From: a virus
Virus record (IMG/VR): IMGVR_UViG_3300018080_000142
Location: 1-64,000 of that record
Reading direction: 5' to 3' (one strand)
Length of the DNA stretch: 64,000 nucleotides
Part shown: one piece after another, positions 1 to 64,000 of the stretch
Layout of the letters: each line of letters starts with the position of its first letter
Numbering within the stretch: the stretch's first letter is position 1
Notes under the pieces: generated by a model
The model's database searches: none
What the model was told of the DNA's origin: nothing
What the model saw: the letters and a program-made list of their open reading frames with translations, nothing else
Made by a program: the position numbers and the translations under genes

Positions 1-2100
1 CGTGAACATATCGCTTATGGCGTTCTCTGCAATTTGTTACAGATCAGTAACGATATATACCAGTATCCAGGTTTTGTGCGCAGGGATGTTGGTGATACTG
101 CAAAATATGAAGGTGCTTACGCTTTTTACTGCCCTGAAGATATCTACGAGCTGAGGGATTTTTCCATTCAACCAGGTGATAAGCTTGTCAACCATGAGTA
201 TCGTACACCATTTGACCCGACTGTAACGGCACAAACTGGTTGCCAGGGATATGGTCGTGAGGAAATGACCGGTGCTGACGGAGCATACTCATTCTACCAA
301 AAGTTCTATCTACATAATGGTAGCGGGGATCCGGATGATAACGGTGTAATTGATGTAGAGCATGAAATATTATTCTATACACGGCATGAACAAGGTGATA
401 CCGATGAAACGACAAGCCTTCAGTTTGATCCAAGGGATCCGACAAAGGAATTACAAGGCCAATGTGCTGCTATAATCCTTCCGGATCCCGATCGTATCAG
501 CTATAATACCAACCTTGGTATTGCAGTTCTTGACATCGATGAATCAACGGATGGAAATAAAGGATATACAAACCTGCTCGAGAGTGATCCCAGGATGTTG
601 ATTTGTTCTGTCAAAAGGGAGAATAACAGTCCATACGGAGGAACTGGCGATTCAGCACTTGCAAATACGAATTATATCGGGACCGGCCATTTCCAGAAAA
701 TCGATGATGCTGTTCTTGCCGATATCAATGCCGGTGGTAATTATATATTCAATGACATCGATGTATTCGGAGGTGATGCATTTGTTTGCCTGTTTGACCT
801 GATGCGTCTTATGCAGGACGATGACCAGGAGGGATCCTACGATATGTTCAACCATTCAATCATCGTTCCCCTCGAGACAAGAATAAATCTTGATCTCAGA
901 GAGGGAAATCATGTTGGTAAAGACAGAAGTTATGACGGCACGAACAATCCCAGTGGTTTAAGAAAATTCACTACCGGGCATAAATGGGAGGAATTCAATT
1001 ATAATGACGGCTACACATCTGAAAACATTCAGGATTACTACCTACCATTACCGTATAACTTCCAGCTTCAAAACAGATTCGATGTTCGTAACAGATATTC
1101 AGATACAAAGACCTATGGAGAACTCGAGGATTCCTTCCGTAAGTTCTCAGCTCTGAACTATATCGATCTTGATACTCATTTCGGTCCTATCAATAATATA
1201 CGCAGGAAATTCAACCGCTTGTTGTACTGGCAAAGGGATGCCGTTGGATATATTCCAATTGAAGAACGAGCCCTTACACAGAATGCTGCAGGCGAACCTG
1301 TTCAGTTAGGTGTGGGAGGTATTTTCGAAAGGCATGATGAAGTGATTGAAATGATCGGTAACAGCAATCAATTTGGCCTTGCTGAATCACCTGTTGGTTT
1401 CCATTGGTATGATTCCATAAGAAAGATTTACGTTACCCTGACAGACTCTATGAAGTTCAGCCGGGATTCACTCGTCAAGGGTCTGGATAGGTATTTTACC
1501 AACGGTGTTCCAAACGATATGAACATCTATGATAATCCTGCCTACGATTACGGTATTGTATCCGGTTACGATCCCAGGATTAAATTCATATTCACAACTT
1601 TCTTTTTCCCTGATGGATCGAATGAAACGATCGGAATGAACATCAGGAATAATAAGTTCGTTGGATTCTATGATTTCAGTCCTAGAATGTATTTCGAGTA
1701 CAAAGACTGGATGTACGCCCTTGATGGTACAAGCCTGAATATATGGCAGCATAACACAAACGAGATCAGATCCAGTTTCTATGGCACGACATACCCTGCT
1801 ACATTCTCGGTCATAGTCAAGGAAAGCAGTAACGTTGAGAAGATCTTTGACAGATGGGTAATGATAGCAAGTGAGAATTTCTTCTCAGAACTTGACTATG
1901 AAAACTCCGAGCAAAGCGTAAGTGAGTTCATTCTCAATAACAGGAATATTAAAAGGAGAAACAGGAGATGGTATGGTAATTTTCCACTCGTAACCAGGGA
2001 AAGACTTGTCGATGGATATCTTAAGATTACCTTTACAACAAATTCCGTCAGCGAGGTTACATTCAATGAGATAAAAACTTTCATAAGAAAAATGATATAA
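1..2100 (+). CDS. muzzle / tail-nozzle-type virion protein (5' partial)
   Basis: The reading frame is open from base 1, so the gene starts outside the window; the TTG at 34 is only the first possible internal start. At least 700 residues are present. The last third has a pattern I associate with crAss-like muzzle and podovirus tail-nozzle beta-propeller proteins: a KFVGFYDFSP stretch, then a YALDG strand, then NIWQHN and SSFYG. The protein is rich in Asp, Asn and aromatic residues with no membrane segment, as expected of a virion protein. It ends 2 bases before the next ATG and begins the late operon. The role is inferred from these motifs and from gene order (muzzle, cargo, cargo, RNA polymerase). 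Confidence 0.6.
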   Translation, partial: REHIAYGVLCNLLQISNDIYQYPGFVRRDVGDTAKYEGAYAFYCPEDIYELRDFSIQPGDKLVNHEYRTPFDPTVTAQTGCQGYGREEMTGADGAYSFYQKFYLHNGSGDPDDNGVIDVEHEILFYTRHEQGDTDETTSLQFDPRDPTKELQGQCAAIILPDPDRISYNTNLGIAVLDIDESTDGNKGYTNLLESDPRMLICSVKRENNSPYGGTGDSALANTNYIGTGHFQKIDDAVLADINAGGNYIFNDIDVFGGDAFVCLFDLMRLMQDDDQEGSYDMFNHSIIVPLETRINLDLREGNHVGKDRSYDGTNNPSGLRKFTTGHKWEEFNYNDGYTSENIQDYYLPLPYNFQLQNRFDVRNRYSDTKTYGELEDSFRKFSALNYIDLDTHFGPINNIRRKFNRLLYWQRDAVGYIPIEERALTQNAAGEPVQLGVGGIFERHDEVIEMIGNSNQFGLAESPVGFHWYDSIRKIYVTLTDSMKFSRDSLVKGLDRYFTNGVPNDMNIYDNPAYDYGIVSGYDPRIKFIFTTFFFPDGSNETIGMNIRNNKFVGFYDFSPRMYFEYKDWMYALDGTSLNIWQHNTNEIRSSFYGTTYPATFSVIVKESSNVEKIFDRWVMIASENFFSELDYENSEQSVSEFILNNRNIKRRNRRWYGNFPLVTRERLVDGYLKITFTTNSVSEVTFNEIKTFIRKMI

Positions 2101-2102
2101 TC

Positions 2103-4199
2103 ATGGCAAATTCAGTAGACAAGCTAAAATGCGGTGGAATGAAAAGAGGCCGTGGAAAGCAGGAAGGTGGAATTGTTACCGGTGACGAAGAAAAAGTCGG
2201 GCTTCTCGGTAATAACCAGTTTGGCTCCTTTGGTCTCTCAACAATGGCAGGTTTTGGAGATGAGATCCTGGGTAATAAGATTGATGAACTTCTGTCAGGT
2301 TATGATATCCGGGAGAACCCAGCTGAGACTGTTAAGCGTGTCGATACTCTTAACGTAGGTCGTGACATAGGAGCCACAACATTGAAAGGAGCTGGTGCAG
2401 GATTTGCTGCTGCCGGTCCGGTTGGTGCGCTCATAGGTGGTGGTCTCGGCCTTCTGGGATCCGGTATTAAAGCAATAGCGGGAAAGAAAAGAAGGGAAGA
2501 AGAAAGGAGAGAGGCAGTTTCCAAATGGTCGAATCTTTATTCCGGGATGTATAAAAACTACCTTGATGAATCCGGCTACCAGGAAGGCGGTATGATCAAA
2601 GGAAAAGGCGGACCTAAATCAGATGCTATCCGCATGACAGCCGTTGATGGGTCATTTGTTGTTCCTGCAGAAAATGCAGAGATTGGTATGGAACTCGGCA
2701 AAACCCTTCTGGGATGGGATGATAATACTTTTGCTGACAGAATGAACGGCGGATCCAATGTCATGGTAAGTGATGGTGAGGTGTTCTTCACTCCCGAAGA
2801 AGTCGGCATACTCAGGTATCACGGTGTAGACCTTGATCAGCTGGCCCCGAAAGCTGAACCGGAATATAAGCCGAAACCTAAGCCGAAAGCCAAGGCAAAG
2901 CCCAAGCCGAAACCAAAACCTGCTAAGAAAACTCCGGTAAAGAAAAGTATTCCGAGTTCAACGGCCAAGAGACCTTCAGGAACGAAGGCTTTAAAAACTT
3001 CAAGACCGCCACATAAGCAGGTCAATCCACAACCGCACAAACCTACTGAAGTAGGCGAAAGCAAAGCTGTAGAACTGCCTAAGAACAAAAATACCTTCAA
3101 GGGAAGCAAGAAAGCCAGCACTACACCAGTTGGTGATGGAAGTGTTCAAATGTTAAGAACGGGAGGGTTAACCAGGTCAAAAGATTACGGTTCATCAAAG
3201 AAGCCTTATCCAAAAGTTGCAAGCAGTAAATTCATGGATCCGAAAAACAGAAGGTATCCCGTAACAACAAAGGAGGATTGGAGTGATGCTATGGGACTTG
3301 CAAAAATGCATGGACATACAAGTATTATTGCAAAGTTGAACAAACATAAGTTTGCCAATAAAAAGGCTGATGGTGGTGAAATTCAGAATCTTCAGAATGG
3401 TGGATGGAAGTATGATCCGGAGAGTGGCTACGTAGTCAGCCAGGCAGGTGATATTGCCTATGACCAGGAAGGAAATGAATTCCGTACAGGAACATCCGGA
3501 CAGCTCGAGTTGTCAACAACCAAGACACCTTACGGTCAGAGTATATATAATGAGGTCTACGGCGCACAGGCCGAGGATACCTTTGCTGACAGTGACGGAT
3601 CAAAGGAAGGTGACGAACAGGAGTTCAAGCGCAAATGGTATGAATTTGCTCCGGAACTTGCCGGTACACTGCAAACCCTTGGTGGTGCATACGGATTTAT
3701 GAGAGCTGGCAGACGGCCGGATCTTAATGTAAGCCGTACTCTCAAGAAACTCAGCGGTGAAGTTCGCAGACTGTCACAGTTCGGTTACGAACCGGCAGTA
3801 CTTAATGCCCTCGATACCCAGATAGAAAAAGCTCGCAGGGATACCAACCGGGCAATTACAGGTGCAGGTGGATCCCCGATGGAGGTTATGGCAAAGCTTC
3901 AGAACACCCTGTCAACGGTCATTGACAAAAAGGCAGGGGTATTGTATGCTGATGCTGCTGAAAAAGCCAGGAAATTTGCTGATGTACTTCGTGTGGATAC
4001 TGCAATCGCAGGACAGGAATTTGACATTGACAAGATCAATCTTGACGATTGGTATCGCAACCAGGAGGTCTTTGCAGATCTTTTCTCGGCCGGTGTATCG
4101 AATATCATCGGTGCGCGTCAGCTGAAAAGCGAGCAGGACTTTTTAAGGAAAACAGGTGGTACATGGCCTGATTTCTCAGCATTAAAAACTCGTACATAA
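2103..4199 (+). CDS. cargo-like virion protein with Pro-Lys linker
   Basis: 698 residues. The N-terminal part has Gly-Gly turns (CGGMKRGRGKQEGG) and a small-residue hydrophobic segment at about residues 97-125 (Ala/Gly rich, could insert in a membrane). Two short motifs resemble those in virion-associated proteins: SDAIRMTAVDGSFVVPAEN and the related MVSDGEVFFTPEEV. A Pro-Lys alternating linker follows at about residues 255-285. The C-terminal third is helical. It lies between the muzzle-like protein and the RNA-polymerase gene, the place of the cargo proteins in crAss-like phages. I infer that it is packaged in the capsid or tail and ejected; no enzyme motif is visible. Confidence 0.5.
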   Translation: MANSVDKLKCGGMKRGRGKQEGGIVTGDEEKVGLLGNNQFGSFGLSTMAGFGDEILGNKIDELLSGYDIRENPAETVKRVDTLNVGRDIGATTLKGAGAGFAAAGPVGALIGGGLGLLGSGIKAIAGKKRREEERREAVSKWSNLYSGMYKNYLDESGYQEGGMIKGKGGPKSDAIRMTAVDGSFVVPAENAEIGMELGKTLLGWDDNTFADRMNGGSNVMVSDGEVFFTPEEVGILRYHGVDLDQLAPKAEPEYKPKPKPKAKAKPKPKPKPAKKTPVKKSIPSSTAKRPSGTKALKTSRPPHKQVNPQPHKPTEVGESKAVELPKNKNTFKGSKKASTTPVGDGSVQMLRTGGLTRSKDYGSSKKPYPKVASSKFMDPKNRRYPVTTKEDWSDAMGLAKMHGHTSIIAKLNKHKFANKKADGGEIQNLQNGGWKYDPESGYVVSQAGDIAYDQEGNEFRTGTSGQLELSTTKTPYGQSIYNEVYGAQAEDTFADSDGSKEGDEQEFKRKWYEFAPELAGTLQTLGGAYGFMRAGRRPDLNVSRTLKKLSGEVRRLSQFGYEPAVLNALDTQIEKARRDTNRAITGAGGSPMEVMAKLQNTLSTVIDKKAGVLYADAAEKARKFADVLRVDTAIAGQEFDIDKINLDDWYRNQEVFADLFSAGVSNIIGARQLKSEQDFLRKTGGTWPDFSALKTRT

Positions 4200-4211
4200 A
4201 CATATATAATC

Positions 4212-5819
4212 ATGGGATTTCTTTCTTACGGAAGTGCCAGGGCATTAGCTCACCGGCATGATTTTCAGCGGGACATTGACCGGCTGTACCAGAGAGAAGC
4301 CTACAGGCAAAGTATAGAAGCAGAGAAAGCCAGGAAAACAGAGTACTATGCTCAGTTTATGAAAGAACCGGTTGCTGTTGCACCCTACAATGTCAGAAGG
4401 CTTGAGAGCTATATGGACGATCTTAACAACCGCGTGGCAGATTTCATGATCGATCACGGACCTGCAGTCGAGACAGATATCAACCTCAAGAGACAATTCT
4501 TCAAACTCACGGATGAATATCTGAATAACGATATCATCAGGGAAGATATGCAGGTTCAGAATGAATTCCAGAAACTCAAGGATAATACTGATAATCTCAC
4601 TCCGAGGCAATGGGAAGCCGAGATGGAGAAATATACCAACTATATCAATGAAGGCGGTGATCCGTACATATATTCCAATCCTGTAATTCCGAAGTATGAC
4701 GAGATCCTGCAGGCTGCGGCAACATTCTTACAACCTGATGCAAGATATGACGATGTAGGAAACTTAATCGAGGCCATAGAAGAAGTTCCAGAGTGGAAAT
4801 ATGTTGCAAGGGCAAATGCTGATATTGGTGATCCAGATATCGGTCCAGTAATCATGAAACAGTTCGAAGCTGTTGAAGAAAGGCAACCTGGCCGTTACAA
4901 GAATGCTGTCGATATGCACATAAATAATATGAAGGCAGGAGAATCGGTTAAAAGGCAGTTCCGGGCGTGGGATCCTGCATACACTACGGATCAACAGATA
5001 AGAAGGAAGAACCAGGAGCAATCGGTGAGACAGTATCCTTATTGGAGCGCAACCGTTGCACCGAAATGGCAGGTAGGAAATACAATCCCTGGTGATATGA
5101 AGTTCCTTCACTTCACTGGATTTAATGCAGTAAACCGGTCATGGAATCTTGGTTCAGAAGGTCAGACTGTCAAAGTGAGGGATAAAGAAACTGGTCAGTT
5201 CAGGGATGTTCTTCTTAAAGGAGCATTGGTCGCACGTAACGTAGGAGAAATTTCAGTTGAAGCAGATGGCGGTCTAATCCGTGTTGATGTCAGTGCTGCT
5301 GTACATCCAAGTGCTGAGGCAAGTAGGGAAAAAGAAAGATACTTTCTCGATGACGAGGAAATAACTGATAAGCAATACAGTGATCTCTTAAATGATCTGA
5401 ACAAACGTAAGCGCGAAAAAGTTCTGGCAGGCGAAACTATTGAAGGATTACGGATTGAAAAGGAAACTATCTATAGCAATGAACAACTTTACAAAGATGC
5501 TGGTTTTGAATCAACAGGAGTCTATGAGGAAGGTATTCTTGATGTTGGTCTTGATAAAAAAACTGGCAGGTTTCCAGTTTACACAGGATCTATCTGGGTC
5601 CCTGGAAATTTCAGCAATGCCAACCTGATTGCTTATGAAGAATCATTCGGTGCAACACACCTTAAAGATATCCAGCCTGAAATGAGGACAGAAGGGATAA
5701 TCAACAGAGCAGTAGCCGAGGGTAACTATGGATTTGCAGCACAGGTTTTAAGCGACACTTACGGAGGTAATTGGAGATTTGATTCTGAAACAGGTAAATT
5801 TATTGAGATACAGGAATAA
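4212..5819 (+). CDS. second cargo-like virion protein
   Basis: 535 residues with no recognised domain. The first 130 residues are strongly helical and charged, starting MGFLSYGSARALAHRHDFQRD. The middle is mixed and the end is beta-rich (VYTGSIWVPGNF). The start ATG follows an A/T-rich TATATAATC leader. Its stop lies 3 bases before the giant polymerase gene, so the two are tightly coupled. By position it matches the second cargo protein of crAss-like phages. Function is inferred from position only. Confidence 0.45.
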   Translation: MGFLSYGSARALAHRHDFQRDIDRLYQREAYRQSIEAEKARKTEYYAQFMKEPVAVAPYNVRRLESYMDDLNNRVADFMIDHGPAVETDINLKRQFFKLTDEYLNNDIIREDMQVQNEFQKLKDNTDNLTPRQWEAEMEKYTNYINEGGDPYIYSNPVIPKYDEILQAAATFLQPDARYDDVGNLIEAIEEVPEWKYVARANADIGDPDIGPVIMKQFEAVEERQPGRYKNAVDMHINNMKAGESVKRQFRAWDPAYTTDQQIRRKNQEQSVRQYPYWSATVAPKWQVGNTIPGDMKFLHFTGFNAVNRSWNLGSEGQTVKVRDKETGQFRDVLLKGALVARNVGEISVEADGGLIRVDVSAAVHPSAEASREKERYFLDDEEITDKQYSDLLNDLNKRKREKVLAGETIEGLRIEKETIYSNEQLYKDAGFESTGVYEEGILDVGLDKKTGRFPVYTGSIWVPGNFSNANLIAYEESFGATHLKDIQPEMRTEGIINRAVAEGNYGFAAQVLSDTYGGNWRFDSETGKFIEIQE

Positions 5820-5822
5820 TCC

Positions 5823-8800
5823 ATGCCAGATACTACTCGAGTATATGATCCCAGGACCGGCAAGATCACTGAACCAGGTGAAGAAAAATTCACCGGTGAT
5901 ACAGCTGCAGGTTCACCGATCGACCTGAGACCGGATGCACCAAGAGCCTACGATCCGGTAAATAACCAGATAGGTATACAGATCGATGGTGAATTCCAGC
6001 CTATATCCAGGGAACAGCATTTCTATGAAAAAGGGGTAATTCCAAAAGTTGAAAAGCAAATTGAGCAGTACGAAGAAGAACTGAGAGATTTCCGTGAAAA
6101 GATCGAGGGAACGAAATATATCACCGAGGATGAAAAAAGAAACCGGATCCTCGAGATAGATATGGAAATTACCAAGCTTCAGCAAGATCAACGCAGAGCA
6201 GCTCGTCAACAACAACCGTTCGATACTTTTGCCTTACCGGGACCTGGTACAGCCGGTGTGTCGATCCAGATGGATCCCGAGAAGCAAGGCGAGATGAAAC
6301 GGATAAATGAAGAAATCATCAGGCTTGCCAAAGAACGCAGGAACTTGGCAGAGGATCTGAAACCTGTCAGCGAGGAAGAAAAACGGGATATCAGAAACAA
6401 CTACGGTGCATTTGACGGTTTCGGTGAAATAAAAATGCATGAGAAATATGGTGTTGAAAGGTCTATGAGGATCTACCGGGAAGCTGTTTCCGATCAGCTC
6501 GATGTTCTCGCAAAGGCAAGAATTAAAGTCAACAAACCAGAAAATATCATCTCCTATGACAATATCCTGTTTGGCAAGGAACCTGAATTAAAACACACCG
6601 ACCAGGCTGGTCTCGATAAAATATGGGAGGCAGCAACTACGGATCCTGACTATGCTGACGGTGACTACGCTGCAAAACGTAAGATCCTGCATCAAAAGGT
6701 CAAAGAATTCCTGTCTGACAAAGAGGGCATAGAGGACAAGGAATCTGCATCATACAATATACTCTCGAATCTGTTGACAAAGTTCGCTCAGTCTGATGAT
6801 GGTAACTTCACCATTGAGGGACTGAAACTGTATGCCGAGCATATGTCTAACCGGGTTAATTCCATGATGGAATATTTACAGGGCAGTTTAAGCCAGGTTA
6901 AAGACGAGGATCCCCACGAGGAAAAAAGGAAGTTTGACCAGCTTGAGAGGCAATATGGCAAAGATGCTGTTAGGCAGTGGTACAATACGTTGATGTCAGA
7001 TGCCTTCCAGCTCAGGCTTGTACAGGATCAGCTTGATAAGATTCTCAAGATGCCTGAAGCTCGCAGGGGATTGAAAGATGCTGGTAAAGGATTCCTTGCC
7101 ACCCCCGCCCATGAACTCATGTTGGGAGTTTATCAACTGGCCGAGGCAATGAATGTTAATAAGATTGTTGATAAAGTCAATGACGGCAGGGAACTTACTT
7201 TCAGTGAGGATCTTGCATTGAAAGCTTATGCAACGATAAACTATGCTGGTAACTATGATACTGAAAGCACGGTATACAAGGCTACGAAAGGTATGGTTGA
7301 GATGCTTCCGTACATTGCCGAGTTTCTTATCTCCGGTCCTACATACAGTGCCATTCGTGGTGCTGCATTGAAAGGAACGACAAAGCTTGCCAGAGGTGTT
7401 ATCGGCCGGCAGGCCACTTTCCGGCTCGGAAAGAAAATATATAATGTTGCTGACCTGGCAGCATTGAATCTTGCCAGAGTCGCCGGTACAGCCGTTAGAC
7501 CAATTGCCATACCTCAAATGCCGGTGACCAAATCCTTGCAGAATATCCGTGATGATGTTGTTCTGAACCCAACGATGGAAGGTATTGAGGCTGAGGTGCT
7601 GAAAAATACCGGGGATCCACTGGCAGAAGGTATAGGAAAAGGTTACTGGTCTGCTTTCTCAGAACTGTTTACGGAAAAAATGGGAAGGCACATAATGAGA
7701 GTTATCCCGTTTGCCGGCAAGATCGGGAAACAGCTTAGCGGAAAGCAAATGGTCCAAAGGACCGTCCTGGATAGATTTATGAAGCTGAAAGGGATACAAA
7801 GTATTGAAAAGCTTGGCAGTTATATCAGCCGGAACAAGCTTGGTTGGGATGGCATCATGGAAGAATATCTCGAGGAAGTTGCCAACTACTATATGGAAAC
7901 TGCCGTAACCGGTGAAAGAGTCCACGGGAAAGAATTCTGGGATCAACAGCTTGTTACCTTTCTTACAGTAGCCGGTTTCGGTGCATTCATGAAACCTGTT
8001 CAGCTTACCCTTCATGGTGCGGTCGGCCACAAGATGAAATATACAATGGAAACACCGGAGGGTGAGATCAAGACAGTCAACCTTCCAAGACAGGTTCACC
8101 AGGATCTGATGAAGATAGTTGGTAAACCCGGTGCTTTCATTGATGACGAGGCCATAACCGGTTTCTTTGATAAATACAAAGGTGAACTCTCGAGAGAACA
8201 GTTCGATCTTCTGATGCATTTGACGGTCCAGGAAGGGCAGAAAAAGGCTCAGGAATTTGTAGCTACTCATGGTCCTGGCAGGGCAGCCAAGAGAATTGAT
8301 GAGGACGAGCTGAAGCCGGAACAGGAAATTACAGAACCCGCTCCGGAACTTTCAAAGGAGGAAGTGAGTGAGATTGAAGAAGAGAACAGGAAGATTATTG
8401 CCGAGCATCCTGACCTGGCAAGACTCGATTTACTTACGGAGGATCCTGCCACCGGTCAGCTGTTAAGTCCTAGCGAAACAGTTATTGAGCAGACACATCA
8501 GCAGATTGCCGATGAACTTGCAGAAAAAGCTGAATATGATCAGTTCGGTAATGTCACCAACCTTACTCCGGAGATTGAGAGACTTGTAGAACAGGAAGAA
8601 ACTCTGTCCAGATACAAGGATGAAATGCATGACCGGTCTGTTGATTTCGAGGATCTTTCAATATCTGATAAGCAGGAACGACTGTCCATTGAACTGCGTG
8701 AAGGAAAAACGCTGAAAGGTAAAACAACTCCTGTTACAGACCGCAGGTTTCAAGTTGAGCTTAAAGATGGCAGGAAGGTTGATGTATGGTTTCACAGGAA

Positions 8801-11800
8801 CCTGGCTCCTGATGTTGAGAAAAAAGCAAGGAAGGCAATCAACAACCATGAAAAGGTTGAACTCAGGCTTCAGGATTGGCAGGAATGGAATCCCGACAGG
8901 AATATCACCGATGAAAGCGGAGTACCATACGAGGACAGGATTCAGGCATGGATAGGTGAGAATCCCGTTGGTGCTGTCCGTGTTACCGACTTCCGCGAGA
9001 AACGCGCCCGTGCTGAAAGGGCAAGAGAGGACAGAGAGAGAGCCGTTGGTAAGCTGGCCGAGAGTACCAAGGAATTCTTTGAAGGGTTTGCCGTAAAGAA
9101 AGCTTACTCGGACGAGGAACGCAGGGACCAGGCGAAGAAGTTCATCCAGATGGTTAAGGATGCAGGTGTTCTTGCCGGCGTTGAAGTTCAGATAGCAGTC
9201 CAGAGACTTATCGAATATATCCGCGAGCTTACCAATATCGATGATGAGCAGAAAGGATATCTGATTGCACTTGTCAACCAGAACAAAAAAGAAATTGAAA
9301 GGATTGCCGCGCAACAGAGAATTAAGGAAAAAGGCTATGCAAGGAAGGCAGAGGAACTTTCCATTGATAACCTGGTCATTCCATCCATAGAAGGCGTTGC
9401 ACCTTCCGGGGCCCAGAAAATAGATGCCTTCCTTAACGGTTACGCACCAGTATGGAAAGGACTGTCTGAAAGCCTTGAAGTATCGAAGGAATCTGTAGAA
9501 AAAGCTTTTTACCAGATAGCCAGGAGAACCGATGCTTTGGGTAGCCTTCAAAATGAAGCCGTTTTTAGCTATTTTCTCGAGGGCTTGTATGCCGAGGACA
9601 GAATTAACGATGCAATAGTAGATCTCTTAAGACGCAGCTCCATATCGTCTGTACTAAGCTTATTTAACTTTTATGGTAACGTTAGGCTGACGAAACAGTA
9701 TGGAATGCTGTTTAACGGATCAACGTTCTCCATGAAGCTGCTTAACCCTTCTGAGAAGTACGATGACTTTGTCAACAGCTTTACCAATGCCGTAAAAAGG
9801 TATGAACACAAAGGATACACTGGTTACGAGGCGTTGCGTCACAGGATCTATGCACACAATGAACAGCGAGAGGAATTGTTCCATTCCAAGAATCAGGATT
9901 ACTCATGGTACTGGGATCAATCTGCCGAGCAGAGAGAAGAACTGAGAAGAACTCAGCATGAAAGGGATATCGAACTGCTTGGAGAGTTTACCGGCATTCC
10001 AACCGACACCTGGCGGGAGTACTTCACCAGTCAGACAAAGGAAACAATGGCAAAGCCTACCAAGGATGCTCCCAGGAATGCCGAATACACCACTTACGAC
10101 AACTTGCTTGCCCATGATACCTACCGGGGAAACTATCCCAGGATCCAGAGCAACATAGCTTTTAATCTTGGATTCGGTGTAATATACAACCGTGAGGAAA
10201 AGAGGCCGAGAACTCTGGAAGAATTCAAGGAAGCATTCGAGGTTTACTTTCTGCGTGGGAATGAAACCACCGGGGCATTGTCAAACCTATATAAGCTGAG
10301 TACGGCCATACAGGAGCGTGATGAAATCGGACTGTCTGGGATCGATGTAAAGGGAGACCGGTTCAGCTCATTTGTACAAAGAAGCCATCTTTTCAATGCA
10401 GCGGAGAACATTCGCAGGCTTAATGTGGATAACCGGATAACCAGGTTCTATCGTGATAAGGATAAGGAAATGGAAGTTGTCCTGGTCAACGGTCTGCACA
10501 ATACAAAGGTAAACAGGGGTAAAAAGGGAACTCATACGGTTAATCTCTCGAGCGAGGATTTGTGGCTGACCCAGATGGATTTCTTCCTACAGGAAGGTGA
10601 CACATACCTGCACTGGTTAGGTCAGTTCGGTGATAAACCGGCCGTATACTTTGCCGAAGTTCCAAAAGAGACTGAGATTACCAGCGAAAAGATATCTGCA
10701 CTCAAGAAAAAATTCCCGGATTTTGACAAGGCTGTTAAATGGGTTCACGATGAATATATCCAGCTGAATCAATCCTTTTTTAATTCCTTCCTTCTCTCCC
10801 CTACGAAAGATATTGATGCCCGCAAGAGAGAGCGTATGGATATTGCAAGGAACTTCGTCTACAACTTTGCGGTGAACATGGAGTCTTCCAATAAGATATT
10901 CCACGGCAGTCAGGAATCTTACAATGATCTCACGGATATAGTTAAACGTGGAGGCTCTACCAATTCACCAGGTTATGTATTGAATCCATACATAGAAGGC
11001 GGAGTAGGAGAAACCTTCCAGTTTGCATTGATTGAGGATCCAACATTTCTTGGACTCGAGGCATTTGACGGAGAGGAATTCATGTCAGCTGACTATGCTG
11101 AAAGAACTCAGGTATCGATGGGATCCACTCTCAGTAAAGTTGACCAGGAGGGCAATGAAATCCTTACTACAACGAAATCTCTGTTCAGCACAATAAATTA
11201 CGATACCGGTTACCGAGGACTTACAAAGACAAACCGGTTGAATATTGAAATACTTGCCAGTGCTTTCCCTGGTAGCAAGTTCGAGCATATCAGGGATTTT
11301 ATGAAAGCACACAGCATCGATGTACTTGCCGGAACTTCAGGAACCAAGAAAAGTGAGATGAATCCTGACAGGAAAGCAGTATCTATCAAGCTCTGGGATG
11401 AAGAAGGAAACTTGCTGAAGAAACCTGTCATACCTGAAAATTCAATTATTGCCAGAAATACAAGTGATGTTTTTGTGCAGCAGGATCTAAGGCATTCTAC
11501 TGAAGGCAGTCCGACAAATATGCCTTCACAGATCCCGGCGAATATGCAGGCAATCGAAAATGGTGTAGAGATCTCCCGGAAGATATTCCGCCTGCAGGTA
11601 AAAGTCATGGCTGAAATGGTCCGTGAGTTTGACGGTAAGAAGATCGATGATGTAAAGATTAAATGGCTTAAAGACCTGGTCAATGAAAATACTCAACCGG
11701 ATCTGTATCGTCTGCTCGAGGCGGGAATGACTCCTTATGAACCATCCTTTGCAAACTTCATGCGCAAGATGCTTTCTTCGGAACTCACCAGGAAGGCACT

Positions 11801-14800
11801 TGGAATACCGATAAACAGGATAACCACTATTGAGATCCTGGATCCTGGTACGACCGGTGATGAAGGTCTGTTGAAAGGCAGAACTCGTTATACGCATAAT
11901 AATGAAGAACATATCCTCTTACCGGAAATTGCATCGAATGTTGATGGTGGAAGGTATGAGAATACCAAGTTTGAGGGCCGGCCGGAAGAAGCTGTTAAGT
12001 ATGTTAGAAGGAATAAAGGAAAACATCTTGACCTCTTTACGCTTGGCGGTGAACTTATGGAATGGGAGATCTACGGCAGGGATGGTGTTATACCTGGTGA
12101 GCTGATGATATCAAACAGAGTGCCGGGAACAAACCTGCATTCGCATACTGTTGGCAGGCTGAAAGTAGGTTTTCCAGCCGGAAACTTTACAATGCTTGAC
12201 AAGGAGAGCCAGAGGAACAGCGGTTCTGACGCTGATGGTGACCAGCGGTTTAATCAGGTTTTCTATAAGGATAAGAACGGCAATATCGTTGAGGACGAAC
12301 CGGATCAGGAAACAAGGGAAGGTCTTGCCAATGATATAATGAGATTGATGGCCGAAGATTACATGAATCCGGCCTTCGATACCAGGGTAAAAAGTCCGAT
12401 CAATACAGAAGCTTATGATCCCATTCTCGATGTTATCTCAGAAAAAGAAAAGCGTGTAGAGTATACCATGCTTGATCCTCGGGGTTATGACCGGGCAAGG
12501 AATGAAAATATGGTTGGTGTCAAGATGAAGGGAATCATGACTGATGCCGTGACCACGTACAGCCTGATAGCAAACAGGAATATTCCCTTCAAGTCAACGC
12601 AACAGATAGGTAATGTGAAGCTGACCGGTTTTGTCAAGGATCCTCTCGGTTATATGAAGGAACATCTTGCAAACTTTGTCAACCTCGCCTTTGACAATGC
12701 TGCTGATCCAAAGATTGAAAGGCTCGGTTTGAATGAGCATACAGCGAATATGTTCGTCATTGCATTGCTTGGAAACCGGGGGCTGGATACAAGGAATCAG
12801 GATGAGATACTGAAATACATTGAAAAGATCGCAAAGTATTTCACTTCACCGATCATGCGTGACTTTACAGAACGGATGAGAAGGGATTCCGGTGGCATGA
12901 GAGCTGTCGATCTTAAGGACGTGGCGAAGAATCTGAAGAATAAATACAAGCCTGAATCTGTTGACCAGATGATTTCGTTCTATAAGAGGGCAAGGGAGTT
13001 TCCGGATCTGAGGAGGTTCTATAGTCTCACACAAAATGCACCTGGCAGTGTGGTTGAATACGTTCTTGATCAGTCATTGTATGACAAGGTCAGAAACAAT
13101 GGGTTTAGATTCATCGATGTTAAGAGACTTTTCGGTAAAAACGATCTTCCGATAGTCCAGTTTGCATCATCCGCAGGATCTCTAAGAGTATCCAAAGATT
13201 ATATCTTCGAAGATACTTTCGATCAGTCGATTGTCGGCCAGGAGCTATACCGGTATATCAGTACGCTTCTTCGCAAGAAACCTGGTGGGTTTACAATGGA
13301 TCAGCTTATCTCTGTATCCAGGGGAATCAACAATATGGCTGCCATACGTGCCATAGGTGTCAAACAAAACATGAGATCTCTCGAGAGTGAGCTTCTGTCA
13401 AATCTTGATAGCTACCGGGAGAAATATCCCGATAATCTGTTCCTTGAGACAGTTCAGAAAGTCAGGCGTAAAGGAAATGATTACCTCGAGATACTTCCTG
13501 ACTACCGGAAAAGCAAGATCGGTGATGTGAAGCTTGCAAATACTCGGAATGATTTCGACCGGCTGAGTGATGATCTTAAGGATAAGTTCGCTGCTTATGC
13601 CTTGTATCGTTGGGGAGCAACTACAAGTACTTTCGGTGGATCCTACTACAATCTGTTCGGTGACGGATATCGTATAGACCTGTCATTGAGAATGCAGGAA
13701 GAACTTCTGTCATGGCAGTTGAATGAGCTTTCTTCCGTTGAGAAACTACAGATCGGTGAATGGATACTCAGAGCATCCAGGGATCCAAACCTGCGTAAAG
13801 TATCTGCGGTTAATCCTGCCTATGAAAATTACTACGACTATAATTCCCTTTCAACAATAGACTTTCCCATCTCTTACGAGGCAATGGACGGACTTCACGG
13901 TGTCTCGAGTATGGAGGATCTCAGCGAATATTCGGAAACACATCAGTTTGATGCCGAGGCATTGCTGGATTACATAGAGAAACAAACCGGTTCAAGGAAG
14001 GTAGTAAGGTTTGCCAAAGGAAAAGTGCAAGAATTCAGGGACAGAGCAATGAAGTTCTTCCCGCCGAACACTACTGCTCCGGAACCGTTAAGAGATATGA
14101 TGCCGTCAAGTGGTATTGGTGAGGCGTTAGCAAGTGAGGATCCGGAACTTCAGGATTTTATTTTTACCCGCCTGCGTAAAATGTATCCTGGGGTCCGGAT
14201 CTTTGCCAGCAGAGATTCTTTCATGGAATTTGTCGAGAAACATGGTGGTCGCGGTTTCAATGTCAATCCGGAGGCCATAGGTAACGCTTTCAAGAATGCC
14301 ATCCGGATCGATCCTGAGAAGGCTGAACAATCAACAATGTTCCATGAATATGCACACATTTACTGGGATGCCCTTCCAGATGACAATAATGTAAAGACCG
14401 ACCTGAGAAATATGTATTATGATCTCTATGCCGACAAGATATTTACATTGGAGGATCTTGATGAAATGATCATAATTGATATCGGTAAGGCTGGTGTAGA
14501 GCGTGGCAGGCTTAAGTTCGAAGGTTTACGACTGGAAAGATTCATGGATCTGTTAAGACAGTTCTGGATCGAGGTTAAGAAGCTGCTTGGATTTGCCAGC
14601 AGACAAGACCTGGTTGATGATCTTACGAATGATATCTGGGAGAACTCCGGCAGGATCAGAACTGAAACTGCATTTGGCGAGGCTGTTGTTCATAATATGA
14701 TATCGTACAACTTCAGTAGTGAAAATATGCCGGGTTTCAATGGTGCTGAACATACTCATTACATCGGTGACAAGCCGGTAACGAGTGTTACCTCTGTGAT

Positions 14801-17800
14801 CGGTACTGAGTTAAAGTCAGATATCTTTAATCCGTCTGCAGTTGCGATGAAAAGCGCTCAGAACTTTGAAAGGATTTACAGCAACTATACCAAGGAAAGA
14901 CTTGGTGAAAAGGAACTCGAGGAGGAAGCTCAGGCTGATCTGGTCATATGGGATGAAAAGACTGAACGCGGAAATACTGCACACAAAGTAGCCGAAAGTG
15001 TGTTTGGCAATGCCATTATAACAAAGGATGACATAGCATGGTTTGAAGATCCGGCTGATTATCGCAAGCTCAGGAACAAACTACTCGAGATAAAAGACCA
15101 CATACTTGCAAGATTCCCGAAAGCAGAGTTCTATCCTGAACGTCATGTCATATCCAAGAAATTCAAGATAGGTGGTTTTGTTGACCTGGTCGTTGATATC
15201 GGAGATAACAAATTGCTGGTATATGATTTCAAGACTGTTGAGAGCCAGCTTGCAGATGATGAAGGTAAAGCATTGCCTGATTACAAGAAAGCTTACGGCC
15301 TGATGAAACCGCCGTTCCAGCATCTCAGCAACTCGAAGTACACGGAGCATATGCTTCAAACGAATATGTATTCTTCCATCCTCGAGGAACAAACGGATCC
15401 GGAAAAACCAGGTCAAGTAAATCAGGTAGTTGAAGTGCGTATCGTACCGATTATTCGTAAAATTGATCCGGAAACGGGAAAATTCACGGATGTTAAGCTT
15501 GGCAATGTTGTCAAGATCCCGAGAAATGATAAAACAATTCAGATCGCTGAAAGAGTGATGGGTCACAGTGTTCTACTACGTGAGGATTTTGACAGGATCT
15601 ATCCGGATTTCAAGGCCAACCTAGAGAAGCTGAAGGTAGCTCCTGTAATAATAAAGGATACGCTCACTGCATTCCATTTTGTAAAGCAGCTGTCACCTGA
15701 TGTAAGTAAGTTCAGCAGAGCTAACGTTTCCGATGCAAGGACTGCCGGCCTGCAGGCGATGAAAGGCATCCTCATTGACCGTGGGTTTGATATGTCAGAC
15801 TTCCGTGGTCCAAGAAAGATGAGTTTCGAAGAACTATTCTACATAGCATATGCTGAGAAACATATCACTAAGCAGATGTTGCTGGATCCTGACAGCGGTG
15901 TATCGCTTGATTCTTTGTTTCCGGAACAGGAAGTGTATAAGAAACTCACTCCAAAACCTAACCCGGCTGCTAAAAAGAGCAGTTGGCACAGAGTAAAACT
16001 CGGCGATAAGGATTATTTACTTCAGGACGTTGGCATAAACAATGCTTCTGTCGGTGATGATGTCATGCGTATATATGATTTCAAATGGAAATCCGGCCGG
16101 ATGGGAAGGAATCATTACAGGTATACTATCCTGAAAATCGATAAGAAAAAAAGAAGGTTCTTTATCCACAATGTAGATTCCGGTGAGGATCACTGGGTTT
16201 CCGTACCTGGAAAGACCGATGGATTCCTGAAGATCCATGCCGACTTGCCGGAAGGTGTCCAGGAACCGGGAGAAGATTCCTTTGTCTCGAGATACATCTA
16301 CGAGGCTGAATCAATCAGAGAAAAGCATTACAAGTCAGATTTCAAGATCGGTGAACCGGCCGAAACAGTCGAAGGTGAACAGGAGCGCAACCGCAAGGAA
16401 AGGCAGTTAAGAGAGATCTGGAAGTTCTTCAGGCAGTATGATGACATGGAAAAGGTTGAGGAATTCCTTAACGATGAAAAAGCAGTGGAGGACTTTTATG
16501 AGATAATGGCATCTGTAGATGCAGAGTTCGGTACACACCTGCAACTATTCATACGTGATGAAGGCGTAAATAATATGCTTGCCAGTGCTGTCAGGAGGGA
16601 ACTGCAGGGATTTGAGGATGTCCCTGATCAATTACTTCCTATGACTACGAACCTGTATTACATGCTCACAATGAACCAGAAGGAAGTCTGGAAGAACTTT
16701 GATAGGCTTAACACTTTCAGGCTTACCATGCCGGCTAGGATGATAGAAATGCGATTTGTACCACTGAGTATGTTTACCACACAGACTGCCGTATCGATCA
16801 AGAAATATAATCAGGAGGCATTTGATCTTACCAGGTCATTCCGAAGATTCGCCAGAGGGAAAGTAAATGTCGAGCTACTTATTGTTGAGGATGGTGAAAG
16901 GCTTTACTGGCGCAGGCCGACTTCTGCAATGAAGGAGGATCACCCACTTGAGTTTGAATTTCTCAAGGAGCTTTACAGATATTACGAATACTTCGATCCT
17001 GAGATGAAAAGATACAAAGATACCGAGCAGGGTTTAACAAAAAGGATCCCGGTGACACAAATCTTTGCATCCAGGAGTGAAATGATCGACAGGTATGGTG
17101 GCAAATGGGGTCCTGTTCTGTACCAAAGATTACAACCAAAGGCTTATGATCATGTTAAGGTGAAACTTATACATGAGATCAATAAGGAAACCGGTGAGGT
17201 CAAGTATCTTGAGGATAGTGATGGTAAACCAGTTTATAGGACATTGAAGCAGATCAAGGAAGGATTCATATTTGACAGGAGTGATCCTGTTGAGCTGGCG
17301 AAGATACTTGGTCCGAGATGGAAAAATATAATGCGTATACCCGGTACTGTACCTGTAGCTGGTAAAGCCGGGCTACTTAATCATTATATTAAGCAGGCAA
17401 TCCAGATATATCGCAAGGGTGGTGACCAGAATAACCTATCAGCCAATATTAATCAATCCAAGCGAAGAATTCCGATGGCCGGAAAAGGATCCACTGTATA
17501 TGCTACTGAACATTACGTAGAGGCCGAAGAAAAATCCATCAACAGCATGATGAAACGGTTCTACCTGAAAAGGATGATGGCTCCCCTGGATTGGATGCTC
17601 GATATGTATGGATCCTATTCGTCAGAATCCAAAGACGAGGATAACTTGATCATGAAATATCTGCGCGTCTGGGGTGAGTACCAGCTGTACGGAAAGAAGC
17701 CGACTGCTGCATTTGAATGGCTTGGAAGTCAAACAATGTCAGATCTAGTAGACGTTGGTAACAGAGCTAATAGCTGGAATAAGATTCTCTTTTCATTGAA

Positions 17801-19424
17801 AACACAGTTTATTAACCTTGCCATTGGTCAGGGAATGGACATAATTCGGGAACCTGGTGCATACATAAGAGGACTTGAGAGAATGTTCGGTTCGGGTGGT
17901 CCGATTAAGAATATTACAAAGGCATGGAGGATTCTGCGTAGATACAAGCTTGCAAACATTGTTAGTGATGTTACATTCGACCAGATTGATAAGGAATTCA
18001 GACTTATGGGTATAGATCTGTCAAAAATTGAGAAAGTTGGTTTTTGGCCTATGGAAGCAGCTGAAAAGCTTAACCAATTTCCAATATTTATAGGTTTGAT
18101 GACCGATGCAGAGTGGAATGCTTATGACAGTACAGGTAAAGTAGTTGACAAGAAAAATGCAATGTCATTCTGGCGAGCCTTAATGCTTGAGGGCAGGGTC
18201 CAGGATATTCATGGTGATTACGGTACAGAAAATGCAGCACCTTTATGGCTAGGTAATACAGGTAAAGCATTACTTCAGTTCAGGAAATGGTTACCAGCAA
18301 TGATCTGGGCTCATCTTGCCCCGTATCATATCGACAGGAATATGGCAGTACGCAGTGGGATCCTGCCAACAGTACATTTGATGGCTAAAGTGATCTCGTA
18401 CAATGTAAGGACCACACAGGAAAAGCAGGAGCAACGTGCCAAGAAAATAGAAGAAATGGCTGAGCGCGGTGAGTTTGCGAATGAAGCATTCTTCAGGAAT
18501 GTAAGCGAATATATGGATACCCTTGTACATGCCGTAAATGGTAAGAAAATACAATGGAAGGATCTCTCTGAAAGTGACAAGAGGAATATCCGTTCATTTG
18601 CAATAGAGGTAATGTTATATGCTGCTATGACATTTACGTACCTTGCAATAATGGGACCTGGTGATGAAAAGACATTCAGGGATTACAGAAAAAGAATATT
18701 TGCTCCATTGTTCAAACGATATCAAGGTGATGTTTTCTGGATCTTTACACCTGATAACTGGCAATATTTCAGCGAACAGATGGTCCCAATGATCAGCATT
18801 ATAGCAGGATCAGTGAAATTTATGTCTGATGCTACCTGGTATATCTATTCGCTTATCGATCCTACAAAAGCTCCCAATGCACTGTATAATAAAGATACAT
18901 TAGTTGCAAGAAAGGGATTCCCAAAGTTTATCGTATCGGGATCATATATAGCGCCCGGTGGTAGTTTGATGAGACATGCAGCAGTAATGATTCGCAGAAA
19001 AAGATTGAAACGCACTCCGGTTGACCTTGAACAGTTCGGTCTGACTTCGGAAGATTTAATTGATTTCGGTGTTCAGGAAGGTGAACTTAATGAATTCAAC
19101 CTGATCGAAATGTCATACAAATATGAAAGGATAATGCGTGACTTACGGCAGGCTGCCAAGTACAATGCATTAAAGAATAAAAATATCGATCCTGATTGGT
19201 TCATGGATCTCGAGACCGGTGAAGATCTGTTACGGTCGGAGGCTGACCAGCTGAAAGACTTGCTAAGAATGATCCAGATTGAACAGCAGGCACTGGATGG
19301 AGAGATCGATCTTGAACAGGTTCAAAAGGATGCTGCAGAGTACCGGAAACTGGAAAAAGCTCGTCAGGCACGTCCAAAGAGAAAAACAAAGCGTAAATTT
19401 AGAGAGGCAATACAACAAAAATAA
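5823..19424 (+). CDS. giant virion polyprotein: DxDGD RNA polymerase, zincin, PD-(D/E)XK nuclease
   Basis: 4533 residues in one uninterrupted frame. Residues 1-450 are helical and coiled-coil rich. Residues about 1740-2150 look like a two-barrel RNA polymerase core: FDGEEF at 1748-1753, TSGTKK at 1838-1843 (lysines expected in the first barrel), NRVPGTNLHSHT from 2098, and the metal-binding DADGD at 2136-2140, the signature of YonO/crAss-type single-subunit polymerases. A zincin motif HEYAH lies at 2841-2845. A RecB/Cas4-like PD-(D/E)XK domain has G3050-H3054, D3121 and D3135-x-K3137. The far C-terminus has a hydrophobic segment (about 4260-4280) and a basic tail. In crAss-like phages such polymerases are packaged and injected to transcribe early genes. 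The zincin could process the polyprotein or act in the host envelope; that is inference. Confidence 0.88.
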   Translation: MPDTTRVYDPRTGKITEPGEEKFTGDTAAGSPIDLRPDAPRAYDPVNNQIGIQIDGEFQPISREQHFYEKGVIPKVEKQIEQYEEELRDFREKIEGTKYITEDEKRNRILEIDMEITKLQQDQRRAARQQQPFDTFALPGPGTAGVSIQMDPEKQGEMKRINEEIIRLAKERRNLAEDLKPVSEEEKRDIRNNYGAFDGFGEIKMHEKYGVERSMRIYREAVSDQLDVLAKARIKVNKPENIISYDNILFGKEPELKHTDQAGLDKIWEAATTDPDYADGDYAAKRKILHQKVKEFLSDKEGIEDKESASYNILSNLLTKFAQSDDGNFTIEGLKLYAEHMSNRVNSMMEYLQGSLSQVKDEDPHEEKRKFDQLERQYGKDAVRQWYNTLMSDAFQLRLVQDQLDKILKMPEARRGLKDAGKGFLATPAHELMLGVYQLAEAMNVNKIVDKVNDGRELTFSEDLALKAYATINYAGNYDTESTVYKATKGMVEMLPYIAEFLISGPTYSAIRGAALKGTTKLARGVIGRQATFRLGKKIYNVADLAALNLARVAGTAVRPIAIPQMPVTKSLQNIRDDVVLNPTMEGIEAEVLKNTGDPLAEGIGKGYWSAFSELFTEKMGRHIMRVIPFAGKIGKQLSGKQMVQRTVLDRFMKLKGIQSIEKLGSYISRNKLGWDGIMEEYLEEVANYYMETAVTGERVHGKEFWDQQLVTFLTVAGFGAFMKPVQLTLHGAVGHKMKYTMETPEGEIKTVNLPRQVHQDLMKIVGKPGAFIDDEAITGFFDKYKGELSREQFDLLMHLTVQEGQKKAQEFVATHGPGRAAKRIDEDELKPEQEITEPAPELSKEEVSEIEEENRKIIAEHPDLARLDLLTEDPATGQLLSPSETVIEQTHQQIADELAEKAEYDQFGNVTNLTPEIERLVEQEETLSRYKDEMHDRSVDFEDLSISDKQERLSIELREGKTLKGKTTPVTDRRFQVELKDGRKVDVWFHRNLAPDVEKKARKAINNHEKVELRLQDWQEWNPDRNITDESGVPYEDRIQAWIGENPVGAVRVTDFREKRARAERAREDRERAVGKLAESTKEFFEGFAVKKAYSDEERRDQAKKFIQMVKDAGVLAGVEVQIAVQRLIEYIRELTNIDDEQKGYLIALVNQNKKEIERIAAQQRIKEKGYARKAEELSIDNLVIPSIEGVAPSGAQKIDAFLNGYAPVWKGLSESLEVSKESVEKAFYQIARRTDALGSLQNEAVFSYFLEGLYAEDRINDAIVDLLRRSSISSVLSLFNFYGNVRLTKQYGMLFNGSTFSMKLLNPSEKYDDFVNSFTNAVKRYEHKGYTGYEALRHRIYAHNEQREELFHSKNQDYSWYWDQSAEQREELRRTQHERDIELLGEFTGIPTDTWREYFTSQTKETMAKPTKDAPRNAEYTTYDNLLAHDTYRGNYPRIQSNIAFNLGFGVIYNREEKRPRTLEEFKEAFEVYFLRGNETTGALSNLYKLSTAIQERDEIGLSGIDVKGDRFSSFVQRSHLFNAAENIRRLNVDNRITRFYRDKDKEMEVVLVNGLHNTKVNRGKKGTHTVNLSSEDLWLTQMDFFLQEGDTYLHWLGQFGDKPAVYFAEVPKETEITSEKISALKKKFPDFDKAVKWVHDEYIQLNQSFFNSFLLSPTKDIDARKRERMDIARNFVYNFAVNMESSNKIFHGSQESYNDLTDIVKRGGSTNSPGYVLNPYIEGGVGETFQFALIEDPTFLGLEAFDGEEFMSADYAERTQVSMGSTLSKVDQEGNEILTTTKSLFSTINYDTGYRGLTKTNRLNIEILASAFPGSKFEHIRDFMKAHSIDVLAGTSGTKKSEMNPDRKAVSIKLWDEEGNLLKKPVIPENSIIARNTSDVFVQQDLRHSTEGSPTNMPSQIPANMQAIENGVEISRKIFRLQVKVMAEMVREFDGKKIDDVKIKWLKDLVNENTQPDLYRLLEAGMTPYEPSFANFMRKMLSSELTRKALGIPINRITTIEILDPGTTGDEGLLKGRTRYTHNNEEHILLPEIASNVDGGRYENTKFEGRPEEAVKYVRRNKGKHLDLFTLGGELMEWEIYGRDGVIPGELMISNRVPGTNLHSHTVGRLKVGFPAGNFTMLDKESQRNSGSDADGDQRFNQVFYKDKNGNIVEDEPDQETREGLANDIMRLMAEDYMNPAFDTRVKSPINTEAYDPILDVISEKEKRVEYTMLDPRGYDRARNENMVGVKMKGIMTDAVTTYSLIANRNIPFKSTQQIGNVKLTGFVKDPLGYMKEHLANFVNLAFDNAADPKIERLGLNEHTANMFVIALLGNRGLDTRNQDEILKYIEKIAKYFTSPIMRDFTERMRRDSGGMRAVDLKDVAKNLKNKYKPESVDQMISFYKRAREFPDLRRFYSLTQNAPGSVVEYVLDQSLYDKVRNNGFRFIDVKRLFGKNDLPIVQFASSAGSLRVSKDYIFEDTFDQSIVGQELYRYISTLLRKKPGGFTMDQLISVSRGINNMAAIRAIGVKQNMRSLESELLSNLDSYREKYPDNLFLETVQKVRRKGNDYLEILPDYRKSKIGDVKLANTRNDFDRLSDDLKDKFAAYALYRWGATTSTFGGSYYNLFGDGYRIDLSLRMQEELLSWQLNELSSVEKLQIGEWILRASRDPNLRKVSAVNPAYENYYDYNSLSTIDFPISYEAMDGLHGVSSMEDLSEYSETHQFDAEALLDYIEKQTGSRKVVRFAKGKVQEFRDRAMKFFPPNTTAPEPLRDMMPSSGIGEALASEDPELQDFIFTRLRKMYPGVRIFASRDSFMEFVEKHGGRGFNVNPEAIGNAFKNAIRIDPEKAEQSTMFHEYAHIYWDALPDDNNVKTDLRNMYYDLYADKIFTLEDLDEMIIIDIGKAGVERGRLKFEGLRLERFMDLLRQFWIEVKKLLGFASRQDLVDDLTNDIWENSGRIRTETAFGEAVVHNMISYNFSSENMPGFNGAEHTHYIGDKPVTSVTSVIGTELKSDIFNPSAVAMKSAQNFERIYSNYTKERLGEKELEEEAQADLVIWDEKTERGNTAHKVAESVFGNAIITKDDIAWFEDPADYRKLRNKLLEIKDHILARFPKAEFYPERHVISKKFKIGGFVDLVVDIGDNKLLVYDFKTVESQLADDEGKALPDYKKAYGLMKPPFQHLSNSKYTEHMLQTNMYSSILEEQTDPEKPGQVNQVVEVRIVPIIRKIDPETGKFTDVKLGNVVKIPRNDKTIQIAERVMGHSVLLREDFDRIYPDFKANLEKLKVAPVIIKDTLTAFHFVKQLSPDVSKFSRANVSDARTAGLQAMKGILIDRGFDMSDFRGPRKMSFEELFYIAYAEKHITKQMLLDPDSGVSLDSLFPEQEVYKKLTPKPNPAAKKSSWHRVKLGDKDYLLQDVGINNASVGDDVMRIYDFKWKSGRMGRNHYRYTILKIDKKKRRFFIHNVDSGEDHWVSVPGKTDGFLKIHADLPEGVQEPGEDSFVSRYIYEAESIREKHYKSDFKIGEPAETVEGEQERNRKERQLREIWKFFRQYDDMEKVEEFLNDEKAVEDFYEIMASVDAEFGTHLQLFIRDEGVNNMLASAVRRELQGFEDVPDQLLPMTTNLYYMLTMNQKEVWKNFDRLNTFRLTMPARMIEMRFVPLSMFTTQTAVSIKKYNQEAFDLTRSFRRFARGKVNVELLIVEDGERLYWRRPTSAMKEDHPLEFEFLKELYRYYEYFDPEMKRYKDTEQGLTKRIPVTQIFASRSEMIDRYGGKWGPVLYQRLQPKAYDHVKVKLIHEINKETGEVKYLEDSDGKPVYRTLKQIKEGFIFDRSDPVELAKILGPRWKNIMRIPGTVPVAGKAGLLNHYIKQAIQIYRKGGDQNNLSANINQSKRRIPMAGKGSTVYATEHYVEAEEKSINSMMKRFYLKRMMAPLDWMLDMYGSYSSESKDEDNLIMKYLRVWGEYQLYGKKPTAAFEWLGSQTMSDLVDVGNRANSWNKILFSLKTQFINLAIGQGMDIIREPGAYIRGLERMFGSGGPIKNITKAWRILRRYKLANIVSDVTFDQIDKEFRLMGIDLSKIEKVGFWPMEAAEKLNQFPIFIGLMTDAEWNAYDSTGKVVDKKNAMSFWRALMLEGRVQDIHGDYGTENAAPLWLGNTGKALLQFRKWLPAMIWAHLAPYHIDRNMAVRSGILPTVHLMAKVISYNVRTTQEKQEQRAKKIEEMAERGEFANEAFFRNVSEYMDTLVHAVNGKKIQWKDLSESDKRNIRSFAIEVMLYAAMTFTYLAIMGPGDEKTFRDYRKRIFAPLFKRYQGDVFWIFTPDNWQYFSEQMVPMISIIAGSVKFMSDATWYIYSLIDPTKAPNALYNKDTLVARKGFPKFIVSGSYIAPGGSLMRHAAVMIRRKRLKRTPVDLEQFGLTSEDLIDFGVQEGELNEFNLIEMSYKYERIMRDLRQAAKYNALKNKNIDPDWFMDLETGEDLLRSEADQLKDLLRMIQIEQQALDGEIDLEQVQKDAAEYRKLEKARQARPKRKTKRKFREAIQQK

Positions 19425-19430
19425 TTAATC

Positions 19431-20030
19431 ATGGCGTACACGGATTTCACTCCTAAGACTCATGTTCAGGAAGCTCAAGACGGAATGGGTTTCAAGATAT
19501 GGGATGAAAGCACCTGGAACGGTGAAAGTGGAAATACCACTTCGGCAGACCTATTTGTTTTTTTCATCAATGATGATGAGGAAACCATCGAATATGATGT
19601 CTACCCGTTGATAAGTGGTGTTGATACTACCAAGTTTGACGAATACCTTGATCGTGACGGTCATATTGTTGACCTGGTCGATCTTACTATTGACGGTGCA
19701 GCAGCTCCGGAACGGTTCGAGGATGGATATTACATCATCAGGATAGTCTACAATGACGGAACCTATGGTGCTGGTGCAGAACCTTATTATGACAATACCC
19801 AGGCATTCCTTGCTGAGTATCGCTGCAGAAAACGTAAGTTACCTGCCACACTGCTTACGTGGCCTATCGATGATGATGTAAGGCGAAAGAACTGGGATAT
19901 CTACCTCGTAGGGCTTTATCTCGAGTCAGCTGAAGATTCTGTCGATCTCGGCAAGAAAGTCGAATTCAGACGAATTATGGCTCTTATAAAGGCTATCTTC
20001 GATTACTATGAAATAACCGAATGCTTTTAA
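19431..20030 (+). CDS. virion protein, beta-sandwich-like N-terminus
   Basis: 199 residues, no firm family. Residues 1-120 alternate short beta strands rich in Asp and aromatics (DLFVFFINDDEETIEYDVYPL, then DGYYIIRIVYNDGTYG). The last 70 residues are helical and end in ITECF. The start follows an AATTAATC leader 6 bases after the giant gene, and the next gene begins 3 bases after its stop. Co-transcription with fiber genes suggests a tail or fiber-attachment part. Function not known. Confidence 0.6.
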   Translation: MAYTDFTPKTHVQEAQDGMGFKIWDESTWNGESGNTTSADLFVFFINDDEETIEYDVYPLISGVDTTKFDEYLDRDGHIVDLVDLTIDGAAAPERFEDGYYIIRIVYNDGTYGAGAEPYYDNTQAFLAEYRCRKRKLPATLLTWPIDDDVRRKNWDIYLVGLYLESAEDSVDLGKKVEFRRIMALIKAIFDYYEITECF

Positions 20031-20033
20031 GTC

Positions 20034-20297
20034 ATGCCACTCAGCTATACACAGACAGAGTATGATAATATCGTTCTCGGGATAGCAGAACATGAGATCC
20101 GGATAACAGATAAGCTCGTTGCCATGAAACGTCAGAACGATCCTGACTGTTGGAGGCAAGAAAATGAACTGATGATGCTGCAGAACTGCCTGCATGCATT
20201 GAAACATTATGATGTCGATGCAGATTTCTTATCAGATGAAGATATATACTATCTGCATGAATTGTGTGTCCTTGTCATACAAAGTTGTCCTTTATAA
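20034..20297 (+). CDS. small helical protein in tail operon
   Basis: 87 residues, helical and acidic, with four Cys (DCWRQ, QNCLHAL, HELCVLVIQSC). No recognised family. Its TAA overlaps the next ATG by one base (TAATG), showing translational coupling to the small fiber protein downstream. Probably a structural accessory or assembly protein, from position only. Confidence 0.6.
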   Translation: MPLSYTQTEYDNIVLGIAEHEIRITDKLVAMKRQNDPDCWRQENELMMLQNCLHALKHYDVDADFLSDEDIYYLHELCVLVIQSCPL

Positions 20298-20704
20298 TGG
20301 GAAGCAAAGAATTCGGTCCTGAGCAGGATTACCCGCCAATATCCCCACCATCGGGGAAACCGTTTCTATTAAGATCGGACGGGCAACCTGCGACTTTCCT
20401 GGACCTGCTGGATACAATAAATTCCTACTCCGGCCACGCAGGAAAATTCCTGATGGTAAAGCTTACAGAGGATGGTGTAACCGTTTCAGCCGTATCGGTA
20501 GAGACCGACAAAAATTATGTCCATAACCAACCAACGCCTTCCGATGACTGGGGAACGATAAATCATGCAATGGGAAAATACCCTACTATAAACATATTTG
20601 ATGACTCTGGAAACGAGGCACACGCTGACATATCTCACGTAGACATTAACAATGTTACCATAACTTCGACAATAGCATTTGCAGGAACAGCATATTTTAA
20701 CTGA
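20297..20704 (+). CDS. small tail-fiber-type protein
   Basis: 135 residues. I chose the ATG at 20297, which overlaps the upstream stop, over an in-frame start at 20264. The C-terminal half matches a beta-rich module common at the ends of phage fibers and baseplate appendages: WGTINHAMGKYPTINIFD, then DINNVTITST and GTAYFN. The N-terminus has PPSGKPFLLRSDG. Its TGA overlaps the ATG of the large fiber gene (ATGA), so both fiber components are made together. Probably part of the host-adhesion device. Confidence 0.6.
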   Translation: MGSKEFGPEQDYPPISPPSGKPFLLRSDGQPATFLDLLDTINSYSGHAGKFLMVKLTEDGVTVSAVSVETDKNYVHNQPTPSDDWGTINHAMGKYPTINIFDDSGNEAHADISHVDINNVTITSTIAFAGTAYFN

Positions 20705-23700
20705 TGAGTTCAGATTTTTACGTACCGGTAGATATGCATGGTCTGGAAATCCAGAACCATAGACTTCACCAGATAAGCGGTGACCTGGGATCACCTAACG
20801 ATGGTGATATCTGGTTTAACAATACTACTGACGAGCCAAAGGTCAGAGCAACCAGGGGATCTACCAGCCAGAACCGAGCGATGATATCTGATGACGATGA
20901 TTTCCACAACCGGCTGAATATTGTCACCAGCATACAGGATGTTGATGAATTGCTGATCTGGGATGACAGCGTTTCGGAAGTTGATCACCAGCAAAAATAC
21001 AGAAGGATAACCAAGGCGAATCTCTTTGCCGGGATATCAACCATTCTTAATGCATACAATGAAATAATCGTTGACTCAGGTACAAGTCCTTTACAGGCTT
21101 CCGGAGAAAGTGAATTCAGAGTCTCAGCTGACGGTAGTATCCTTCAGACTGTTGGATCCAGTCCAGGCGGTATTGATCAGGTTGATATAGACTGGTTATT
21201 GCAGAATGTAAACACTGTACTCGCCGGACCGTCCAGCGGTGGTGATGCTGTTCCTACCTTCCGCGCCCTGGTCGATGATGATATGCCTACCAGCTACAGC
21301 GCTGCTGATTGGGATACTGCGTATACACACAGTCAGATAGTTTCAGGAAATCCACACGGCACTGTTATCACTGATCTCGGTTATGGTGTTGTAACCACAC
21401 TCGGGGATCCTGGCTTGGATAGCAATCTTGTTACAGAAAAAGCTATCAGGACAGCTATTGCAGGATTAACCAATACTTTTGTTGGACTGACAGACACGCC
21501 CTCTGATTATACTGGCGGGGTGGGTGGATACATAGTTATGGTAAACAGCACCCCTGATGGTCTCGAGTTCGTGGATCCATCCGGATATGCTCTGTCAAAC
21601 TTTGATGATGATCTCAGCTACGAAAACCCTCTTACCTTCCAGAACGGACTCACAAGAGCTACTAATACTATAACCTGGGGTGGAACGCTCAATGCCGTGA
21701 CAGTAATAACAGGTACTTCTACATATACTTGGACTCTCAGCAACACAAACCCTTCACCTTCTGGATCTGCAAAGTTGTTTGCAAATTCCGGTGGTGGTGT
21801 AACAATACAGGGTTGGGATAATACTGACTTTACAGGAGATTATTCAAGGATATTTGTTGACCAGACCGGTGCTTACATGGAGTCAAATGTCTCAAGTGAT
21901 CTTAAGCAGTTTGTAGTTGTTCAGGACTTCATAAGAATATCCGATGCTCAGGACTCAAAGGGAGCAATTTATGCCGCTGACTATGGAACAAACGGCAGGT
22001 CTGATGATCGGTGGATACCCGACTGGGGAAATGTCAAAACTTACATCGGTGGTCAAAGCACCAACTCACTTATACAAAGTCCCGGAGCCGGCCAGGATAC
22101 CTATGCTATTACATGGGATAACGGCAATACAGAATACACGTTGACAGCATTTGCCGGCGGAGCTACTTCTTTTATAGGATTGACAGATACTCCGGCCAAT
22201 TATACCGGTTCGGCAGATTACCTTTTGTTTGTAAATTCTACTCCGGATGCCGTTGTCTTTACAGATCCATCTGGATATGCGGTAAATAATTTTAGCGGGA
22301 CTCTTACGGCTTCATGGACAATAACAGGGACCAATACGCTTATACCAAGAATAAGAGCATCAAGCACGGGTGTTGGCTCAGTAAACATGGAAATACAAAC
22401 CGGAATTACCTTCAGTGTTGCTGCCTATGCAAATGATGACTATACAGGTAATTATGGCGAGATCTACATAACCGATGATAATGCTTTCTTAAGGCTTGAC
22501 ATCGGTGCAAATGAGAAAAAGATAGATATCTCTACAACGGCAATGACCATAACTGACTCGGATGATTCTACCGGGTTTATTTACGCTGCAGACTACAGTA
22601 CTGCAGGTATGGCAAATGACAGGTGGTTACCTGACTGGGCAGCTGTAAGGGATCATATCGGCGGTCAGAATGTTACGACAGCATCGGGTGGGATCACCAA
22701 TCCAACAGCGAGTGAGGATGGTTATGTAATATTCTGGGACAATTCTAACAACAGATATGACCTGAAAGCTGAGAGTGGTTCAGGGAATCATAATATACTC
22801 AGTTCTGTTCATAGTGATGCTGCTACTACGACAGTCCTGAGAGGGATGATTATAACTGGTCAAACAGCTACTCCACAGTGGGATGGCCTTGCTATATCTA
22901 CCGATGTCAGTAATGTTCTCAGGACTGACGGTACAGATATATCCTGGGGAGATCTGAATTTTGCTGATCTTGGTACGACTCCTACCACATTTGCCGGATA
23001 TGGAATAAGCGATTCACTTGCAAATCTTAATACTGCTGTTACCGATGCTACCCTGATTGATACTACTGACTCGAGGTTATCTGACGACCGGGATCCAAAT
23101 GCTCATATACTTTCTGGGGCAAGGCACACAGCTTCCGGACTGACTGTTGGATATGTCATAGCTGCAGATGGTGCAACAACATTCTCATGGAGGCAATTGT
23201 TGGGATCTGAAATAAGCAACGATCTTGGTTGGGGAGGCGGTGTCTCTGTTACCAGCCAGGGAAATGATCAGATATTGACTTGTACAGGCACTACAGATGT
23301 TATGACGGCAGAGGATAATCTTACCTTTAACGGAACATCTAACGTGCTTACCATTACAGGAACAATAAATCTTACCGGTTCTGTCACGGACATAGCAATC
23401 TTTGATTCTACTGTTGAGGATTCTTTCTCGAGAGTCAGGATAGATGCCGGTTTGAACAGTGATACCATGCTGTCCTGGATGGAGAACGGAACTACTCAGG
23501 CAAGCATGGGTTGGAATGCTTCAGATAATCAGCTGTACATTATCAAGGGTTATGCTGGCGGGATCGATGCCAACGAGAAGCTGGCAGCTTTCGATCCTGA
23601 TGGGGCTGTCCGGTTATTCTATAACAATGCCGAGAAACTTGCAACCACGGATACAGGAATATCAATTACAGGATCTGCCATTCATACGGGAGGTACTAAC

Positions 23701-24693
23701 GCAAATGTCGAAGTTCTTAACGATGGTTATATTGACATTGTAAAAAATTCCAACTCGGCATCCTGGGCGAGAGGTATACGATGGTATTCCTACCAGGACG
23801 CTGCTACACTCGGGATTTATGCTTACGGAGCTACCAGGGGTGCGCTGGACTATATTGCTATTGGGGAGTCGCATACCGATGAGCTGGCTAAGTTTATTCG
23901 CAATGGTGCTGTTGAACTTTACTATAATAATTCCAGAAAACTGTATACCACAACAAATGGTATTGAAGTTACTGGTAGTATTATCACTGAGACTACAGGT
24001 GATGCTTTGGGCGGTCAATTTATAACAGGGACTACTGATACCAATGACTATTACGGTGTTTCCAATCTTGTTCTAAAGACTACGGGAGCATCCTTGGCAG
24101 GTCATGGGCCGGCATTGTACTTTTCATATACAGACAGCAGTTATACTAACCAGACCCTTGCTGCTATTGCAGTAACAAAAAATGATTCAGGACAGTACGG
24201 TGGAGAGTTTGAGGTCTGGGTCAGGAATACTACCAATAATCCTGTTTCCGGGATCTTTATAAATGAAAATGGCAGAGTATATCTGAAAAACCTTGCATCG
24301 AGTTCAGAAACAGTTACACTGCGATGGACTGCAAGCGGTACTCCTGCCGGTCATGTAAGCTATCCAACATCAGATGTGAGATTCAAAAGCAACGTTATCG
24401 ATTGGTATGTTGATGCATTGCATGTACTTCAGCAATTCAGACCGAAACAGTTTGAGTGGGCATCGGAACCAGGAAATAAAAGGGTAGGATGGATAGCTCA
24501 GGAGGGGATGTTACATATACCTGAAATGTTCCCGTACATTAAGAATACTGACAGGTATTCACTTGCTGAATTTGAAATACTGCCATATTTTCACAAAGCA
24601 ATTATAGAAGTTAATGAAAAAGTTGAATCTCATGAGGAAAGAATTGCAAGGCTCGAGGCCAGGATTGTTGAACTCGAATCGCAGTTGACGTAA
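20704..24693 (+). CDS. tail fiber with C-terminal S74 intramolecular chaperone
   Basis: 1329 residues, rich in Thr, Ser, Gly and Asp with repeated beta segments, as in trimeric adhesins. The C-terminus carries a Peptidase_S74 / endosialidase-type chaperone: SDVRFKSNV at 1223-1231 (S1223-D1224, K1228), F-x-WASEPGNKRVGWIAQE about 50 residues later, and a terminal coiled coil. Known members fold the trimer and then cut themselves off at the conserved Ser. Two related modules of about 170-195 residues begin at F259 and F490 (GLTDTP ... DPSGYA ... IYAADY ... DRW-PDW ... IGGQ). It is the likely receptor-binding fiber. Confidence 0.85.
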   Translation: MSSDFYVPVDMHGLEIQNHRLHQISGDLGSPNDGDIWFNNTTDEPKVRATRGSTSQNRAMISDDDDFHNRLNIVTSIQDVDELLIWDDSVSEVDHQQKYRRITKANLFAGISTILNAYNEIIVDSGTSPLQASGESEFRVSADGSILQTVGSSPGGIDQVDIDWLLQNVNTVLAGPSSGGDAVPTFRALVDDDMPTSYSAADWDTAYTHSQIVSGNPHGTVITDLGYGVVTTLGDPGLDSNLVTEKAIRTAIAGLTNTFVGLTDTPSDYTGGVGGYIVMVNSTPDGLEFVDPSGYALSNFDDDLSYENPLTFQNGLTRATNTITWGGTLNAVTVITGTSTYTWTLSNTNPSPSGSAKLFANSGGGVTIQGWDNTDFTGDYSRIFVDQTGAYMESNVSSDLKQFVVVQDFIRISDAQDSKGAIYAADYGTNGRSDDRWIPDWGNVKTYIGGQSTNSLIQSPGAGQDTYAITWDNGNTEYTLTAFAGGATSFIGLTDTPANYTGSADYLLFVNSTPDAVVFTDPSGYAVNNFSGTLTASWTITGTNTLIPRIRASSTGVGSVNMEIQTGITFSVAAYANDDYTGNYGEIYITDDNAFLRLDIGANEKKIDISTTAMTITDSDDSTGFIYAADYSTAGMANDRWLPDWAAVRDHIGGQNVTTASGGITNPTASEDGYVIFWDNSNNRYDLKAESGSGNHNILSSVHSDAATTTVLRGMIITGQTATPQWDGLAISTDVSNVLRTDGTDISWGDLNFADLGTTPTTFAGYGISDSLANLNTAVTDATLIDTTDSRLSDDRDPNAHILSGARHTASGLTVGYVIAADGATTFSWRQLLGSEISNDLGWGGGVSVTSQGNDQILTCTGTTDVMTAEDNLTFNGTSNVLTITGTINLTGSVTDIAIFDSTVEDSFSRVRIDAGLNSDTMLSWMENGTTQASMGWNASDNQLYIIKGYAGGIDANEKLAAFDPDGAVRLFYNNAEKLATTDTGISITGSAIHTGGTNANVEVLNDGYIDIVKNSNSASWARGIRWYSYQDAATLGIYAYGATRGALDYIAIGESHTDELAKFIRNGAVELYYNNSRKLYTTTNGIEVTGSIITETTGDALGGQFITGTTDTNDYYGVSNLVLKTTGASLAGHGPALYFSYTDSSYTNQTLAAIAVTKNDSGQYGGEFEVWVRNTTNNPVSGIFINENGRVYLKNLASSSETVTLRWTASGTPAGHVSYPTSDVRFKSNVIDWYVDALHVLQQFRPKQFEWASEPGNKRVGWIAQEGMLHIPEMFPYIKNTDRYSLAEFEILPYFHKAIIEVNEKVESHEERIARLEARIVELESQLT
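21478..22670 (+). repeat. duplicated module inside the tail fiber gene
   Basis: Two diverged copies, about 21478-22060 and 22171-22670, encode the same ordered landmarks: F(V/I)GLTDTP, VNSTPD, DPSGYA, YTGDY or YTGNY, IYAADY, DRW(I/L)PDW and IGGQ. The connecting beta segments differ in length and sequence. This looks like tandem duplication of a shaft or receptor domain followed by divergence. Confidence 0.75.
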
Positions 24694-24710
24694 TTTTGTA
24701 TATTTACCTA

Positions 24711-24718
24711 TATTTTTG
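24711..24718 (+). promoter_or_regulatory. possible Bacteroidota-type -7 element
   Basis: TATTTTTG fits the TAnnTTTG -7 consensus of Bacteroidota housekeeping promoters and lies 17 bases before the ATG at 24736. A TTTG at 24695-24698 is closer than the usual -33 spacing, so the match is incomplete. The same octamer occurs at 61465-61472 before the portal gene. Confidence 0.3.
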
Positions 24719-24735
24719 ATTTAATACTTATTGTT

Positions 24736-25320
24736 ATGGAACTTACTAATGATGATTGTATTACGGTATATAACGGTCTCAGTGAGATCGTTCAACCGGA
24801 ATTTGCAGACATAAAGGATCTGCCGGACAGAGAGCAGTACATCTATCACATCAAGTTTGTCTATGCTGTTTCATATAACAAACGGATATTGAAAGATATC
24901 GTAGATTCACTGCAGGAAACCTCGAAAGCAAAGAAGGAATATGAAGATTACCTCGCAGAAAGAGACAAGTTGCTTCAAAGATATTCCGTTAAAGATGACA
25001 ATGGAGCGCCCAGGGAAAGAGTTGAACAACTCGGCGCTGGCCTTATGAGGCGGTCTTACATTGTTCCGGACCTGGCCGATCCAGCAACTACTGCATCGAA
25101 GGCAATTAAAAAATTGGAGGAAAAGTCAAAGGACATTATTGATCAACGGGAAAAACAGCAGGAGGATTTTAAAAAATTGTTAAAAGAGAAACCCAAGAAG
25201 CTGGACCTGAAATTCGTTACCTGGGGCATGATACCTCGGGGATTACAACCTCAATGGATGGATGCAGTGATGTTCATGATAGATCCTGACTCGAAAGAAC
25301 CAACAGAATCAGATAAATAG
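24736..25320 (+). CDS. DUF1617-like phage protein
   Basis: 194 residues, mostly coiled coil. The pattern is: MELTNDD, a LPDREQYIYHIKF segment, a long helix ending in LLQRYSVKDDNGAPRE, and a final WMDAVMFMI. It resembles the small DUF1617-type proteins seen near tail genes in other phages, from memory of the pattern only. The stop is TAG. Role unknown; perhaps an assembly chaperone or minor tail protein. Confidence 0.45.
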   Translation: MELTNDDCITVYNGLSEIVQPEFADIKDLPDREQYIYHIKFVYAVSYNKRILKDIVDSLQETSKAKKEYEDYLAERDKLLQRYSVKDDNGAPRERVEQLGAGLMRRSYIVPDLADPATTASKAIKKLEEKSKDIIDQREKQQEDFKKLLKEKPKKLDLKFVTWGMIPRGLQPQWMDAVMFMIDPDSKEPTESDK

Positions 25321-25329
25321 TTATAAATC

Positions 25330-26469
25330 ATGACAGATCAGAGATTTCCCGCACAAAGCCCGGACTCCGGTAAAGAATTCCTGGAAGCCACAACATTCAA
25401 AGGAGATCCTGGGGATCCTGGCCGGGTCATACTTGCAAGCCCGCCATTTATTGCCATACCATGTGATGATGATGACAGCAACCCGGTATTTACAAATGCA
25501 GAGTCATTTTTTTACATCATCGATGGTAACCAGATTATTGCTGACAATGCCACTCCGGACGGCTGGTCAGTATCCGTGGAGAGCCAGACGGATTGTACTG
25601 TTGGTCTGACAGGAAACCTCGGAATTGCAGTATCGGCAATAACTGCGGACACGGCCGAGTGTGTGATCAAGGCATCAAAGGCTGCTGAGAACGACTTATA
25701 CGCCAGGATCTATATCAAGCGTATCAATAAAGGTGAAAAAGGTGATCAGGGTGATAAGGGTGTCAAGGGTGATACCGGTTCGCCAGGCTCAACGGGTGCG
25801 GCTGGTTCAGACGGGACCGGTGTTGTTGTGGAAAAGTTTGTTGTGGAATGCAGGGCATCAGTACCGGGCGATGCAACGAATTACGGTGATGACAAGATAA
25901 GGCTGGACTTTGATTCCGCACATGGTTTTGTTGTTGGTGAATATCTGCTGGTGCTTGACGCTGCTCCGGCAGAAGCGGTGATACTTGAGGTAATAAGTTC
26001 CACGGCAGTGAAGATTGACAAGGGATATCTTGCTGATGTAAATGATATACCGATTTATTCCATGCGTCATTTCAGATCCATTGCCGATGGTGTTGGTCAG
26101 ATACTCAGGTTTGATAATGTCTGGGCCGTTGGTGACAAGCCTTGGGAATTATTTCTTATCATGGACGATGAGGATGCCGGAGAGGACTTAACCTGCAGTG
26201 CCGGATATGCTCAATACCCTGCTTCCGGTTACAATTACTTTATCAACAGCAAGGTCTATAACTCTGCCGAGGACATCGATGGTGCTAATCTGCTGGACTT
26301 AAGCAGTGCGGTTGTATGGAAACGACCGATGGTATCAGCAACAGATCCGCGAAAGGATGTGTATTTGTATGGGTTACCTTATCCCGGCAATACCTGGTCA
26401 GCTGACTACTCCGGGGTTACTTTTGAACTGCATTTCGTTAAGTTCCAATTTGATATCGATTTCCCATAA
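25330..26469 (+). CDS. collagen-like virion protein
   Basis: 379 residues. A short Gly-x-y start (FKGDPGDPG) near residues 24-32 and a clear collagen-like run at about residues 136-160 (GEKGDQGDKGVKGDTG ...) flank a beta-rich Asp-rich domain. A second beta domain of about 200 residues follows and ends in FELHFVKFQFDIDFP. Phage collagen-like repeats form trimeric stalks in fibers. Probably a second fiber or head/tail decoration protein. Confidence 0.65.
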   Translation: MTDQRFPAQSPDSGKEFLEATTFKGDPGDPGRVILASPPFIAIPCDDDDSNPVFTNAESFFYIIDGNQIIADNATPDGWSVSVESQTDCTVGLTGNLGIAVSAITADTAECVIKASKAAENDLYARIYIKRINKGEKGDQGDKGVKGDTGSPGSTGAAGSDGTGVVVEKFVVECRASVPGDATNYGDDKIRLDFDSAHGFVVGEYLLVLDAAPAEAVILEVISSTAVKIDKGYLADVNDIPIYSMRHFRSIADGVGQILRFDNVWAVGDKPWELFLIMDDEDAGEDLTCSAGYAQYPASGYNYFINSKVYNSAEDIDGANLLDLSSAVVWKRPMVSATDPRKDVYLYGLPYPGNTWSADYSGVTFELHFVKFQFDIDFP

Positions 26470-26534
26470 AATTATTCTTTATTAAAATCCACATATATTG
26501 CTATCTTAGTATTGTTAATCAAAAACGGAAAACT

Positions 26535-26984
26535 ATGAAAAAGCTAATTTCCCTTCTCACCTTTCTCTTTTTCGTTCCACTCTTACTTTTCTCTCAGGAC
26601 GTATTCCCTGGTGACACCTCGACTGTCATCATAATACCGGAGAGCTGGACGGAAATGGCAGAAAATCCAAGATTGTGGTTATTTAATGTCGGAACACTCG
26701 CCGGGGCCGTCTGGGTCATTGCCGGAGCGTTTATTATATGGCTGAAACTGCCAGCCGATAAGAAATGGCCCAAATTGGTGACAGGAATAGTCATTGCACT
26801 GGTCCTGTCGATTGTCACGAAAGTTATAAATTGGGGTTTATTTGCCGGAGATCCTTGGCTGGAAACCATACTTGGCGGCTTAGGTATCGGCGCTGTTGCT
26901 GGTGGTATATCTGATATTCAAACGATGAAAGTAGCGTTGAGTATCATACTATCATTAATACGCATACGAAAAACGCCATTATAA
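26535..26984 (+). CDS. small membrane protein, holin candidate
   Basis: 149 residues. It has an N-terminal signal-like segment (MKKLISLLTFLFFVPLLLFSQ), then hydrophobic spans at about residues 50-70 (GTLAGAVWVIAGAFIIWL) and 79-100 (KLVTGIVIALVLSIVTKVI), a Gly-rich span near 112-125, and a basic C-terminus. It is the last gene of the late operon, ending just before a strong terminator, a common holin position. No endolysin is seen next to it, so the holin call is tentative. Confidence 0.45.
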   Translation: MKKLISLLTFLFFVPLLLFSQDVFPGDTSTVIIIPESWTEMAENPRLWLFNVGTLAGAVWVIAGAFIIWLKLPADKKWPKLVTGIVIALVLSIVTKVINWGLFAGDPWLETILGGLGIGAVAGGISDIQTMKVALSIILSLIRIRKTPL

Positions 26985-26995
26985 GTTTTCCATTT

Positions 26996-27030
26996 CAAAA
27001 AAAAGAGGGGCTAATAACCCCCTTTTTTTT
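26996..27030. terminator. bidirectional terminator between convergent blocks
   Basis: An A run, GGGG (27007-27010), a 7-base loop, CCCC (27018-27021) and a run of eight T. The A/T flanks make it work on both strands. It sits exactly between the last late gene and the 3' end of the minus-strand block, and partly overlaps the minus-strand stop codon. Confidence 0.85.
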
Positions 27031-27544
27031 ATTTGGCTTTGGCGATATGTGGAGCGAGGCCGTTTTCTTCCTTGTTCTCCTGATCGGTATGGGAATACCC
27101 GGCCAGCTCGGATTCATGGAACACAAGGTAAGCTTTGTTAATGGCCCAGTCAATGATTACCGGGAATGACCAGTTCTCTGCTTCCTGCGGTATGAACGGG
27201 AATATTTCATCGCCTCTACATACCGGTAAGGTCACATCATCGGCCACATCAACGGCATAATATCTCCTGAGATTCCTTGTCACTGCTCCCTTGGCCTCGG
27301 GTGCTTGATAGGTTGTGGGTATAATTACGCCACCTTCGGTTTTCATCTCACCGGGATCCTGCTCAATAGCGAAAATACGCCCGTTAAGAGGTTTTACTAC
27401 ATTATTGGGTATTTCTACCACTGCCATAACAGTTTGTCCTTTGTAGTCCTCCCCTTGCATTCTAGGAAGGTCATCCAGGCTAGTTGGTAAGCCGGTTGAA
27501 TCATTTGGCTTTCCGTTGAACTCGGAACTTGCTTGTTTTTTCAT
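27029..27544 (-). CDS. GroES-like co-chaperonin
   Basis: 171 residues. After about 45 disordered residues comes a GroES-type core: KPLNGRIFAIEQ (51-62), a loop ending GGVIIPTTYQ (71-80, the place of the GroEL-binding mobile loop and its hydrophobic tripeptide), KGAVTR (85-90), VCRGDEIFPF (108-117) and a final YLVFHESELAGY. This order matches PL-DRV ... GGI-LP ... G-V ... V--GD-V-F ... ESDILA of GroES. T4 Gp31 is the known phage precedent: it replaces GroES to fold the capsid protein. The start overlaps the stop of the UDG gene. Likely role: steering host GroEL to phage proteins. Confidence 0.72.
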   Translation of the reverse strand: MKKQASSEFNGKPNDSTGLPTSLDDLPRMQGEDYKGQTVMAVVEIPNNVVKPLNGRIFAIEQDPGEMKTEGGVIIPTTYQAPEAKGAVTRNLRRYYAVDVADDVTLPVCRGDEIFPFIPQEAENWSFPVIIDWAINKAYLVFHESELAGYSHTDQENKEENGLAPHIAKAK

Positions 27545-28410
27545 CAGTCATGCTTTTTAGTTGATATTAATTTTTCAAATCTACGAGTTTCTTCCCAATA
27601 CTTATCCTTGTTCAACGGGATCTGCACAATCATCTCATCATCGATGTATTTACAGAGCCGGTCCGCTTCGATAGGATAATCCTCCCTGGCTATCTTTTTT
27701 GCTTTTTCCTTGTCAAAGCATGAATCCAGTCTCAACGTCTTGTAGATATCCCTTCCATCGATTCCCGGCAGGATATCCCTTACGATACTGAAATGTCTGC
27801 AACTATAGAACCCGCCGTTGTCTTTGTAAAGTTCTGCAGCCGGGTGAGCAGCTTCGAACACGATATGTTTATTATTCGTGATCAGTTCTTTGCATTTCCT
27901 GGCCTCAGCTCCCCATAGCAGGAAAACTACCTGGTGGTCTTTCTTGTTCAATCCCTCGAATACTGCTTTCAGGATTTCGTCCCAACCGATATCCTTATGA
28001 CTATTCGGTTTTCCTTCCTCTACGGTAAGCGTTGCATTAAGCAATAGGAAACCGAGATTTGTCCATCCGGACAGATCATTGCGAGGGAAATATTCCTCGT
28101 AGGTCTCATTATGGAAATACTGTACATTAAAATCCGTGTAGATCTCCTTAAAGATAACCTCGAGTGAAGGTGGCCGTTTTTCCTGCTGAGTGGAAAATGC
28201 AAGTCCATCGGCCGTACCTTGAGTATGGTATGGATCCTGGCCTATGATGACTACCCTTGTCTTGTCAAAGGGACAGCGATCAAAGGCACGGAAAACAACA
28301 TTACCGGGCGGATATATATTCTTCCGCTTTCTTTCTTCGGTTAGAAAACGCCTCATCTCCTGCATTTTCCTGCTTTCCATGACGGGGTTTAAGATATCTT
28401 TCCAAGTCAT
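27544..28410 (-). CDS. ung: uracil-DNA glycosylase (family 1)
   Basis: 288 residues. Catalytic water-activating loop GQDPYH at 57-62 (D59), LLLNATLTVEEG at 122-133 including the uracil-binding Asn, and HPAAELY at 189-195 corresponding to the HPSPLS loop with its His. It removes uracil from DNA. crAss-like phages commonly carry this gene in the replication block. The enzyme is about 60 residues longer than cellular UDGs; the extra C-terminal part (from about 220, Lys/Glu rich) has no known role. Confidence 0.95.
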   Translation of the reverse strand: MTWKDILNPVMESRKMQEMRRFLTEERKRKNIYPPGNVVFRAFDRCPFDKTRVVIIGQDPYHTQGTADGLAFSTQQEKRPPSLEVIFKEIYTDFNVQYFHNETYEEYFPRNDLSGWTNLGFLLLNATLTVEEGKPNSHKDIGWDEILKAVFEGLNKKDHQVVFLLWGAEARKCKELITNNKHIVFEAAHPAAELYKDNGGFYSCRHFSIVRDILPGIDGRDIYKTLRLDSCFDKEKAKKIAREDYPIEADRLCKYIDDEMIVQIPLNKDKYWEETRRFEKLISTKKHD

Positions 28411-28420
28411 AATTTATCAA

Positions 28421-28720
28421 TTAATCATATCGGGCAATAGCAATATCAAATAGCTGACCGATGAACTTGGAATTTCGAAGAACAGCATCTTGTAGATCTG
28501 AAACTGTTTCATGTCCTAGAGCATCGTAATGGAAATTTGTGTCAATCATAACGAGCAGTATGCTATCTGATTCTGACAAAGCTTCGATGGTATAATCCAG
28601 AAGTTCCATTGTAACTGAACAGCATTCATGTGATCTATCGTTTTGTTTCGAATCGAAAAAGATTTGCAGGCACTGCAGAAACAATATTAATAGCAGTAGT
28701 GGCAATATAATTTTGTTCAT
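28421..28720 (-). CDS. small membrane-anchored or secreted protein
   Basis: 99 residues. Residues 3-20 are a strongly hydrophobic helix (IILPLLLLILFLQCLQIF) that could be a signal anchor. The rest is acidic and helical and begins with a CC pair. No family recognised. It lies between the NinB-like gene and UDG in the minus-strand operon. Confidence 0.6.
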   Translation of the reverse strand: MNKIILPLLLLILFLQCLQIFFDSKQNDRSHECCSVTMELLDYTIEALSESDSILLVMIDTNFHYDALGHETVSDLQDAVLRNSKFIGQLFDIAIARYD

Positions 28721-28722
28721 AA

Positions 28723-29190
28723 TTATAGATGTATATCGTTAAAGTAAAACTTGTTGTACTTGTAATGGTCCGCAGGCTTTGGATGGATATCGTATTCAAC
28801 CTGCAGGTGAGGTATCAGTTCCTCAATATACCTACGCATATCATCTTGCTTGTATCTCGAGAAATCTTCTGTAATGGTTACCATTCTGGTAGTTCCGTCA
28901 GGCATTTTTATTCCCTGGACAGTAGATCTAAGATCAGCAAAAAGAACCTGATGGACCTGTTTTTCGGATAAGCCCTGGAAGGTTTCCGATTTCATGCATT
29001 CCTTACGAATTATCCCGCCGAAGTAGTAGGCATATTGGTTTGGCGTAATGTCACTTTCGACTCGTTCGATGATTGCATAGCCTCGTCTGCCTTCCAGGTT
29101 TTTCCTCTTGAATTCAAGCATATCTTCTTCCTCGAAAATAAACTTACCGTTTATTACAGTGAAGAAATGCTTGTACTTGGGTTCACGCAT
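28723..29190 (-). CDS. NinB-like recombination protein (tentative)
   Basis: 155 residues. The pattern is: ITPNQYAYYFGGIIRKECM, LSEKQVHQVLFADL, a T-x-x-FSRYKQDDMRRYIEELI segment, and a final IHPKPADHYKYNKFYF. It recalls the NinB/YbcN-type layout (Q-x-x-Y-W helix, E/Q-x-H helix, short loop, YIE helix). NinB binds ssDNA in lambda-like recombination. Its stop is followed 2 bases later by the membrane gene start, and its start overlaps the stop of an ssDNA-binding-like gene, which fits a recombination unit. Confidence 0.45.
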   Translation of the reverse strand: MREPKYKHFFTVINGKFIFEEEDMLEFKRKNLEGRRGYAIIERVESDITPNQYAYYFGGIIRKECMKSETFQGLSEKQVHQVLFADLRSTVQGIKMPDGTTRMVTITEDFSRYKQDDMRRYIEELIPHLQVEYDIHPKPADHYKYNKFYFNDIHL

Positions 29191-29882
29191 TACCAGTCCT
29201 CAGCCGTGACCTGTCCTCCGCTGTCCTCGGATCCGGCTTGAGTGGCTTCCCCTTCAATGGGTGTTGCATACTTCTTGAACTCCTGGGATTCCATGATCTT
29301 CGTCTTGAGAAAATTCGGTATCAACTCGAACTTCTCATGATCGAACTGTTCTTCCCCCTTTTCAATCTTCTCCCAATCCCATATGTAAGTTGGATTGATC
29401 TGGTCAGGCATTTCCATGTCCTTTGGACGCTTCATGATCGCCTGCATCTTGAGATTGGTGTTTTCGTTGGTGACCTCGGCCACTTCCTGTCCTTGGTATG
29501 CTTTCTTCCTTTTATGCATGAACTGAATGAGACAGGACTTCCCGACCATGACCGCAGGATCGAATTCCTTCATTTCTGCAGCACTTAACGGAACACCTCT
29601 CCATGCTGAGACCAGCTTGGACAGATTTGAGTTTTCCTTGGTACTCAAGGTGAATTCCTCGCTTACCACGAACGGTTGTTCACCTTTTTCCTCGTTGAAA
29701 ACAGCCTTGAACTTCGGAAGCTCCCAGGTCAGGAAAATTCGGTGTACATGACCTTGCAGCTGACCTTGATAGATGTTCGGAACAGTTCCAATATCGATGA
29801 GAGAGTAACATCTTGCAACAGTCGTACTTGGTTCAGGCAGTTTTACGGCTTTAAAGTTTCCAGATGATGTTGCTTTTACCAT
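29190..29882 (-). CDS. putative ssDNA-binding / replication accessory protein
   Basis: 230 residues. The core ARCYSLIDIGTVPNIYQGQLQG ... HRIFLTWELP ... FTLSTKENSNLSKLVSAWRG ... VGKSCLIQFMHK follows a pattern of phage replication-module proteins next to recombinases or primases. The C-terminal 20 residues are acidic and disordered and end in TAEDW, similar in design to bacterial SSB tails. Probably binds ssDNA; no assay-grade motif is visible. The leader holds an A/T-rich variant of the recurrent promoter motif. Confidence 0.45.
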   Translation of the reverse strand: MVKATSSGNFKAVKLPEPSTTVARCYSLIDIGTVPNIYQGQLQGHVHRIFLTWELPKFKAVFNEEKGEQPFVVSEEFTLSTKENSNLSKLVSAWRGVPLSAAEMKEFDPAVMVGKSCLIQFMHKRKKAYQGQEVAEVTNENTNLKMQAIMKRPKDMEMPDQINPTYIWDWEKIEKGEEQFDHEKFELIPNFLKTKIMESQEFKKYATPIEGEATQAGSEDSGGQVTAEDW

Positions 29883-29967
29883 GATTAAAAATGTTTAAAA
29901 ATTAATAATAGAGATTTATAAAAAATATAATTTCTGAATGACCGTAAAGTTAATGAAAAATCACGAC

Positions 29968-30333
29968 TTAACCTTGAGATTCAATACGTTTACGCCATTC
30001 TTCATATCGTTTTGCCTCACGAATTTTCCGCAGTTCCTTCCTTCTTCGCCTTTTCCTGAAATTGTGACGCTTCTTAATAACTATGCGGTGGTTATAAGCT
30101 TTTTTTCGGACCTTGAGTGGAAGTCTGAAATAACCCACGCCTTTTACATAACAATTTATTCCTATCCTGAAGTACCAGCCTATGCCATAGCTGGAAAAAA
30201 ACAGCCTCACGACCTTTTCAATATGGTCGTGAGACATGCGGATATTCTGCTCGTTGAGATCCTTGCGGATCTGAGCGATAATCCCGTGGTGCGTTTTGGG
30301 ACCTTTGTAGTCTTTTATCTTACCTGCTGACAT
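29968..30333 (-). CDS. HU/IHF-like DNA-binding protein
   Basis: 121 residues from ATG 30333 (AGGA lies 7 bases upstream; an earlier start at 30354 would lengthen the overlap with the gene before). Residues about 15-65 follow the HU/IHF plan: two helices (HHGIIAQIRKDLNEQNIRMSHDHIEKVVRLFF), then INCYVKGVGYFRLP matching the V-L-x-GFG-F turn of HU. The C-terminus is an extremely basic tail (KKRHNFRKRRRRKELRK). Several crAss-like phages carry IHF-like genes. Likely shapes or compacts DNA. Confidence 0.55.
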   Translation of the reverse strand: MSAGKIKDYKGPKTHHGIIAQIRKDLNEQNIRMSHDHIEKVVRLFFSSYGIGWYFRIGINCYVKGVGYFRLPLKVRKKAYNHRIVIKKRHNFRKRRRRKELRKIREAKRYEEWRKRIESQG

Positions 30334-31390
30334 AGGAATCCTCGTAGAAAACATTCATGCCATCGATGATGACTTCTCCATCTTCCAGCTTCTGCTTAAC
30401 TATTTCATCATTGGCTTTTATCCATTCCCTTACCGCTGTTTCATCAAGCGTCAGGAACTTTCGCGGAACTTTCGCGAAATCATACACATCGAACTTGATA
30501 TTCTTCCTGATGCCTTTCCTAGCTTCCTTGATTTCTTTCTCACTACCCTTAATTTCCTTTTCAGTCTCAGCATCAATCTTTTTCTTCATTTCCTCGCTTG
30601 TCTTGGCTGAATCTGATTCGGCTTTTGTTCTGGCAGTCATTATACCGGCCATTGCATCTTCACGGGATTCTTCAGACTCGCTCTCAGTAAGTAGAAGATT
30701 GGCTTTATGTTCGGCCAGGAGATTCTTTACATCCTGTACCATCTGCTCATAGGATTCTCTGTAATGAATGAACTCGTCAGGCTTTGGAATATTTTTGTCT
30801 ATGATTGTGCTGAGAATTTCACAATCAGCTGATTTAAGGCATCCACGGGATGTTTTGGCCTGACCTGTCTTGTCATTCCAATTCCCACCATATATCCTGG
30901 CCGTAAGCTGACTGCGGATCCTGATTATCCTATCGGATTCTTCATTTTTTTCCTTGGCCTTCTTCTCTGCTTCTTTTGCCACCTTCTCAGCCTCGATCTT
31001 TGCGGCGGCAGCCTGGATCTTCTTGTAATTGGTGATGGCTGATCCGATAGCTGATTTCACTTCCTCGAGAGGTTTACTCAGAGTTTTTGCAAACTCATCG
31101 ATCATCTTACTGGCTTTGTAATACGGATCTTTACGTAGCTTCCTGACCTTCTCAATGTTTCTCAGGATTTCGTTCAGCTCAGAGATATTATTCTCGGCTA
31201 TAACGAGGGAATCATCGGTTTCAACAGCGATTTTGGCTGCATACTGTTCGAAATGTTTGATCTTGGTATCGATCTCAATGAACAGTTTCTTTACCTGGAT
31301 CGGTTTGAGCAATGACTCTCCTTCTTCCAGGATTTCTTGAGTTTGAACATCCTTTACGTCAGGATCCTCAGTTTTGTTATTTGCTTTCAT
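30320..31390 (-). CDS. coiled-coil protein, DUF1351-like C-terminus
   Basis: 356 residues, Lys/Glu/Ala-rich coiled coil for most of its length. The end has VPRKFLTLDETAVREWIK and VIIDGMNVFYEDS, which match the VP-x-x-(F/Y)L-x-x-D and GI-x-(F/Y)-x-E pattern of phage DUF1351-type proteins. These are often found beside single-strand annealing recombinases and SSBs. That agrees with the neighbours here. Exact role unknown. Confidence 0.55.
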   Translation of the reverse strand: MKANNKTEDPDVKDVQTQEILEEGESLLKPIQVKKLFIEIDTKIKHFEQYAAKIAVETDDSLVIAENNISELNEILRNIEKVRKLRKDPYYKASKMIDEFAKTLSKPLEEVKSAIGSAITNYKKIQAAAAKIEAEKVAKEAEKKAKEKNEESDRIIRIRSQLTARIYGGNWNDKTGQAKTSRGCLKSADCEILSTIIDKNIPKPDEFIHYRESYEQMVQDVKNLLAEHKANLLLTESESEESREDAMAGIMTARTKAESDSAKTSEEMKKKIDAETEKEIKGSEKEIKEARKGIRKNIKFDVYDFAKVPRKFLTLDETAVREWIKANDEIVKQKLEDGEVIIDGMNVFYEDSYVSR

Positions 31391-31627
31391 TCAGTCCTCC
31401 ACTATTTTAGAATTATCAAGTAATATTTTCATAACCCTGCGCCTGGCTGCCTTACTTGGATAAGTCAGCGTGGCAGAGTATTTGTGCCACTCAGGTTGAA
31501 CTCTTGTCTTGGCCCAGATTTCATAACCTGTCTTTTTATCTGCTCCGGACCCTATCGGATGCAGGTCACGCTCCCGGATTATTACCCATCCGGCATCGGT
31601 AAGCTTTTTTTGATCAGTTGCATTCAT
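31391..31627 (-). CDS. hypothetical protein
   Basis: 78 residues: a beta-like N-terminal half (GWVIIRERDLHPIG, GYEIWAKT) and a basic helix (SKAARRRVMKILLDNSKIVED). No family recognised. The start overlaps the upstream stop by 4 bases, so it is translated in the operon. Confidence 0.6.
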   Translation of the reverse strand: MNATDQKKLTDAGWVIIRERDLHPIGSGADKKTGYEIWAKTRVQPEWHKYSATLTYPSKAARRRVMKILLDNSKIVED

Positions 31628-31857
31628 GGTGATGTTTTTATTAATCGTTCAAGATAATCTTCTATATCATCAACAGATGTTGATTTTGTTTTTTCAACAT
31701 AAACTTCAATATCACCGTCAGCATTTTTATCAAAACGATACCAGTTTATCCTATAATAGAACTGATCCGCCAGTTCTTTTGCCTTCTCTATGTCCTCAGC
31801 TTCAATTACTATGGACATTCTCTGGGTATACTTAACTTCTACGTCAAATGTTTTCAT
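31624..31857 (-). CDS. DpnD/PcfM-like small protein
   Basis: 77 residues with the beta-alpha-beta pattern of small DpnD/PcfM-type proteins: FDVEVKYTQRMSIVIEAEDIEKAKELADQF, then GDIEVYVEK. These are common in phages and conjugative elements with no settled role. Confidence 0.5.
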   Translation of the reverse strand: MKTFDVEVKYTQRMSIVIEAEDIEKAKELADQFYYRINWYRFDKNADGDIEVYVEKTKSTSVDDIEDYLERLIKTSP

Positions 31858-31859
31858 AA

Positions 31860-32087
31860 TTAAAATGCATTCAAGTCTTGTTTTGGTAATTCTTCAAGTT
31901 TCTCCATTTCCCAATCCTCCCTTGTGCTATTTAGCTCATTGAGATTCATGTAATACAGGTTAGGACTGATCATCAATCCACAATGGGCGCACTCATGACT
32001 AACGGTAGAAACCGGTTTGCTGTCGCTATACGAATTCATCGCTTGACCACAGTTCGGGCATTTTTCTGAATAACTATGTCCACTCAT
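31860..32087 (-). CDS. small zinc-ribbon protein
   Basis: 75 residues. Two CxxC knuckles (CPNCG near residue 10, CAHCG near residue 34) form a probable zinc ribbon, followed by an acidic helical tail. The leader holds promoter motif copy 1 about 25 bases upstream of the ATG. It is the first gene after the primase-helicase and may start a new transcript. Confidence 0.65.
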   Translation of the reverse strand: MSGHSYSEKCPNCGQAMNSYSDSKPVSTVSHECAHCGLMISPNLYYMNLNELNSTREDWEMEKLEELPKQDLNAF

Positions 32088-32112
32088 AATAAATAGTTTA
32101 ATGATTTGGGAT

Positions 32113-32123
32113 GAAAATAATTT
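32113..32123 (-). promoter_or_regulatory. recurrent A/T-rich promoter motif, copy 1
   Basis: Read on the minus strand: AAATTATTTTC, then CAAA about 4 bases on, 26 bases before the ATG at 32087. It matches the other copies in this block. A role as promoter is inferred from repetition and placement. Confidence 0.5.
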
Positions 32124-32126
32124 CAG

Positions 32127-34028
32127 TTAAAATCCTTCAAATATGGATCCCTGGTTACCGTCCATGTATGATACAAATGGAAACCTTGTGAACTTGGAAT
32201 TCTCATCCTTGGGATCCTCACGTTCATAGATCCTCCTGGACAGCCGGTCATACCTGAATATAGGATAATTGGTCTCATTCGTTGTTTCCCCGCCACGCTG
32301 CTTATTACGCATCGCCTGAACATGAAATCCAACCTTGTCAGATAGCCATTCATTGCTTTTCTCCTGGTGAACACACACTATAGCATTGGCTTTGGACCAC
32401 CATCTCTGGCCACCGGTTAGCAGTGCATGTGACGGCGGTTTGTCAAGATCTCCGGAATCCTTTATCGTCTTAGGATGATGGCAAATGAGATTTATGAGCT
32501 TATACTTCGTGTTGAGCCTCCCTTCAAAATTCAGCTGTTGCTCAATATAATGGTCAACATCGGTAAATCTATGGTTCAGTGCAGACCAGGGATCTGTCAG
32601 GAAACCTGTGATACCATGCTGTTTGATCATCTGTCTTTTAATTTCCCGCAGTTCTTCAGGAGTATACCCTTCTTCACGGTCAACAAAGAAAAAATACTTG
32701 TCAATAAAGCTTCTCCACGTTTCACGCATCTCATCATAAGTGGCTCTCTTGCTGTAACCAGGTTCAACAGGCTTGTTGATAAGTATTGAAACCATTATTT
32801 CTATCAAATCTGCCGGCGGGTAGTTCTCCGGGCAGTAAATCCCCCATTTCCATTTATATTTTACGGCAGAAATAAGCATCAACACCAGGGCAAACGATGT
32901 CTTACCCTGTTTTGGAAATCCGTTTATAACGATTGTCCATCCTCTTATCCATTTGAAAAACGGATCCAATGATGCAAAGCCTGTCTCTACTCCTGATGTT
33001 TTACCTTCGTGATAATTTTTATGGATCTCATCCTCATGATCCGAAGCGATAGTAACACCTTCGATCGGGAATACCTTTGCATTTTCAATGGTTCCTGCCA
33101 GCAATGCCTTGCCACGCTTTATCAAAAGTTCATTGGGATCATTTATAGGTTTACCATCATTATCCTTGTAGTCACCGAATCTGATATACTTGCATCTTTC
33201 GAAGCCTAGCCTCCTGGCAAGTTCCTGCCTAAGTTTTACTCCTGGTGGATCATCATCCGTAGCAATGTAAAACATCTCAATATCTTTAAGATCATCCAGA
33301 ACAGGATCCAGGTAGTCCAGATTGATGCTGCTCATAATCCTTATCTTACCGGTCTCAATGTAATATTTCTTCTCATCATCGGTTATGGACGCTCCATTCG
33401 GAACAGATATCACCGGTGTTATTCCTGCTTCATGATATGCCAGGACATCGTTCTCACCTTCGGTTATTACTGCCCATTTCGAACCTTTGATACTGTCGAT
33501 ATTGTACGGGATCAGGCTTGCACCCGGTATCATTTTGAAATTCTTAACAGGATCCCGGAACTTAATGTTCACAAGAACATCATCCTTTTTGTACTTATAG
33601 TTGATGCATTTCTTGGTTACCCATTTACCTTGCAGGTGTTCTTCACCAGGGGAAATTCTGTTCAGCAGTATTGATTCACTGTTCATTGAAATATCGAAAT
33701 GACGCAATGTACTGACACTGATTTTTCTTTTTTCCCAGAACCACTTCACAACCGGGTCGCTTATCGGCAGGTAGTCATAATTCTTCAGGACAGGTTTAAT
33801 CTTTGCGCGGGACAGATATTCCTCAGTAAGAACATATCCGGATTCCTTACAATGATTACATCTCCACGGCATAGGATCCTTACCAAGATTTACTGCAAAC
33901 TTTTTTTCCTTGTGATGTTCCGGCTTCCTGGTTGGAGTACAGATCGGGCAGGTGATATAATGCTCACCATTTCCGGACAAAGGGATATTAATCTCAAATA
34001 TCCCCTTGCTGGTCGCTATCTTGCTCAT
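32127..34028 (-). CDS. DNA primase-helicase (zinc, TOPRIM, DnaB-type ATPase)
   Basis: 633 residues. N-terminal zinc motif C27-x2-C30 / C57-x2-C60, TOPRIM core with the EGEND glutamate at 190 and ATDDDPPG (D258-D260), and a RecA-like helicase domain with Walker A GFPKQGKTS (370-378). A later CHHPK and the final arginine-rich segment fit DnaB-family motifs H3/H4. This is the T7 gp4 / Twinkle layout, so one chain can unwind DNA and make primers. Its start overlaps the stop of the winged-helix gene by 35 bases. Confidence 0.9.
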   Translation of the reverse strand: MSKIATSKGIFEINIPLSGNGEHYITCPICTPTRKPEHHKEKKFAVNLGKDPMPWRCNHCKESGYVLTEEYLSRAKIKPVLKNYDYLPISDPVVKWFWEKRKISVSTLRHFDISMNSESILLNRISPGEEHLQGKWVTKKCINYKYKKDDVLVNIKFRDPVKNFKMIPGASLIPYNIDSIKGSKWAVITEGENDVLAYHEAGITPVISVPNGASITDDEKKYYIETGKIRIMSSINLDYLDPVLDDLKDIEMFYIATDDDPPGVKLRQELARRLGFERCKYIRFGDYKDNDGKPINDPNELLIKRGKALLAGTIENAKVFPIEGVTIASDHEDEIHKNYHEGKTSGVETGFASLDPFFKWIRGWTIVINGFPKQGKTSFALVLMLISAVKYKWKWGIYCPENYPPADLIEIMVSILINKPVEPGYSKRATYDEMRETWRSFIDKYFFFVDREEGYTPEELREIKRQMIKQHGITGFLTDPWSALNHRFTDVDHYIEQQLNFEGRLNTKYKLINLICHHPKTIKDSGDLDKPPSHALLTGGQRWWSKANAIVCVHQEKSNEWLSDKVGFHVQAMRNKQRGGETTNETNYPIFRYDRLSRRIYEREDPKDENSKFTRFPFVSYMDGNQGSIFEGF

Positions 34029-34680
34029 ATTGCTTTTTCCGCTGTTCTTCAGTTATGGTTTCCTTTTTGGCTTTCTCAGCTGATTTAAACCCGGCTAAAA
34101 GCTTATTCGCCTCGGACCTCCAATCAATTTCATAATACGCATTCATTGGATTCAGCCATTTATCTGCCATCATGATCCTGCGATTGAATCCTCCCTTTCG
34201 TTCCAGCTCGAGATATTCGAGGTAAGCATTTCTTTGGCTTGTCAGGAATTCGCGGGAATATCCTTTTCTGACCTTGATATAATTGCTTAATGCTCTTTTC
34301 TTGGATCCAGGCCAGATTACCTTCCTTTGCCCATCAATCAGCTTTGTCCAGAAAGCATTCTCAAATTCAACTTCGATATCTGCAAATGCACTCTCCCACA
34401 TAGTAGTGATCTTAGGTATCGGAGTATTTTCCGGGTATATGAAACCTTTATCGACCAGGTCATGCAATAATGCTTCTTGCTGATCCGGGGTGAAGCCGGT
34501 TTTCCGGTAGGTTTCGATAACATCGACCTCCTTTTTGTTTTGAACGCAACGATAGATATAATCCATCAGAACGTATGCACTGCAGTTCAATCCCATATTG
34601 ACCCTTGCAGAATGGTTGATGGTGGTAGAACCAACTATTGTCGGTTTGCCTACCTTGAATTCATTTACTTTTTTTGCCAT
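33994..34680 (-). CDS. winged-helix replication protein / helicase partner
   Basis: 228 residues from ATG 34680 (MAKKVNEF; starts at 34689 and further upstream would lengthen the overlap with the previous gene). Residues 15-90 look like a winged helix: INHSARVNMGLNCSAYVLMDYIYRC, then FTPDQQEALLHDLVDKGFIY. The C-terminal half is helical with aromatic patches and ends in a Gln/Asp-rich tail. Placed directly before the primase-helicase, it may be a replisome organiser or helicase loader. Inferred from fold pattern and position. Confidence 0.5.
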   Translation of the reverse strand: MAKKVNEFKVGKPTIVGSTTINHSARVNMGLNCSAYVLMDYIYRCVQNKKEVDVIETYRKTGFTPDQQEALLHDLVDKGFIYPENTPIPKITTMWESAFADIEVEFENAFWTKLIDGQRKVIWPGSKKRALSNYIKVRKGYSREFLTSQRNAYLEYLELERKGGFNRRIMMADKWLNPMNAYYEIDWRSEANKLLAGFKSAEKAKKETITEEQRKKQYEQDSDQQGDI

Positions 34681-35038
34681 TTTCTTCATTGTTGATTTCA
34701 GAAGAAGGTAATTTCCAGTTAACCATGTCAACAGTCTTTGTACTCTTACGGAATATCTCAACGTTGGTATTGACATCAACGGCTATTATCCAGTTTTCGG
34801 AGTGATCGCCGTGATACTCATAGAATGGAAGAAATATTTCATCCTTCCTTGGTTCGACAAAATATAACTTATCACCAGCAATTGATGTGAATGAAGCTAT
34901 TTCATTGCGCTGGTCAACATGGTTATGCCATGTCTTTAGTTCAATCTTCTCACCTTTTTTCAGGTGTTCATCGACACGTTTTCTTGCTGCTTGATTCTCA
35001 AGCTTCGCAACTTTCGGGTTCATTTTTCTAGTTGTCAT
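34661..35038 (-). CDS. hypothetical replication-block protein
   Basis: 125 residues. Basic helical start (MNPKVAKLENQAARKRVDEHLKKGEKIEL), then beta strands (IASFTSIAGDKLYFVEP ... NWIIAVDVNTNVEIF). No family recognised. It overlaps both neighbours by about 10-20 bases, so all three are translated together. Confidence 0.55.
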   Translation of the reverse strand: MTTRKMNPKVAKLENQAARKRVDEHLKKGEKIELKTWHNHVDQRNEIASFTSIAGDKLYFVEPRKDEIFLPFYEYHGDHSENWIIAVDVNTNVEIFRKSTKTVDMVNWKLPSSEINNEENGKKSK

Positions 35039-36539
35039 CGCTTAACAGATTATTTTTGGTTTTATCGTCCATTGCATATTTTTCACGGTTCTCAATAAGC
35101 CATTTGACTTTCTGGAACTGACCAAGCGTTACTTTACCGCTTACATCGTATTTCCTCTCAGCCAGCCAGCGGATCTGCCATTCTCTTGCCGGCTGTGCAG
35201 ATATCAGTTCAGAAGCCATAGCTTTCGTATATTCAATGCCTTCCTGGTACACTCCCATATCGATGATCCACTTAAGCTGTTTCTCGGTGGCCGGCTCAAG
35301 CATTTTCTCAGAATTCCACGGTCTCACTTCCGGAAGTTTCAGAAGGTTGATCTTCTTATCGGAACCGTAGCGGATCCTCATACGCCTCTCACGCTTTTCG
35401 CGTTCCTCGAGTAATTTCTGCCGGTGTTTCTCCGGAATGAAAAGTCTTTCCTCGATCGGTTTATCTCTTTCCAGCTCCCAGGCATTTACCAGGGATAGAT
35501 TACCAGAATTATCCACGAAATCAAGAACTATACAGTCCGAACTGCCTACCCTTTCCTGAAACATATCTGATTTCAGCCTTGTTCCCCGGCCGATACTCTG
35601 GATATATAGTGTCTCAGACTGCGTAGGACGCGCCATAATGATACATCCGACATCATCATGATCGAAACCCTCAGTGAGTATGTTAACGTTTGTCAGGACG
35701 CTTATTTCACCTTTTCTAAAGCTTTCGACAATTTGTGTCCTGTTTGGGCAGCGAGTAGTATCACTAACGACAGTATCAGCATTAATCCCATTATCACGGA
35801 GAACACGACCCAGATTATACGCATGATCAATGTCCACACAGTAAGCAATAGTTTGTCTATTGTCCGCATATTCCTTGTATTTTGCAGCGATTAAAGTATT
35901 TCTTAACTCGGAATCCACCTTCTCAGAAAGCTGTTTAAGATTAAAGTCACCACCGGTTCGTTTAACCCGGCTGATATCTGCCGGTGTGCGGATCTGGTAT
36001 GCTGTCAGCGGTGCTAACCAACCGTCCCGGATCCCATCCTCGATAAGATATTGAAATGTTATCTCCTGAGCAATATTTGTCAGGCTGAGACCGTCAAGCC
36101 TTTTTGGTGTAGCTGTCCAGCCGGTAGTCAGTTTCGGTTCAAAATGCCTTACTGATTTCAGGTAAGATGGAGAGACATAATGATGTGCCTCGTCTATGAT
36201 GAGCAATTCAAATTCTCTCGGATCTATCTTGTCCAGCCGGTTATAAATGGTCTGAACAGATGCCACGACAATTTTCTTTTCGACTTCGAATACCGGTCCT
36301 TTTATTATGCCCACATTCATAGGCCAGTACTGCTCAATCTCATGGTAAGCCTGCATGATAAGTTCTTCCCGGTGTGCCAGGAACATAGTTCTCTTGAAAT
36401 GCTTTGCGAGGTCAACGGCTTGCATGCGCTTACCGGTCCCGGTAGCCTGCACGATCAGCTGCTTATTGATCCCGTTATCGTATTTTTCCTTTATTGCCTG
36501 CTTGCATGCAATCTGGTAAGGTCGCCAGCGTATATTCAT
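35028..36539 (-). CDS. SF2 DEAH-box helicase (RadD/type III restriction-like)
   Basis: 503 residues. Walker A ATGTGKR (32-38), DEAHH (116-120), TATP (142-145), TEGFDHDDV and QSIGRGTR (314-321, motif VI) define a complete SF2 translocase core. The C-terminal region has two related TEKQLKWI / TLGQFQKVKWLIE helical units that may bind DNA or partners. crAss-like phages usually encode such a helicase. Probable role: unwinding or branch processing in replication or recombination. Confidence 0.9.
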   Translation of the reverse strand: MNIRWRPYQIACKQAIKEKYDNGINKQLIVQATGTGKRMQAVDLAKHFKRTMFLAHREELIMQAYHEIEQYWPMNVGIIKGPVFEVEKKIVVASVQTIYNRLDKIDPREFELLIIDEAHHYVSPSYLKSVRHFEPKLTTGWTATPKRLDGLSLTNIAQEITFQYLIEDGIRDGWLAPLTAYQIRTPADISRVKRTGGDFNLKQLSEKVDSELRNTLIAAKYKEYADNRQTIAYCVDIDHAYNLGRVLRDNGINADTVVSDTTRCPNRTQIVESFRKGEISVLTNVNILTEGFDHDDVGCIIMARPTQSETLYIQSIGRGTRLKSDMFQERVGSSDCIVLDFVDNSGNLSLVNAWELERDKPIEERLFIPEKHRQKLLEEREKRERRMRIRYGSDKKINLLKLPEVRPWNSEKMLEPATEKQLKWIIDMGVYQEGIEYTKAMASELISAQPAREWQIRWLAERKYDVSGKVTLGQFQKVKWLIENREKYAMDDKTKNNLLSDDN

Positions 36540-36542
36540 AGA

Positions 36543-37130
36543 TCAGAAATTTGTAGGTAATTTTTCGCTTACCTGTTCGGCAGGTACTTCTTCGTATTCA
36601 GCATCGTCAGCCCTCATCTTATTAAACTCACTTTTTAGCATAAAGCGCGTATGAGCCTCACATTTATTGCACCAATTATCATCAGAATCGCCTGTTTCGT
36701 AAAGTTCGATAACATTGTTGCTATTAGGATCCACCCATGCCTTAGTTTGGATGTTAATGCCTCCGCATTGCTCACAAACCAAAAGAGTATCATCTATGTT
36801 TGTGATATAATTTTCCAGGGCAAGTTTCATTTCAAAGATATGCCCGCGAAACTTCCTGTCTACATCTATGTAACCTTGGGTTACCTTGTCTGCATGAAGA
36901 ACGGTTGCATGATCTTTCATGCCGAAGGTCTCGCCGATCTTGGATGTACTGCAGTTCGTCATTAACCTTGCAAAGTACATACATATCTGTCTTGCTTGTA
37001 CAACTTCACGCCTTCTGGTTTTTATCATGATCATCCCTTCGGATACGCCAGTGAATTTACTCACTGTCTTAAGAATTCTGTCCAGAAATTCCGGACCTTG
37101 TAAGTCATTTCTCAAAATTACTTGTGCCAT
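36543..37130 (-). CDS. DnaA domain IV-like protein with C-terminal zinc motif
   Basis: 195 residues. Residues about 15-105 match the DNA-binding domain IV of DnaA: VVQARQICMYFARLMTNCSTSKIGETFG, then the signature GMKDHATVLHA (70-80; cellular DnaA has GGRDHTTV). There is no AAA+ domain. A second part has C119-x2-C122 and C154-x2-C157, a likely zinc knuckle. It could bind DnaA boxes in the phage or host and act as initiator, competitor or regulator. Promoter motif copy 2 lies 26 bases upstream. Confidence 0.8.
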   Translation of the reverse strand: MAQVILRNDLQGPEFLDRILKTVSKFTGVSEGMIMIKTRRREVVQARQICMYFARLMTNCSTSKIGETFGMKDHATVLHADKVTQGYIDVDRKFRGHIFEMKLALENYITNIDDTLLVCEQCGGINIQTKAWVDPNSNNVIELYETGDSDDNWCNKCEAHTRFMLKSEFNKMRADDAEYEEVPAEQVSEKLPTNF

Positions 37131-37155
37131 AATTCTCTTTTATTTGGTTTAAGAA

Positions 37156-37165
37156 GAAAATAATT
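37156..37165 (-). promoter_or_regulatory. recurrent A/T-rich promoter motif, copy 2
   Basis: Minus strand: AATTATTTTC, then TTCTTAAA, 26 bases before the DnaA-like ATG. It directly follows an 11-bp stem (37169-37232) that ends the previous gene. Promoter role inferred. Confidence 0.5.
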
Positions 37166-37168
37166 AAA

Positions 37169-37232
37169 GGGCAGGCATATCAACGATCAAACAGTCCTCG
37201 GCTATTTTTTCATTAATTATCTATGCCTGCCC
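37169..37232 (-). terminator. long-loop inverted repeat at end of nuclease gene
   Basis: GGGCAGGCATA (37169-37179) and TATGCCTGCCC (37222-37232) form a perfect 11-bp stem around a 42-base loop. On the minus strand the stem overlaps the end of the nuclease gene and is followed only by TTTAATTATTTTC. It may be an imperfect terminator or an operator-like site in front of the DnaA-like gene. Confidence 0.4.
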
Positions 37233-37833
37233 TCGTTAAAAGATATTCGTCAAGTGATTTGTACTTATAGCGAATCTTGCGTGGACCGCCACTTTTATCA
37301 GTTGTCTTGAATCTCTCTGGAAGGAATGTCGTTGGAAACAGTGCATTTGCAGGGATTATCTGCCCTTTCTTGTTAACCTGCGGATGCGTGATTATTTTTT
37401 GCACATAAATGTGGTGGATCTGGAATACCCACTTCTGATCGATGGCAAATCTTCGCCATGCATCGTTCTGATTGTAATTTCCCTTTACATCGATAACTGA
37501 ATAATACAGATCACGCTCACTTGAGTAATTAGCTATTATTGGATAGCTTTTTACACTCTGGGTAAGTATATCGTTGTAACCCACATATAGCTTCTTATGC
37601 AGTTCTTTCGACCAGTAGATCAGGAAATCTGCCTTGTATTCATGGCCGACCAGTAATTTAACGGTACGCTCCTTTGTTTTGGTCTTAAGCTGTTCTATAA
37701 AGCCTATTGTGGCTCCATCGAACAATTTAAATGATTTGGGCTGATATTTCAGGAGAGTTATGTAACCATGCTTTTTCAGTTCATCCAGCCACCAGGAAAA
37801 GTACATTTCCTCATTGCTTTCAAATTCATTCAT
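37213..37833 (-). CDS. PD-(D/E)XK-type nuclease
   Basis: 206 residues. Pattern: E9 in NEEMYFSWWLDELKKHGYI, QPKSFKLFDG, LLVGHEYKADFLIYW (D69), then YYSVIDVKG (D115-x-K117) and a lysine in IDQKWVFQIHHIYVQKI. E...D...DxK is the arrangement of DUF1064 / T7 endonuclease I-like and Holliday-junction-resolvase-like phage enzymes. Its start overlaps the stop of the signal-peptide gene by 8 bases. Likely cuts branched or specific DNA; substrate unknown. Confidence 0.6.
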   Translation of the reverse strand: MNEFESNEEMYFSWWLDELKKHGYITLLKYQPKSFKLFDGATIGFIEQLKTKTKERTVKLLVGHEYKADFLIYWSKELHKKLYVGYNDILTQSVKSYPIIANYSSERDLYYSVIDVKGNYNQNDAWRRFAIDQKWVFQIHHIYVQKIITHPQVNKKGQIIPANALFPTTFLPERFKTTDKSGGPRKIRYKYKSLDEYLLTRAGIDN

Positions 37834-38116
37834 TCCCTAAAAGTTCATTGATTCGTTCATCCATATAATTCCTTGGTTTGATAGTAAACCTGCTCTGGAA
37901 ACGCCTGGGAAAGCTATCCGGGAACCAGAGATCCTTGTTCGGTGATAGTTGATATATATGAATAAGTTCTGCCTGCTTCGTCATTGAGAAAGATTCCCAG
38001 TTCGGATACAAGCTTTTCCACTTCTTCTGAGCTTCCGCTACTGGACTGACCCCAACGGGAGCCGCGCAGTATAAACTCATAGTAAGAAATGTAAGTAAAA
38101 CCATCCATTTTCTCAT
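37826..38116 (-). CDS. small exported protein
   Basis: 96 residues with an N-terminal signal peptide (MRKWMVLLTFLTMSLYCAAP). The Cys at 17 is preceded by SLY, a poor lipobox, so a soluble export product cut after AEA is as likely as a lipoprotein. The rest is basic and aromatic (FPRRFQSRFTIKPRNYMDERINELLG). Function unknown. Confidence 0.55.
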   Translation of the reverse strand: MRKWMVLLTFLTMSLYCAAPVGVSPVAEAQKKWKSLYPNWESFSMTKQAELIHIYQLSPNKDLWFPDSFPRRFQSRFTIKPRNYMDERINELLGNE

Positions 38117-38164
38117 AGATTTTTTTTAGTTAGACATTACGATCCGGGAGTTTCCGGGAAAGAT

Positions 38165-38184
38165 AAAAAAAGAGCATTACGCTC
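38165..38184 (-). terminator. rho-independent terminator
   Basis: On the minus strand GAGC, a 5-base loop, GCTC, then seven T. It lies just after the 47-codon gene and ends the J-domain/SWIM/RadC transcript. Confidence 0.7.
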
Positions 38185-38214
38185 CCTTTTATACACTGCT
38201 AAGGTACAGAATTC

Positions 38215-38358
38215 CTACATATTATCATTGAGTTTCCCCTCTTTTTTTGCCCACTCCCAGAATTCCTGTTCATTTAGCTCGGCTTCTTTTGCCAGTTGTT
38301 CCAGAACTTCTGGATGATCTGACAAATATTCCAGGTAAAGTTCCTTAATTTTCCCCAT
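38215..38358 (-). CDS. small acidic protein (47 aa)
   Basis: ATG 38358 to TAG 38215. MGKIKELYLEYLSDHPEVL is followed by an acidic helix with Glu/Trp (EFWEWAKKEGKLNDNM). The start lies 4 bases after the J-domain stop and the stop lies before a terminator, so it is the last gene of the operon. It could pair with the J-domain protein. No family recognised. Confidence 0.6.
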   Translation of the reverse strand: MGKIKELYLEYLSDHPEVLEQLAKEAELNEQEFWEWAKKEGKLNDNM

Positions 38359-38362
38359 GATA

Positions 38363-38659
38363 TTAACCTATTAATGAATATGCTGCATTTATTTTTTTCA
38401 TCATCTTTTCACACCTTGCAATATCGTCCGGATTCCTGTCAGGATGCCATCTCATAGCAAGTTTGTAGTAAGCTTTCCTGATCTCATCTGTGGTTGCCTC
38501 TGTGGTAACCCCAAGTACAGTATACGGATCCTGTTCATGCAATACCTCCCAGGCTTCGTCAGGACTCATCCTCTTAAAGAAAGCCCTGTTCCATTGCTGT
38601 TGATCCCCGTAACCTTCCTTCTCGGGATTGTAAGTTTTATAGCCGTCTAGGAATCCCAT
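38363..38659 (-). CDS. J-domain (DnaJ-like) protein
   Basis: 98 residues. The C-terminal 55 residues are a complete J-domain: DPYTVLGVTTEATTDEIRKA, WHPDRNP with HPD at 72-74, and a last helix KKINAAYSLIG. The N-terminal 40 residues are not related to known DnaJ zinc or substrate domains. J-domains stimulate the ATPase of DnaK. It may recruit host DnaK to a phage complex, as known for some viral J-proteins. Confidence 0.88.
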   Translation of the reverse strand: MGFLDGYKTYNPEKEGYGDQQQWNRAFFKRMSPDEAWEVLHEQDPYTVLGVTTEATTDEIRKAYYKLAMRWHPDRNPDDIARCEKMMKKINAAYSLIG

Positions 38660-39138
38660 AATGTATAATGACCATCAACTATGCCTGGCTTCTCGGTACT
38701 GGCAGATTTTGTAGTCTCAGCTTCCTTCATCCTTTGTTTCAATATCTTTCTTCGCTTTTCATAGATGTGCTTACGCAACGGTCCTAGCAGATAATTGATA
38801 CTGTAATCATCCAGATCTTTCGGAGCCTTTATATCATCCCAATGATTCTCACCGAAATACTGCTCCAATACTTTGCAGGTTATATGAAAGTAAATATCTG
38901 CCCATTCACTGCTCATAGGTGCTTCAAGAGATCGTGTATAAATGAAAATAGCCACTTCAACATCTGTAGCAGTTTCTTTCTTTTGGACCATATTTGCAAG
39001 TCTTGCTACCGTTACCTGGGCAAGCAATCTCTGCGGTATGGTATCCGCCCACGCCTGAGAGTGAGTCAGAATCGGTGATTCCAATGCATCCATCAGGTCA
39101 AACCAATGACTGTCAAATGTTTTCGATCTGGACTTCAT
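38647..39138 (-). CDS. hypothetical helical protein
   Basis: 163 residues from ATG 39138 (an in-frame ATG at 39165 would lengthen the overlap with the SWIM gene). All-helical with a basic stretch (LRKHIYEKRRKILKQRMKEAE) and many aromatic residues. It overlaps both neighbours by 13-26 bases. No family recognised. Confidence 0.55.
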   Translation of the reverse strand: MKSRSKTFDSHWFDLMDALESPILTHSQAWADTIPQRLLAQVTVARLANMVQKKETATDVEVAIFIYTRSLEAPMSSEWADIYFHITCKVLEQYFGENHWDDIKAPKDLDDYSINYLLGPLRKHIYEKRRKILKQRMKEAETTKSASTEKPGIVDGHYTLWDS

Positions 39139-39358
39139 GTGGTGTTTCGTTAGTTGGCAGACCAAGGGATCTCAGGTGTTTGCAGTATCGCCTTGTACGG
39201 TAAGCCGGGCAACTGCATCCCCAGTGTCGGTTCTTCTTATTCTGAGCAATTATATAAATGCGGTTGCTCGTTTCAGATCTGATTTCAAATCTGTTGGTCC
39301 ATTGATCATTGTCAGGCAATGCAATGGATGGATCAATATACAATGTCGGTTTATCCAT
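39113..39358 (-). CDS. SWIM zinc-finger protein
   Basis: 81 residues. CSCPAYRTRRYCKH gives C48-x-C50 ... C59-x-H61, the SWIM consensus, preceded by the usual beta strands (NRIYIIAQNKKNRHWG). SWIM domains bind DNA or proteins in recombination complexes such as Shu. The rest is short, so it is essentially a stand-alone SWIM module. Confidence 0.75.
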   Translation of the reverse strand: MDKPTLYIDPSIALPDNDQWTNRFEIRSETSNRIYIIAQNKKNRHWGCSCPAYRTRRYCKHLRSLGLPTNETPHEVQIENI

Positions 39359-39359
39359 G

Positions 39360-39815
39360 TTAAAATAGTGTTAATTGTTCCTGTTGTTTTTCTTCTCTTG
39401 GCATGAATATCAGCTCATCACACATAACATACTCTTGCTTACCCTTTTTAACCCTCATACCGTTATAAGTGAACCCGTGATGATATTCACCATCATCTTT
39501 CAAATAATTCAATTTCGAGGCTTCCTGGTGTGTATGAGACTTCCCTTTGTAATATTCGATCGGAACCAACCGGTATGTGGTGACATTCGTTCTTACGCCA
39601 CCATAACTACCTGTAAATTTCATTCCCGTTGATATTCTCAGACCGTCTTTCCACTTAAAAGGCTTTCTGAAAGTACTTTTCTGGCCTATCATATCTGCGC
39701 TGTAAGATTCTGCTATATCGCCTCCTGGGATAGATCTGCCTTTATCAGCATCCCAGGAACTACTCTTAAATCTTGCAGGATCAGCATAGACTATGTTCTC
39801 AACATTTTCTTTCAT
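39360..39815 (-). CDS. protein with C-terminal sliding-clamp-binding motif
   Basis: 151 residues. The body has no recognised domain (SYGGVRTNVTTYRLVPIEYYKG ... GFTYNGMRVKKGKQEYVMCDELIF). It ends in QEQLTLF. QL-x-LF at a free C-terminus is the canonical motif for binding the bacterial beta clamp. So it probably docks on the host DnaN clamp. Its start overlaps the RadC-like stop by 4 bases. Confidence 0.55.
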   Translation of the reverse strand: MKENVENIVYADPARFKSSSWDADKGRSIPGGDIAESYSADMIGQKSTFRKPFKWKDGLRISTGMKFTGSYGGVRTNVTTYRLVPIEYYKGKSHTHQEASKLNYLKDDGEYHHGFTYNGMRVKKGKQEYVMCDELIFMPREEKQQEQLTLF

Positions 39816-40270
39816 AACATATTGGCATCGGCAAAACTGAAGTGTGATTCATTAGTTATGATAATATGATCGAGTACCTGAATAGACAATAATTTCCCGG
39901 CATCAATAATCATATCAGTCATATTTTTGTCTGAACCGCTAGGCTCAACATTGCCTGACGGATGGTTATGTGCTACAATCAATGATGTTGCTTGAGCTTT
40001 CAGAGCCGTAGCAAACATGATTCGATTATCAACAGTAGTGCCTGCCATGCCTCCATTCGACAAATTCAGTACGCCGAGTACTCGATTTGAATTATTCAGC
40101 AAGATTACTTTAAATGACTCCTGGATCCTGATACTGTCCGGATCCCATACCCTGCGTAGAATTTCTACGGCTGCATCTGAATTCTGTATCTGCGGACGAT
40201 CCGAAGCTTTTATCTCTGGATTGTACTTCAGCTGGATCTCACATACCTTGGTTAACTGCTCATTATCCAT
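39812..40270 (-). CDS. radC: RadC-type JAB/MPN domain protein
   Basis: 152 residues, the length of the JAB domain alone (no HhH part). JAMM metal site: E51 in the first strand, then HNHPSGNVEPSGSD with H101, H103 and D114. RadC-like genes are frequent in mobile elements; the domain is a metalloprotease fold, but bacterial RadC activity is unsettled. It heads a small-gene group with the clamp-motif and SWIM genes. Confidence 0.88.
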   Translation of the reverse strand: MDNEQLTKVCEIQLKYNPEIKASDRPQIQNSDAAVEILRRVWDPDSIRIQESFKVILLNNSNRVLGVLNLSNGGMAGTTVDNRIMFATALKAQATSLIVAHNHPSGNVEPSGSDKNMTDMIIDAGKLLSIQVLDHIIITNESHFSFADANML

Positions 40271-40282
40271 GTTCGATATTTT

Positions 40283-40537
40283 TTAATCCCAACCTTCGCA
40301 ACCGCAGTAATAATCGTCATGCTCACCATCCTTGTTGTGACCAAAGAATGCCAGTTCAATATCTGAATCAACCTCGTTACTGCATGAACGGTAATATAAA
40401 CATCTGGCTCTCCGGCCAGTTAGATCAGGAGCTTCTGTAACTGTTTCTGCTCCCTCTTTTAGACCAATACAGATTGCACAGGTAGGTTTGCCTGTCCTGG
40501 CATCCGTAGCATTAGCGGTATGACCGCATTTCATCAT
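40283..40537 (-). CDS. small Cys-rich zinc protein
   Basis: 84 residues from the MMKCGH start at 40537 (a start at 40546 is also possible). MKCGHTANATDARTGKPTCAIC gives C-x-H ... C-x2-C, followed by CLYYRSC and a final YYCGCEGWD. It probably holds one or two zinc ions. It overlaps the previous gene by 26 bases in another frame. Function unknown. Confidence 0.6.
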   Translation of the reverse strand: MMKCGHTANATDARTGKPTCAICIGLKEGAETVTEAPDLTGRRARCLYYRSCSNEVDSDIELAFFGHNKDGEHDDYYCGCEGWD

Positions 40538-40784
40538 TACTGTCATCGTATTTCAGTGTTTTTTGGATTGATTTAAGTCTCTTAATTACTCTTTTCAGGT
40601 CTTTACCGGGTATGACAATAGTACATCTGCCAAACTTATTCTTCGATGTAATAGGTTCTATAATAATTCTTTCTCTGTCAACACTTCTCCATATAACTAC
40701 TCCAATACATTTGAATGTACCATTTCTACCAAGGAAAATCGTTTTTCTATTTTTCCTCCATTTAATCCATGATTCATGCACCAT
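40512..40784 (-). CDS. small basic hypothetical protein
   Basis: 90 residues, basic, with a WIKWRKNRKTIFLGRNG start and a helix IPGKDLKRVIKRLKSIQKTLK. Possibly nucleic-acid binding from charge alone. Overlaps both neighbours by 11-35 bases. Confidence 0.55.
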   Translation of the reverse strand: MVHESWIKWRKNRKTIFLGRNGTFKCIGVVIWRSVDRERIIIEPITSKNKFGRCTIVIPGKDLKRVIKRLKSIQKTLKYDDSNDEMRSYR

Positions 40785-41001
40785 AATCTGGTCCTCCTTT
40801 CATTGCATCCGGATCCGGACCATCATCCCATTTCTCGCCGCAATCGTTACATCCATTCTCGAACCAGTCTATTTTGTTTACCACGTAATGTTCACTACTA
40901 ACAGAGTGTGAACCGCAATTTGGACAGGTTAGACCATCTGGATACCTGGTATTCCAGGGCGCTCTTGGATCATTGTCTGATCCTGCAGGTAAGTTGCTCA
41001 T
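40774..41001 (-). CDS. zinc-ribbon protein
   Basis: 75 residues with CPNCG and CNDCG knuckles 26 residues apart and acidic Pro/Asp-rich ends (GPDPDAMKGGPDYGA). The layout is that of a zinc ribbon of the kind in small phage regulators. Its start overlaps the upstream stop by 4 bases. Confidence 0.65.
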   Translation of the reverse strand: MSNLPAGSDNDPRAPWNTRYPDGLTCPNCGSHSVSSEHYVVNKIDWFENGCNDCGEKWDDGPDPDAMKGGPDYGA

Positions 41002-41342
41002 TTTTTCTTCTTTTTGGGTTTTGTATAATAACCAATTCCGGTATGCTGACGCGGATTCTTGAAAATCTTATTCAGCTGTTTCGGATCAACAGCTTTGCGA
41101 TACAACTGACCGCGACCTTTCTTGGGATGCTTGATATATGTGGTCACACTCATGGTAGTCAAATAAACATTTATCCTGCATTCGAAACCTTGAATCTTCT
41201 TGAAAAATGATATCATCCCAATATTATCCTGTTCTATCATTTCATTCCAATCATGCTTTTCTGCAATACCGATTACACGAGCTTTTCTAACCTTTGTTAG
41301 AAATGAATAGCCTTTAACGAACTTAGTTTTTAATCCTTCCAT
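40998..41342 (-). CDS. basic hypothetical protein
   Basis: 114 residues, basic throughout with a poly-Lys end (KPKKKKK). Beta-rich middle (CRINVYLTTMSVTTYIKHPKKGRG). Promoter motif copy 3 lies 22 bases before the ATG, so this gene probably starts a transcript. No family recognised. Confidence 0.55.
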   Translation of the reverse strand: MEGLKTKFVKGYSFLTKVRKARVIGIAEKHDWNEMIEQDNIGMISFFKKIQGFECRINVYLTTMSVTTYIKHPKKGRGQLYRKAVDPKQLNKIFKNPRQHTGIGYYTKPKKKKK

Positions 41343-41363
41343 GTTGTTAAGAATATTTTAGAA

Positions 41364-41377
41364 GAAAATAATTGCTT
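41364..41377 (-). promoter_or_regulatory. recurrent A/T-rich promoter motif, copy 3
   Basis: Minus strand AAGCAATTATTTTC, followed by TTCTAAAAT. The 14 bases are identical to copies 4 and 6. It reaches into the stop of the upstream gene and lies 22 bases before the ATG at 41342. Confidence 0.6.
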
Positions 41378-41586
41378 TATTCTTTCCCGGTATCAGGAAT
41401 TTCAGGCGGATTTGGCTTTTCTGCATCCTCACCACCGCGAATTTTCCGCTTACGGGAAAATTCAAGACGGTCATGAAATCGCTGGATAGCGACCTGGTCA
41501 GGTATATTTACATCAACCTCGATCCAGGTCTTACTATCCACTTGGACCCGTTTTTTCTTGGTCTGGGTCTTTTCTGATTTCTTCAT
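41377..41586 (-). CDS. small basic protein
   Basis: 69 residues: basic start (KKSEKTQTKKKRVQVDS), WIEVDVNIPD strand, and a Pro-rich end (NPPEIPDTGKE). The start lies 3 bases after the upstream stop. No family recognised. Confidence 0.5.
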   Translation of the reverse strand: MKKSEKTQTKKKRVQVDSKTWIEVDVNIPDQVAIQRFHDRLEFSRKRKIRGGEDAEKPNPPEIPDTGKE

Positions 41587-41589
41587 TGA

Positions 41590-42498
41590 TCAGACATTTA
41601 TCTCCTGAACATCCAGCTTGAACTTGTCGATGAGATGGTCAGCCCAAAGATTGCTGTTATTTGCGATTTCACCGATATCCATAGTTCCCGGACGCATGAT
41701 ACTGGTTCCCCAGTTGTACAGATCCCAGACAGTGCCAAGCTGATCCTGGTCACGCTTTTCCTTGACAATCTTCTGGGTGAACTCACTCAGCTCATGGGTA
41801 TTGAACGGCGTAACAGATCCTTTGTAATATGCAGACTTGATCGCATCGATGTAAAGACCACCGACAACCTCTTGGATGATTTTCTTTTCAGATGGCAGTT
41901 CATGGTCTTTCATCGTTTTCATGATGTCATTCTGCACTTTCCAGATCTGTCCGAGGTTCTTGATCCAATGCCTCAGTTTGAATTCCATATGCTCCCAGGG
42001 CATGCCGCGTTCCTCAGCATATGAGTATGTCCTCAGCAAAGTACCACCATAAACATTGAAATTAATACATTGCTTGACGTTCATGCCAAAAGCAACACTT
42101 ATGCCATGATCATTCAGTGTAATACCGATCGCTGCATTTCTTGCATCAGCAGTACCTTCATCGTCACCTTCATAAACACCCGGCAGCTGAATAAGGTTTA
42201 TCACCTTATCAAACTTCCACTTCTCGATCGGTGCAAGGGTTCTGTTGTACCCTTTTTCGGTATCTGCATCACTCAGGAAGGTGTGGGAAGATTTCTTCTG
42301 TACACTGATCTTTTCCTGCACATAATTGAAATCTTCTTCCTCAAGCATACTCATGATTGATGTCATAAGCATCCAGATCTGGACAGGTTTTGTCTCAAGC
42401 ACCCGGCCGTAACGACCTTCCTGCCTGATACTTTTACTCAGCATATCCATAGATATGTTCTGAACTTTGTCCTCAACGAATTCATAAGTTTTTTCCAT
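41590..42498 (-). CDS. DUF3871/DUF932-like phage protein (tentative)
   Basis: 302 residues from ATG 42498, 4 bases after the upstream TAG. The central part (DARNAAIGITLNDHGISVAFGMNVKQCINFNVYGG) followed by a helical C-terminal half with a His-Trp patch recalls the DUF932/DUF3871 group common in Bacteroidota mobile elements; the match is by eye only. An abundant soluble protein of unknown role. Confidence 0.4.
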   Translation of the reverse strand: MEKTYEFVEDKVQNISMDMLSKSIRQEGRYGRVLETKPVQIWMLMTSIMSMLEEEDFNYVQEKISVQKKSSHTFLSDADTEKGYNRTLAPIEKWKFDKVINLIQLPGVYEGDDEGTADARNAAIGITLNDHGISVAFGMNVKQCINFNVYGGTLLRTYSYAEERGMPWEHMEFKLRHWIKNLGQIWKVQNDIMKTMKDHELPSEKKIIQEVVGGLYIDAIKSAYYKGSVTPFNTHELSEFTQKIVKEKRDQDQLGTVWDLYNWGTSIMRPGTMDIGEIANNSNLWADHLIDKFKLDVQEINV

Positions 42499-42502
42499 TT
42501 CT

Positions 42503-42799
42503 CTAAGATTTATTTGATTCGACAACTTCTTTCAATATTTTGCCTTGCTGGTTATACTTCTCGAGCTTTTTCTCAGCATCAACATACCGGAATGCCTGCG
42601 GGAATTCCTTCTTACGTTCTTCTGTCAGTACTGCTCTGTAGAAATCCCGGTTGCTCCGATGCTTCTCGAGCAACAGTTCTGCTGTTTCAGCATCAAGCGA
42701 TGATGCCCAGTTTCGAAACGAATCTTTGCTCATTACGAGTAGATCCTTGCCCAGTACCAGCATCGCTGACCGGAGCTTATCTTCTGTTGATTCACTCAT
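42503..42799 (-). CDS. helical hypothetical protein
   Basis: 98 residues, all helical: KDSFRNWASSLDAETAELLLEKHRSNRDFYRAVL, then a Lys-rich coiled coil. No family recognised. It is the first gene after promoter copy 4, which begins 27 bases before its ATG. Confidence 0.55.
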   Translation of the reverse strand: MSESTEDKLRSAMLVLGKDLLVMSKDSFRNWASSLDAETAELLLEKHRSNRDFYRAVLTEERKKEFPQAFRYVDAEKKLEKYNQQGKILKEVVESNKS

Positions 42800-42825
42800 T
42801 TCGTATCGTTATTAAGATTTTAAAG

Positions 42826-42839
42826 GAAAATAATTGCTT
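42826..42839 (-). promoter_or_regulatory. recurrent A/T-rich promoter motif, copy 4
   Basis: Minus strand AAGCAATTATTTTC, then CTTTAAAATC. The upstream half is part of an 18-bp palindrome, TTGCTTGGAACCAAGCAA, that touches the ncRNA terminator. It precedes the ATG at 42799. Confidence 0.6.
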
Positions 42840-42852
42840 GGTTCCAAGCAAC

Positions 42853-42891
42853 AAAAAAGGGAAATAAGCTACTATACTTCACTTATTTCCC
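42853..42891 (-). terminator. terminator of the structured RNA
   Basis: On the minus strand GGGAAATAAG, a 13-base loop, CTTATTTCCC and six T. The perfect 10-bp stem plus T run is a textbook intrinsic terminator and exists only in this orientation. Confidence 0.9.
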
Positions 42892-43350
42892 CCGAACACA
42901 GATAGCTGTCAAGCAGCTAACCGATGCTCTTGATCGAAACGACTTTCGCCGATTAAACCTGATTGCTACAATATTCCAGGCCGATTATACGCTGTCAAAA
43001 CATTCAGCCCCAGGCATGAGGACTTCCGGATAAACGGTGTTAAAGCATCGCCCTCAAATGCGTCACCATGTAGCTGACATCAGGTGTTGATGTCTGTAAT
43101 ACGACCGGCCAGTATTACGCTACACTCCGGCATTTTCTGAACAACTGGCAAATTACAAAGAGCGCCGATGGCGGGAGCGACCGCTTTACCGGGGAGATCT
43201 CGAGTGTCGTGAGACACCCGTACCATCCGGCTATTCCCTATCCAATCATCACGACAACACCGCAATAATGGAAAACAGGAGCCATCTATTTGTGGAGCTG
43301 GGCGGTAACGAGCCGCCGTCCAAACGTACCGTTCCTGGTACAGCAATCAG
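42853..43350 (-). ncRNA. structured non-coding RNA of about 500 nt, class unknown
   Basis: The region has no credible gene on either strand. On the minus strand the 5' segment CTGATTGCT (43342-43350) is exactly complementary to AGCAATCAG at 42959-42967, closing a 392-nt domain. Inside are perfect hairpins: GTACC/GGTAC (43326-43341), GGCGG/CCGCC (43301-43317), GGGTGTC/GACACTC with one GU (43202-43219), GTAATAC/GTATTAC (43096-43118) and GACATCA/TGATGTC (43076-43094). A 3' domain contains CGAAA-GTCG-TTTCG and AGCTG/CAGCT hairpins and then the terminator. A promoter-like TAACTTTG lies just upstream. I see no RNase P, tmRNA or SRP signature. Large phage RNAs such as GOLLD and ROOL are the nearest known analogues by size. 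Confidence 0.82.
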
Positions 43351-43352
43351 TA

Positions 43353-43388
43353 CAAAGTTAGTTAAAAGTTTAAAAAGGAAATAATTTC
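43353..43388 (-). promoter_or_regulatory. putative promoter of the structured RNA
   Basis: Two signals on the minus strand. Promoter motif copy 5 (GAAATTATTTC at 43378-43388, then TTTTTAAAC). About 18 bases downstream is TAACTTTG (43353-43360), a fit to the host-type TAnnTTTG -7 element. Transcription would start near 43346-43350, at the 5' strand of the closing helix. Confidence 0.55.
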
Positions 43389-43397
43389 AAGACTTCA

Positions 43398-44327
43398 TCA
43401 GGATCTCGGATATCTTTCGTGATACAATACCCATAGATAATCCTTATCAAGCCTGTTAGCAGTACTTTCATTGTATTCAAAGTCCCGGTCGTTCATAATG
43501 GTAAAGGATCCGCTCCAACGGCCACCACGCTGAGACCGGTACTGTTCAACCTGTTCTTTTGTCACTTTCGCACCAAGCAAAAGACGCATTACATGATTCT
43601 GCCTGGGAGTTTCCAACAGAAGTAATTTCTTCATCAGGAACCGTCCAAACGATCTTGGCATACAGTCAAGCTGTTCTGCCCGGCCATACAAACCATATAC
43701 CGGTGGAATGAGTTTTAACCACTTTTGCTTACGCCTGTTAACAGCAAGGAATTCATGCTTACGATTCATATATTCTTCCTGGGTAACTTCACGTCTGACT
43801 CCGAGGATCAGCTTCCATAGCTTAGACCAGAGAATTGTTACAATCATTTCAGGTATTGACCAGAGATAATAAAGGATTTCTGCCCATACCTTGCCACACA
43901 ATGACAATGCCCATAGATGGAAATCAATAGTTTTCTTCCCTGCTCTTTTGCTGAAGGAAAACCTCCAAGGTATTTGATGATAGAACAACCACACTGAGAA
44001 TGTTGGTCTGGTCTTGCTGATCATTTGCAATGTTGTTGACAGGTGGTCACGACTCATATCCATTCTGTCATAATAGTGTGGATATCTCCAACCGAACAGG
44101 AAATGACCATGTGGACCACCTTCTTTTCTTTCCCAGCATGAACGGATCCCTTTTTCGAATCTTGGATCCTTATAGGTTCTCCTGGCCCTCTCAGTACGTG
44201 ATATCGCATCGCCTCTGCCTTCATCACCATAGCGGTCATAATGGAGATTCTTGCAGAGCATCATATTGTCCTGAACAAAGAACATATGTTCCTGACTGTC
44301 CGGATCGTAAATCACTTCATAACTCAT
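43398..44327 (-). CDS. hypothetical protein with central membrane-like segment
   Basis: 309 residues. It begins with beta strands (YDPDSQEHMFFVQDN), has a YYDRMDMSRDHLSTTLQM segment, a hydrophobic Trp-rich stretch at about 143-175 (LCGKVWAEILYYLWSIPEMIVTILW) and a basic C-terminal half. I recall the MSRDH motif from uncharacterised phage proteins but no function. Its ATG overlaps the previous stop (ATGA). Confidence 0.5.
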   Translation of the reverse strand: MSYEVIYDPDSQEHMFFVQDNMMLCKNLHYDRYGDEGRGDAISRTERARRTYKDPRFEKGIRSCWERKEGGPHGHFLFGWRYPHYYDRMDMSRDHLSTTLQMISKTRPTFSVWLFYHQIPWRFSFSKRAGKKTIDFHLWALSLCGKVWAEILYYLWSIPEMIVTILWSKLWKLILGVRREVTQEEYMNRKHEFLAVNRRKQKWLKLIPPVYGLYGRAEQLDCMPRSFGRFLMKKLLLLETPRQNHVMRLLLGAKVTKEQVEQYRSQRGGRWSGSFTIMNDRDFEYNESTANRLDKDYLWVLYHERYPRS

Positions 44328-44485
44328 GATTCGCCTTCTTTACCTAAATATAAAGTATCTAATGTTCTAGCAATTTTTAAAACTATCTCTTGAAGTCTTT
44401 TGATCCTTTCGTGATCAAGAAGTTCATGATTGCCAGATAGCGGTTCTGACAATATTTTCGCTACTTCAGATTCCATTCTTTTCAT
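44324..44485 (-). CDS. small helical protein (53 aa)
   Basis: ATG 44485 to TGA 44324. MKRMESEVAKILSEPLSGNH, then a helix with Leu and Arg. It shares a 17-base leader with two other small genes upstream, and its TGA overlaps the next ATG. No family recognised. Confidence 0.6.
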   Translation of the reverse strand: MKRMESEVAKILSEPLSGNHELLDHERIKRLQEIVLKIARTLDTLYLGKEGES

Positions 44486-44495
44486 TCTTGTTTAT

Positions 44496-44642
44496 TTAAT
44501 ATACTGCATATCTACTCGTTACCTCTTTTTGTCCGTTCTCAAATTCAATAAGGATACTATTCATTTTGCCACGTGCGATTATTATACATTCCCTGCCCTT
44601 CATGGTTGCACGTTTTGAATTGTTTCCCCAACGGTATTTCAT
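44496..44642 (-). CDS. small basic protein (48 aa)
   Basis: ATG 44642 to TAA 44496. MKYRWGNNSKRATMKGRECI, then two beta strands (IIIARGKMNSILIEFENG) and a final YAVY. It overlaps the end of the MazG-like gene by 4 bases and uses the same repeated leader. Possibly nucleic-acid binding from its charge. Confidence 0.6.
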   Translation of the reverse strand: MKYRWGNNSKRATMKGRECIIIARGKMNSILIEFENGQKEVTSRYAVY

Positions 44643-44944
44643 TCTTGTTTATTTAATCTATTTAATCTATCAATTTCAGCAGCTATTAAGGCACCTGCAA
44701 CTTTAAGTCTGTGAATCTTATTTTTATCACCTGATAATTTTTGTTCTAAGCCCCACACATCATCTCCTGATTCAAATTCTCCATCAAAAGATTTTACATA
44801 GGCATCAGTTCCATTTGCAGCCAATATTGCAGCTACCTTAATTAATGCTCCATCTGTATGCTGATCATCATGTTCTGATGTCCATCCATGCTTTTCAATT
44901 TGTTCTGCCCTTTCTTCGGCAATTAATTCAATTCCTGTTTTCAT
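44639..44944 (-). CDS. MazG/DUF550-like protein
   Basis: 101 residues. The pattern EERAEQIEKHGWTSEHDDQHTDGAL ... AAILAANGTDAY ... LKVAGALIAAEIDRL is that of a widespread phage family (DUF550-like) whose helices and acidic residues recall all-alpha NTP pyrophosphatases. It may hydrolyse a nucleotide, but the metal site is incomplete to my eye. It ends RLNRLNKQE, sharing the repeated junction. Confidence 0.5.
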   Translation of the reverse strand: MKTGIELIAEERAEQIEKHGWTSEHDDQHTDGALIKVAAILAANGTDAYVKSFDGEFESGDDVWGLEQKLSGDKNKIHRLKVAGALIAAEIDRLNRLNKQE

Positions 44945-45204
44945 GATTCTTGTTTATTTAATGAGTTCCAATAATCCTCAAAAAATTTAAATGCAATTGA
45001 TTTGCTTCTTTTTCGTTGAGTTTGGATAATTGCATCTTCAGCCACTTCTTTAAAGGCTTGGAGAATAACATCAATACGCTCTTTTTTTAATTCCTTCGCT
45101 CGTAAAAAATCAGATGATTTAGTTGATGTACCTAAACGCCATGCGATTTCCTCAGATAATTTTTCTATCTTCTTTAATAATTGCTCTGCCTTATCTTGTA
45201 TCAT
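44941..45204 (-). CDS. coiled-coil hypothetical protein
   Basis: 87 residues, helical and basic (AEQLLKKIEKLSEEIAWRLG ... LKKERIDVILQAFKEV). It ends in NSLNKQES, the residues coded by the junction repeat. No family recognised. Confidence 0.55.
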   Translation of the reverse strand: MIQDKAEQLLKKIEKLSEEIAWRLGTSTKSSDFLRAKELKKERIDVILQAFKEVAEDAIIQTQRKRSKSIAFKFFEDYWNSLNKQES

Positions 45205-45207
45205 TAC

Positions 45208-45399
45208 TTAATCTTTTATATCATAATGCCATGCCCATGATTTAGCAGTATCCCTAAATATTGTTTGTGCATCTGTTGTCCACCAGCCTTTACACCCAAG
45301 CCATTCTAACCAAATGTAATTAACGTGCCTCTGCAATAAGTAAACATCCTGACCAATTCCATCATGCCAAACCGTTTTGATTCTTCTTTTATCTCTCAT
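45208..45399 (-). CDS. small Trp-rich protein
   Basis: 63 residues with eight Trp, for example YIWLEWLGCKGWWTTDAQ and KSWAWHYDIKD. No family recognised. ATG 45399 shares its A with the TAA of the Cys-rich gene (TAATG). Confidence 0.55.
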   Translation of the reverse strand: MRDKRRIKTVWHDGIGQDVYLLQRHVNYIWLEWLGCKGWWTTDAQTIFRDTAKSWAWHYDIKD

Positions 45400-45557
45400 T
45401 ACTTTGGGGTTTGGTTAAATTTTTTAATTTCCTTTATGGTTGCCATACATACAGGTTCGGATTTTCCTTGCTTTGCTTCGCATTTAATACCAGAATAACA
45501 GACATAAGCATAACAACATCCATCAATACATAAATCACATTTTTCGTATTTCATCAT
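45399..45557 (-). CDS. small Cys-rich protein (52 aa)
   Basis: ATG 45557 to TAA 45399. MMKYEKCDLCIDGCCYAYVC has six Cys including CxxC and CC, with two more at 26 and 39, so a zinc site is likely. It is the first gene after the stem-closed element. Function unknown. Confidence 0.6.
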   Translation of the reverse strand: MMKYEKCDLCIDGCCYAYVCYSGIKCEAKQGKSEPVCMATIKEIKKFNQTPK

Positions 45558-45570
45558 TCTCTATTTTAAA

Positions 45571-45750
45571 AGAACAGCACACGACCCAGATTGAAGAAGG
45601 CTTTTATGGCGGGTAATTCCTGTCTCTTTATAATCGGGCAACACCCAAGATCACCAAAGGGACCTCCATTGCCGTCTTTTTCAACGGGTATTCAATGCGC
45701 CTTCATAACCTATGGTATTTCATTACTGTATTCTCCCGGTGTGCTGTTCT
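45571..45750 (-). ncRNA. stem-closed intergenic RNA element (about 180 nt)
   Basis: AGAACAGCACAC (45571-45582) and GTGTGCTGTTCT (45739-45750) are perfectly complementary over 12 bp and enclose a region with no gene. On the minus strand inner helices are possible: GAAGGC with GCCTTC, CCGT/ACGG and GGG/CCC. A TTTT follows the 3' strand. The 5' strand begins at the stop codon of the membrane gene, so it could be an operon-internal RNA, a processing site or an attenuator before the small Cys-rich gene. Orientation is not proven. Confidence 0.55.
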
Positions 45751-46201
45751 ATAAGTTAAGGTATATCAATGTTAACAACGTAAGCCAGAATAACCTCCAA
45801 ACAAGCATTAGAAACCCTGACTGAAGGAATACAGCTCCGAAATATTGGCTGATCGGATCTGAACTGATATGTAGGGGTTTCTTAAGAATGAACCAGCCGG
45901 TAGTAAGATCATGAACTGTCCACCATAACAGCCACATTATCGGATACCACATGAACATATATGTCCATCTGCCAAGAACTACCTGCACTGAGATGATTGC
46001 GAAAATGACGAATAACGCATAGATATTCCCCCAGGTTTTCCATGCATATGATGGTTTGATGGGATTCATAATAACAGTTTCATTTCTGAACCTGTATTTT
46101 TTTATTTCATCAGTTATGCATTTATCCTGCCATGAAGCTATAACAGTACCAAGAGTTACAGCTATGACTGTTAGTGTAAACATTAAAATTTCAGTTTCCA
46201 T
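45749..46201 (-). CDS. multi-span membrane protein
   Basis: 150 residues from ATG 46201 (4 bases after the upstream TAA). Hydrophobic spans at about 6-22, 60-78, 82-100 and 130-150, rich in Trp. It begins METEILMFTLTVIAVTLG. No family recognised. It is the end of a three-gene envelope group. Confidence 0.6.
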   Translation of the reverse strand: METEILMFTLTVIAVTLGTVIASWQDKCITDEIKKYRFRNETVIMNPIKPSYAWKTWGNIYALFVIFAIISVQVVLGRWTYMFMWYPIMWLLWWTVHDLTTGWFILKKPLHISSDPISQYFGAVFLQSGFLMLVWRLFWLTLLTLIYLNL

Positions 46202-46205
46202 AATA

Positions 46206-46637
46206 TTAATCATTATAAGTCCAACTTGCTGTAGCAAAAACCGGGTAGAAATATCCATCAACATGGATCCGGTTATAAGATTTTCTGTATCTACTCTCCG
46301 GGACTGTATCCCACCATACAGGAACACCTTTCTTTATATAATCATTCCAGCCACAAATAAATACTTCATAAAGGAATACTTGCTCAGTATGAGGTCCAAA
46401 TGGTTTTGTAATCCGAATCTTCGACCATTTCTCATTAGAGCATTTTCCTTCGGCCACTACATAGGAGCCTACTTCACCGGCCAGGAAATATTCAATGTCC
46501 TCGATGTAACCTATGAATTTTTCATTGCCCTGCAGTTTTCCTGCCTTTGGTGCGACAGTTCCGCAGCAGGTCACCAGGATGACAGCAACAACTATCATCA
46601 CAAACAGTATGAACAATCTCTTAGTTTCTTTTTTCAT
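46206..46637 (-). CDS. putative lipoprotein
   Basis: 143 residues from ATG 46637, 1 base after the upstream TAA. Signal segment KKETKRLFILFVMIVVAVILVTCCG has an LVTC lipobox. The mature part is beta-rich with several Tyr/Trp (FLYEVFICGWNDYIKKGVPVWWDTV). Likely anchored to the inner or outer membrane of the host. Superinfection exclusion or envelope remodelling are possible roles, not shown. Confidence 0.55.
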   Translation of the reverse strand: MKKETKRLFILFVMIVVAVILVTCCGTVAPKAGKLQGNEKFIGYIEDIEYFLAGEVGSYVVAEGKCSNEKWSKIRITKPFGPHTEQVFLYEVFICGWNDYIKKGVPVWWDTVPESRYRKSYNRIHVDGYFYPVFATASWTYND

Positions 46638-46638
46638 T

Positions 46639-47073
46639 TTATTCAAAATTGATGTATTTAATCCATGAAAACGGCCGGCGTATCTTCCAATAGGCATAGA
46701 TATTTGCATACTGATTGGCTTCGCGCTTGAAGCAAATACTCCTGTTGGCTCGCCGCCAGTAGTAACCGTTGATAATATTCATGACAAAGAACAATCCATA
46801 CAGGATCCAGTAAAGGAACAGGGCTGGCAGGGCAATGAACCAATTAATCAAAAAACCCAGTATGATGAATAGAAGCAAACCTGCCAGCCCACATTCCAAT
46901 TGCTGTTGAATATGTATTGTCTCACGATTATAATTCATCTGATGCTGCATTGCCCACTTGTGACGATAGAATGAAAAAGGAAAGATTGTTACGGTATATA
47001 TACCGAAAACACCTATCAGCGGGAATACCAGGTGTATTCCCTCGAAGTTGAAGTTAAAACGGGGCAGTTTCAT
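46639..47073 (-). CDS. membrane protein with HExxH-like RETIHIQQQ motif
   Basis: 144 residues from ATG 47073 (an earlier ATG at 47100 is possible). Order: hydrophobic start (GIHLVFPLIGVFGIYTVTIF), the motif NRETIHIQQQLE, two membrane spans (GLLLFIILGFLINWFI, ALFLYWILYGLFFVM), then CFKREANQYANIYAY. This is the layout of small membrane proteins with an E-x-x-H-x-x-Q site and a distant (F/C)-x-(E/R)-EA motif. They look like degenerate membrane metalloproteases. Activity unknown. Confidence 0.5.
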   Translation of the reverse strand: MKLPRFNFNFEGIHLVFPLIGVFGIYTVTIFPFSFYRHKWAMQHQMNYNRETIHIQQQLECGLAGLLLFIILGFLINWFIALPALFLYWILYGLFFVMNIINGYYWRRANRSICFKREANQYANIYAYWKIRRPFSWIKYINFE

Positions 47074-47581
47074 TCGACCAGGATTGTTGTATATATTCAT
47101 TCCATTTAATTTCTTCATCAGCATCATTGGACACGCCAGGGATCATGCTCACAACGGCATCTCTTAATGACTTGATAAAATTGATATTCATTTCATAGCT
47201 GACCTCACGGCTGACTATAGCATGACGCAGATCCTTTGCCAGATCTTTCTTGGTATGTGCTTCCGGGTAGACCAAGGGTATTTCCGAGTAGTCTAATTTA
47301 CGAATTTCTTTAATTACATCAATAGCACCATATGGATACCTGATGCATACATCCTCGTACAAGTATAAATAATCCTCTGTAGTGAACAATATTTCATCGG
47401 CAGACCAATTAGATATATCTGGTGTCGGATGTCCCAGGAACATCCATATCGCCTGACACTGGGCCTCGAACGGACCATTTCTGAATGATCTCTCGTCAAC
47501 GGCATATGTTTCTATCATCCATCCGAGGAAATGCCTTTTACTGACCGGATATGTGTTCAGGACCTGGATCACTTCTCTCAC
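47054..47581 (-). CDS. hypothetical protein
   Basis: 175 residues, mixed helix and strand, with AIWMFLGHPTPDISNWSADEILFTTEDYLYLYEDVCI in the middle and a helical C-terminal half. No family recognised. It overlaps the Exo X-like gene by 4 bases (ATGA). Confidence 0.55.
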   Translation of the reverse strand: MREVIQVLNTYPVSKRHFLGWMIETYAVDERSFRNGPFEAQCQAIWMFLGHPTPDISNWSADEILFTTEDYLYLYEDVCIRYPYGAIDVIKEIRKLDYSEIPLVYPEAHTKKDLAKDLRHAIVSREVSYEMNINFIKSLRDAVVSMIPGVSNDADEEIKWNEYIQQSWSNETAPF

Positions 47582-47973
47582 CTATGGCCTTGGTTGTACC
47601 TTTGCATTGACTTTTTGGAAAACCTTATGCTGTCCCTCACACGCCTTGCTTTGCCTTTTGCACGCAATCGTTTTCTCCGGATATCTGAAATAATCTTATC
47701 GGATATCAGGCCACGCTTGCCAATGTCAGTAAATTCCTTTATAAACTGGTAGTATTTTTCTTCATCAATGCCAGGCTTTTCAATCCGAGCATCTTCATCT
47801 ATCTTAAGATATTTAAGCAGATCATCGCAGAAACTTACCATAGAACAGTTAAAGTATACCCATATCAGATAGCTCGGACCGGCTTGAACTTTCAATACCT
47901 CACCAACCTTCATTTCAGCATATTTACCGAAACCAAGTACGCTTTTTTCAGTAAGTGTTCTTAAATATTTCAT
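47578..47973 (-). CDS. exonuclease X C-terminal-like (DUF3820) protein
   Basis: 131 residues. Residues 12-60 fit the small module found at the C-terminus of exodeoxyribonuclease X and as DUF3820: LGFGKYAEMKVGEVLKVQAGPSYLIWVYFN. The rest is a basic helix (DIRRKRLRAKGKARRVRDSIRFSKKSM). There is no nuclease domain, so it is probably a DNA or protein adaptor. Confidence 0.55.
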   Translation of the reverse strand: MKYLRTLTEKSVLGFGKYAEMKVGEVLKVQAGPSYLIWVYFNCSMVSFCDDLLKYLKIDEDARIEKPGIDEEKYYQFIKEFTDIGKRGLISDKIISDIRRKRLRAKGKARRVRDSIRFSKKSMQRYNQGHR

Positions 47974-48125
47974 AATATATGCCTAAGTATCAGTATTGAA
48001 ACCGTAACAAGTATAACCATGACGATACCCAGGAAAATATACAGACACCATCCAGTAGGATTCTTGTGGCCGTAATGAGAATTTATATCGTCCTCAAAAT
48101 TATCCAGATGTGATTGCTCTGTCAT
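47970..48125 (-). CDS. small single-span membrane protein (51 aa)
   Basis: ATG 48125 to TGA 47970. MTEQSHLDNFEDDINSHYGH, then one hydrophobic span (CLYIFLGIVMVILVTVSILI). It overlaps the upstream gene by 26 bases and its TGA overlaps the next ATG. No family recognised. Confidence 0.6.
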   Translation of the reverse strand: MTEQSHLDNFEDDINSHYGHKNPTGWCLYIFLGIVMVILVTVSILILRHIL

Positions 48126-48459
48126 GTTTATCCTCAATTTTTAGATTTTTACGCAGATAGATCTCGTAACCGATGAAATGTACATGATAGCGGCATTGCC
48201 TGATCACCTGCTCAACAACGCGGGTAATCATTGTATGCTCGCTTATCTCCCTGGCATACTGAACTGTCCTCATAAGCATTCTATAAGTGTTCAGCAAATG
48301 GTTGTCATGAAATTCATGGATCGGTACAATCCTGTTGTCTCTGGTCACCCATTTATATTCTTCGAAACCGGAAGGTTTCTCCATACAGAAGTTCGGCAAC
48401 TTAATGTTTTCGAAAATATTACTGACATTGAAATCACTGACTTTATTGGTTGCTTTCAT
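48100..48459 (-). CDS. hypothetical protein
   Basis: 119 residues; the C-terminal two thirds are helical and basic with many His and Arg (EVVEQVIRQCRYHVHFIGYEIYL-like stretch). No family recognised. It overlaps both neighbours slightly. Confidence 0.5.
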   Translation of the reverse strand: MKATNKVSDFNVSNIFENIKLPNFCMEKPSGFEEYKWVTRDNRIVPIHEFHDNHLLNTYRMLMRTVQYAREISEHTMITRVVEQVIRQCRYHVHFIGYEIYLRKNLKIEDKHDRAITSG

Positions 48460-49550
48460 AATTTTGCCTTGTTTATTATGGTTACAAGAAAGTCAATAAC
48501 TGCTAGACCATTCGCCCTGCTATGTATAATTTCAACAGCAGAACCGGTTGGAGTATGTAGAATAACAGACATCTCGCCATCGCCTTTATAATGAACAGTA
48601 AATGCATATTCCCTGCCATCAACTTTCAGAGAATATGTCTCTGTAAAAACAGACGACACGGTTTTAAGCTTGAATTTAAGTTTCAGCATTTTGGCTTGCT
48701 TGAGTAAGTTATCTGCAGCTTCCTCGATTACATCATCAAGTTTTTCAAGGGTATCTCCGTACTTATCTTTGGCCTCGTCATAGATATTATCGATATCTTC
48801 CCGTAGATTCTTTTCAGCTCGTTCCATAGTTTCTTCTTCTTTTGTCGATTCGACTTTTTCGGGTTTAATATCCTCTGCATTAACAGCACCATCAAGAATT
48901 TCAAGCTCACTCTCATCTGGTTCTGGCTCATCATCTGAATCCGGGATTTCATGGTCTGCATCAGCAGGATCTGCACCAGCAAGATCTACATCAGCAGGAA
49001 TGGTTTCTTCTGAGGAATTTTCAGTCGGATCCTCCAAAACTTCTTCAACATTCTCGGCAGGTTTTTCAGCAGGTGTCTGTTCAACAGCATCCCTTAGTGT
49101 AGTTGTATGGCAGGGATCAGGTTCAGGTACGGGTGGATCCTCTGGAAGCTCAAGCTTTTTCTGAATAGCCTTGGGTGGATCCAGTTTCTTACTCTCGAGC
49201 CCAGGTTTTTTCTTCCTACCACGCTTGGCCTGGCTTTCAACCTTTTTCTCAAAATCCTTAATCCTGCGCTCCCAACCCTGACGCAATGACTCATAGCGTT
49301 TCGGAGTCATGTCAGTAAAGATATTGTCGGTTTCGATACGCAGAATTGTCAGCAAAAGTTCCAAATGTACACGCGGGATCTTTGTGGCTATGTAAACCGG
49401 ATTCCTGGCCGCAGAGACATAGTTCGGTATGATACCTGCTTCACCAGCTATCACACCCGGTCTTTTACCTGACTTGGTGATTTCTTCATCGATGATACCT
49501 GAAAGTATACCAAGCTGTTCATCATTCAGCTTATGGACAATTTCATTCAT
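48456..49550 (-). CDS. modular acidic protein with HTH-like N-terminus
   Basis: 364 residues in three parts. Residues 1-110 are helical with a helix-turn-helix-like RPGVIAGEAGIIPNYVSAARN. Residues 115-230 are an acidic, Pro-rich disordered linker. Residues 230-364 contain a coiled coil and a beta-rich end (SLKVDGREYAFTVHYKGDGEM). It may be a scaffold or regulator. No family recognised. Confidence 0.5.
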   Translation of the reverse strand: MNEIVHKLNDEQLGILSGIIDEEITKSGKRPGVIAGEAGIIPNYVSAARNPVYIATKIPRVHLELLLTILRIETDNIFTDMTPKRYESLRQGWERRIKDFEKKVESQAKRGRKKKPGLESKKLDPPKAIQKKLELPEDPPVPEPDPCHTTTLRDAVEQTPAEKPAENVEEVLEDPTENSSEETIPADVDLAGADPADADHEIPDSDDEPEPDESELEILDGAVNAEDIKPEKVESTKEEETMERAEKNLREDIDNIYDEAKDKYGDTLEKLDDVIEEAADNLLKQAKMLKLKFKLKTVSSVFTETYSLKVDGREYAFTVHYKGDGEMSVILHTPTGSAVEIIHSRANGLAVIDFLVTIINKAKL

Positions 49551-49776
49551 AATCTATATTTTTCAACAACAGGATTTCACCGTTTGGGAATTCAATAGGT
49601 TGTGGAGCAATTGAGCATTCCCTGCGAATCTTTGATGTTATGCTGTCAGAATACTCCTGCCAGGCATCATAGATCTCGATCTTACCATTGGCGTAACCAA
49701 TAGTGTAAGAAATAATACATACCGCTATCAAAATAGCCGTTGAAATTGCTATGAGTAGAATCACCATCGTTCTCAT
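49543..49776 (-). CDS. single-span membrane protein
   Basis: 77 residues: an N-terminal membrane span (MRTMVILLIAISTAILIAVC) and a short acidic cytoplasmic or periplasmic domain. Overlaps both neighbours by 4-8 bases. Confidence 0.55.
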   Translation of the reverse strand: MRTMVILLIAISTAILIAVCIISYTIGYANGKIEIYDAWQEYSDSITSKIRRECSIAPQPIEFPNGEILLLKNIDYE

Positions 49777-49979
49777 AACTCAACAAGTCTTAAAGCGTCA
49801 TACTTGTCAGCAATAGCAAGAACCTGGTTACCATTACCGACATAATGACCGGCCGGATAATGACCAACAACCTTCAGTCGTTCGTCAGCACCAATAGCAT
49901 TGTTTATACCAAGCGACTTCATAGCCTGTTGTGACAACCTTACGTTGACAATCGCGTTAACCGGAATTTTGTTTTCCAT
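49773..49979 (-). CDS. small beta-rich protein
   Basis: 68 residues (PVNAIVNVRLSQQAMKSLGI, HYPAGHYVGNGNQVLAIADK). No family recognised. The leader has a TATTTATTC variant of the recurrent promoter motif followed by TTTAAAA. Confidence 0.5.
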   Translation of the reverse strand: MENKIPVNAIVNVRLSQQAMKSLGINNAIGADERLKVVGHYPAGHYVGNGNQVLAIADKYDALRLVEL

Positions 49980-50015
49980 CTTTTCTGAGTTTTAAATGAA
50001 TAAATAGTCTTTGCA

Positions 50016-50399
50016 TTAACGAGGTTCCTCCCAACGTCCGAAACTCCACACTTTTAATATCTTGGGCGGTTCACCACCACCAACACGAAGTAGAAATTCA
50101 CCATCAGATGCAACAGTATCAAGAGCCTCAGACATGGTATCAAAAGGACCATTCGTCATACCAAACCAATCCTTGAACTTAACACCTATGGCAAATGCAA
50201 TTCTACCTCTACTATCCTGAGTTTCATCCCAAAATGCTTTAGGTGCATTTTGAAGATTTATGGCTTCATTTTCGAGTTCAAGCTTGTCAAACTCTGCAGC
50301 CAGGAGAAGAATACATTTCTCAATATTACTGTTCACACCAGTATATGAATAATCACCTGTAGTCAGGATCTTTTTAATCTTTGGAAGTATTGCCATCAT
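50016..50399 (-). CDS. hypothetical protein
   Basis: 127 residues: helical first half, then a beta-rich end (FDTMSEALDTVASDGEFLLRVGGGEPPKILKVWSFGRWEEPR). ATG at 50399 or 50396. Promoter copy 6 is 36 bases upstream. Function unknown. Confidence 0.55.
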   Translation of the reverse strand: MMAILPKIKKILTTGDYSYTGVNSNIEKCILLLAAEFDKLELENEAINLQNAPKAFWDETQDSRGRIAFAIGVKFKDWFGMTNGPFDTMSEALDTVASDGEFLLRVGGGEPPKILKVWSFGRWEEPR

Positions 50400-50435
50400 T
50401 ACCAGGTTTTAAATGAATAAAAGAGAATTTGAAGG

Positions 50436-50449
50436 GAAAATAATTGCTT
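50436..50449 (-). promoter_or_regulatory. recurrent A/T-rich promoter motif, copy 6
   Basis: Minus strand AAGCAATTATTTTC, then CCTTCAAATTC. It sits directly after the RepL gene and before the ATG at 50399. Sixteen bases (plus strand GGAAAATAATTGCTTG) are shared with copy 4. Confidence 0.6.
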
Positions 50450-50450
50450 G

Positions 50451-51005
50451 CTACCGACCATCACCAAGCTGCAAATTACCCGCCTTACGAACATAGTCAT
50501 TAACCACCCTGATCCGATCACCGTTGAAAATATACAACGGATTGATGAAAAATAACCACTGATACTTCGTCCGGGCAATGATCTCCGCATCCAGCAACTC
50601 AGCCAACGCACGGTAAATCGTTGCTCGAGAATACTCAGTCTTAACCTCACATTCATCTATGTCAAACAATATCTGTAACTCATCCTTACCCAACATCGGA
50701 GCAATATAAACCATCAACACATTAATAGCCTTGTCACTCACATTAACAGTCTCCTTGATAGAATCATGAAATACCTTCGTGAACTGATCATCATCAACAA
50801 CCTTCCTGGTAGCTACAAATAACGACTCACCCTCAACAACATCACCAGTCTCCTTGTCAACCAACTGACCAGTCTGAGTAATAACCTTATTAATCTTACT
50901 CTTACCCTTCTCAGCAATATGTACCGCCAACATCTTCTCAAAAGGATTCTCAAGATAAACCTTGTGATCCCTCATAGGTGTTAATTCCTTCTTGTTCTTC
51001 CCCAT
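50451..51005 (-). CDS. RepL-type replication initiator
   Basis: 184 residues. FTKVFHDSIKETVNVSDKAINVLMVYIA, a winged-helix region at about 120-150 (SRATIYRALAELLDAEIIARTKYQW) and FFINPLYIFNGDRI (152-165) follow the RepL / firmicute-plasmid initiator pattern, including the conserved (F/I)NP-x-x-(F/L)-(F/N)G turn. RepL-like genes are known in crAss-like phages (for example crAss001) and are linked to plasmid-style replication. It is the first gene left of the putative origin and starts at the edge of the iteron-like repeats, which may also be its operator. Confidence 0.75.
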   Translation of the reverse strand: MGKNKKELTPMRDHKVYLENPFEKMLAVHIAEKGKSKINKVITQTGQLVDKETGDVVEGESLFVATRKVVDDDQFTKVFHDSIKETVNVSDKAINVLMVYIAPMLGKDELQILFDIDECEVKTEYSRATIYRALAELLDAEIIARTKYQWLFFINPLYIFNGDRIRVVNDYVRKAGNLQLGDGR

Positions 51006-51040
51006 CCCAATATGTAGTTTATCTCACAAATTTATAAATA

Positions 51041-51105
51041 TTGAGACAAATATTCTCAGAATCCTAGACAATCTGTCTCAAACTTATCAACAATTTGAGA
51101 CGCAA
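51041..51105. repeat. TTGAGAC iteron-like / operator repeats
   Basis: Three related units: TTGAGACAAAT (51041-51051), ATCTGTCTCAAA (51071-51082, inverted) and TTTGAGACGCAA (51094-51105). They lie directly upstream of the RepL gene on its 5' side. They may bind RepL at the origin or for self-control. Confidence 0.55.
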
Positions 51106-51551
51106 AGTTGCACCAGTGAGAAACTGCGTATCGATCCTGAGAATGACCCCCCATGAGTATCAGCAACTTAACCAGTTCCCCTTCTTATTCTTCAGGATCG
51201 CAGATCCAAAAATCTGCTCCTGAAAAAAAGATCCAATGCCATCATAAAAAAATCAACAGCTTTTCAACAACTGCCATCCACCAAATCCGGCAACAGATAC
51301 ACTCATAACAACCATTCAATACACTTAAACAACCTATCACAAGACTTCAATACACTTGCATCCCTATACATCCCTTAACAAAATTCACAAAATCCACCAA
51401 CAAACCACACCACCACATATACCCCATATCCCCACAACCAACATTGAATTGCCTATGTCCAGGCACGTACAGAGTTGTAGGGGATGGAAAGATTTTGTAG
51501 GTTTGTAATGGCTTTTACAAGTTCATTCAGTTCATTCCCCATTACCCAGAG

Positions 51552-51628
51552 CTTTGTGGAAAGGATGGTAGGGTCATTGGTCCGATCACCTTCCACAAGG
51601 CTTTTGTAATTTTTTGTGGAAAGTATGG
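51552..51628. repeat. TTGTGGAAAG repeats in putative origin
   Basis: CTTTGTGGAAAGGATGG (51552-51568) and TTTTGTGGAAAGTATGG (51612-51628) are near-identical direct copies 60 bases apart. An inverted partial copy, CCTTCCACAAGG, is at 51589-51600. Candidate initiator-binding or early regulatory sites. Confidence 0.55.
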
Positions 51629-51640
51629 CGGGGCCTTTTC

Positions 51641-51668
51641 AAAAAAAAGCCAGGCTTTTTGCCTGGCT
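51641..51668 (-). terminator. rho-independent terminator (second of pair)
   Basis: On the minus strand AGCCAGGC, five A, GCCTGGCT and a T run: a perfect 8-bp stem. It backs up the terminator at 51757 and protects the putative origin from read-through. Confidence 0.85.
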
Positions 51669-51756
51669 ACAATGAGACTATCGCTGGTTACAACTTAATG
51701 TGTCCCTCCACCAGCATCACAAACATCTCATCAATCATAACAATAACTTTCTTAAC

Positions 51757-51791
51757 AAAAAAAAGCCGTCAGGCTTTTACACCCAACGGCT
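51757..51791 (-). terminator. rho-independent terminator of the 51802 gene
   Basis: Minus strand AGCCGT, a 16-base loop, ACGGCT, then eight T, starting 11 bases after the stop of the gene at 51802. Confidence 0.75.
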
Positions 51792-51801
51792 AATTTACTC
51801 A

Positions 51802-52401
51802 TCAATCCTCGAAGTCTGCTTCGGCAGGAACCTGAGCGATCTGACGAAAGCGTGACAGTCTCAGCTGGTCACGACCGTCATATGGCTCATTGACAACGGT
51901 GACACGGAATGTCACCTGCTCATCGCGAGCCATATCCAGGCCTTCGATCAGGTTTGTCCCTTCCGGGATACCGAGCGCCATTGCAAACTGGTTTGCAATA
52001 TTGGCGCAGGTCTTCGTCTTTTCCTCATCAACTGCCCGAACCAGATCATCACCTTTCTTGGTACAAGCGTAGCCCTCTACGTTCTCATACTTTCCAGACT
52101 TGATCTGTGCCTCGGAGAGTTCTTCGTACTTGACATAACCCTCGAAGTTCAGCCTGTGAGTCAGACCGCCTGACTTCCCTTCCTCGGCATTGAGAACAGT
52201 TATCGCTAACTGTGGACAAGCGTTGGACCATGCAGGAAGCTCAGCTTTCGGCTCATGGCTGTACTGAGTAAATGAATCCAAAATTTCATAGCGAGACAAG
52301 CGAACAATGTGTTCGCCCTCACTCAGCAGATTGAATTCAGGTCTGCTGGTTTCGAATGATTGAATAATGTCATTCATGGCATAAAAGTTTAAGTTAGACA
52401 T
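51802..52401 (-). CDS. acidic-tailed protein near origin
   Basis: 199 residues, mixed beta, no firm family. It contains LSEGEHIVRLSRYEILDSF, ACPQLAITVLNAEEGKSGGLTHRLNFEGYV and ends ADFED, an acidic tail with a late Phe. The layout recalls an OB-fold ssDNA-binding protein, but no motif proves it. It has its own terminator and a promoter-motif variant in the leader, so it is probably strongly expressed. Confidence 0.5.
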   Translation of the reverse strand: MSNLNFYAMNDIIQSFETSRPEFNLLSEGEHIVRLSRYEILDSFTQYSHEPKAELPAWSNACPQLAITVLNAEEGKSGGLTHRLNFEGYVKYEELSEAQIKSGKYENVEGYACTKKGDDLVRAVDEEKTKTCANIANQFAMALGIPEGTNLIEGLDMARDEQVTFRVTVVNEPYDGRDQLRLSRFRQIAQVPAEADFED

Positions 52402-52444
52402 CTACCGGACATGACCATGCCAAGATCATTATCCGGCGTTAACA

Positions 52445-52459
52445 GGAAAATAAATAACT
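52445..52459 (-). promoter_or_regulatory. variant of the recurrent promoter motif
   Basis: Minus strand AGTTATTTATTTTCC, then TGTTAAC, about 45 bases before the ATG at 52401. It has an insertion relative to the consensus. Confidence 0.35.
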
Positions 52460-52486
52460 TTTGTTGTTAAAAATAACAGCACTCGA

Positions 52487-52666
52487 CTACTCGAGTACTG
52501 TTATTAATCTCATTCCTTCTTGCCTGTCTTTCTTCCAAACAGCTTTCGAATTATTAAGACAAGCAAGGATGATAGCAACCTGGTCTGTTATACCAAGCCT
52601 CTCCTTAGCACGTTTGTACCCATGCTTTGTGAGCCTATAATTGATACCATCCACTGTCATGACCAT
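52487..52666 (-). CDS. small basic protein
   Basis: 59 residues from ATG 52666 (an ATG at 52696 would overlap the upstream gene more). MVMTVDGINYRLTKHGYKRA is followed by a helix and RLITVLE. Possibly a small DNA-binding regulator. No family recognised. Confidence 0.45.
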   Translation of the reverse strand: MVMTVDGINYRLTKHGYKRAKERLGITDQVAIILACLNNSKAVWKKDRQEGMRLITVLE

Positions 52667-52857
52667 CCAAGTATGTGTTGATGCAACATAGCACATAGCT
52701 GTCTACCATGATGTGTCTTACATATGTCCTTGTCACCCATGCGTAGCTCATTTAAAATGATCTTCACATTGACCACGTCATTGACAGCCTGCACACTCAT
52801 GTGTGCATCAAACTGATTGCTGATAATCTTTTCCATCATCATTGAGTATTGGTTCAT
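52657..52857 (-). CDS. small hypothetical protein
   Basis: 66 residues, Met/His-rich, helical (MMMEKIISNQFDAHMSVQAVNDVV). First gene of the leftward unit; its leader ends GTTATTTTTTATT, a short variant of the promoter motif. Confidence 0.45.
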   Translation of the reverse strand: MNQYSMMMEKIISNQFDAHMSVQAVNDVVNVKIILNELRMGDKDICKTHHGRQLCAMLHQHILGWS

Positions 52858-52990
52858 AATAAAAAATAACTTTTTTCTTTTTGGGCCCCATTATCATATA
52901 TATCAATGCCCCCCTACCCCAATTCCATTCTCGTTTTTGGAAATCCGGGCATATTACCTCGTCCACACATATTCACTATGTTGATAAGTT

Positions 52991-53025
52991 GATATCACTT
53001 TTGGGGGGTATAGCAAAAGTGATAT
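52991..53025. promoter_or_regulatory. perfect 12-bp inverted-repeat operator
   Basis: GATATCACTTTT (52991-53002) and AAAAGTGATATC (53014-53025) are exact inverted copies around an 11-base G-rich centre. The site lies between two divergent transcripts and directly before the -7 element at 53028, so a dimeric regulator bound here would block that promoter. Confidence 0.8.
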
Positions 53026-53035
53026 CATATCTTTG
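53000..53035 (+). promoter_or_regulatory. Bacteroidota-type promoter of the rightward early unit
   Basis: TATCTTTG (53028-53035) fits the TAnnTTTG -7 element. A TTTG at 53000-53003 could be the -33 element, with a spacer of 24 bases that is longer than usual. The ATG follows 4 bases after the -7 element, so the leader is very short or absent. Confidence 0.55.
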
Positions 53036-53039
53036 TAAG

Positions 53040-53288
53040 ATGAGTACGAAGAAGGTCAGTTTAGGTGGGGTCAGGATAAGTCCTGACATATATGAGAAGT
53101 TAAAGGAGAGGCACAGGAAGGTAGCGAGGGTTCGGTTGCGTACTGGTAACAAGATTACATTTTCGAGTTGGGTTGAGGAATTGTTTGGGGCTTATTTGCG
53201 AGGTCAGGATTCGAGGGATGCGTTATTTAAGAATGCTGGTCAGTTACGTGGGAAGGAATTGGATGATATTATTAAATTTGAAGATTAA
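53040..53288 (+). CDS. ribbon-helix-helix-like regulator
   Basis: 82 residues from ATG 53040; the longer open frame from 52881 runs through the operator and is unlikely to be used. KVSLGGVRISPDIYEKLKERH is a beta strand and helix, then ITFSSWVEELFGAYL is a second helix, the plan of RHH repressors. The operator just upstream suggests self-control. The sequence is very G/T-rich like its right-hand neighbours. Confidence 0.55.
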   Translation: MSTKKVSLGGVRISPDIYEKLKERHRKVARVRLRTGNKITFSSWVEELFGAYLRGQDSRDALFKNAGQLRGKELDDIIKFED

Positions 53289-53334
53289 CTGAATAAAAGT
53301 TATCATCTTATTTAATCTATAATAAGGTGTAAAA

Positions 53335-53490
53335 ATGGAAGATAACTCAAAAGATAGAGAAATTTTCTTTGATCCCAGTTTAACTATGGGAGAGCGAATT
53401 ATGAATCATAAGTTTGCCAGGATGGATATTTGGGAGTTTTTGGGTTGGCGTCCTGGGAAGAAACCTAAGAAGAAAAAAAAGGATAAATAA
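53335..53490 (+). CDS. small basic-tailed protein (51 aa)
   Basis: ATG 53335 to TAA 53490. MEDNSKDREIFFDPSLTMGE, a helix with WEFLGWRPG, then a Lys-rich end. TAATG overlap with the next gene shows coupling. No family recognised. Confidence 0.6.
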   Translation: MEDNSKDREIFFDPSLTMGERIMNHKFARMDIWEFLGWRPGKKPKKKKKDK

Positions 53491-53822
53491 TGGTTACAGG
53501 TCGGGAATACAGGACAATTATGGCGCGTGGGTATATGTTCAGCAAGCGTGAGATGCACAAGTATCGTATCCGGGCTGTTTACAATGCTGTAGGTGATATT
53601 GCGGTGATGGGTGATGCATATGTAAATGATTTTGCCAGGAGGTGTACTCGGGTTGAGAATGGTGAGGTAGGTGTTATTGAGATGAATATGCGTGGTGATG
53701 GTTTGACCAAGGTTGTGAGTGTTATTGTTTTTGGTGATTTGGCAAGTTGGCATATGTTTGCGTTGCGGAACATGGATATATATGGTGGTAACAAGAAGGA
53801 TCTGGCGAGTTTGTTAAACTGA
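53490..53822 (+). CDS. hypothetical early protein
   Basis: 110 residues: MVTGREYRTIMARGYMFSKR, a helix, then beta strands (VGVIEMNMRGDGLTKVVSVIVFGDL). The coding strand is very G/T-rich. No family recognised. Confidence 0.55.
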   Translation: MVTGREYRTIMARGYMFSKREMHKYRIRAVYNAVGDIAVMGDAYVNDFARRCTRVENGEVGVIEMNMRGDGLTKVVSVIVFGDLASWHMFALRNMDIYGGNKKDLASLLN

Positions 53823-53845
53823 CAAGTTTATTAAATTGATATATT

Positions 53846-54205
53846 ATGTGGATAAGTGGATCTGAACACGACAAGGCGTTGGATAATAATTTGTATCCGA
53901 TTACTAAGAGGTTTCAAGATGAGGCTAACCGGATGAAGGCTGTAGGTATTGAACCGGCGCTTGTGATGTGTGATCCTGAGCATTTTTACATGCTGAAGAA
54001 AGAATTGTACCAGTTTACGAGCGCTAGTGTTGTTTCCCGGCGGATGGGTGTTCCCAGGCAGAGTTTTTACCTGCTTGTGATATTTGGGATTTCCTTACTT
54101 GTTCATGAGATGGCTGAGTACCGTGGTATAGATATTTTCGGTCGCATTCCGGATAAGGATTTTGACGGGAAGTTACCAACCAGAATTAAGGAACATGAGT
54201 TATAA
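53846..54205 (+). CDS. hypothetical early protein with one hydrophobic segment
   Basis: 119 residues. A helical start, VMCDPEHFYMLKKELYQF, a hydrophobic stretch (SFYLLVIFGISLLVH) that may be a buried core or membrane span, and an acidic/basic end. No family recognised. Confidence 0.5.
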   Translation: MWISGSEHDKALDNNLYPITKRFQDEANRMKAVGIEPALVMCDPEHFYMLKKELYQFTSASVVSRRMGVPRQSFYLLVIFGISLLVHEMAEYRGIDIFGRIPDKDFDGKLPTRIKEHEL

Positions 54206-54398
54206 GAAAGAGAGGATAGGTTACAAGACCCGGCGTGAGATTGAGATTGAGAGGGTGATAAATTACCTGAGATTAAAGAATCTGAATCCGCTCGAGGCGC
54301 TTGAATTCATCTGCAGTTTACCTGATTTGTTTGATGTTTCTGCTCCGGTTCAGGAAGGAGATAAGTTTATTTATACTGTAACAGTAAAGAAGTCATGA
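54195..54398 (+). CDS. small helical protein
   Basis: 67 residues from ATG 54195 inside the end of the previous gene. MSYKKERIGYKTRREIEIER, helix, then KFIYTVTVKKS. No family recognised. Its TGA overlaps the next ATG (ATGA). Confidence 0.5.
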   Translation: MSYKKERIGYKTRREIEIERVINYLRLKNLNPLEALEFICSLPDLFDVSAPVQEGDKFIYTVTVKKS

Positions 54399-54781
54399 AA
54401 TACAAGGTTGGTGACAGGGTAGAGATAGTTGGATATAGTGCAGCCTTCTGGTGCTATGAAGGGAAGAAACGGGGTCGGTCGAGTGGTTTTGTAATGCATG
54501 ATATGGAGCCGAAGCTTGTTGGTAAGAAGGCTACAATTATTGATTGTACTGAACCGCAACCGGGACATGAAAGTTACGCTTTGGATATTGACGGTTACGG
54601 TTACAGGGCATGGTTTGGTTTGAAACAATTAAAGAAACTGTCTATGGCAGGTTTAGTTAGACTAGCTCTTAAGAGGTTCTTCCGGACGATGGCAGACCGT
54701 CTGGAAGACCTTTTGGGAGTGATCATTATTGTACGAGGTCATAAGATGTTTGTTAAAACTGAAAAGTCCAGCAAGAGATGA
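54395..54781 (+). CDS. KOW/SH3-like small protein
   Basis: 128 residues. It starts KYKVGDRVEIVGY and has VGKKATIIDCTEPQPGHESYALDIDGYGYRAWF, a small SH3/KOW-like barrel. The C-terminus is basic and helical. It may bind nucleic acid or a protein tail. Confidence 0.5.
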   Translation: MKYKVGDRVEIVGYSAAFWCYEGKKRGRSSGFVMHDMEPKLVGKKATIIDCTEPQPGHESYALDIDGYGYRAWFGLKQLKKLSMAGLVRLALKRFFRTMADRLEDLLGVIIIVRGHKMFVKTEKSSKR

Positions 54782-54966
54782 AAGCAATAATTGTATTATC
54801 GATCATTCTGCTGGTAGCAATTGTGATCATCTTTATACTGGTGAGGGAACTTATACAGATGACCAAAAGGATTGATAAGATAACTGATATTGCTCAGAAT
54901 GCAATCAAGAGGTATTATGATGAACTTGACAAAAAACTTGAGGAAAATAGAAAAAAACCTGTTTAA
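54778..54966 (+). CDS. single-span membrane protein with coiled coil
   Basis: 62 residues: membrane span AIIVLSIILLVAIVIIFILV followed by a coiled coil (MTKRIDKITDIAQNAIKRYYDELDKKLEEN). The layout resembles an i-spanin or a membrane anchor; no partner o-spanin with lipobox is visible next to it. Overlaps the following gene by 50 bases in another frame. Confidence 0.5.
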   Translation: MKAIIVLSIILLVAIVIIFILVRELIQMTKRIDKITDIAQNAIKRYYDELDKKLEENRKKPV

Positions 54967-55240
54967 GAAGCTACCGCCGTCAGTGACCAGATCATACTGG
55001 TGGAGGGAACAGACTCCGTGGTGGTACAAATTGATATACCGGTTCCTTCCGGGGCTTTATGTGAGGATTGAGATGTGGAGGATCTGTAGAAGCAGAAAAT
55101 ATTTTACAAGGAAATACCTGAGCGGCATGTGCGGAGATATTGATGGAGCCAAAAGGCATATTATTAAAGATAGGGAAGCTGGCAAGAATGACTTTGAAAA
55201 TATGTCCTACGAATTTAAAATAATTGATTTCAGTAGATAA
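54917..55240 (+). CDS. basic hypothetical protein
   Basis: 107 residues from ATG 54917 (or 54920). Very basic and aromatic: KNLFKKLPPSVTRSYWWREQTPWWYKLIYRFLPGLYV, then a Lys/Arg helix. No signal peptide or lipobox. It may associate with membranes or nucleic acid. Confidence 0.5.
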   Translation: MMNLTKNLRKIEKNLFKKLPPSVTRSYWWREQTPWWYKLIYRFLPGLYVRIEMWRICRSRKYFTRKYLSGMCGDIDGAKRHIIKDREAGKNDFENMSYEFKIIDFSR

Positions 55241-55263
55241 TTTTATACTTAATACTTATTATT

Positions 55264-55749
55264 ATGAAGAATCCACAGAGAGTTATTCAGTACATCGGCA
55301 CGAAGATTATCGCTGCCATTCCAATGAACCGGGGGGAATACAACAAGTATCGCGGTTGGCAAATGCCGGAAGGTGAGGATCCTGATGATGCAGGTTATCA
55401 TGTGATGTATCTTGACGGTTACGAGTCCTGGTCACCAGCCGGGGTTTTTGAGGAAGCGTACCGGCCGACAAGCAATATGAACTTCGGTCTTGCCATCGAA
55501 GCCATGAAAAAGGGTAAGAAGGTTGCCCGGCATGGTTGGAACGGCGTGGATATGTTTTTGTTCCTTGTAACCTATAAGGAAGGAACTGTCCAGTTATTGC
55601 CAGGAACCTCACCAAAACCAGGTACTGCTGTAAAGACGGCTCCGTTACTGCCTCACATTAACATGAAAACAGCTGATGGGAGTGTTGCAGTAGGTTGGCT
55701 TGCTTCTCAGACTGACATGCTTAGTGATGACTGGTTTATAGTTGAGTGA
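55264..55749 (+). CDS. Tad2 (DUF2829)-like protein fused to YIGTK domain
   Basis: 161 residues in two domains. Residues 1-70: VIQYIGTKIIAAIPMNRGEYNKYRGW ... GYHVMYLDGYESWSPAGVFEEAYR, a module often found in phages. Residues 72-161: MNFGLAIEAMKKGKKVARHGWNG ... LPHI-x-MKTADG ... GWLASQTDMLSDDWFIVE, the DUF2829 pattern. Tad2 proteins of this family bind and hide the cyclic ADP-ribose signal of Thoeris defence. The gene lies in the early rightward unit, fitting an anti-defence role. Ligand binding here is not shown. Confidence 0.8.
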   Translation: MKNPQRVIQYIGTKIIAAIPMNRGEYNKYRGWQMPEGEDPDDAGYHVMYLDGYESWSPAGVFEEAYRPTSNMNFGLAIEAMKKGKKVARHGWNGVDMFLFLVTYKEGTVQLLPGTSPKPGTAVKTAPLLPHINMKTADGSVAVGWLASQTDMLSDDWFIVE

Positions 55750-56417
55750 TGGAAAAAGAAAAAAAGCCAACATATAAAGATCTCTACCTTGAGGCATGGG
55801 ATGCTTTCGAAAAATACTGGGAGGATGCGGGCATACCATGTTCAGTCAGTTGGGAATTAAATCGACCGGATAGCGGTTCATTACTGAAAGTTTATGTAAG
55901 AATACGGATAAGCATCAACCAGTATGGACCACGACTTCTGGTCCATAGTATTCAGATAATTGATCCGCTAAAAGAGGATATCTGGCTTATTGCCTTGAGA
56001 GCAATGTTGAAGGCCGGTGCTTCAAAGATCTATGAATCCATCGTACTCATGCACCGGGAAGGAGACAGCGTAATTTCCGATAGGGTATACGATAAATATC
56101 CTCTAACTCCTGATGAATGTTTTGAGAAGGAAGAACGACCGGAATTGACTGAAAGTGAAAAACCAGTTCTTCTTGAATTCTTCTCCGGTGATAAATCACT
56201 TGGCAGATATCCATGTCCTAGCAGATCATCCCATGAGGAAAGAATTCATATAGCAAATCTGCATAATGTCGGTCATTTCGACAGTTACACTTTGGACGGT
56301 GATCGGGTTAAAGTATGGAAAGTTGATAATTTGTATGTGGATGCTGAAGGCAATGTATGGAAACACAAGACGAAAAATGGAAGAAAAGGGAAAAAGGCTA
56401 AGGGATCTGGCAAGTGA
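55749..56417 (+). CDS. hypothetical early protein
   Basis: 222 residues from ATG 55749, which overlaps the Tad2-like stop (TGATG); the GTG at 55746 is less likely. Mixed fold: an alpha/beta first half (VYVRIRISINQYGPRLLVHSIQI), an acidic middle, and a basic end (KNGRKGKKAKGSGK). No family recognised. Confidence 0.5.
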   Translation: MEKEKKPTYKDLYLEAWDAFEKYWEDAGIPCSVSWELNRPDSGSLLKVYVRIRISINQYGPRLLVHSIQIIDPLKEDIWLIALRAMLKAGASKIYESIVLMHREGDSVISDRVYDKYPLTPDECFEKEERPELTESEKPVLLEFFSGDKSLGRYPCPSRSSHEERIHIANLHNVGHFDSYTLDGDRVKVWKVDNLYVDAEGNVWKHKTKNGRKGKKAKGSGK

Positions 56418-56727
56418 ACCGAAACCGGAGTTCGCTTATTCCAAGGGTGATCTGGTCAAGTACAACGGACAGTCCTATGTCGTTTACTCACAGTTCAGGA
56501 AGGTCAGGGTCGGTCTGGGCAACTGGGAATGCGAATACCAGCTCTGCCAGCTTAATAAGGAAGGAAAACCTGACAGGCGTATTTGGGGAGCAGGATGGAG
56601 CAGGAAAAGAATAAGAGTTGTCGAGAGTCAGCTGGAACTGATAAAAGAGAAATACTACCTTGAGGAGAACCTGGGTTATCCCAGTGATGATCTACAGAAA
56701 TTTCTTCCTAGAGAAAAATTTTTGTAA
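56377..56727 (+). CDS. SH3-like small protein
   Basis: 116 residues from ATG 56377, overlapping the previous gene by 41 bases in another frame. FAYSKGDLVKYNGQSYVVYSQF and RVGLGNWECEYQLCQLN suggest a small barrel like Tudor/SH3 folds. Function unknown. Confidence 0.5.
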   Translation: MEEKGKRLRDLASEPKPEFAYSKGDLVKYNGQSYVVYSQFRKVRVGLGNWECEYQLCQLNKEGKPDRRIWGAGWSRKRIRVVESQLELIKEKYYLEENLGYPSDDLQKFLPREKFL

Positions 56728-56771
56728 ATTAGCCGTGTTGATCAACAATTTATAAATTAAAACTAGATGTC

Positions 56772-56993
56772 ATGACACCAGAACCAGCAGGAAATGCACC
56801 AAAGGCAGTGCCGGTAACCGAATCTCCGGAATATCAGGCTCTACTGCAGAAGAACAAGAAGCAATCGGAAACGATTGAAAAACTTCAGCAGAAGATCGAA
56901 AATCTCAAGAACAACCAGCAAGGACTTTACACGCAGATAAAGAACTTGAAGGAGAAAGCTGGCAAACCAGCACATCCGCACATCCAGCATTGA
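56772..56993 (+). CDS. small coiled-coil protein
   Basis: 73 residues: disordered start, then a long coiled coil (LLQKNKKQSETIEKLQQKIE and LYTQIKNLKEKAG) and a His-rich end. It has its own leader and is followed by a strong terminator, so it may be an abundant single product. No family recognised. Confidence 0.55.
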   Translation: MTPEPAGNAPKAVPVTESPEYQALLQKNKKQSETIEKLQQKIENLKNNQQGLYTQIKNLKEKAGKPAHPHIQH

Positions 56994-56999
56994 TTTCAT

Positions 57000-57037
57000 C
57001 CCGGTAGGTTTTTAACAGGATCTACCGGGATTTTTTT
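57000..57037 (+). terminator. rho-independent terminator
   Basis: CCCGGTAG (57000-57007), 14-base loop, CTACCGGG (57022-57029), A, then seven T. Perfect 8-bp stem. It ends the rightward early unit and separates it from the packaging unit. Confidence 0.9.
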
Positions 57038-57064
57038 ATTTGTTATATATAAAAATTTATTGTT

Positions 57065-57985
57065 ATGAGAATTAAGCAGTTTAAGCTCCTGTCAAGGGGT
57101 GAAGAAGGTATTCAGGTCCATGCAAAGGAATTCATTGCCGGAGAGAAATACCAGGTGATCGATGATGTGCAGAGAACGAGGAAACTCAGCGTTGATAAGC
57201 CATTGGTCGAAGAAGTTCAGAAGTTGAAATATTTCTTTCTTAATCTGACCGGACACTGGATCGAGCCTTACAGCAACCACTACGACTCCGTAGAGAAAAA
57301 AGTACTTTACGTAAAAGGCGAAGCAAAATCCAGCCACGTCATTCTGAAGGATCTCTGGAACAGAACATTCGTTACCGGTGCAACAGCCGGTGATAATGGA
57401 AGCTTTGTCATCACCGGAGAAATCGAAATCACACCGGAAAAAAAGATCGGTCTTGCCACTCCGCTTATCCATCAGGAAGATGATTTCGGTTTTCACGCGG
57501 ATTGTTTGAAAACTCTCAATGATATATCCGTAAAGATATCTGAGTACTTCGCATCGGGTACGGCACTGGTTGAAAGAAAAATCAAGGAGCTTCCGAGCAA
57601 ACCTGGTATGACTGAAGAAGAAGTTGCTGATGAAGAACTCAGCAGGATGGTGCGAAATAATATTATCGCTCCTATGGAGGGAATCTCTGCCGATGAAGGT
57701 GACGAACAATCAGATACCGGGCAACCAGCACTGAATGAAAGCACCAAGAACATTGATGGTAAGCATCTCAAGGAAGCAGGTATTGAGGAACCGGATTTCG
57801 AGCCGAAGAAACCGGATCCATACGGTCCGCCTGCAGCGACCATACCGGCAGATACCACCGGGGAAGTTCCTACACCGGCAGAACAGAAAGCAACTGATCC
57901 AGGAGATCTGAGCAGTATGGAACATTCCGAAAGCATGGGAATATCGGAACAGGATGAAAAGGAAGGTGACGAGGAAGAATGGTAA
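57065..57985 (+). CDS. acidic-tailed DNA-related protein upstream of nuclease
   Basis: 306 residues. Residues 1-190 are folded, with VRTRK-type strands and a FLNLTGHWIEPY segment. The last 110 residues are Pro/Glu/Asp-rich and end GDEEEW. The arrangement (fold plus acidic tail with a terminal aromatic) resembles SSB-type proteins, and the next gene is a nuclease, overlapping by 7 bases. A ssDNA-binding role is only a suggestion. Confidence 0.45.
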   Translation: MRIKQFKLLSRGEEGIQVHAKEFIAGEKYQVIDDVQRTRKLSVDKPLVEEVQKLKYFFLNLTGHWIEPYSNHYDSVEKKVLYVKGEAKSSHVILKDLWNRTFVTGATAGDNGSFVITGEIEITPEKKIGLATPLIHQEDDFGFHADCLKTLNDISVKISEYFASGTALVERKIKELPSKPGMTEEEVADEELSRMVRNNIIAPMEGISADEGDEQSDTGQPALNESTKNIDGKHLKEAGIEEPDFEPKKPDPYGPPAATIPADTTGEVPTPAEQKATDPGDLSSMEHSESMGISEQDEKEGDEEEW

Positions 57986-58761
57986 GCATCCTGTTTAACA
58001 AAGACCGTAGGGTAGAATTCTCAAAGGATACACACACCTACACCATTGCGGGAAATCCTCTGCAGAGCGTAACCAGGTTACTCAGCTCGGTAATGATTCC
58101 GTTTGAAAGCCAGAAGATTTCCTATGCAATGGCAAAAGGTGATCCGGGCAGGCAGAAAGAGATCCTGGAACAGTGGGAAGAAAAGCGTGTCAGCGCTGAG
58201 AACAGGGGCAACTGGATCCACGACAACATTGAATCGTTCGTTAAGTTCGGCAATTATGATGAGAAGCTGCAATCTGTGGTTAGCCAGATGAAACCAGTTC
58301 TCAAAGAAGGCTACCGGTTCTATTCCGAAGCAATGGTATACTCAACGGAGCATATGGTTGCCGGGCAGACAGACCTGGTCGTACAGAGGCAGAAATCGCT
58401 TAATTCGGTATTCGATTTCTATGATCTCAAGACTAACGAAGCGAAAGGGATCCAGTTCGACAGTATCTACCGGAAGAAGGATCCGCACCGGCACTACAAT
58501 AAGTTCCTGCTTCCACCGCTTGACCACCTGGAAGATTGCAACTACAATATATATTCCCTGCAGCTCAGTATGTATGCACATCTGGCTCAGGAAACCTGGG
58601 GGATCAAGATAGGAAAGCTTGCAATACTTTTCATTGATAACGACCTGCAGCTGCATCAGTATCCCGTACCATACATGAAAATGGAGGTAAAGAAACTTCT
58701 CGACAGCAGGAAAAATCTCAAGAGCATTCCAGCAACCACTGATGATGATGATTGGGTATGA
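57979..58761 (+). CDS. PD-(D/E)XK (RecB/Cas4-like) nuclease
   Basis: 260 residues. RGNWIHDNIE (G77, H81), E117 in YSEAMVY, VAGQTDLVV (D132) and FDFYDLKTN (D149-x-K151) form a complete G-H-E-D-DxK set of the RecB/Cas4-like family. The N-terminus has THTYTIAGNPLQSVTRLLSS, similar to the sequence before the nuclease domain of the giant virion protein. Probable roles: DNA processing before packaging, or recombination. Its stop overlaps the next ATG (ATGA). Confidence 0.8.
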   Translation: MVSILFNKDRRVEFSKDTHTYTIAGNPLQSVTRLLSSVMIPFESQKISYAMAKGDPGRQKEILEQWEEKRVSAENRGNWIHDNIESFVKFGNYDEKLQSVVSQMKPVLKEGYRFYSEAMVYSTEHMVAGQTDLVVQRQKSLNSVFDFYDLKTNEAKGIQFDSIYRKKDPHRHYNKFLLPPLDHLEDCNYNIYSLQLSMYAHLAQETWGIKIGKLAILFIDNDLQLHQYPVPYMKMEVKKLLDSRKNLKSIPATTDDDDWV

Positions 58762-59288
58762 GCGTTTTTAAAGTAGATAGGAACTTCCAGATAATTCTTA
58801 ACAAAGATGCCGTTAAGCTTGTCCCGGAACTGTCAACACTCAGCCAGGAAGAACTGAGGTATGTCATCCTGGTCGTTGATTATGTTGACGGTCCCTTCCG
58901 TAAGAAACCTCTCGAGGAAAGGAAACTCATGGCAAGAAGGCAGATCTATAAGAACTCAGCCAGGGATCCGGAAAGTGAGAAGGTGAGAATTGCAATGGAA
59001 GCTTATAAAGGACTTGTCTTTGATATTCGCAGGGAAACCGTAGATGTTTTCAGCACAAAAATCACAGCACTACAGAAAGAGGCATTGGAGCCGAACATTA
59101 CCTATACACGTATGATCGAGATCGACAAGACAATATCTTTCATGCAGGACCGGATCACATCGATCAACCACGAACTTGATGTGGAGGAAGGGGAGGAAGT
59201 AGAATTGAAAGGACAGAAGAAACTTTCTTACATCGAGATATGGCAGGGCAGGCAGCGTAAATTCGCCGAGTATCAGAAAAATATGTAA
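58758..59288 (+). CDS. small-terminase candidate
   Basis: 176 residues from ATG 58758; all helical with a long coiled coil (RMIEIDKTISFMQDRITSINHELD) and a basic end. No sequence match, but it lies directly upstream of the large terminase, its TAA overlapping that ATG (TAATG), the usual place of the small subunit. Confidence 0.45.
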   Translation: MSVFKVDRNFQIILNKDAVKLVPELSTLSQEELRYVILVVDYVDGPFRKKPLEERKLMARRQIYKNSARDPESEKVRIAMEAYKGLVFDIRRETVDVFSTKITALQKEALEPNITYTRMIEIDKTISFMQDRITSINHELDVEEGEEVELKGQKKLSYIEIWQGRQRKFAEYQKNM

Positions 59289-61438
59289 TGGGTTGGCAGA
59301 AACCATATGTCCCGATAACAAAAAGAAAGAATTTCAATCCCTACCCGGTTGCAGGGAATATACCCTTATTCGCTGATGGCAAGACAAATCCGAAGGTAAT
59401 CGGTACAAAGCCGTATGAAGAATTTTGGGATGAGCAGTTTGATCGCTGTATAAACGGATACAGCACCGGCGGTATCGATATCCCAGGAAGATATTACTTC
59501 TACCTGAATTTCCATATCCTTACCGGTCTTAAAGGTCCGATGTACCCGATGTTTGTTGACCTGGACCTTGAGTACTACCGTCTTGTGGATTATGTTAAGA
59601 AACACCAGAAACCCGGTATAGTATCTCCCAAGGCCCGTAGAAAGGGACTGAGTGAAAAAGCGCAGAACATACTGAGCCACGGCATAAGGTTCATCCAGGA
59701 CTACCGTGGAGCCATCGCTGCCGGTCTGGATACTTACCAGGTCGGGCTCAGGAAAAAGTTCGATGCTGCGCAGTCAAAGTATCACGATGAATTGCGACTG
59801 AATGTCCTAAAGGATAATGAGAAAATGTTCCATGTGGGATATGAACGCAAGGATCCCATCGGTGGTTTCGTAGTTGACGGTCATGGTGGCCGTCTTTCTT
59901 TTGAAACAATGTATGACGATGCCAAGAAACTTGAGGGTGAGTATTTCCATGATGTAGTCTTTGAGGAATCCGGTCAGTTTAAACTACTTGGTGAGGCATT
60001 CGAATCAATAAAGCCTGCCCTGGAATTCGGATCGCTGATGGCCGGAACATTCTATATCTACGGGACCGGTGGCAATATCCTGTCAACATCCAAGGACTTC
60101 AAGGAATTTTGGGATGCTGCAGAGACCTATGGACTGGAAAGATTTTGGGTTCCCGGAACACGGATGTATTATCCATTTTTCGGTAACAAACTCAGTGAGT
60201 ATCACACAGATCCGGACAACGGAAAGAAAATTGACGCAATTCCGAACTTGAGGCATATGAAACCATATCAAAGACTTGGTTGTGAGGACATTGAAGCAGC
60301 CAGGGAATATATCCTCAAGAAAAGGGTAGAATATGCCAAACTGCCTAACAAGAAAAAACTGAAGGAACACAACCAGAACTATCCTCTGACCATTGAAGAA
60401 GCATTTACATCAGGTGGATCCAATAACTTCAATGATGAGTTGATCTACTCGAGATTGTTTGATATAGAAGGCGATACCGGGATTTACAAGCCTATTGTAC
60501 TCGAGTGGCTGTATGAGGTCAATGAGGATGGCGTGAAAAAGCGAAAGCTTCCTCTCGAGGTGAGGTGGAGGCCGGCAAAGAAAAATGACAAGGAAGGGTT
60601 GATCGTATGGGTATATCAGTTTCCGAGAAAGGATCTCATAGATCTCGATGTCGGAGGTATTGACGGCTACAACCAGGACCAGACTCAGACAGGATCCTCT
60701 CTGGGTGCAATGACCGTTGTGAGGCAGGGAAATAAGGTGAACCTCGAGAAAGAAGGAATTCACCGGGCAGAATATCCGGTCTGCCTGTATTACCAGCGCC
60801 CTGCCAGGAAAGAGATCTTTTACGAGATCTGCCTGATGATATCTGTAATGTACGGACTCAGAAGGAATACTATGGCGAATGCGGAGCAGGACTTTGTCAT
60901 AGACTACTACGTAAAAAACGATGGCAGGATATATCTCTCACCGCGTCCGAAATCGTTCGAATCGCAGAAGTCGCAACAACTTCACAAGTATGGTGCGAAA
61001 ATGACCGGTTATTCAAAACCGATGATCCTGGGACTTGTCCAGAGCATGATCGAGGATTTCATCCAGTTCTATAATTTCCCACCTATGTTGCGTGACATGC
61101 TTGCTTATGATGAAGAATACATAGGTACTGACTGGGATTCTGTTGACGCGCTGGCCTATGCCAAGATGCGCATCGAGGATATGAAAACCAGACCGCGCCA
61201 GGCTCCGGATGAATCGGATGATACTTATGACGAACCTGAATGGAAATATGACAAGGATGGGAATGCTATTTTAGTTGAGAGAGAACCGGCCGACAGAGGC
61301 TCCAAACCAAAGAAGGGAACACCGCTGGAAGGCCCCGGAGGATGGAGACACGGATTCAGTTATGATGAAATTGACAAGGAAGAAAAAAAGCACCGGGAGG
61401 ATCTTGACAGCGAGACTGATTGGCAAAAAATACTCTAA
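59288..61438 (+). CDS. terL: terminase large subunit (crAss-like)
   Basis: 716 residues. Walker A-like PKARRKGLS (114-122), Walker B VVFEES with E226/E227, and a nuclease half with acidic D459 (GGIDGY) and D617/D620 (TDWDSVDALAYAK). The deviant KARRKG loop is typical of crAss-like terminases. The C-terminal 90 residues are charged. It pumps DNA through the portal and cuts it; headful or site-specific cutting cannot be told from this sequence. Confidence 0.92.
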   Translation: MGWQKPYVPITKRKNFNPYPVAGNIPLFADGKTNPKVIGTKPYEEFWDEQFDRCINGYSTGGIDIPGRYYFYLNFHILTGLKGPMYPMFVDLDLEYYRLVDYVKKHQKPGIVSPKARRKGLSEKAQNILSHGIRFIQDYRGAIAAGLDTYQVGLRKKFDAAQSKYHDELRLNVLKDNEKMFHVGYERKDPIGGFVVDGHGGRLSFETMYDDAKKLEGEYFHDVVFEESGQFKLLGEAFESIKPALEFGSLMAGTFYIYGTGGNILSTSKDFKEFWDAAETYGLERFWVPGTRMYYPFFGNKLSEYHTDPDNGKKIDAIPNLRHMKPYQRLGCEDIEAAREYILKKRVEYAKLPNKKKLKEHNQNYPLTIEEAFTSGGSNNFNDELIYSRLFDIEGDTGIYKPIVLEWLYEVNEDGVKKRKLPLEVRWRPAKKNDKEGLIVWVYQFPRKDLIDLDVGGIDGYNQDQTQTGSSLGAMTVVRQGNKVNLEKEGIHRAEYPVCLYYQRPARKEIFYEICLMISVMYGLRRNTMANAEQDFVIDYYVKNDGRIYLSPRPKSFESQKSQQLHKYGAKMTGYSKPMILGLVQSMIEDFIQFYNFPPMLRDMLAYDEEYIGTDWDSVDALAYAKMRIEDMKTRPRQAPDESDDTYDEPEWKYDKDGNAILVEREPADRGSKPKKGTPLEGPGGWRHGFSYDEIDKEEKKHREDLDSETDWQKIL

Positions 61439-61464
61439 TAATTTATTATTCTCACGATTTTTTT

Positions 61465-61472
61465 ATATTTTT
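61465..61472 (+). promoter_or_regulatory. possible -7 element before portal gene
   Basis: TATTTTTG in the 45-base gap before the portal gene, the same octamer as at 24711. No good -33 partner is seen. Confidence 0.3.
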
Positions 61473-61483
61473 GGATTGGTGTA

Positions 61484-63700
61484 ATGTCAATTTTCCCTGA
61501 TATAACTGATAAGGACTTCTCTTTACGCGGGAAAGAAAACCCCGATGTAAAGCAGATGCTTGATTATGCTGTCCTGCAATGGGAGGCCCGCCACGACCGG
61601 CGGGAGAGAGTTGAAAAGCTCTACAATTCCTTCAACGGTATAGTTGACGAAGCCGAAATAAATTCCATAATCAAGACCACAGGGAAGAAATCCAAAACAA
61701 AATATGTCAAATACCGGTTAGGCAGATCCAAGCTTAAGCAGCTCCACGGCGAATTTCTTGAGATACCCATCCAGCCAATTGTCCGAAGTACCAATCGTGA
61801 CGCTCAGAATGAAAGGATGCAGAAATACAAGAAAGCACTGGCATTGTCAGTAGCAAAACCTTTCATCGAACAGGCAAGAGCAATGGGATACGATGTCTAT
61901 TCCGGTGTTGAAATACCCGACAAGAACGATAAAAGCTTCTGGAACATCAACAATTTTAAGCTTGCCAATGAGATCATAATGAATCATATCATTGAGGACA
62001 AGCTCACAAACGAGAGGCTTAAATCAGAATTCCACGCTAACTTTGTTGATCTCACCATTGCGGCCGAGGTTCACGGCAAAAACGAACGTGATGCCGATGG
62101 AAAGGATACCTACCGATTTATTCCGGCAAAATTTGCCCTGTACGAAGAAACAGTATTCGATCCATTCCTTGACAGAACACCATACAAGGGTGAGGTAAGA
62201 TTCATGTATTATCATGAACTCCTATCAAACCCTGAATTTAATCTCGACCAGGATCAGCTTGGAAGGCTGAAAGAGATCAGGCAAGAATTCAATACCGAAG
62301 ATAGGCAGGGTAACATTGAAATTATCAATGGTTATCCCGCCTTCCCGGTTTATACGATCCAATGGAAAGGACTGGAAACGGTCTACGTAAAGATATCCCC
62401 GGCGAAAGATTCCGATGAACCTTACAAAAGGATCCTCAGCAGGGAATATTTCAATGCCAACAAAGGCAAACTCCGCAGGGATGTCCAGAACGGAAAGTAT
62501 AAGATCATAAGGAAATACCGGGAAGTGATCTGGACAGCCTCACGCATTACAAAAGACATTTATACCCCGGCCAAAAAGGAAGAATACATAATCCAGAGAC
62601 TCAATGAAAATGGCCGGCTTACCGCTGACTTTGACTATACCGGAATGCTTTTCTCAACAGTCAACGGAACCAGGGTATCGATCCAGGAGATCATATATGA
62701 ACTCGAGAGGATCTATGATGATATCCGGTTCATGATCAATAAGGAGATCCGTAAGATCAGGGGCGACACGCTTGCCTATGACGATGCATTCCTGCCGAAA
62801 GGTAAGCGGTTCATTGATATACTTCACAGTATAAGCGAGGACGGTGTTGTTCGATTCAACTCATCGGCTGAAGGTAATCTCAGCGCATCCGATGTTGATA
62901 GCAACAAAGTGGGAATACAATCCCTTAACTTGGGACAGAGCCAGACACTGCTCGTATTGATGAATCAGGCAATGGATATCGAAAGGGTCATGGACCGGAT
63001 TACCGGGATGAATGAATCGCGCCAGGGACTTGAAAAGGCAACTACCACGGCTACGACCAATATAAACAATGTCGAGGCTTCCAGATCAATGACATACGAT
63101 ATGTTCTATTTCATGTCGGATTACATCGAGAGGGTTCTTGAGAAACTTTGTGAAAAAACAAAACTGAACAAGACATATCATGGACTCGATTCACGTCAGT
63201 TCATTTTCTCGGACGAGGAAATAAAATACCTGATATCAACGAAAAATCTTATCTACCACAACTACGCGGTTTCAATAGTTGATGGTAAAAAGGAAAGAGA
63301 TACCATTCGGAAGATTGAACTTCTGTTCCCGCAGGAGATCAATGCAGGTATGCTCCGAACGAAAGACGTAGCCAAATTCTATATGGAGAGCAATTTTGCC
63401 AAGGCCATCAAGATACTTGACCAGGCTCATGAAGAACTTGCTACGATCCGTAAACAGGAAATCAAAGCTTCCCAGGAAGCGAAACAGCAGGAGGTTGAGG
63501 CCAAGCTTAAAATAGCTACCGATGACCGCGAGGACAACCAGCAGCATGACAAGGAAATGGAACTGCTTCGTACCGAGGGCAAGAAAGAAGTGGAGGTTCT
63601 CAAAGGTGCTATGAAGGCCACCCAGGATTTTCAAAATGATCTTGGGAAAGCCAACATCGAAAAACAGAAATCATCCCCTGAAAATCCATTCGAGACTTAA
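61484..63700 (+). CDS. portal protein (crAss-like)
   Basis: 738 residues directly after terL. The N-terminal half (MLDYAVLQWEARHDRRERVEKLYNSFNG ... KLKQLHGEFLEIPIQPIVRSTNRDAQN) and the long helical C-terminal half with a Gln/Lys coiled coil (QEAKQQEVEAKLKIATDDREDNQQ) fit portal proteins of this group. Its position between terminase and a scaffold-like gene agrees. It forms the DNA-entry vertex. Confidence 0.8.
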   Translation: MSIFPDITDKDFSLRGKENPDVKQMLDYAVLQWEARHDRRERVEKLYNSFNGIVDEAEINSIIKTTGKKSKTKYVKYRLGRSKLKQLHGEFLEIPIQPIVRSTNRDAQNERMQKYKKALALSVAKPFIEQARAMGYDVYSGVEIPDKNDKSFWNINNFKLANEIIMNHIIEDKLTNERLKSEFHANFVDLTIAAEVHGKNERDADGKDTYRFIPAKFALYEETVFDPFLDRTPYKGEVRFMYYHELLSNPEFNLDQDQLGRLKEIRQEFNTEDRQGNIEIINGYPAFPVYTIQWKGLETVYVKISPAKDSDEPYKRILSREYFNANKGKLRRDVQNGKYKIIRKYREVIWTASRITKDIYTPAKKEEYIIQRLNENGRLTADFDYTGMLFSTVNGTRVSIQEIIYELERIYDDIRFMINKEIRKIRGDTLAYDDAFLPKGKRFIDILHSISEDGVVRFNSSAEGNLSASDVDSNKVGIQSLNLGQSQTLLVLMNQAMDIERVMDRITGMNESRQGLEKATTTATTNINNVEASRSMTYDMFYFMSDYIERVLEKLCEKTKLNKTYHGLDSRQFIFSDEEIKYLISTKNLIYHNYAVSIVDGKKERDTIRKIELLFPQEINAGMLRTKDVAKFYMESNFAKAIKILDQAHEELATIRKQEIKASQEAKQQEVEAKLKIATDDREDNQQHDKEMELLRTEGKKEVEVLKGAMKATQDFQNDLGKANIEKQKSSPENPFET

Positions 63701-63725
63701 TTTTTTTATTTAATACATTATTATT

Positions 63726-64000
63726 ATGACTGATGACACACAAACAAAAACAGGATTCCAGGAAGTCGATGAAGAAGATGACTTCGAATTCGGGGGTACT
63801 GGGAAAGGAGAAGGTGGATCTGATGAAGGATCTGAAGGAGGATCCGCTGCTTCCAGAAGTTCCGGGGGCGATGATAGTGACGATAGCGGGTCGAAAGGTG
63901 ATGATGGGGCAGAGAGCAAGAAAGGATCTGAGTCAGGCGCTGCAGGAGATGGCAGCGGAGATATGGCTGGCTCGGCAGAAGAAACTGGCGATGATACCGG
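63726..64000 (+). CDS. acidic scaffold-like protein (3' partial)
   Basis: ATG 63726; 91 codons then the window ends. MTDDTQTKTGFQEVDEEDDF is followed by a Gly/Ser/Asp/Glu-rich disordered stretch. A disordered, strongly acidic protein right after the portal gene and before the expected capsid gene is the usual place of the scaffold. The rest of the gene is not in the window. Confidence 0.5.
   Translation, partial: MTDDTQTKTGFQEVDEEDDFEFGGTGKGEGGSDEGSEGGSAASRSSGGDDSDDSGSKGDDGAESKKGSESGAAGDGSGDMAGSAEETGDDT

Follow-up and report, generated by a model that had tools for sequence, protein, structure and literature searches.

A giant protein of a crAss-like phage in which a crAss-type RNA polymerase is followed by zincin-like and PD-(D/E)XK nuclease domains in a single chain

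Virion proteins with a part in transcription are known from the crAss-like phages crAss001 and phi14:2. In crAss001, the muzzle gene is followed by the genes for gp45 (842 aa), gp46 (534 aa) and gp47, and then by those for gp49 and gp50 on the other strand; gp45, 46, 47, 49 and 50 were all detected in virions by mass spectrometry (PMC10172136). The homologous proteins of phi14:2 were likewise detected in virions by mass spectrometry, and phi14:2 g066 is a virion RNA polymerase whose structure has been solved and which has been tested biochemically. The polymerases of crAss-like phages have a known relation to QDE-1, a polymerase of the RNA-interference type. In addition, Yutin et al. (2021, PMC7886860) have already found PD-(D/E)XK (PDDEXK) domains in large crAss proteins linked to transcription, and an HExxH motif with a downstream Glu is a described zincin signature in polyvalent proteins (Iyer et al., 2017, PMC5512222).

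The window examined here is a stretch of 64,000 nt (positions 1 to 64,000 of IMG/VR virus record IMGVR_UViG_3300018080_000142) from a 93,679 bp record of a crAss-like virus. Genes for the terminase, the portal and the major capsid protein were assigned to head-and-packaging families by their matches, and that for the terminase also matches crAss-like phages. The muzzle frame crosses the ends of the record without a stop, which indicates that the 93,679-base genome is probably complete, being either circular or circularly permuted. Downstream of the muzzle gene lie a 698 aa gene, a 535 aa gene and then a giant open reading frame, so that the giant stands where the block of virion RNA polymerase genes is found in such phages (Table 1). 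Sequence matches were found for neither of the two intervening genes, and their assignment as cargo protein equivalents follows position and, for the second, size. As this gene order is shared with crAss001 and phi14:2, whose cargo proteins were seen by mass spectrometry, the 4533 aa protein would be packed in the virion and ejected, in keeping with a sequence-only reading of this DNA that had called it a virion protein.

Table 1. Coordinates of the giant ORF, its domains and the related genes in the window
Feature	Position (nt)	Strand	Basis or remarks
Muzzle protein, C-terminal part	34..2100	+	PF25731 crAss_MUZ 8.4e-58; whole frame is genome 91916-93679 plus 1-2100, 1287 aa
Cargo protein C1 equivalent, 698 aa	2103..4199	+	Position only: place of crAss001 gp45, between muzzle and gp46
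Cargo protein C2 equivalent, 535 aa	4212..5819	+	Position and size only, as crAss001 gp46 (534 aa)
Giant ORF, 4533 aa	5823..19424	+	N-terminal region, LPD14, RNA polymerase, zincin-like domain, PD-(D/E)XK nuclease, C-terminal region; homologous ORFs in six other contigs
LPD14, domain of large polyvalent proteins, aa 611-739	7653..8039	+	PF18827 E=1.8e-10, 41.4 bits vs cutoff 27
Putative crAss-type RNA polymerase core, aa about 1700-2460	10920..13202	+	Profile matches to crAss001 gp50, cr130_1 gp79, phi14:2 g066
K1842, lysine of first barrel region	11346..11348	+	Invariant in 7 homologues; aligns with K of crAss001 gp50, cr130_1 gp79, phi14:2 g066
DADGD (aa 2136-2140), predicted metal-binding loop DxDxD	12228..12242	+	Aligns with SGSDFDVD of crAss001 gp50, GSDFDID of cr130_1
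Zincin-like domain, aa about 2770-2960	14130..14702	+	HEYAH 14343-14357; third ligand E2881 14463-14465; conserved in 7 homologues
PD-(D/E)XK nuclease, aa about 3046-3208	14958..15446	+	G3050/H3054/E3058, D3121, D3135-F-K3137, Q3179
C-terminal region, aa 3850-4533	17370..19421	+	Related to RNA-polymerase-associated virion protein crAss001 gp49
Standalone PD-(D/E)XK exonuclease	57979..58761	+	Adjoins terminase; paralogue of fused nuclease; phrog_298 4.5e-24; BLASTP 3e-7 to fused domain

Other genes of this phage include one for a probable self-cleaving tail fibre of 1329 aa (20704-24693), in which a peptidase S74 chaperone domain forms the C-terminus, and one for a 195 aa protein (36543-37130, minus strand) with the DnaA C-terminal helix-turn-helix (PF08299, 4e-23), near which genes for a primase-helicase, a helicase and a uracil-DNA glycosylase are located. 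The scanned proteins of this phage did not include a DNA polymerase.

The giant frame is open over 4533 codons under table 11, without internal stops. The sequence-only reading had reported such an intact frame with motifs for a polymerase, a zincin and a nuclease, and these were found where it had placed them: KK at residues 1842-1843, DADGD at 2136-2140, HEYAH at 2841-2845 and the nuclease stretch at 3050-3137. Taken alone, bare motif patterns of this kind are weak evidence. Among shuffled versions of the 4533 aa protein, 9.6% contain DxDGD, 9.3% contain HExxH, and 100% contain the loose D..(D/E)xK pattern. The case therefore rests on relatives, conservation and profiles.

Single-sequence searches with the giant protein across viral contigs returned no match, phmmer searches against PDB sequences and against PHROGs returned none, and a scan of genome contigs for relatives of the giant gave none. 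Relatives were obtained only through the terminase gene, which led to an 80 kb relative (L021), and then through catalytic-site patterns and active-site alignments. The L021 homologue is open over at least 4611 aa and is 45% identical to the window protein (P0001). Three other homologues have 5796 (L026), 4729 (L037) and 4820 aa (L039), and two that are cut by contig ends have at least 4112 (L027) and at least 3318 aa (L038). The six relatives are 20-45% identical to the window protein, with which they form a comparison set of seven homologues. K1842, QQDLRH, HExxH and the downstream Glu E2881 are kept in all seven. For five of the six relatives, the patterns used in retrieval contained DxDGD or GNFTMLD, so that the conservation of DxDGD is partly by construction; the conservation of K1842, QQDLRH, HExxH, E2881 and the nuclease is free of that bias.

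These relatives also bear on the idea that the fusion is an assembly artefact, or that chance motifs have accumulated in an unrelated giant protein. The presence of DxDGD and of HExxH, each in about 9% of shuffles, would fit the latter. Against both stand the giant frames in six other, independent contigs, among which those of 4729 and 4820 aa are complete and carry all three domains in the same order. Both ideas were rejected, and we regard them as hardly credible.

A profile built from the seven polymerase sequences matches crAss001 gp50 (3.8e-12) and cr130_1 gp79 (1.4e-11). When a profile of the catalytic region was run against six-frame translated genomes, the only match in phi14:2 was g066 (1.9e-4) and the only match in cr10_1 was the 4460 aa giant gp32 (2.6e-3). 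Alignments to the crAss polymerases carry K1842, the SGSDxDxD loop (SGSDADGD in the window) and the DNAkDPxI motif; the alignment to phi14:2 g066 carries K1842 and QQDL. Pairwise hhalign comparisons with a four-sequence profile were too weak to be decisive. An AlphaFold2 (AF2) model of the polymerase region has a mean pLDDT of 64, with the catalytic barrel poor, the catalytic loop near 30 and the barrels unresolved. The nine best PDB fold matches of this mediocre model are all QDE-1, the best at E=0.044 and none significant alone. Together, the profile matches and aligned residues support the view that the giant contains a predicted crAss-type RNA polymerase of the phi14:2 g066 kind. The sequence-only reading had assigned both lysines at 1842-1843 to the polymerase barrels; the first is the invariant residue, and the second is not conserved among the homologues. 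At residue 2137 (12231-12233), the DADGD of the window phage is unique to it, with DFDGD in all six relatives.

One relative, L026, carries an insertion within the polymerase, between the two barrel regions. At about aa 2458-2900 (locus nt 8501-9883) it comprises a polyvalent-protein ADP-ribosyltransferase (PF18760, 4.8e-8) together with a DprA-like domain, the latter similar to segments of cr113_1 and of the Klebsiella phage Pylas virion polymerase.

LPD14 is above cutoff in L021 and L027 as well as in the window protein. Polyvalent proteins were defined by Iyer et al. (2017) as combining unrelated enzymatic domains and an LPD in one phage protein, and the window protein does so with LPD14, the polymerase, HExxH and PDDEXK; L026 extends this domain set with its ART-PolyVal domain. 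Furthermore, a profile of the C-terminal region matches crAss001 gp49 at E=2.7e-5 in three colinear pieces.

In the putative zincin, E2881 lies 36 residues past HEYAH, in agreement with the signature given by Iyer et al. (2017, PMC5512222), and HExxH and E2881 are invariant in the seven homologues. Beyond these homologues, comparison of the region with crAss001 gp47 places HEAFH in register, in a weak match (E about 0.05). The region has no Pfam match, no zincin appears among the fold matches listed for it, and its AF2 pLDDT is low; for these reasons we call the domain zincin-like only. A peptidase, or what remains of one, is its probable identity.

For the nuclease, the evidence extends from sequence to fold. 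The isolated segment passes Pfam PDDEXK_1 (PF12705; 7.5e-5, 23.2 bits versus a cutoff of 22), it is related to the standalone exonuclease of the same phage (Table 1), and a nuclease profile matches crAss001 gp47 at 1.6e-8. A six-frame match to the crAss001 nuclease at 9.5e-51 was set aside because its alignment included the crAss001 sequence, 1.6e-8 being the unbiased value. The structure-model check that the sequence-only reading had suggested gave a confident AF2 model for this part, with pLDDT mostly 80-93, in which the nuclease fold was found: Foldseek retrieved human MGME1 (probability 1.00, E about 1e-3), with EXO5 and Cas4 also among the best matches. By profile, motifs and fold, the domain is a PD-(D/E)XK nuclease of the RecB/MGME1/Cas4-like type, with predicted activity. 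As a matter of family inference, the likeness to MGME1, EXO5 and Cas4 suggests action on DNA ends or single strands. With the polymerase and the zincin-like domain described above, this bears out the sequence-only proposal that three such elements share one chain.

Each of the five relatives that reach the nuclease region has the domain in the same position, although in L026 it is only recognisable. The motif set is complete in the window protein and in L021, and is largely kept in L037 and L039, where the acids and the lysine remain. In a nuclease tree, P0001, L021, L037 and L039 have their fused domains in one well-supported group; the support does not extend to the deeper order of fused versus standalone nucleases. 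In L027, Asn and Ala replace D3121 and D3135 and the domain itself is retained, so that this is probably a natural inactive variant; in L026 the motif-I histidine is lost. The loss of catalytic acids in L027 suggests that cutting is not essential everywhere.

Such decay of the site in L027, and partly in L026, in domains that are retained is what would be expected if the nuclease and zincin-like domains were mainly structural, holding DNA or ejection machinery near the polymerase, with catalysis dispensable or lost. The virion RNA polymerase (vRNAP) of phage N4 offers a parallel in that its HExxH-bearing C-terminal region inhibits the polymerase, with no protease activity reported (PMC12633501). 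However, P0001 and L021 retain the full set of catalytic residues, and L037, L039, crAss001 gp47 and cr4_1 gp27 retain the acids and the lysine, which suggests selection for catalysis. We consider a mainly structural role unlikely, while still giving it some weight.

The sequence-only reading had favoured one package in which transcription, nuclease attack on host or defence DNA and self-processing by the zincin are combined, in effect an injected weapon. The catalytic residues of both the nuclease and the zincin-like domain are intact in the window phage, zincin processing of polyvalent proteins and counter-defence roles have been proposed (Iyer et al., 2017, PMC5512222), and L026 has a polyvalent-protein ADP-ribosyltransferase inserted in its polymerase, all of which would suit a weapon. 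Yet the losses of D3121 and D3135 in L027 and of the motif-I histidine in L026 speak against it, and the nearest folds are exonucleases of the MGME1/EXO5/Cas4 type. In addition, N4 vRNAP, in which HExxH directly follows the polymerase, was purified without sign of degradation (PMC12633501). A weapon of this kind therefore appears improbable. The specific sequence of events in which, once inside the cell, the zincin would free an active polymerase to start early transcription and an active nuclease to destroy DNA of the host or its defences seems to us very doubtful.

The explanation that we favour, and hold to be likely on the profile matches, gene order and conservation, is that the giant is an injected crAss-type virion polymerase fused to a zincin-like module and to a nuclease module for processing or gripping DNA, all derived from adjacent cargo genes. 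Most likely, two or three adjacent crassvirus cargo proteins were fused into one chain, contributing an N-terminal region with LPD14, a two-barrel QDE-1-like polymerase and a downstream zincin-PDDEXK-C-terminal protein. Fusion of the polymerase gene to a downstream zincin-PDDEXK neighbour is the simplest reading; the reverse direction would require a split elsewhere instead of a fusion in the window lineage. Most likely, the chain would share the capsid with the two smaller cargo proteins, leave through the muzzle in a partly unfolded state and refold in the cytoplasm, where it would transcribe early phage genes without the host polymerase. The PD-(D/E)XK domain, being of the MGME1/RecB/Cas4 type, would most likely process DNA ends or single strands, or serve as a DNA-gripping module of the entering complex; a role as a general weapon is less likely. 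Candidate substrates of the zincin-like domain would be its own chain, co-ejected proteins and host proteins.

These observations describe a crAss-like injected transcription package in which a nuclease and an HExxH domain recur beside the polymerase, either fused to it or as neighbours. The recurrence spans several families as well as a divergent lineage that this analysis met only in metagenomic contigs. A testable question is thereby raised, namely what job a nuclease has in a transcription complex when that complex goes into the cell along with the phage genome, and the decayed nuclease in L027 and the enzyme insertion in L026 provide natural comparisons.

Comparison with known systems shows which parts of this arrangement are shared. 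In crAss001, PDDEXK and HExxH occur in gp47, the DxDxD polymerase is gp50 and the C-terminal module is gp49, and these modules are likewise placed after the muzzle, gp45 and gp46. They are encoded, however, by three separate genes on two strands, in contrast to the one chain of the window phage, and the nuclease of gp47 precedes HExxH whereas that of the window protein follows it. In phi14:2 (g065-g067), g066 is the sole match of the catalytic-site profile, K1842 and QQDL align, and HExxH is found in the adjoining gene g065; unlike in the window phage, these are separate genes. No nuclease was found when the phi14:2 genome was searched with the nuclease profile.

The Suoliviridae (cr10_1 gp32; cr55_1 gp070 and gp071; cr4_1 gp26 and gp27) have polymerase giants of about 4.5 thousand residues at the corresponding position. 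Two of them, cr4_1 and cr55_1, encode HExxH and then PDDEXK in the gene directly after the giant, the order seen in the window protein (cr4_1 gp27: HEILH at 342, PDDEXK at 481-719; cr55_1 gp71: HELVH at 517, then 769-901). The nuclease protein of these phages differs in being a separate ORF, and their giants have an extra HExxH ahead of the polymerase motif. The gene that follows the polymerase in the Azobacteroides phage has a PDDEXK_1 match at 1.6e-6. A search of twelve reference genomes gave no clear example of a single frame with both nuclease and polymerase, although cr124_1 may be one. Directly before the polymerase gene at the start of the cr124_1 record lies an unannotated frame of about 2589 aa (NC_055899 93765-101532, L060), with TAG read as an amino acid, that has a PDDEXK match and HEAFH. 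The linear record is probably cut inside one giant gene; the reading frames differ at the join.

Outside the crAss-like phages, N4 vRNAP (gp50, Schitoviridae) is alike in outline, being an injected giant with an N-region, polymerase, HExxH domain and large C-region; it belongs to another family, its polymerase is of the T7 type, and a PDDEXK domain is not described in the accessible part of the report (PMC12633501). The sequence-only reading had considered the joining of polymerase, nuclease and protease unusual, a judgement countered by crAss001 gp47, by the HExxH-PDDEXK proteins of the Suoliviridae and by the PDDEXK domains that Yutin et al. (2021, PMC7886860) described. Neither the ingredients nor the giant size is new, and the variant described here is the single-chain RNAP-zincin-PDDEXK order in a divergent clade.
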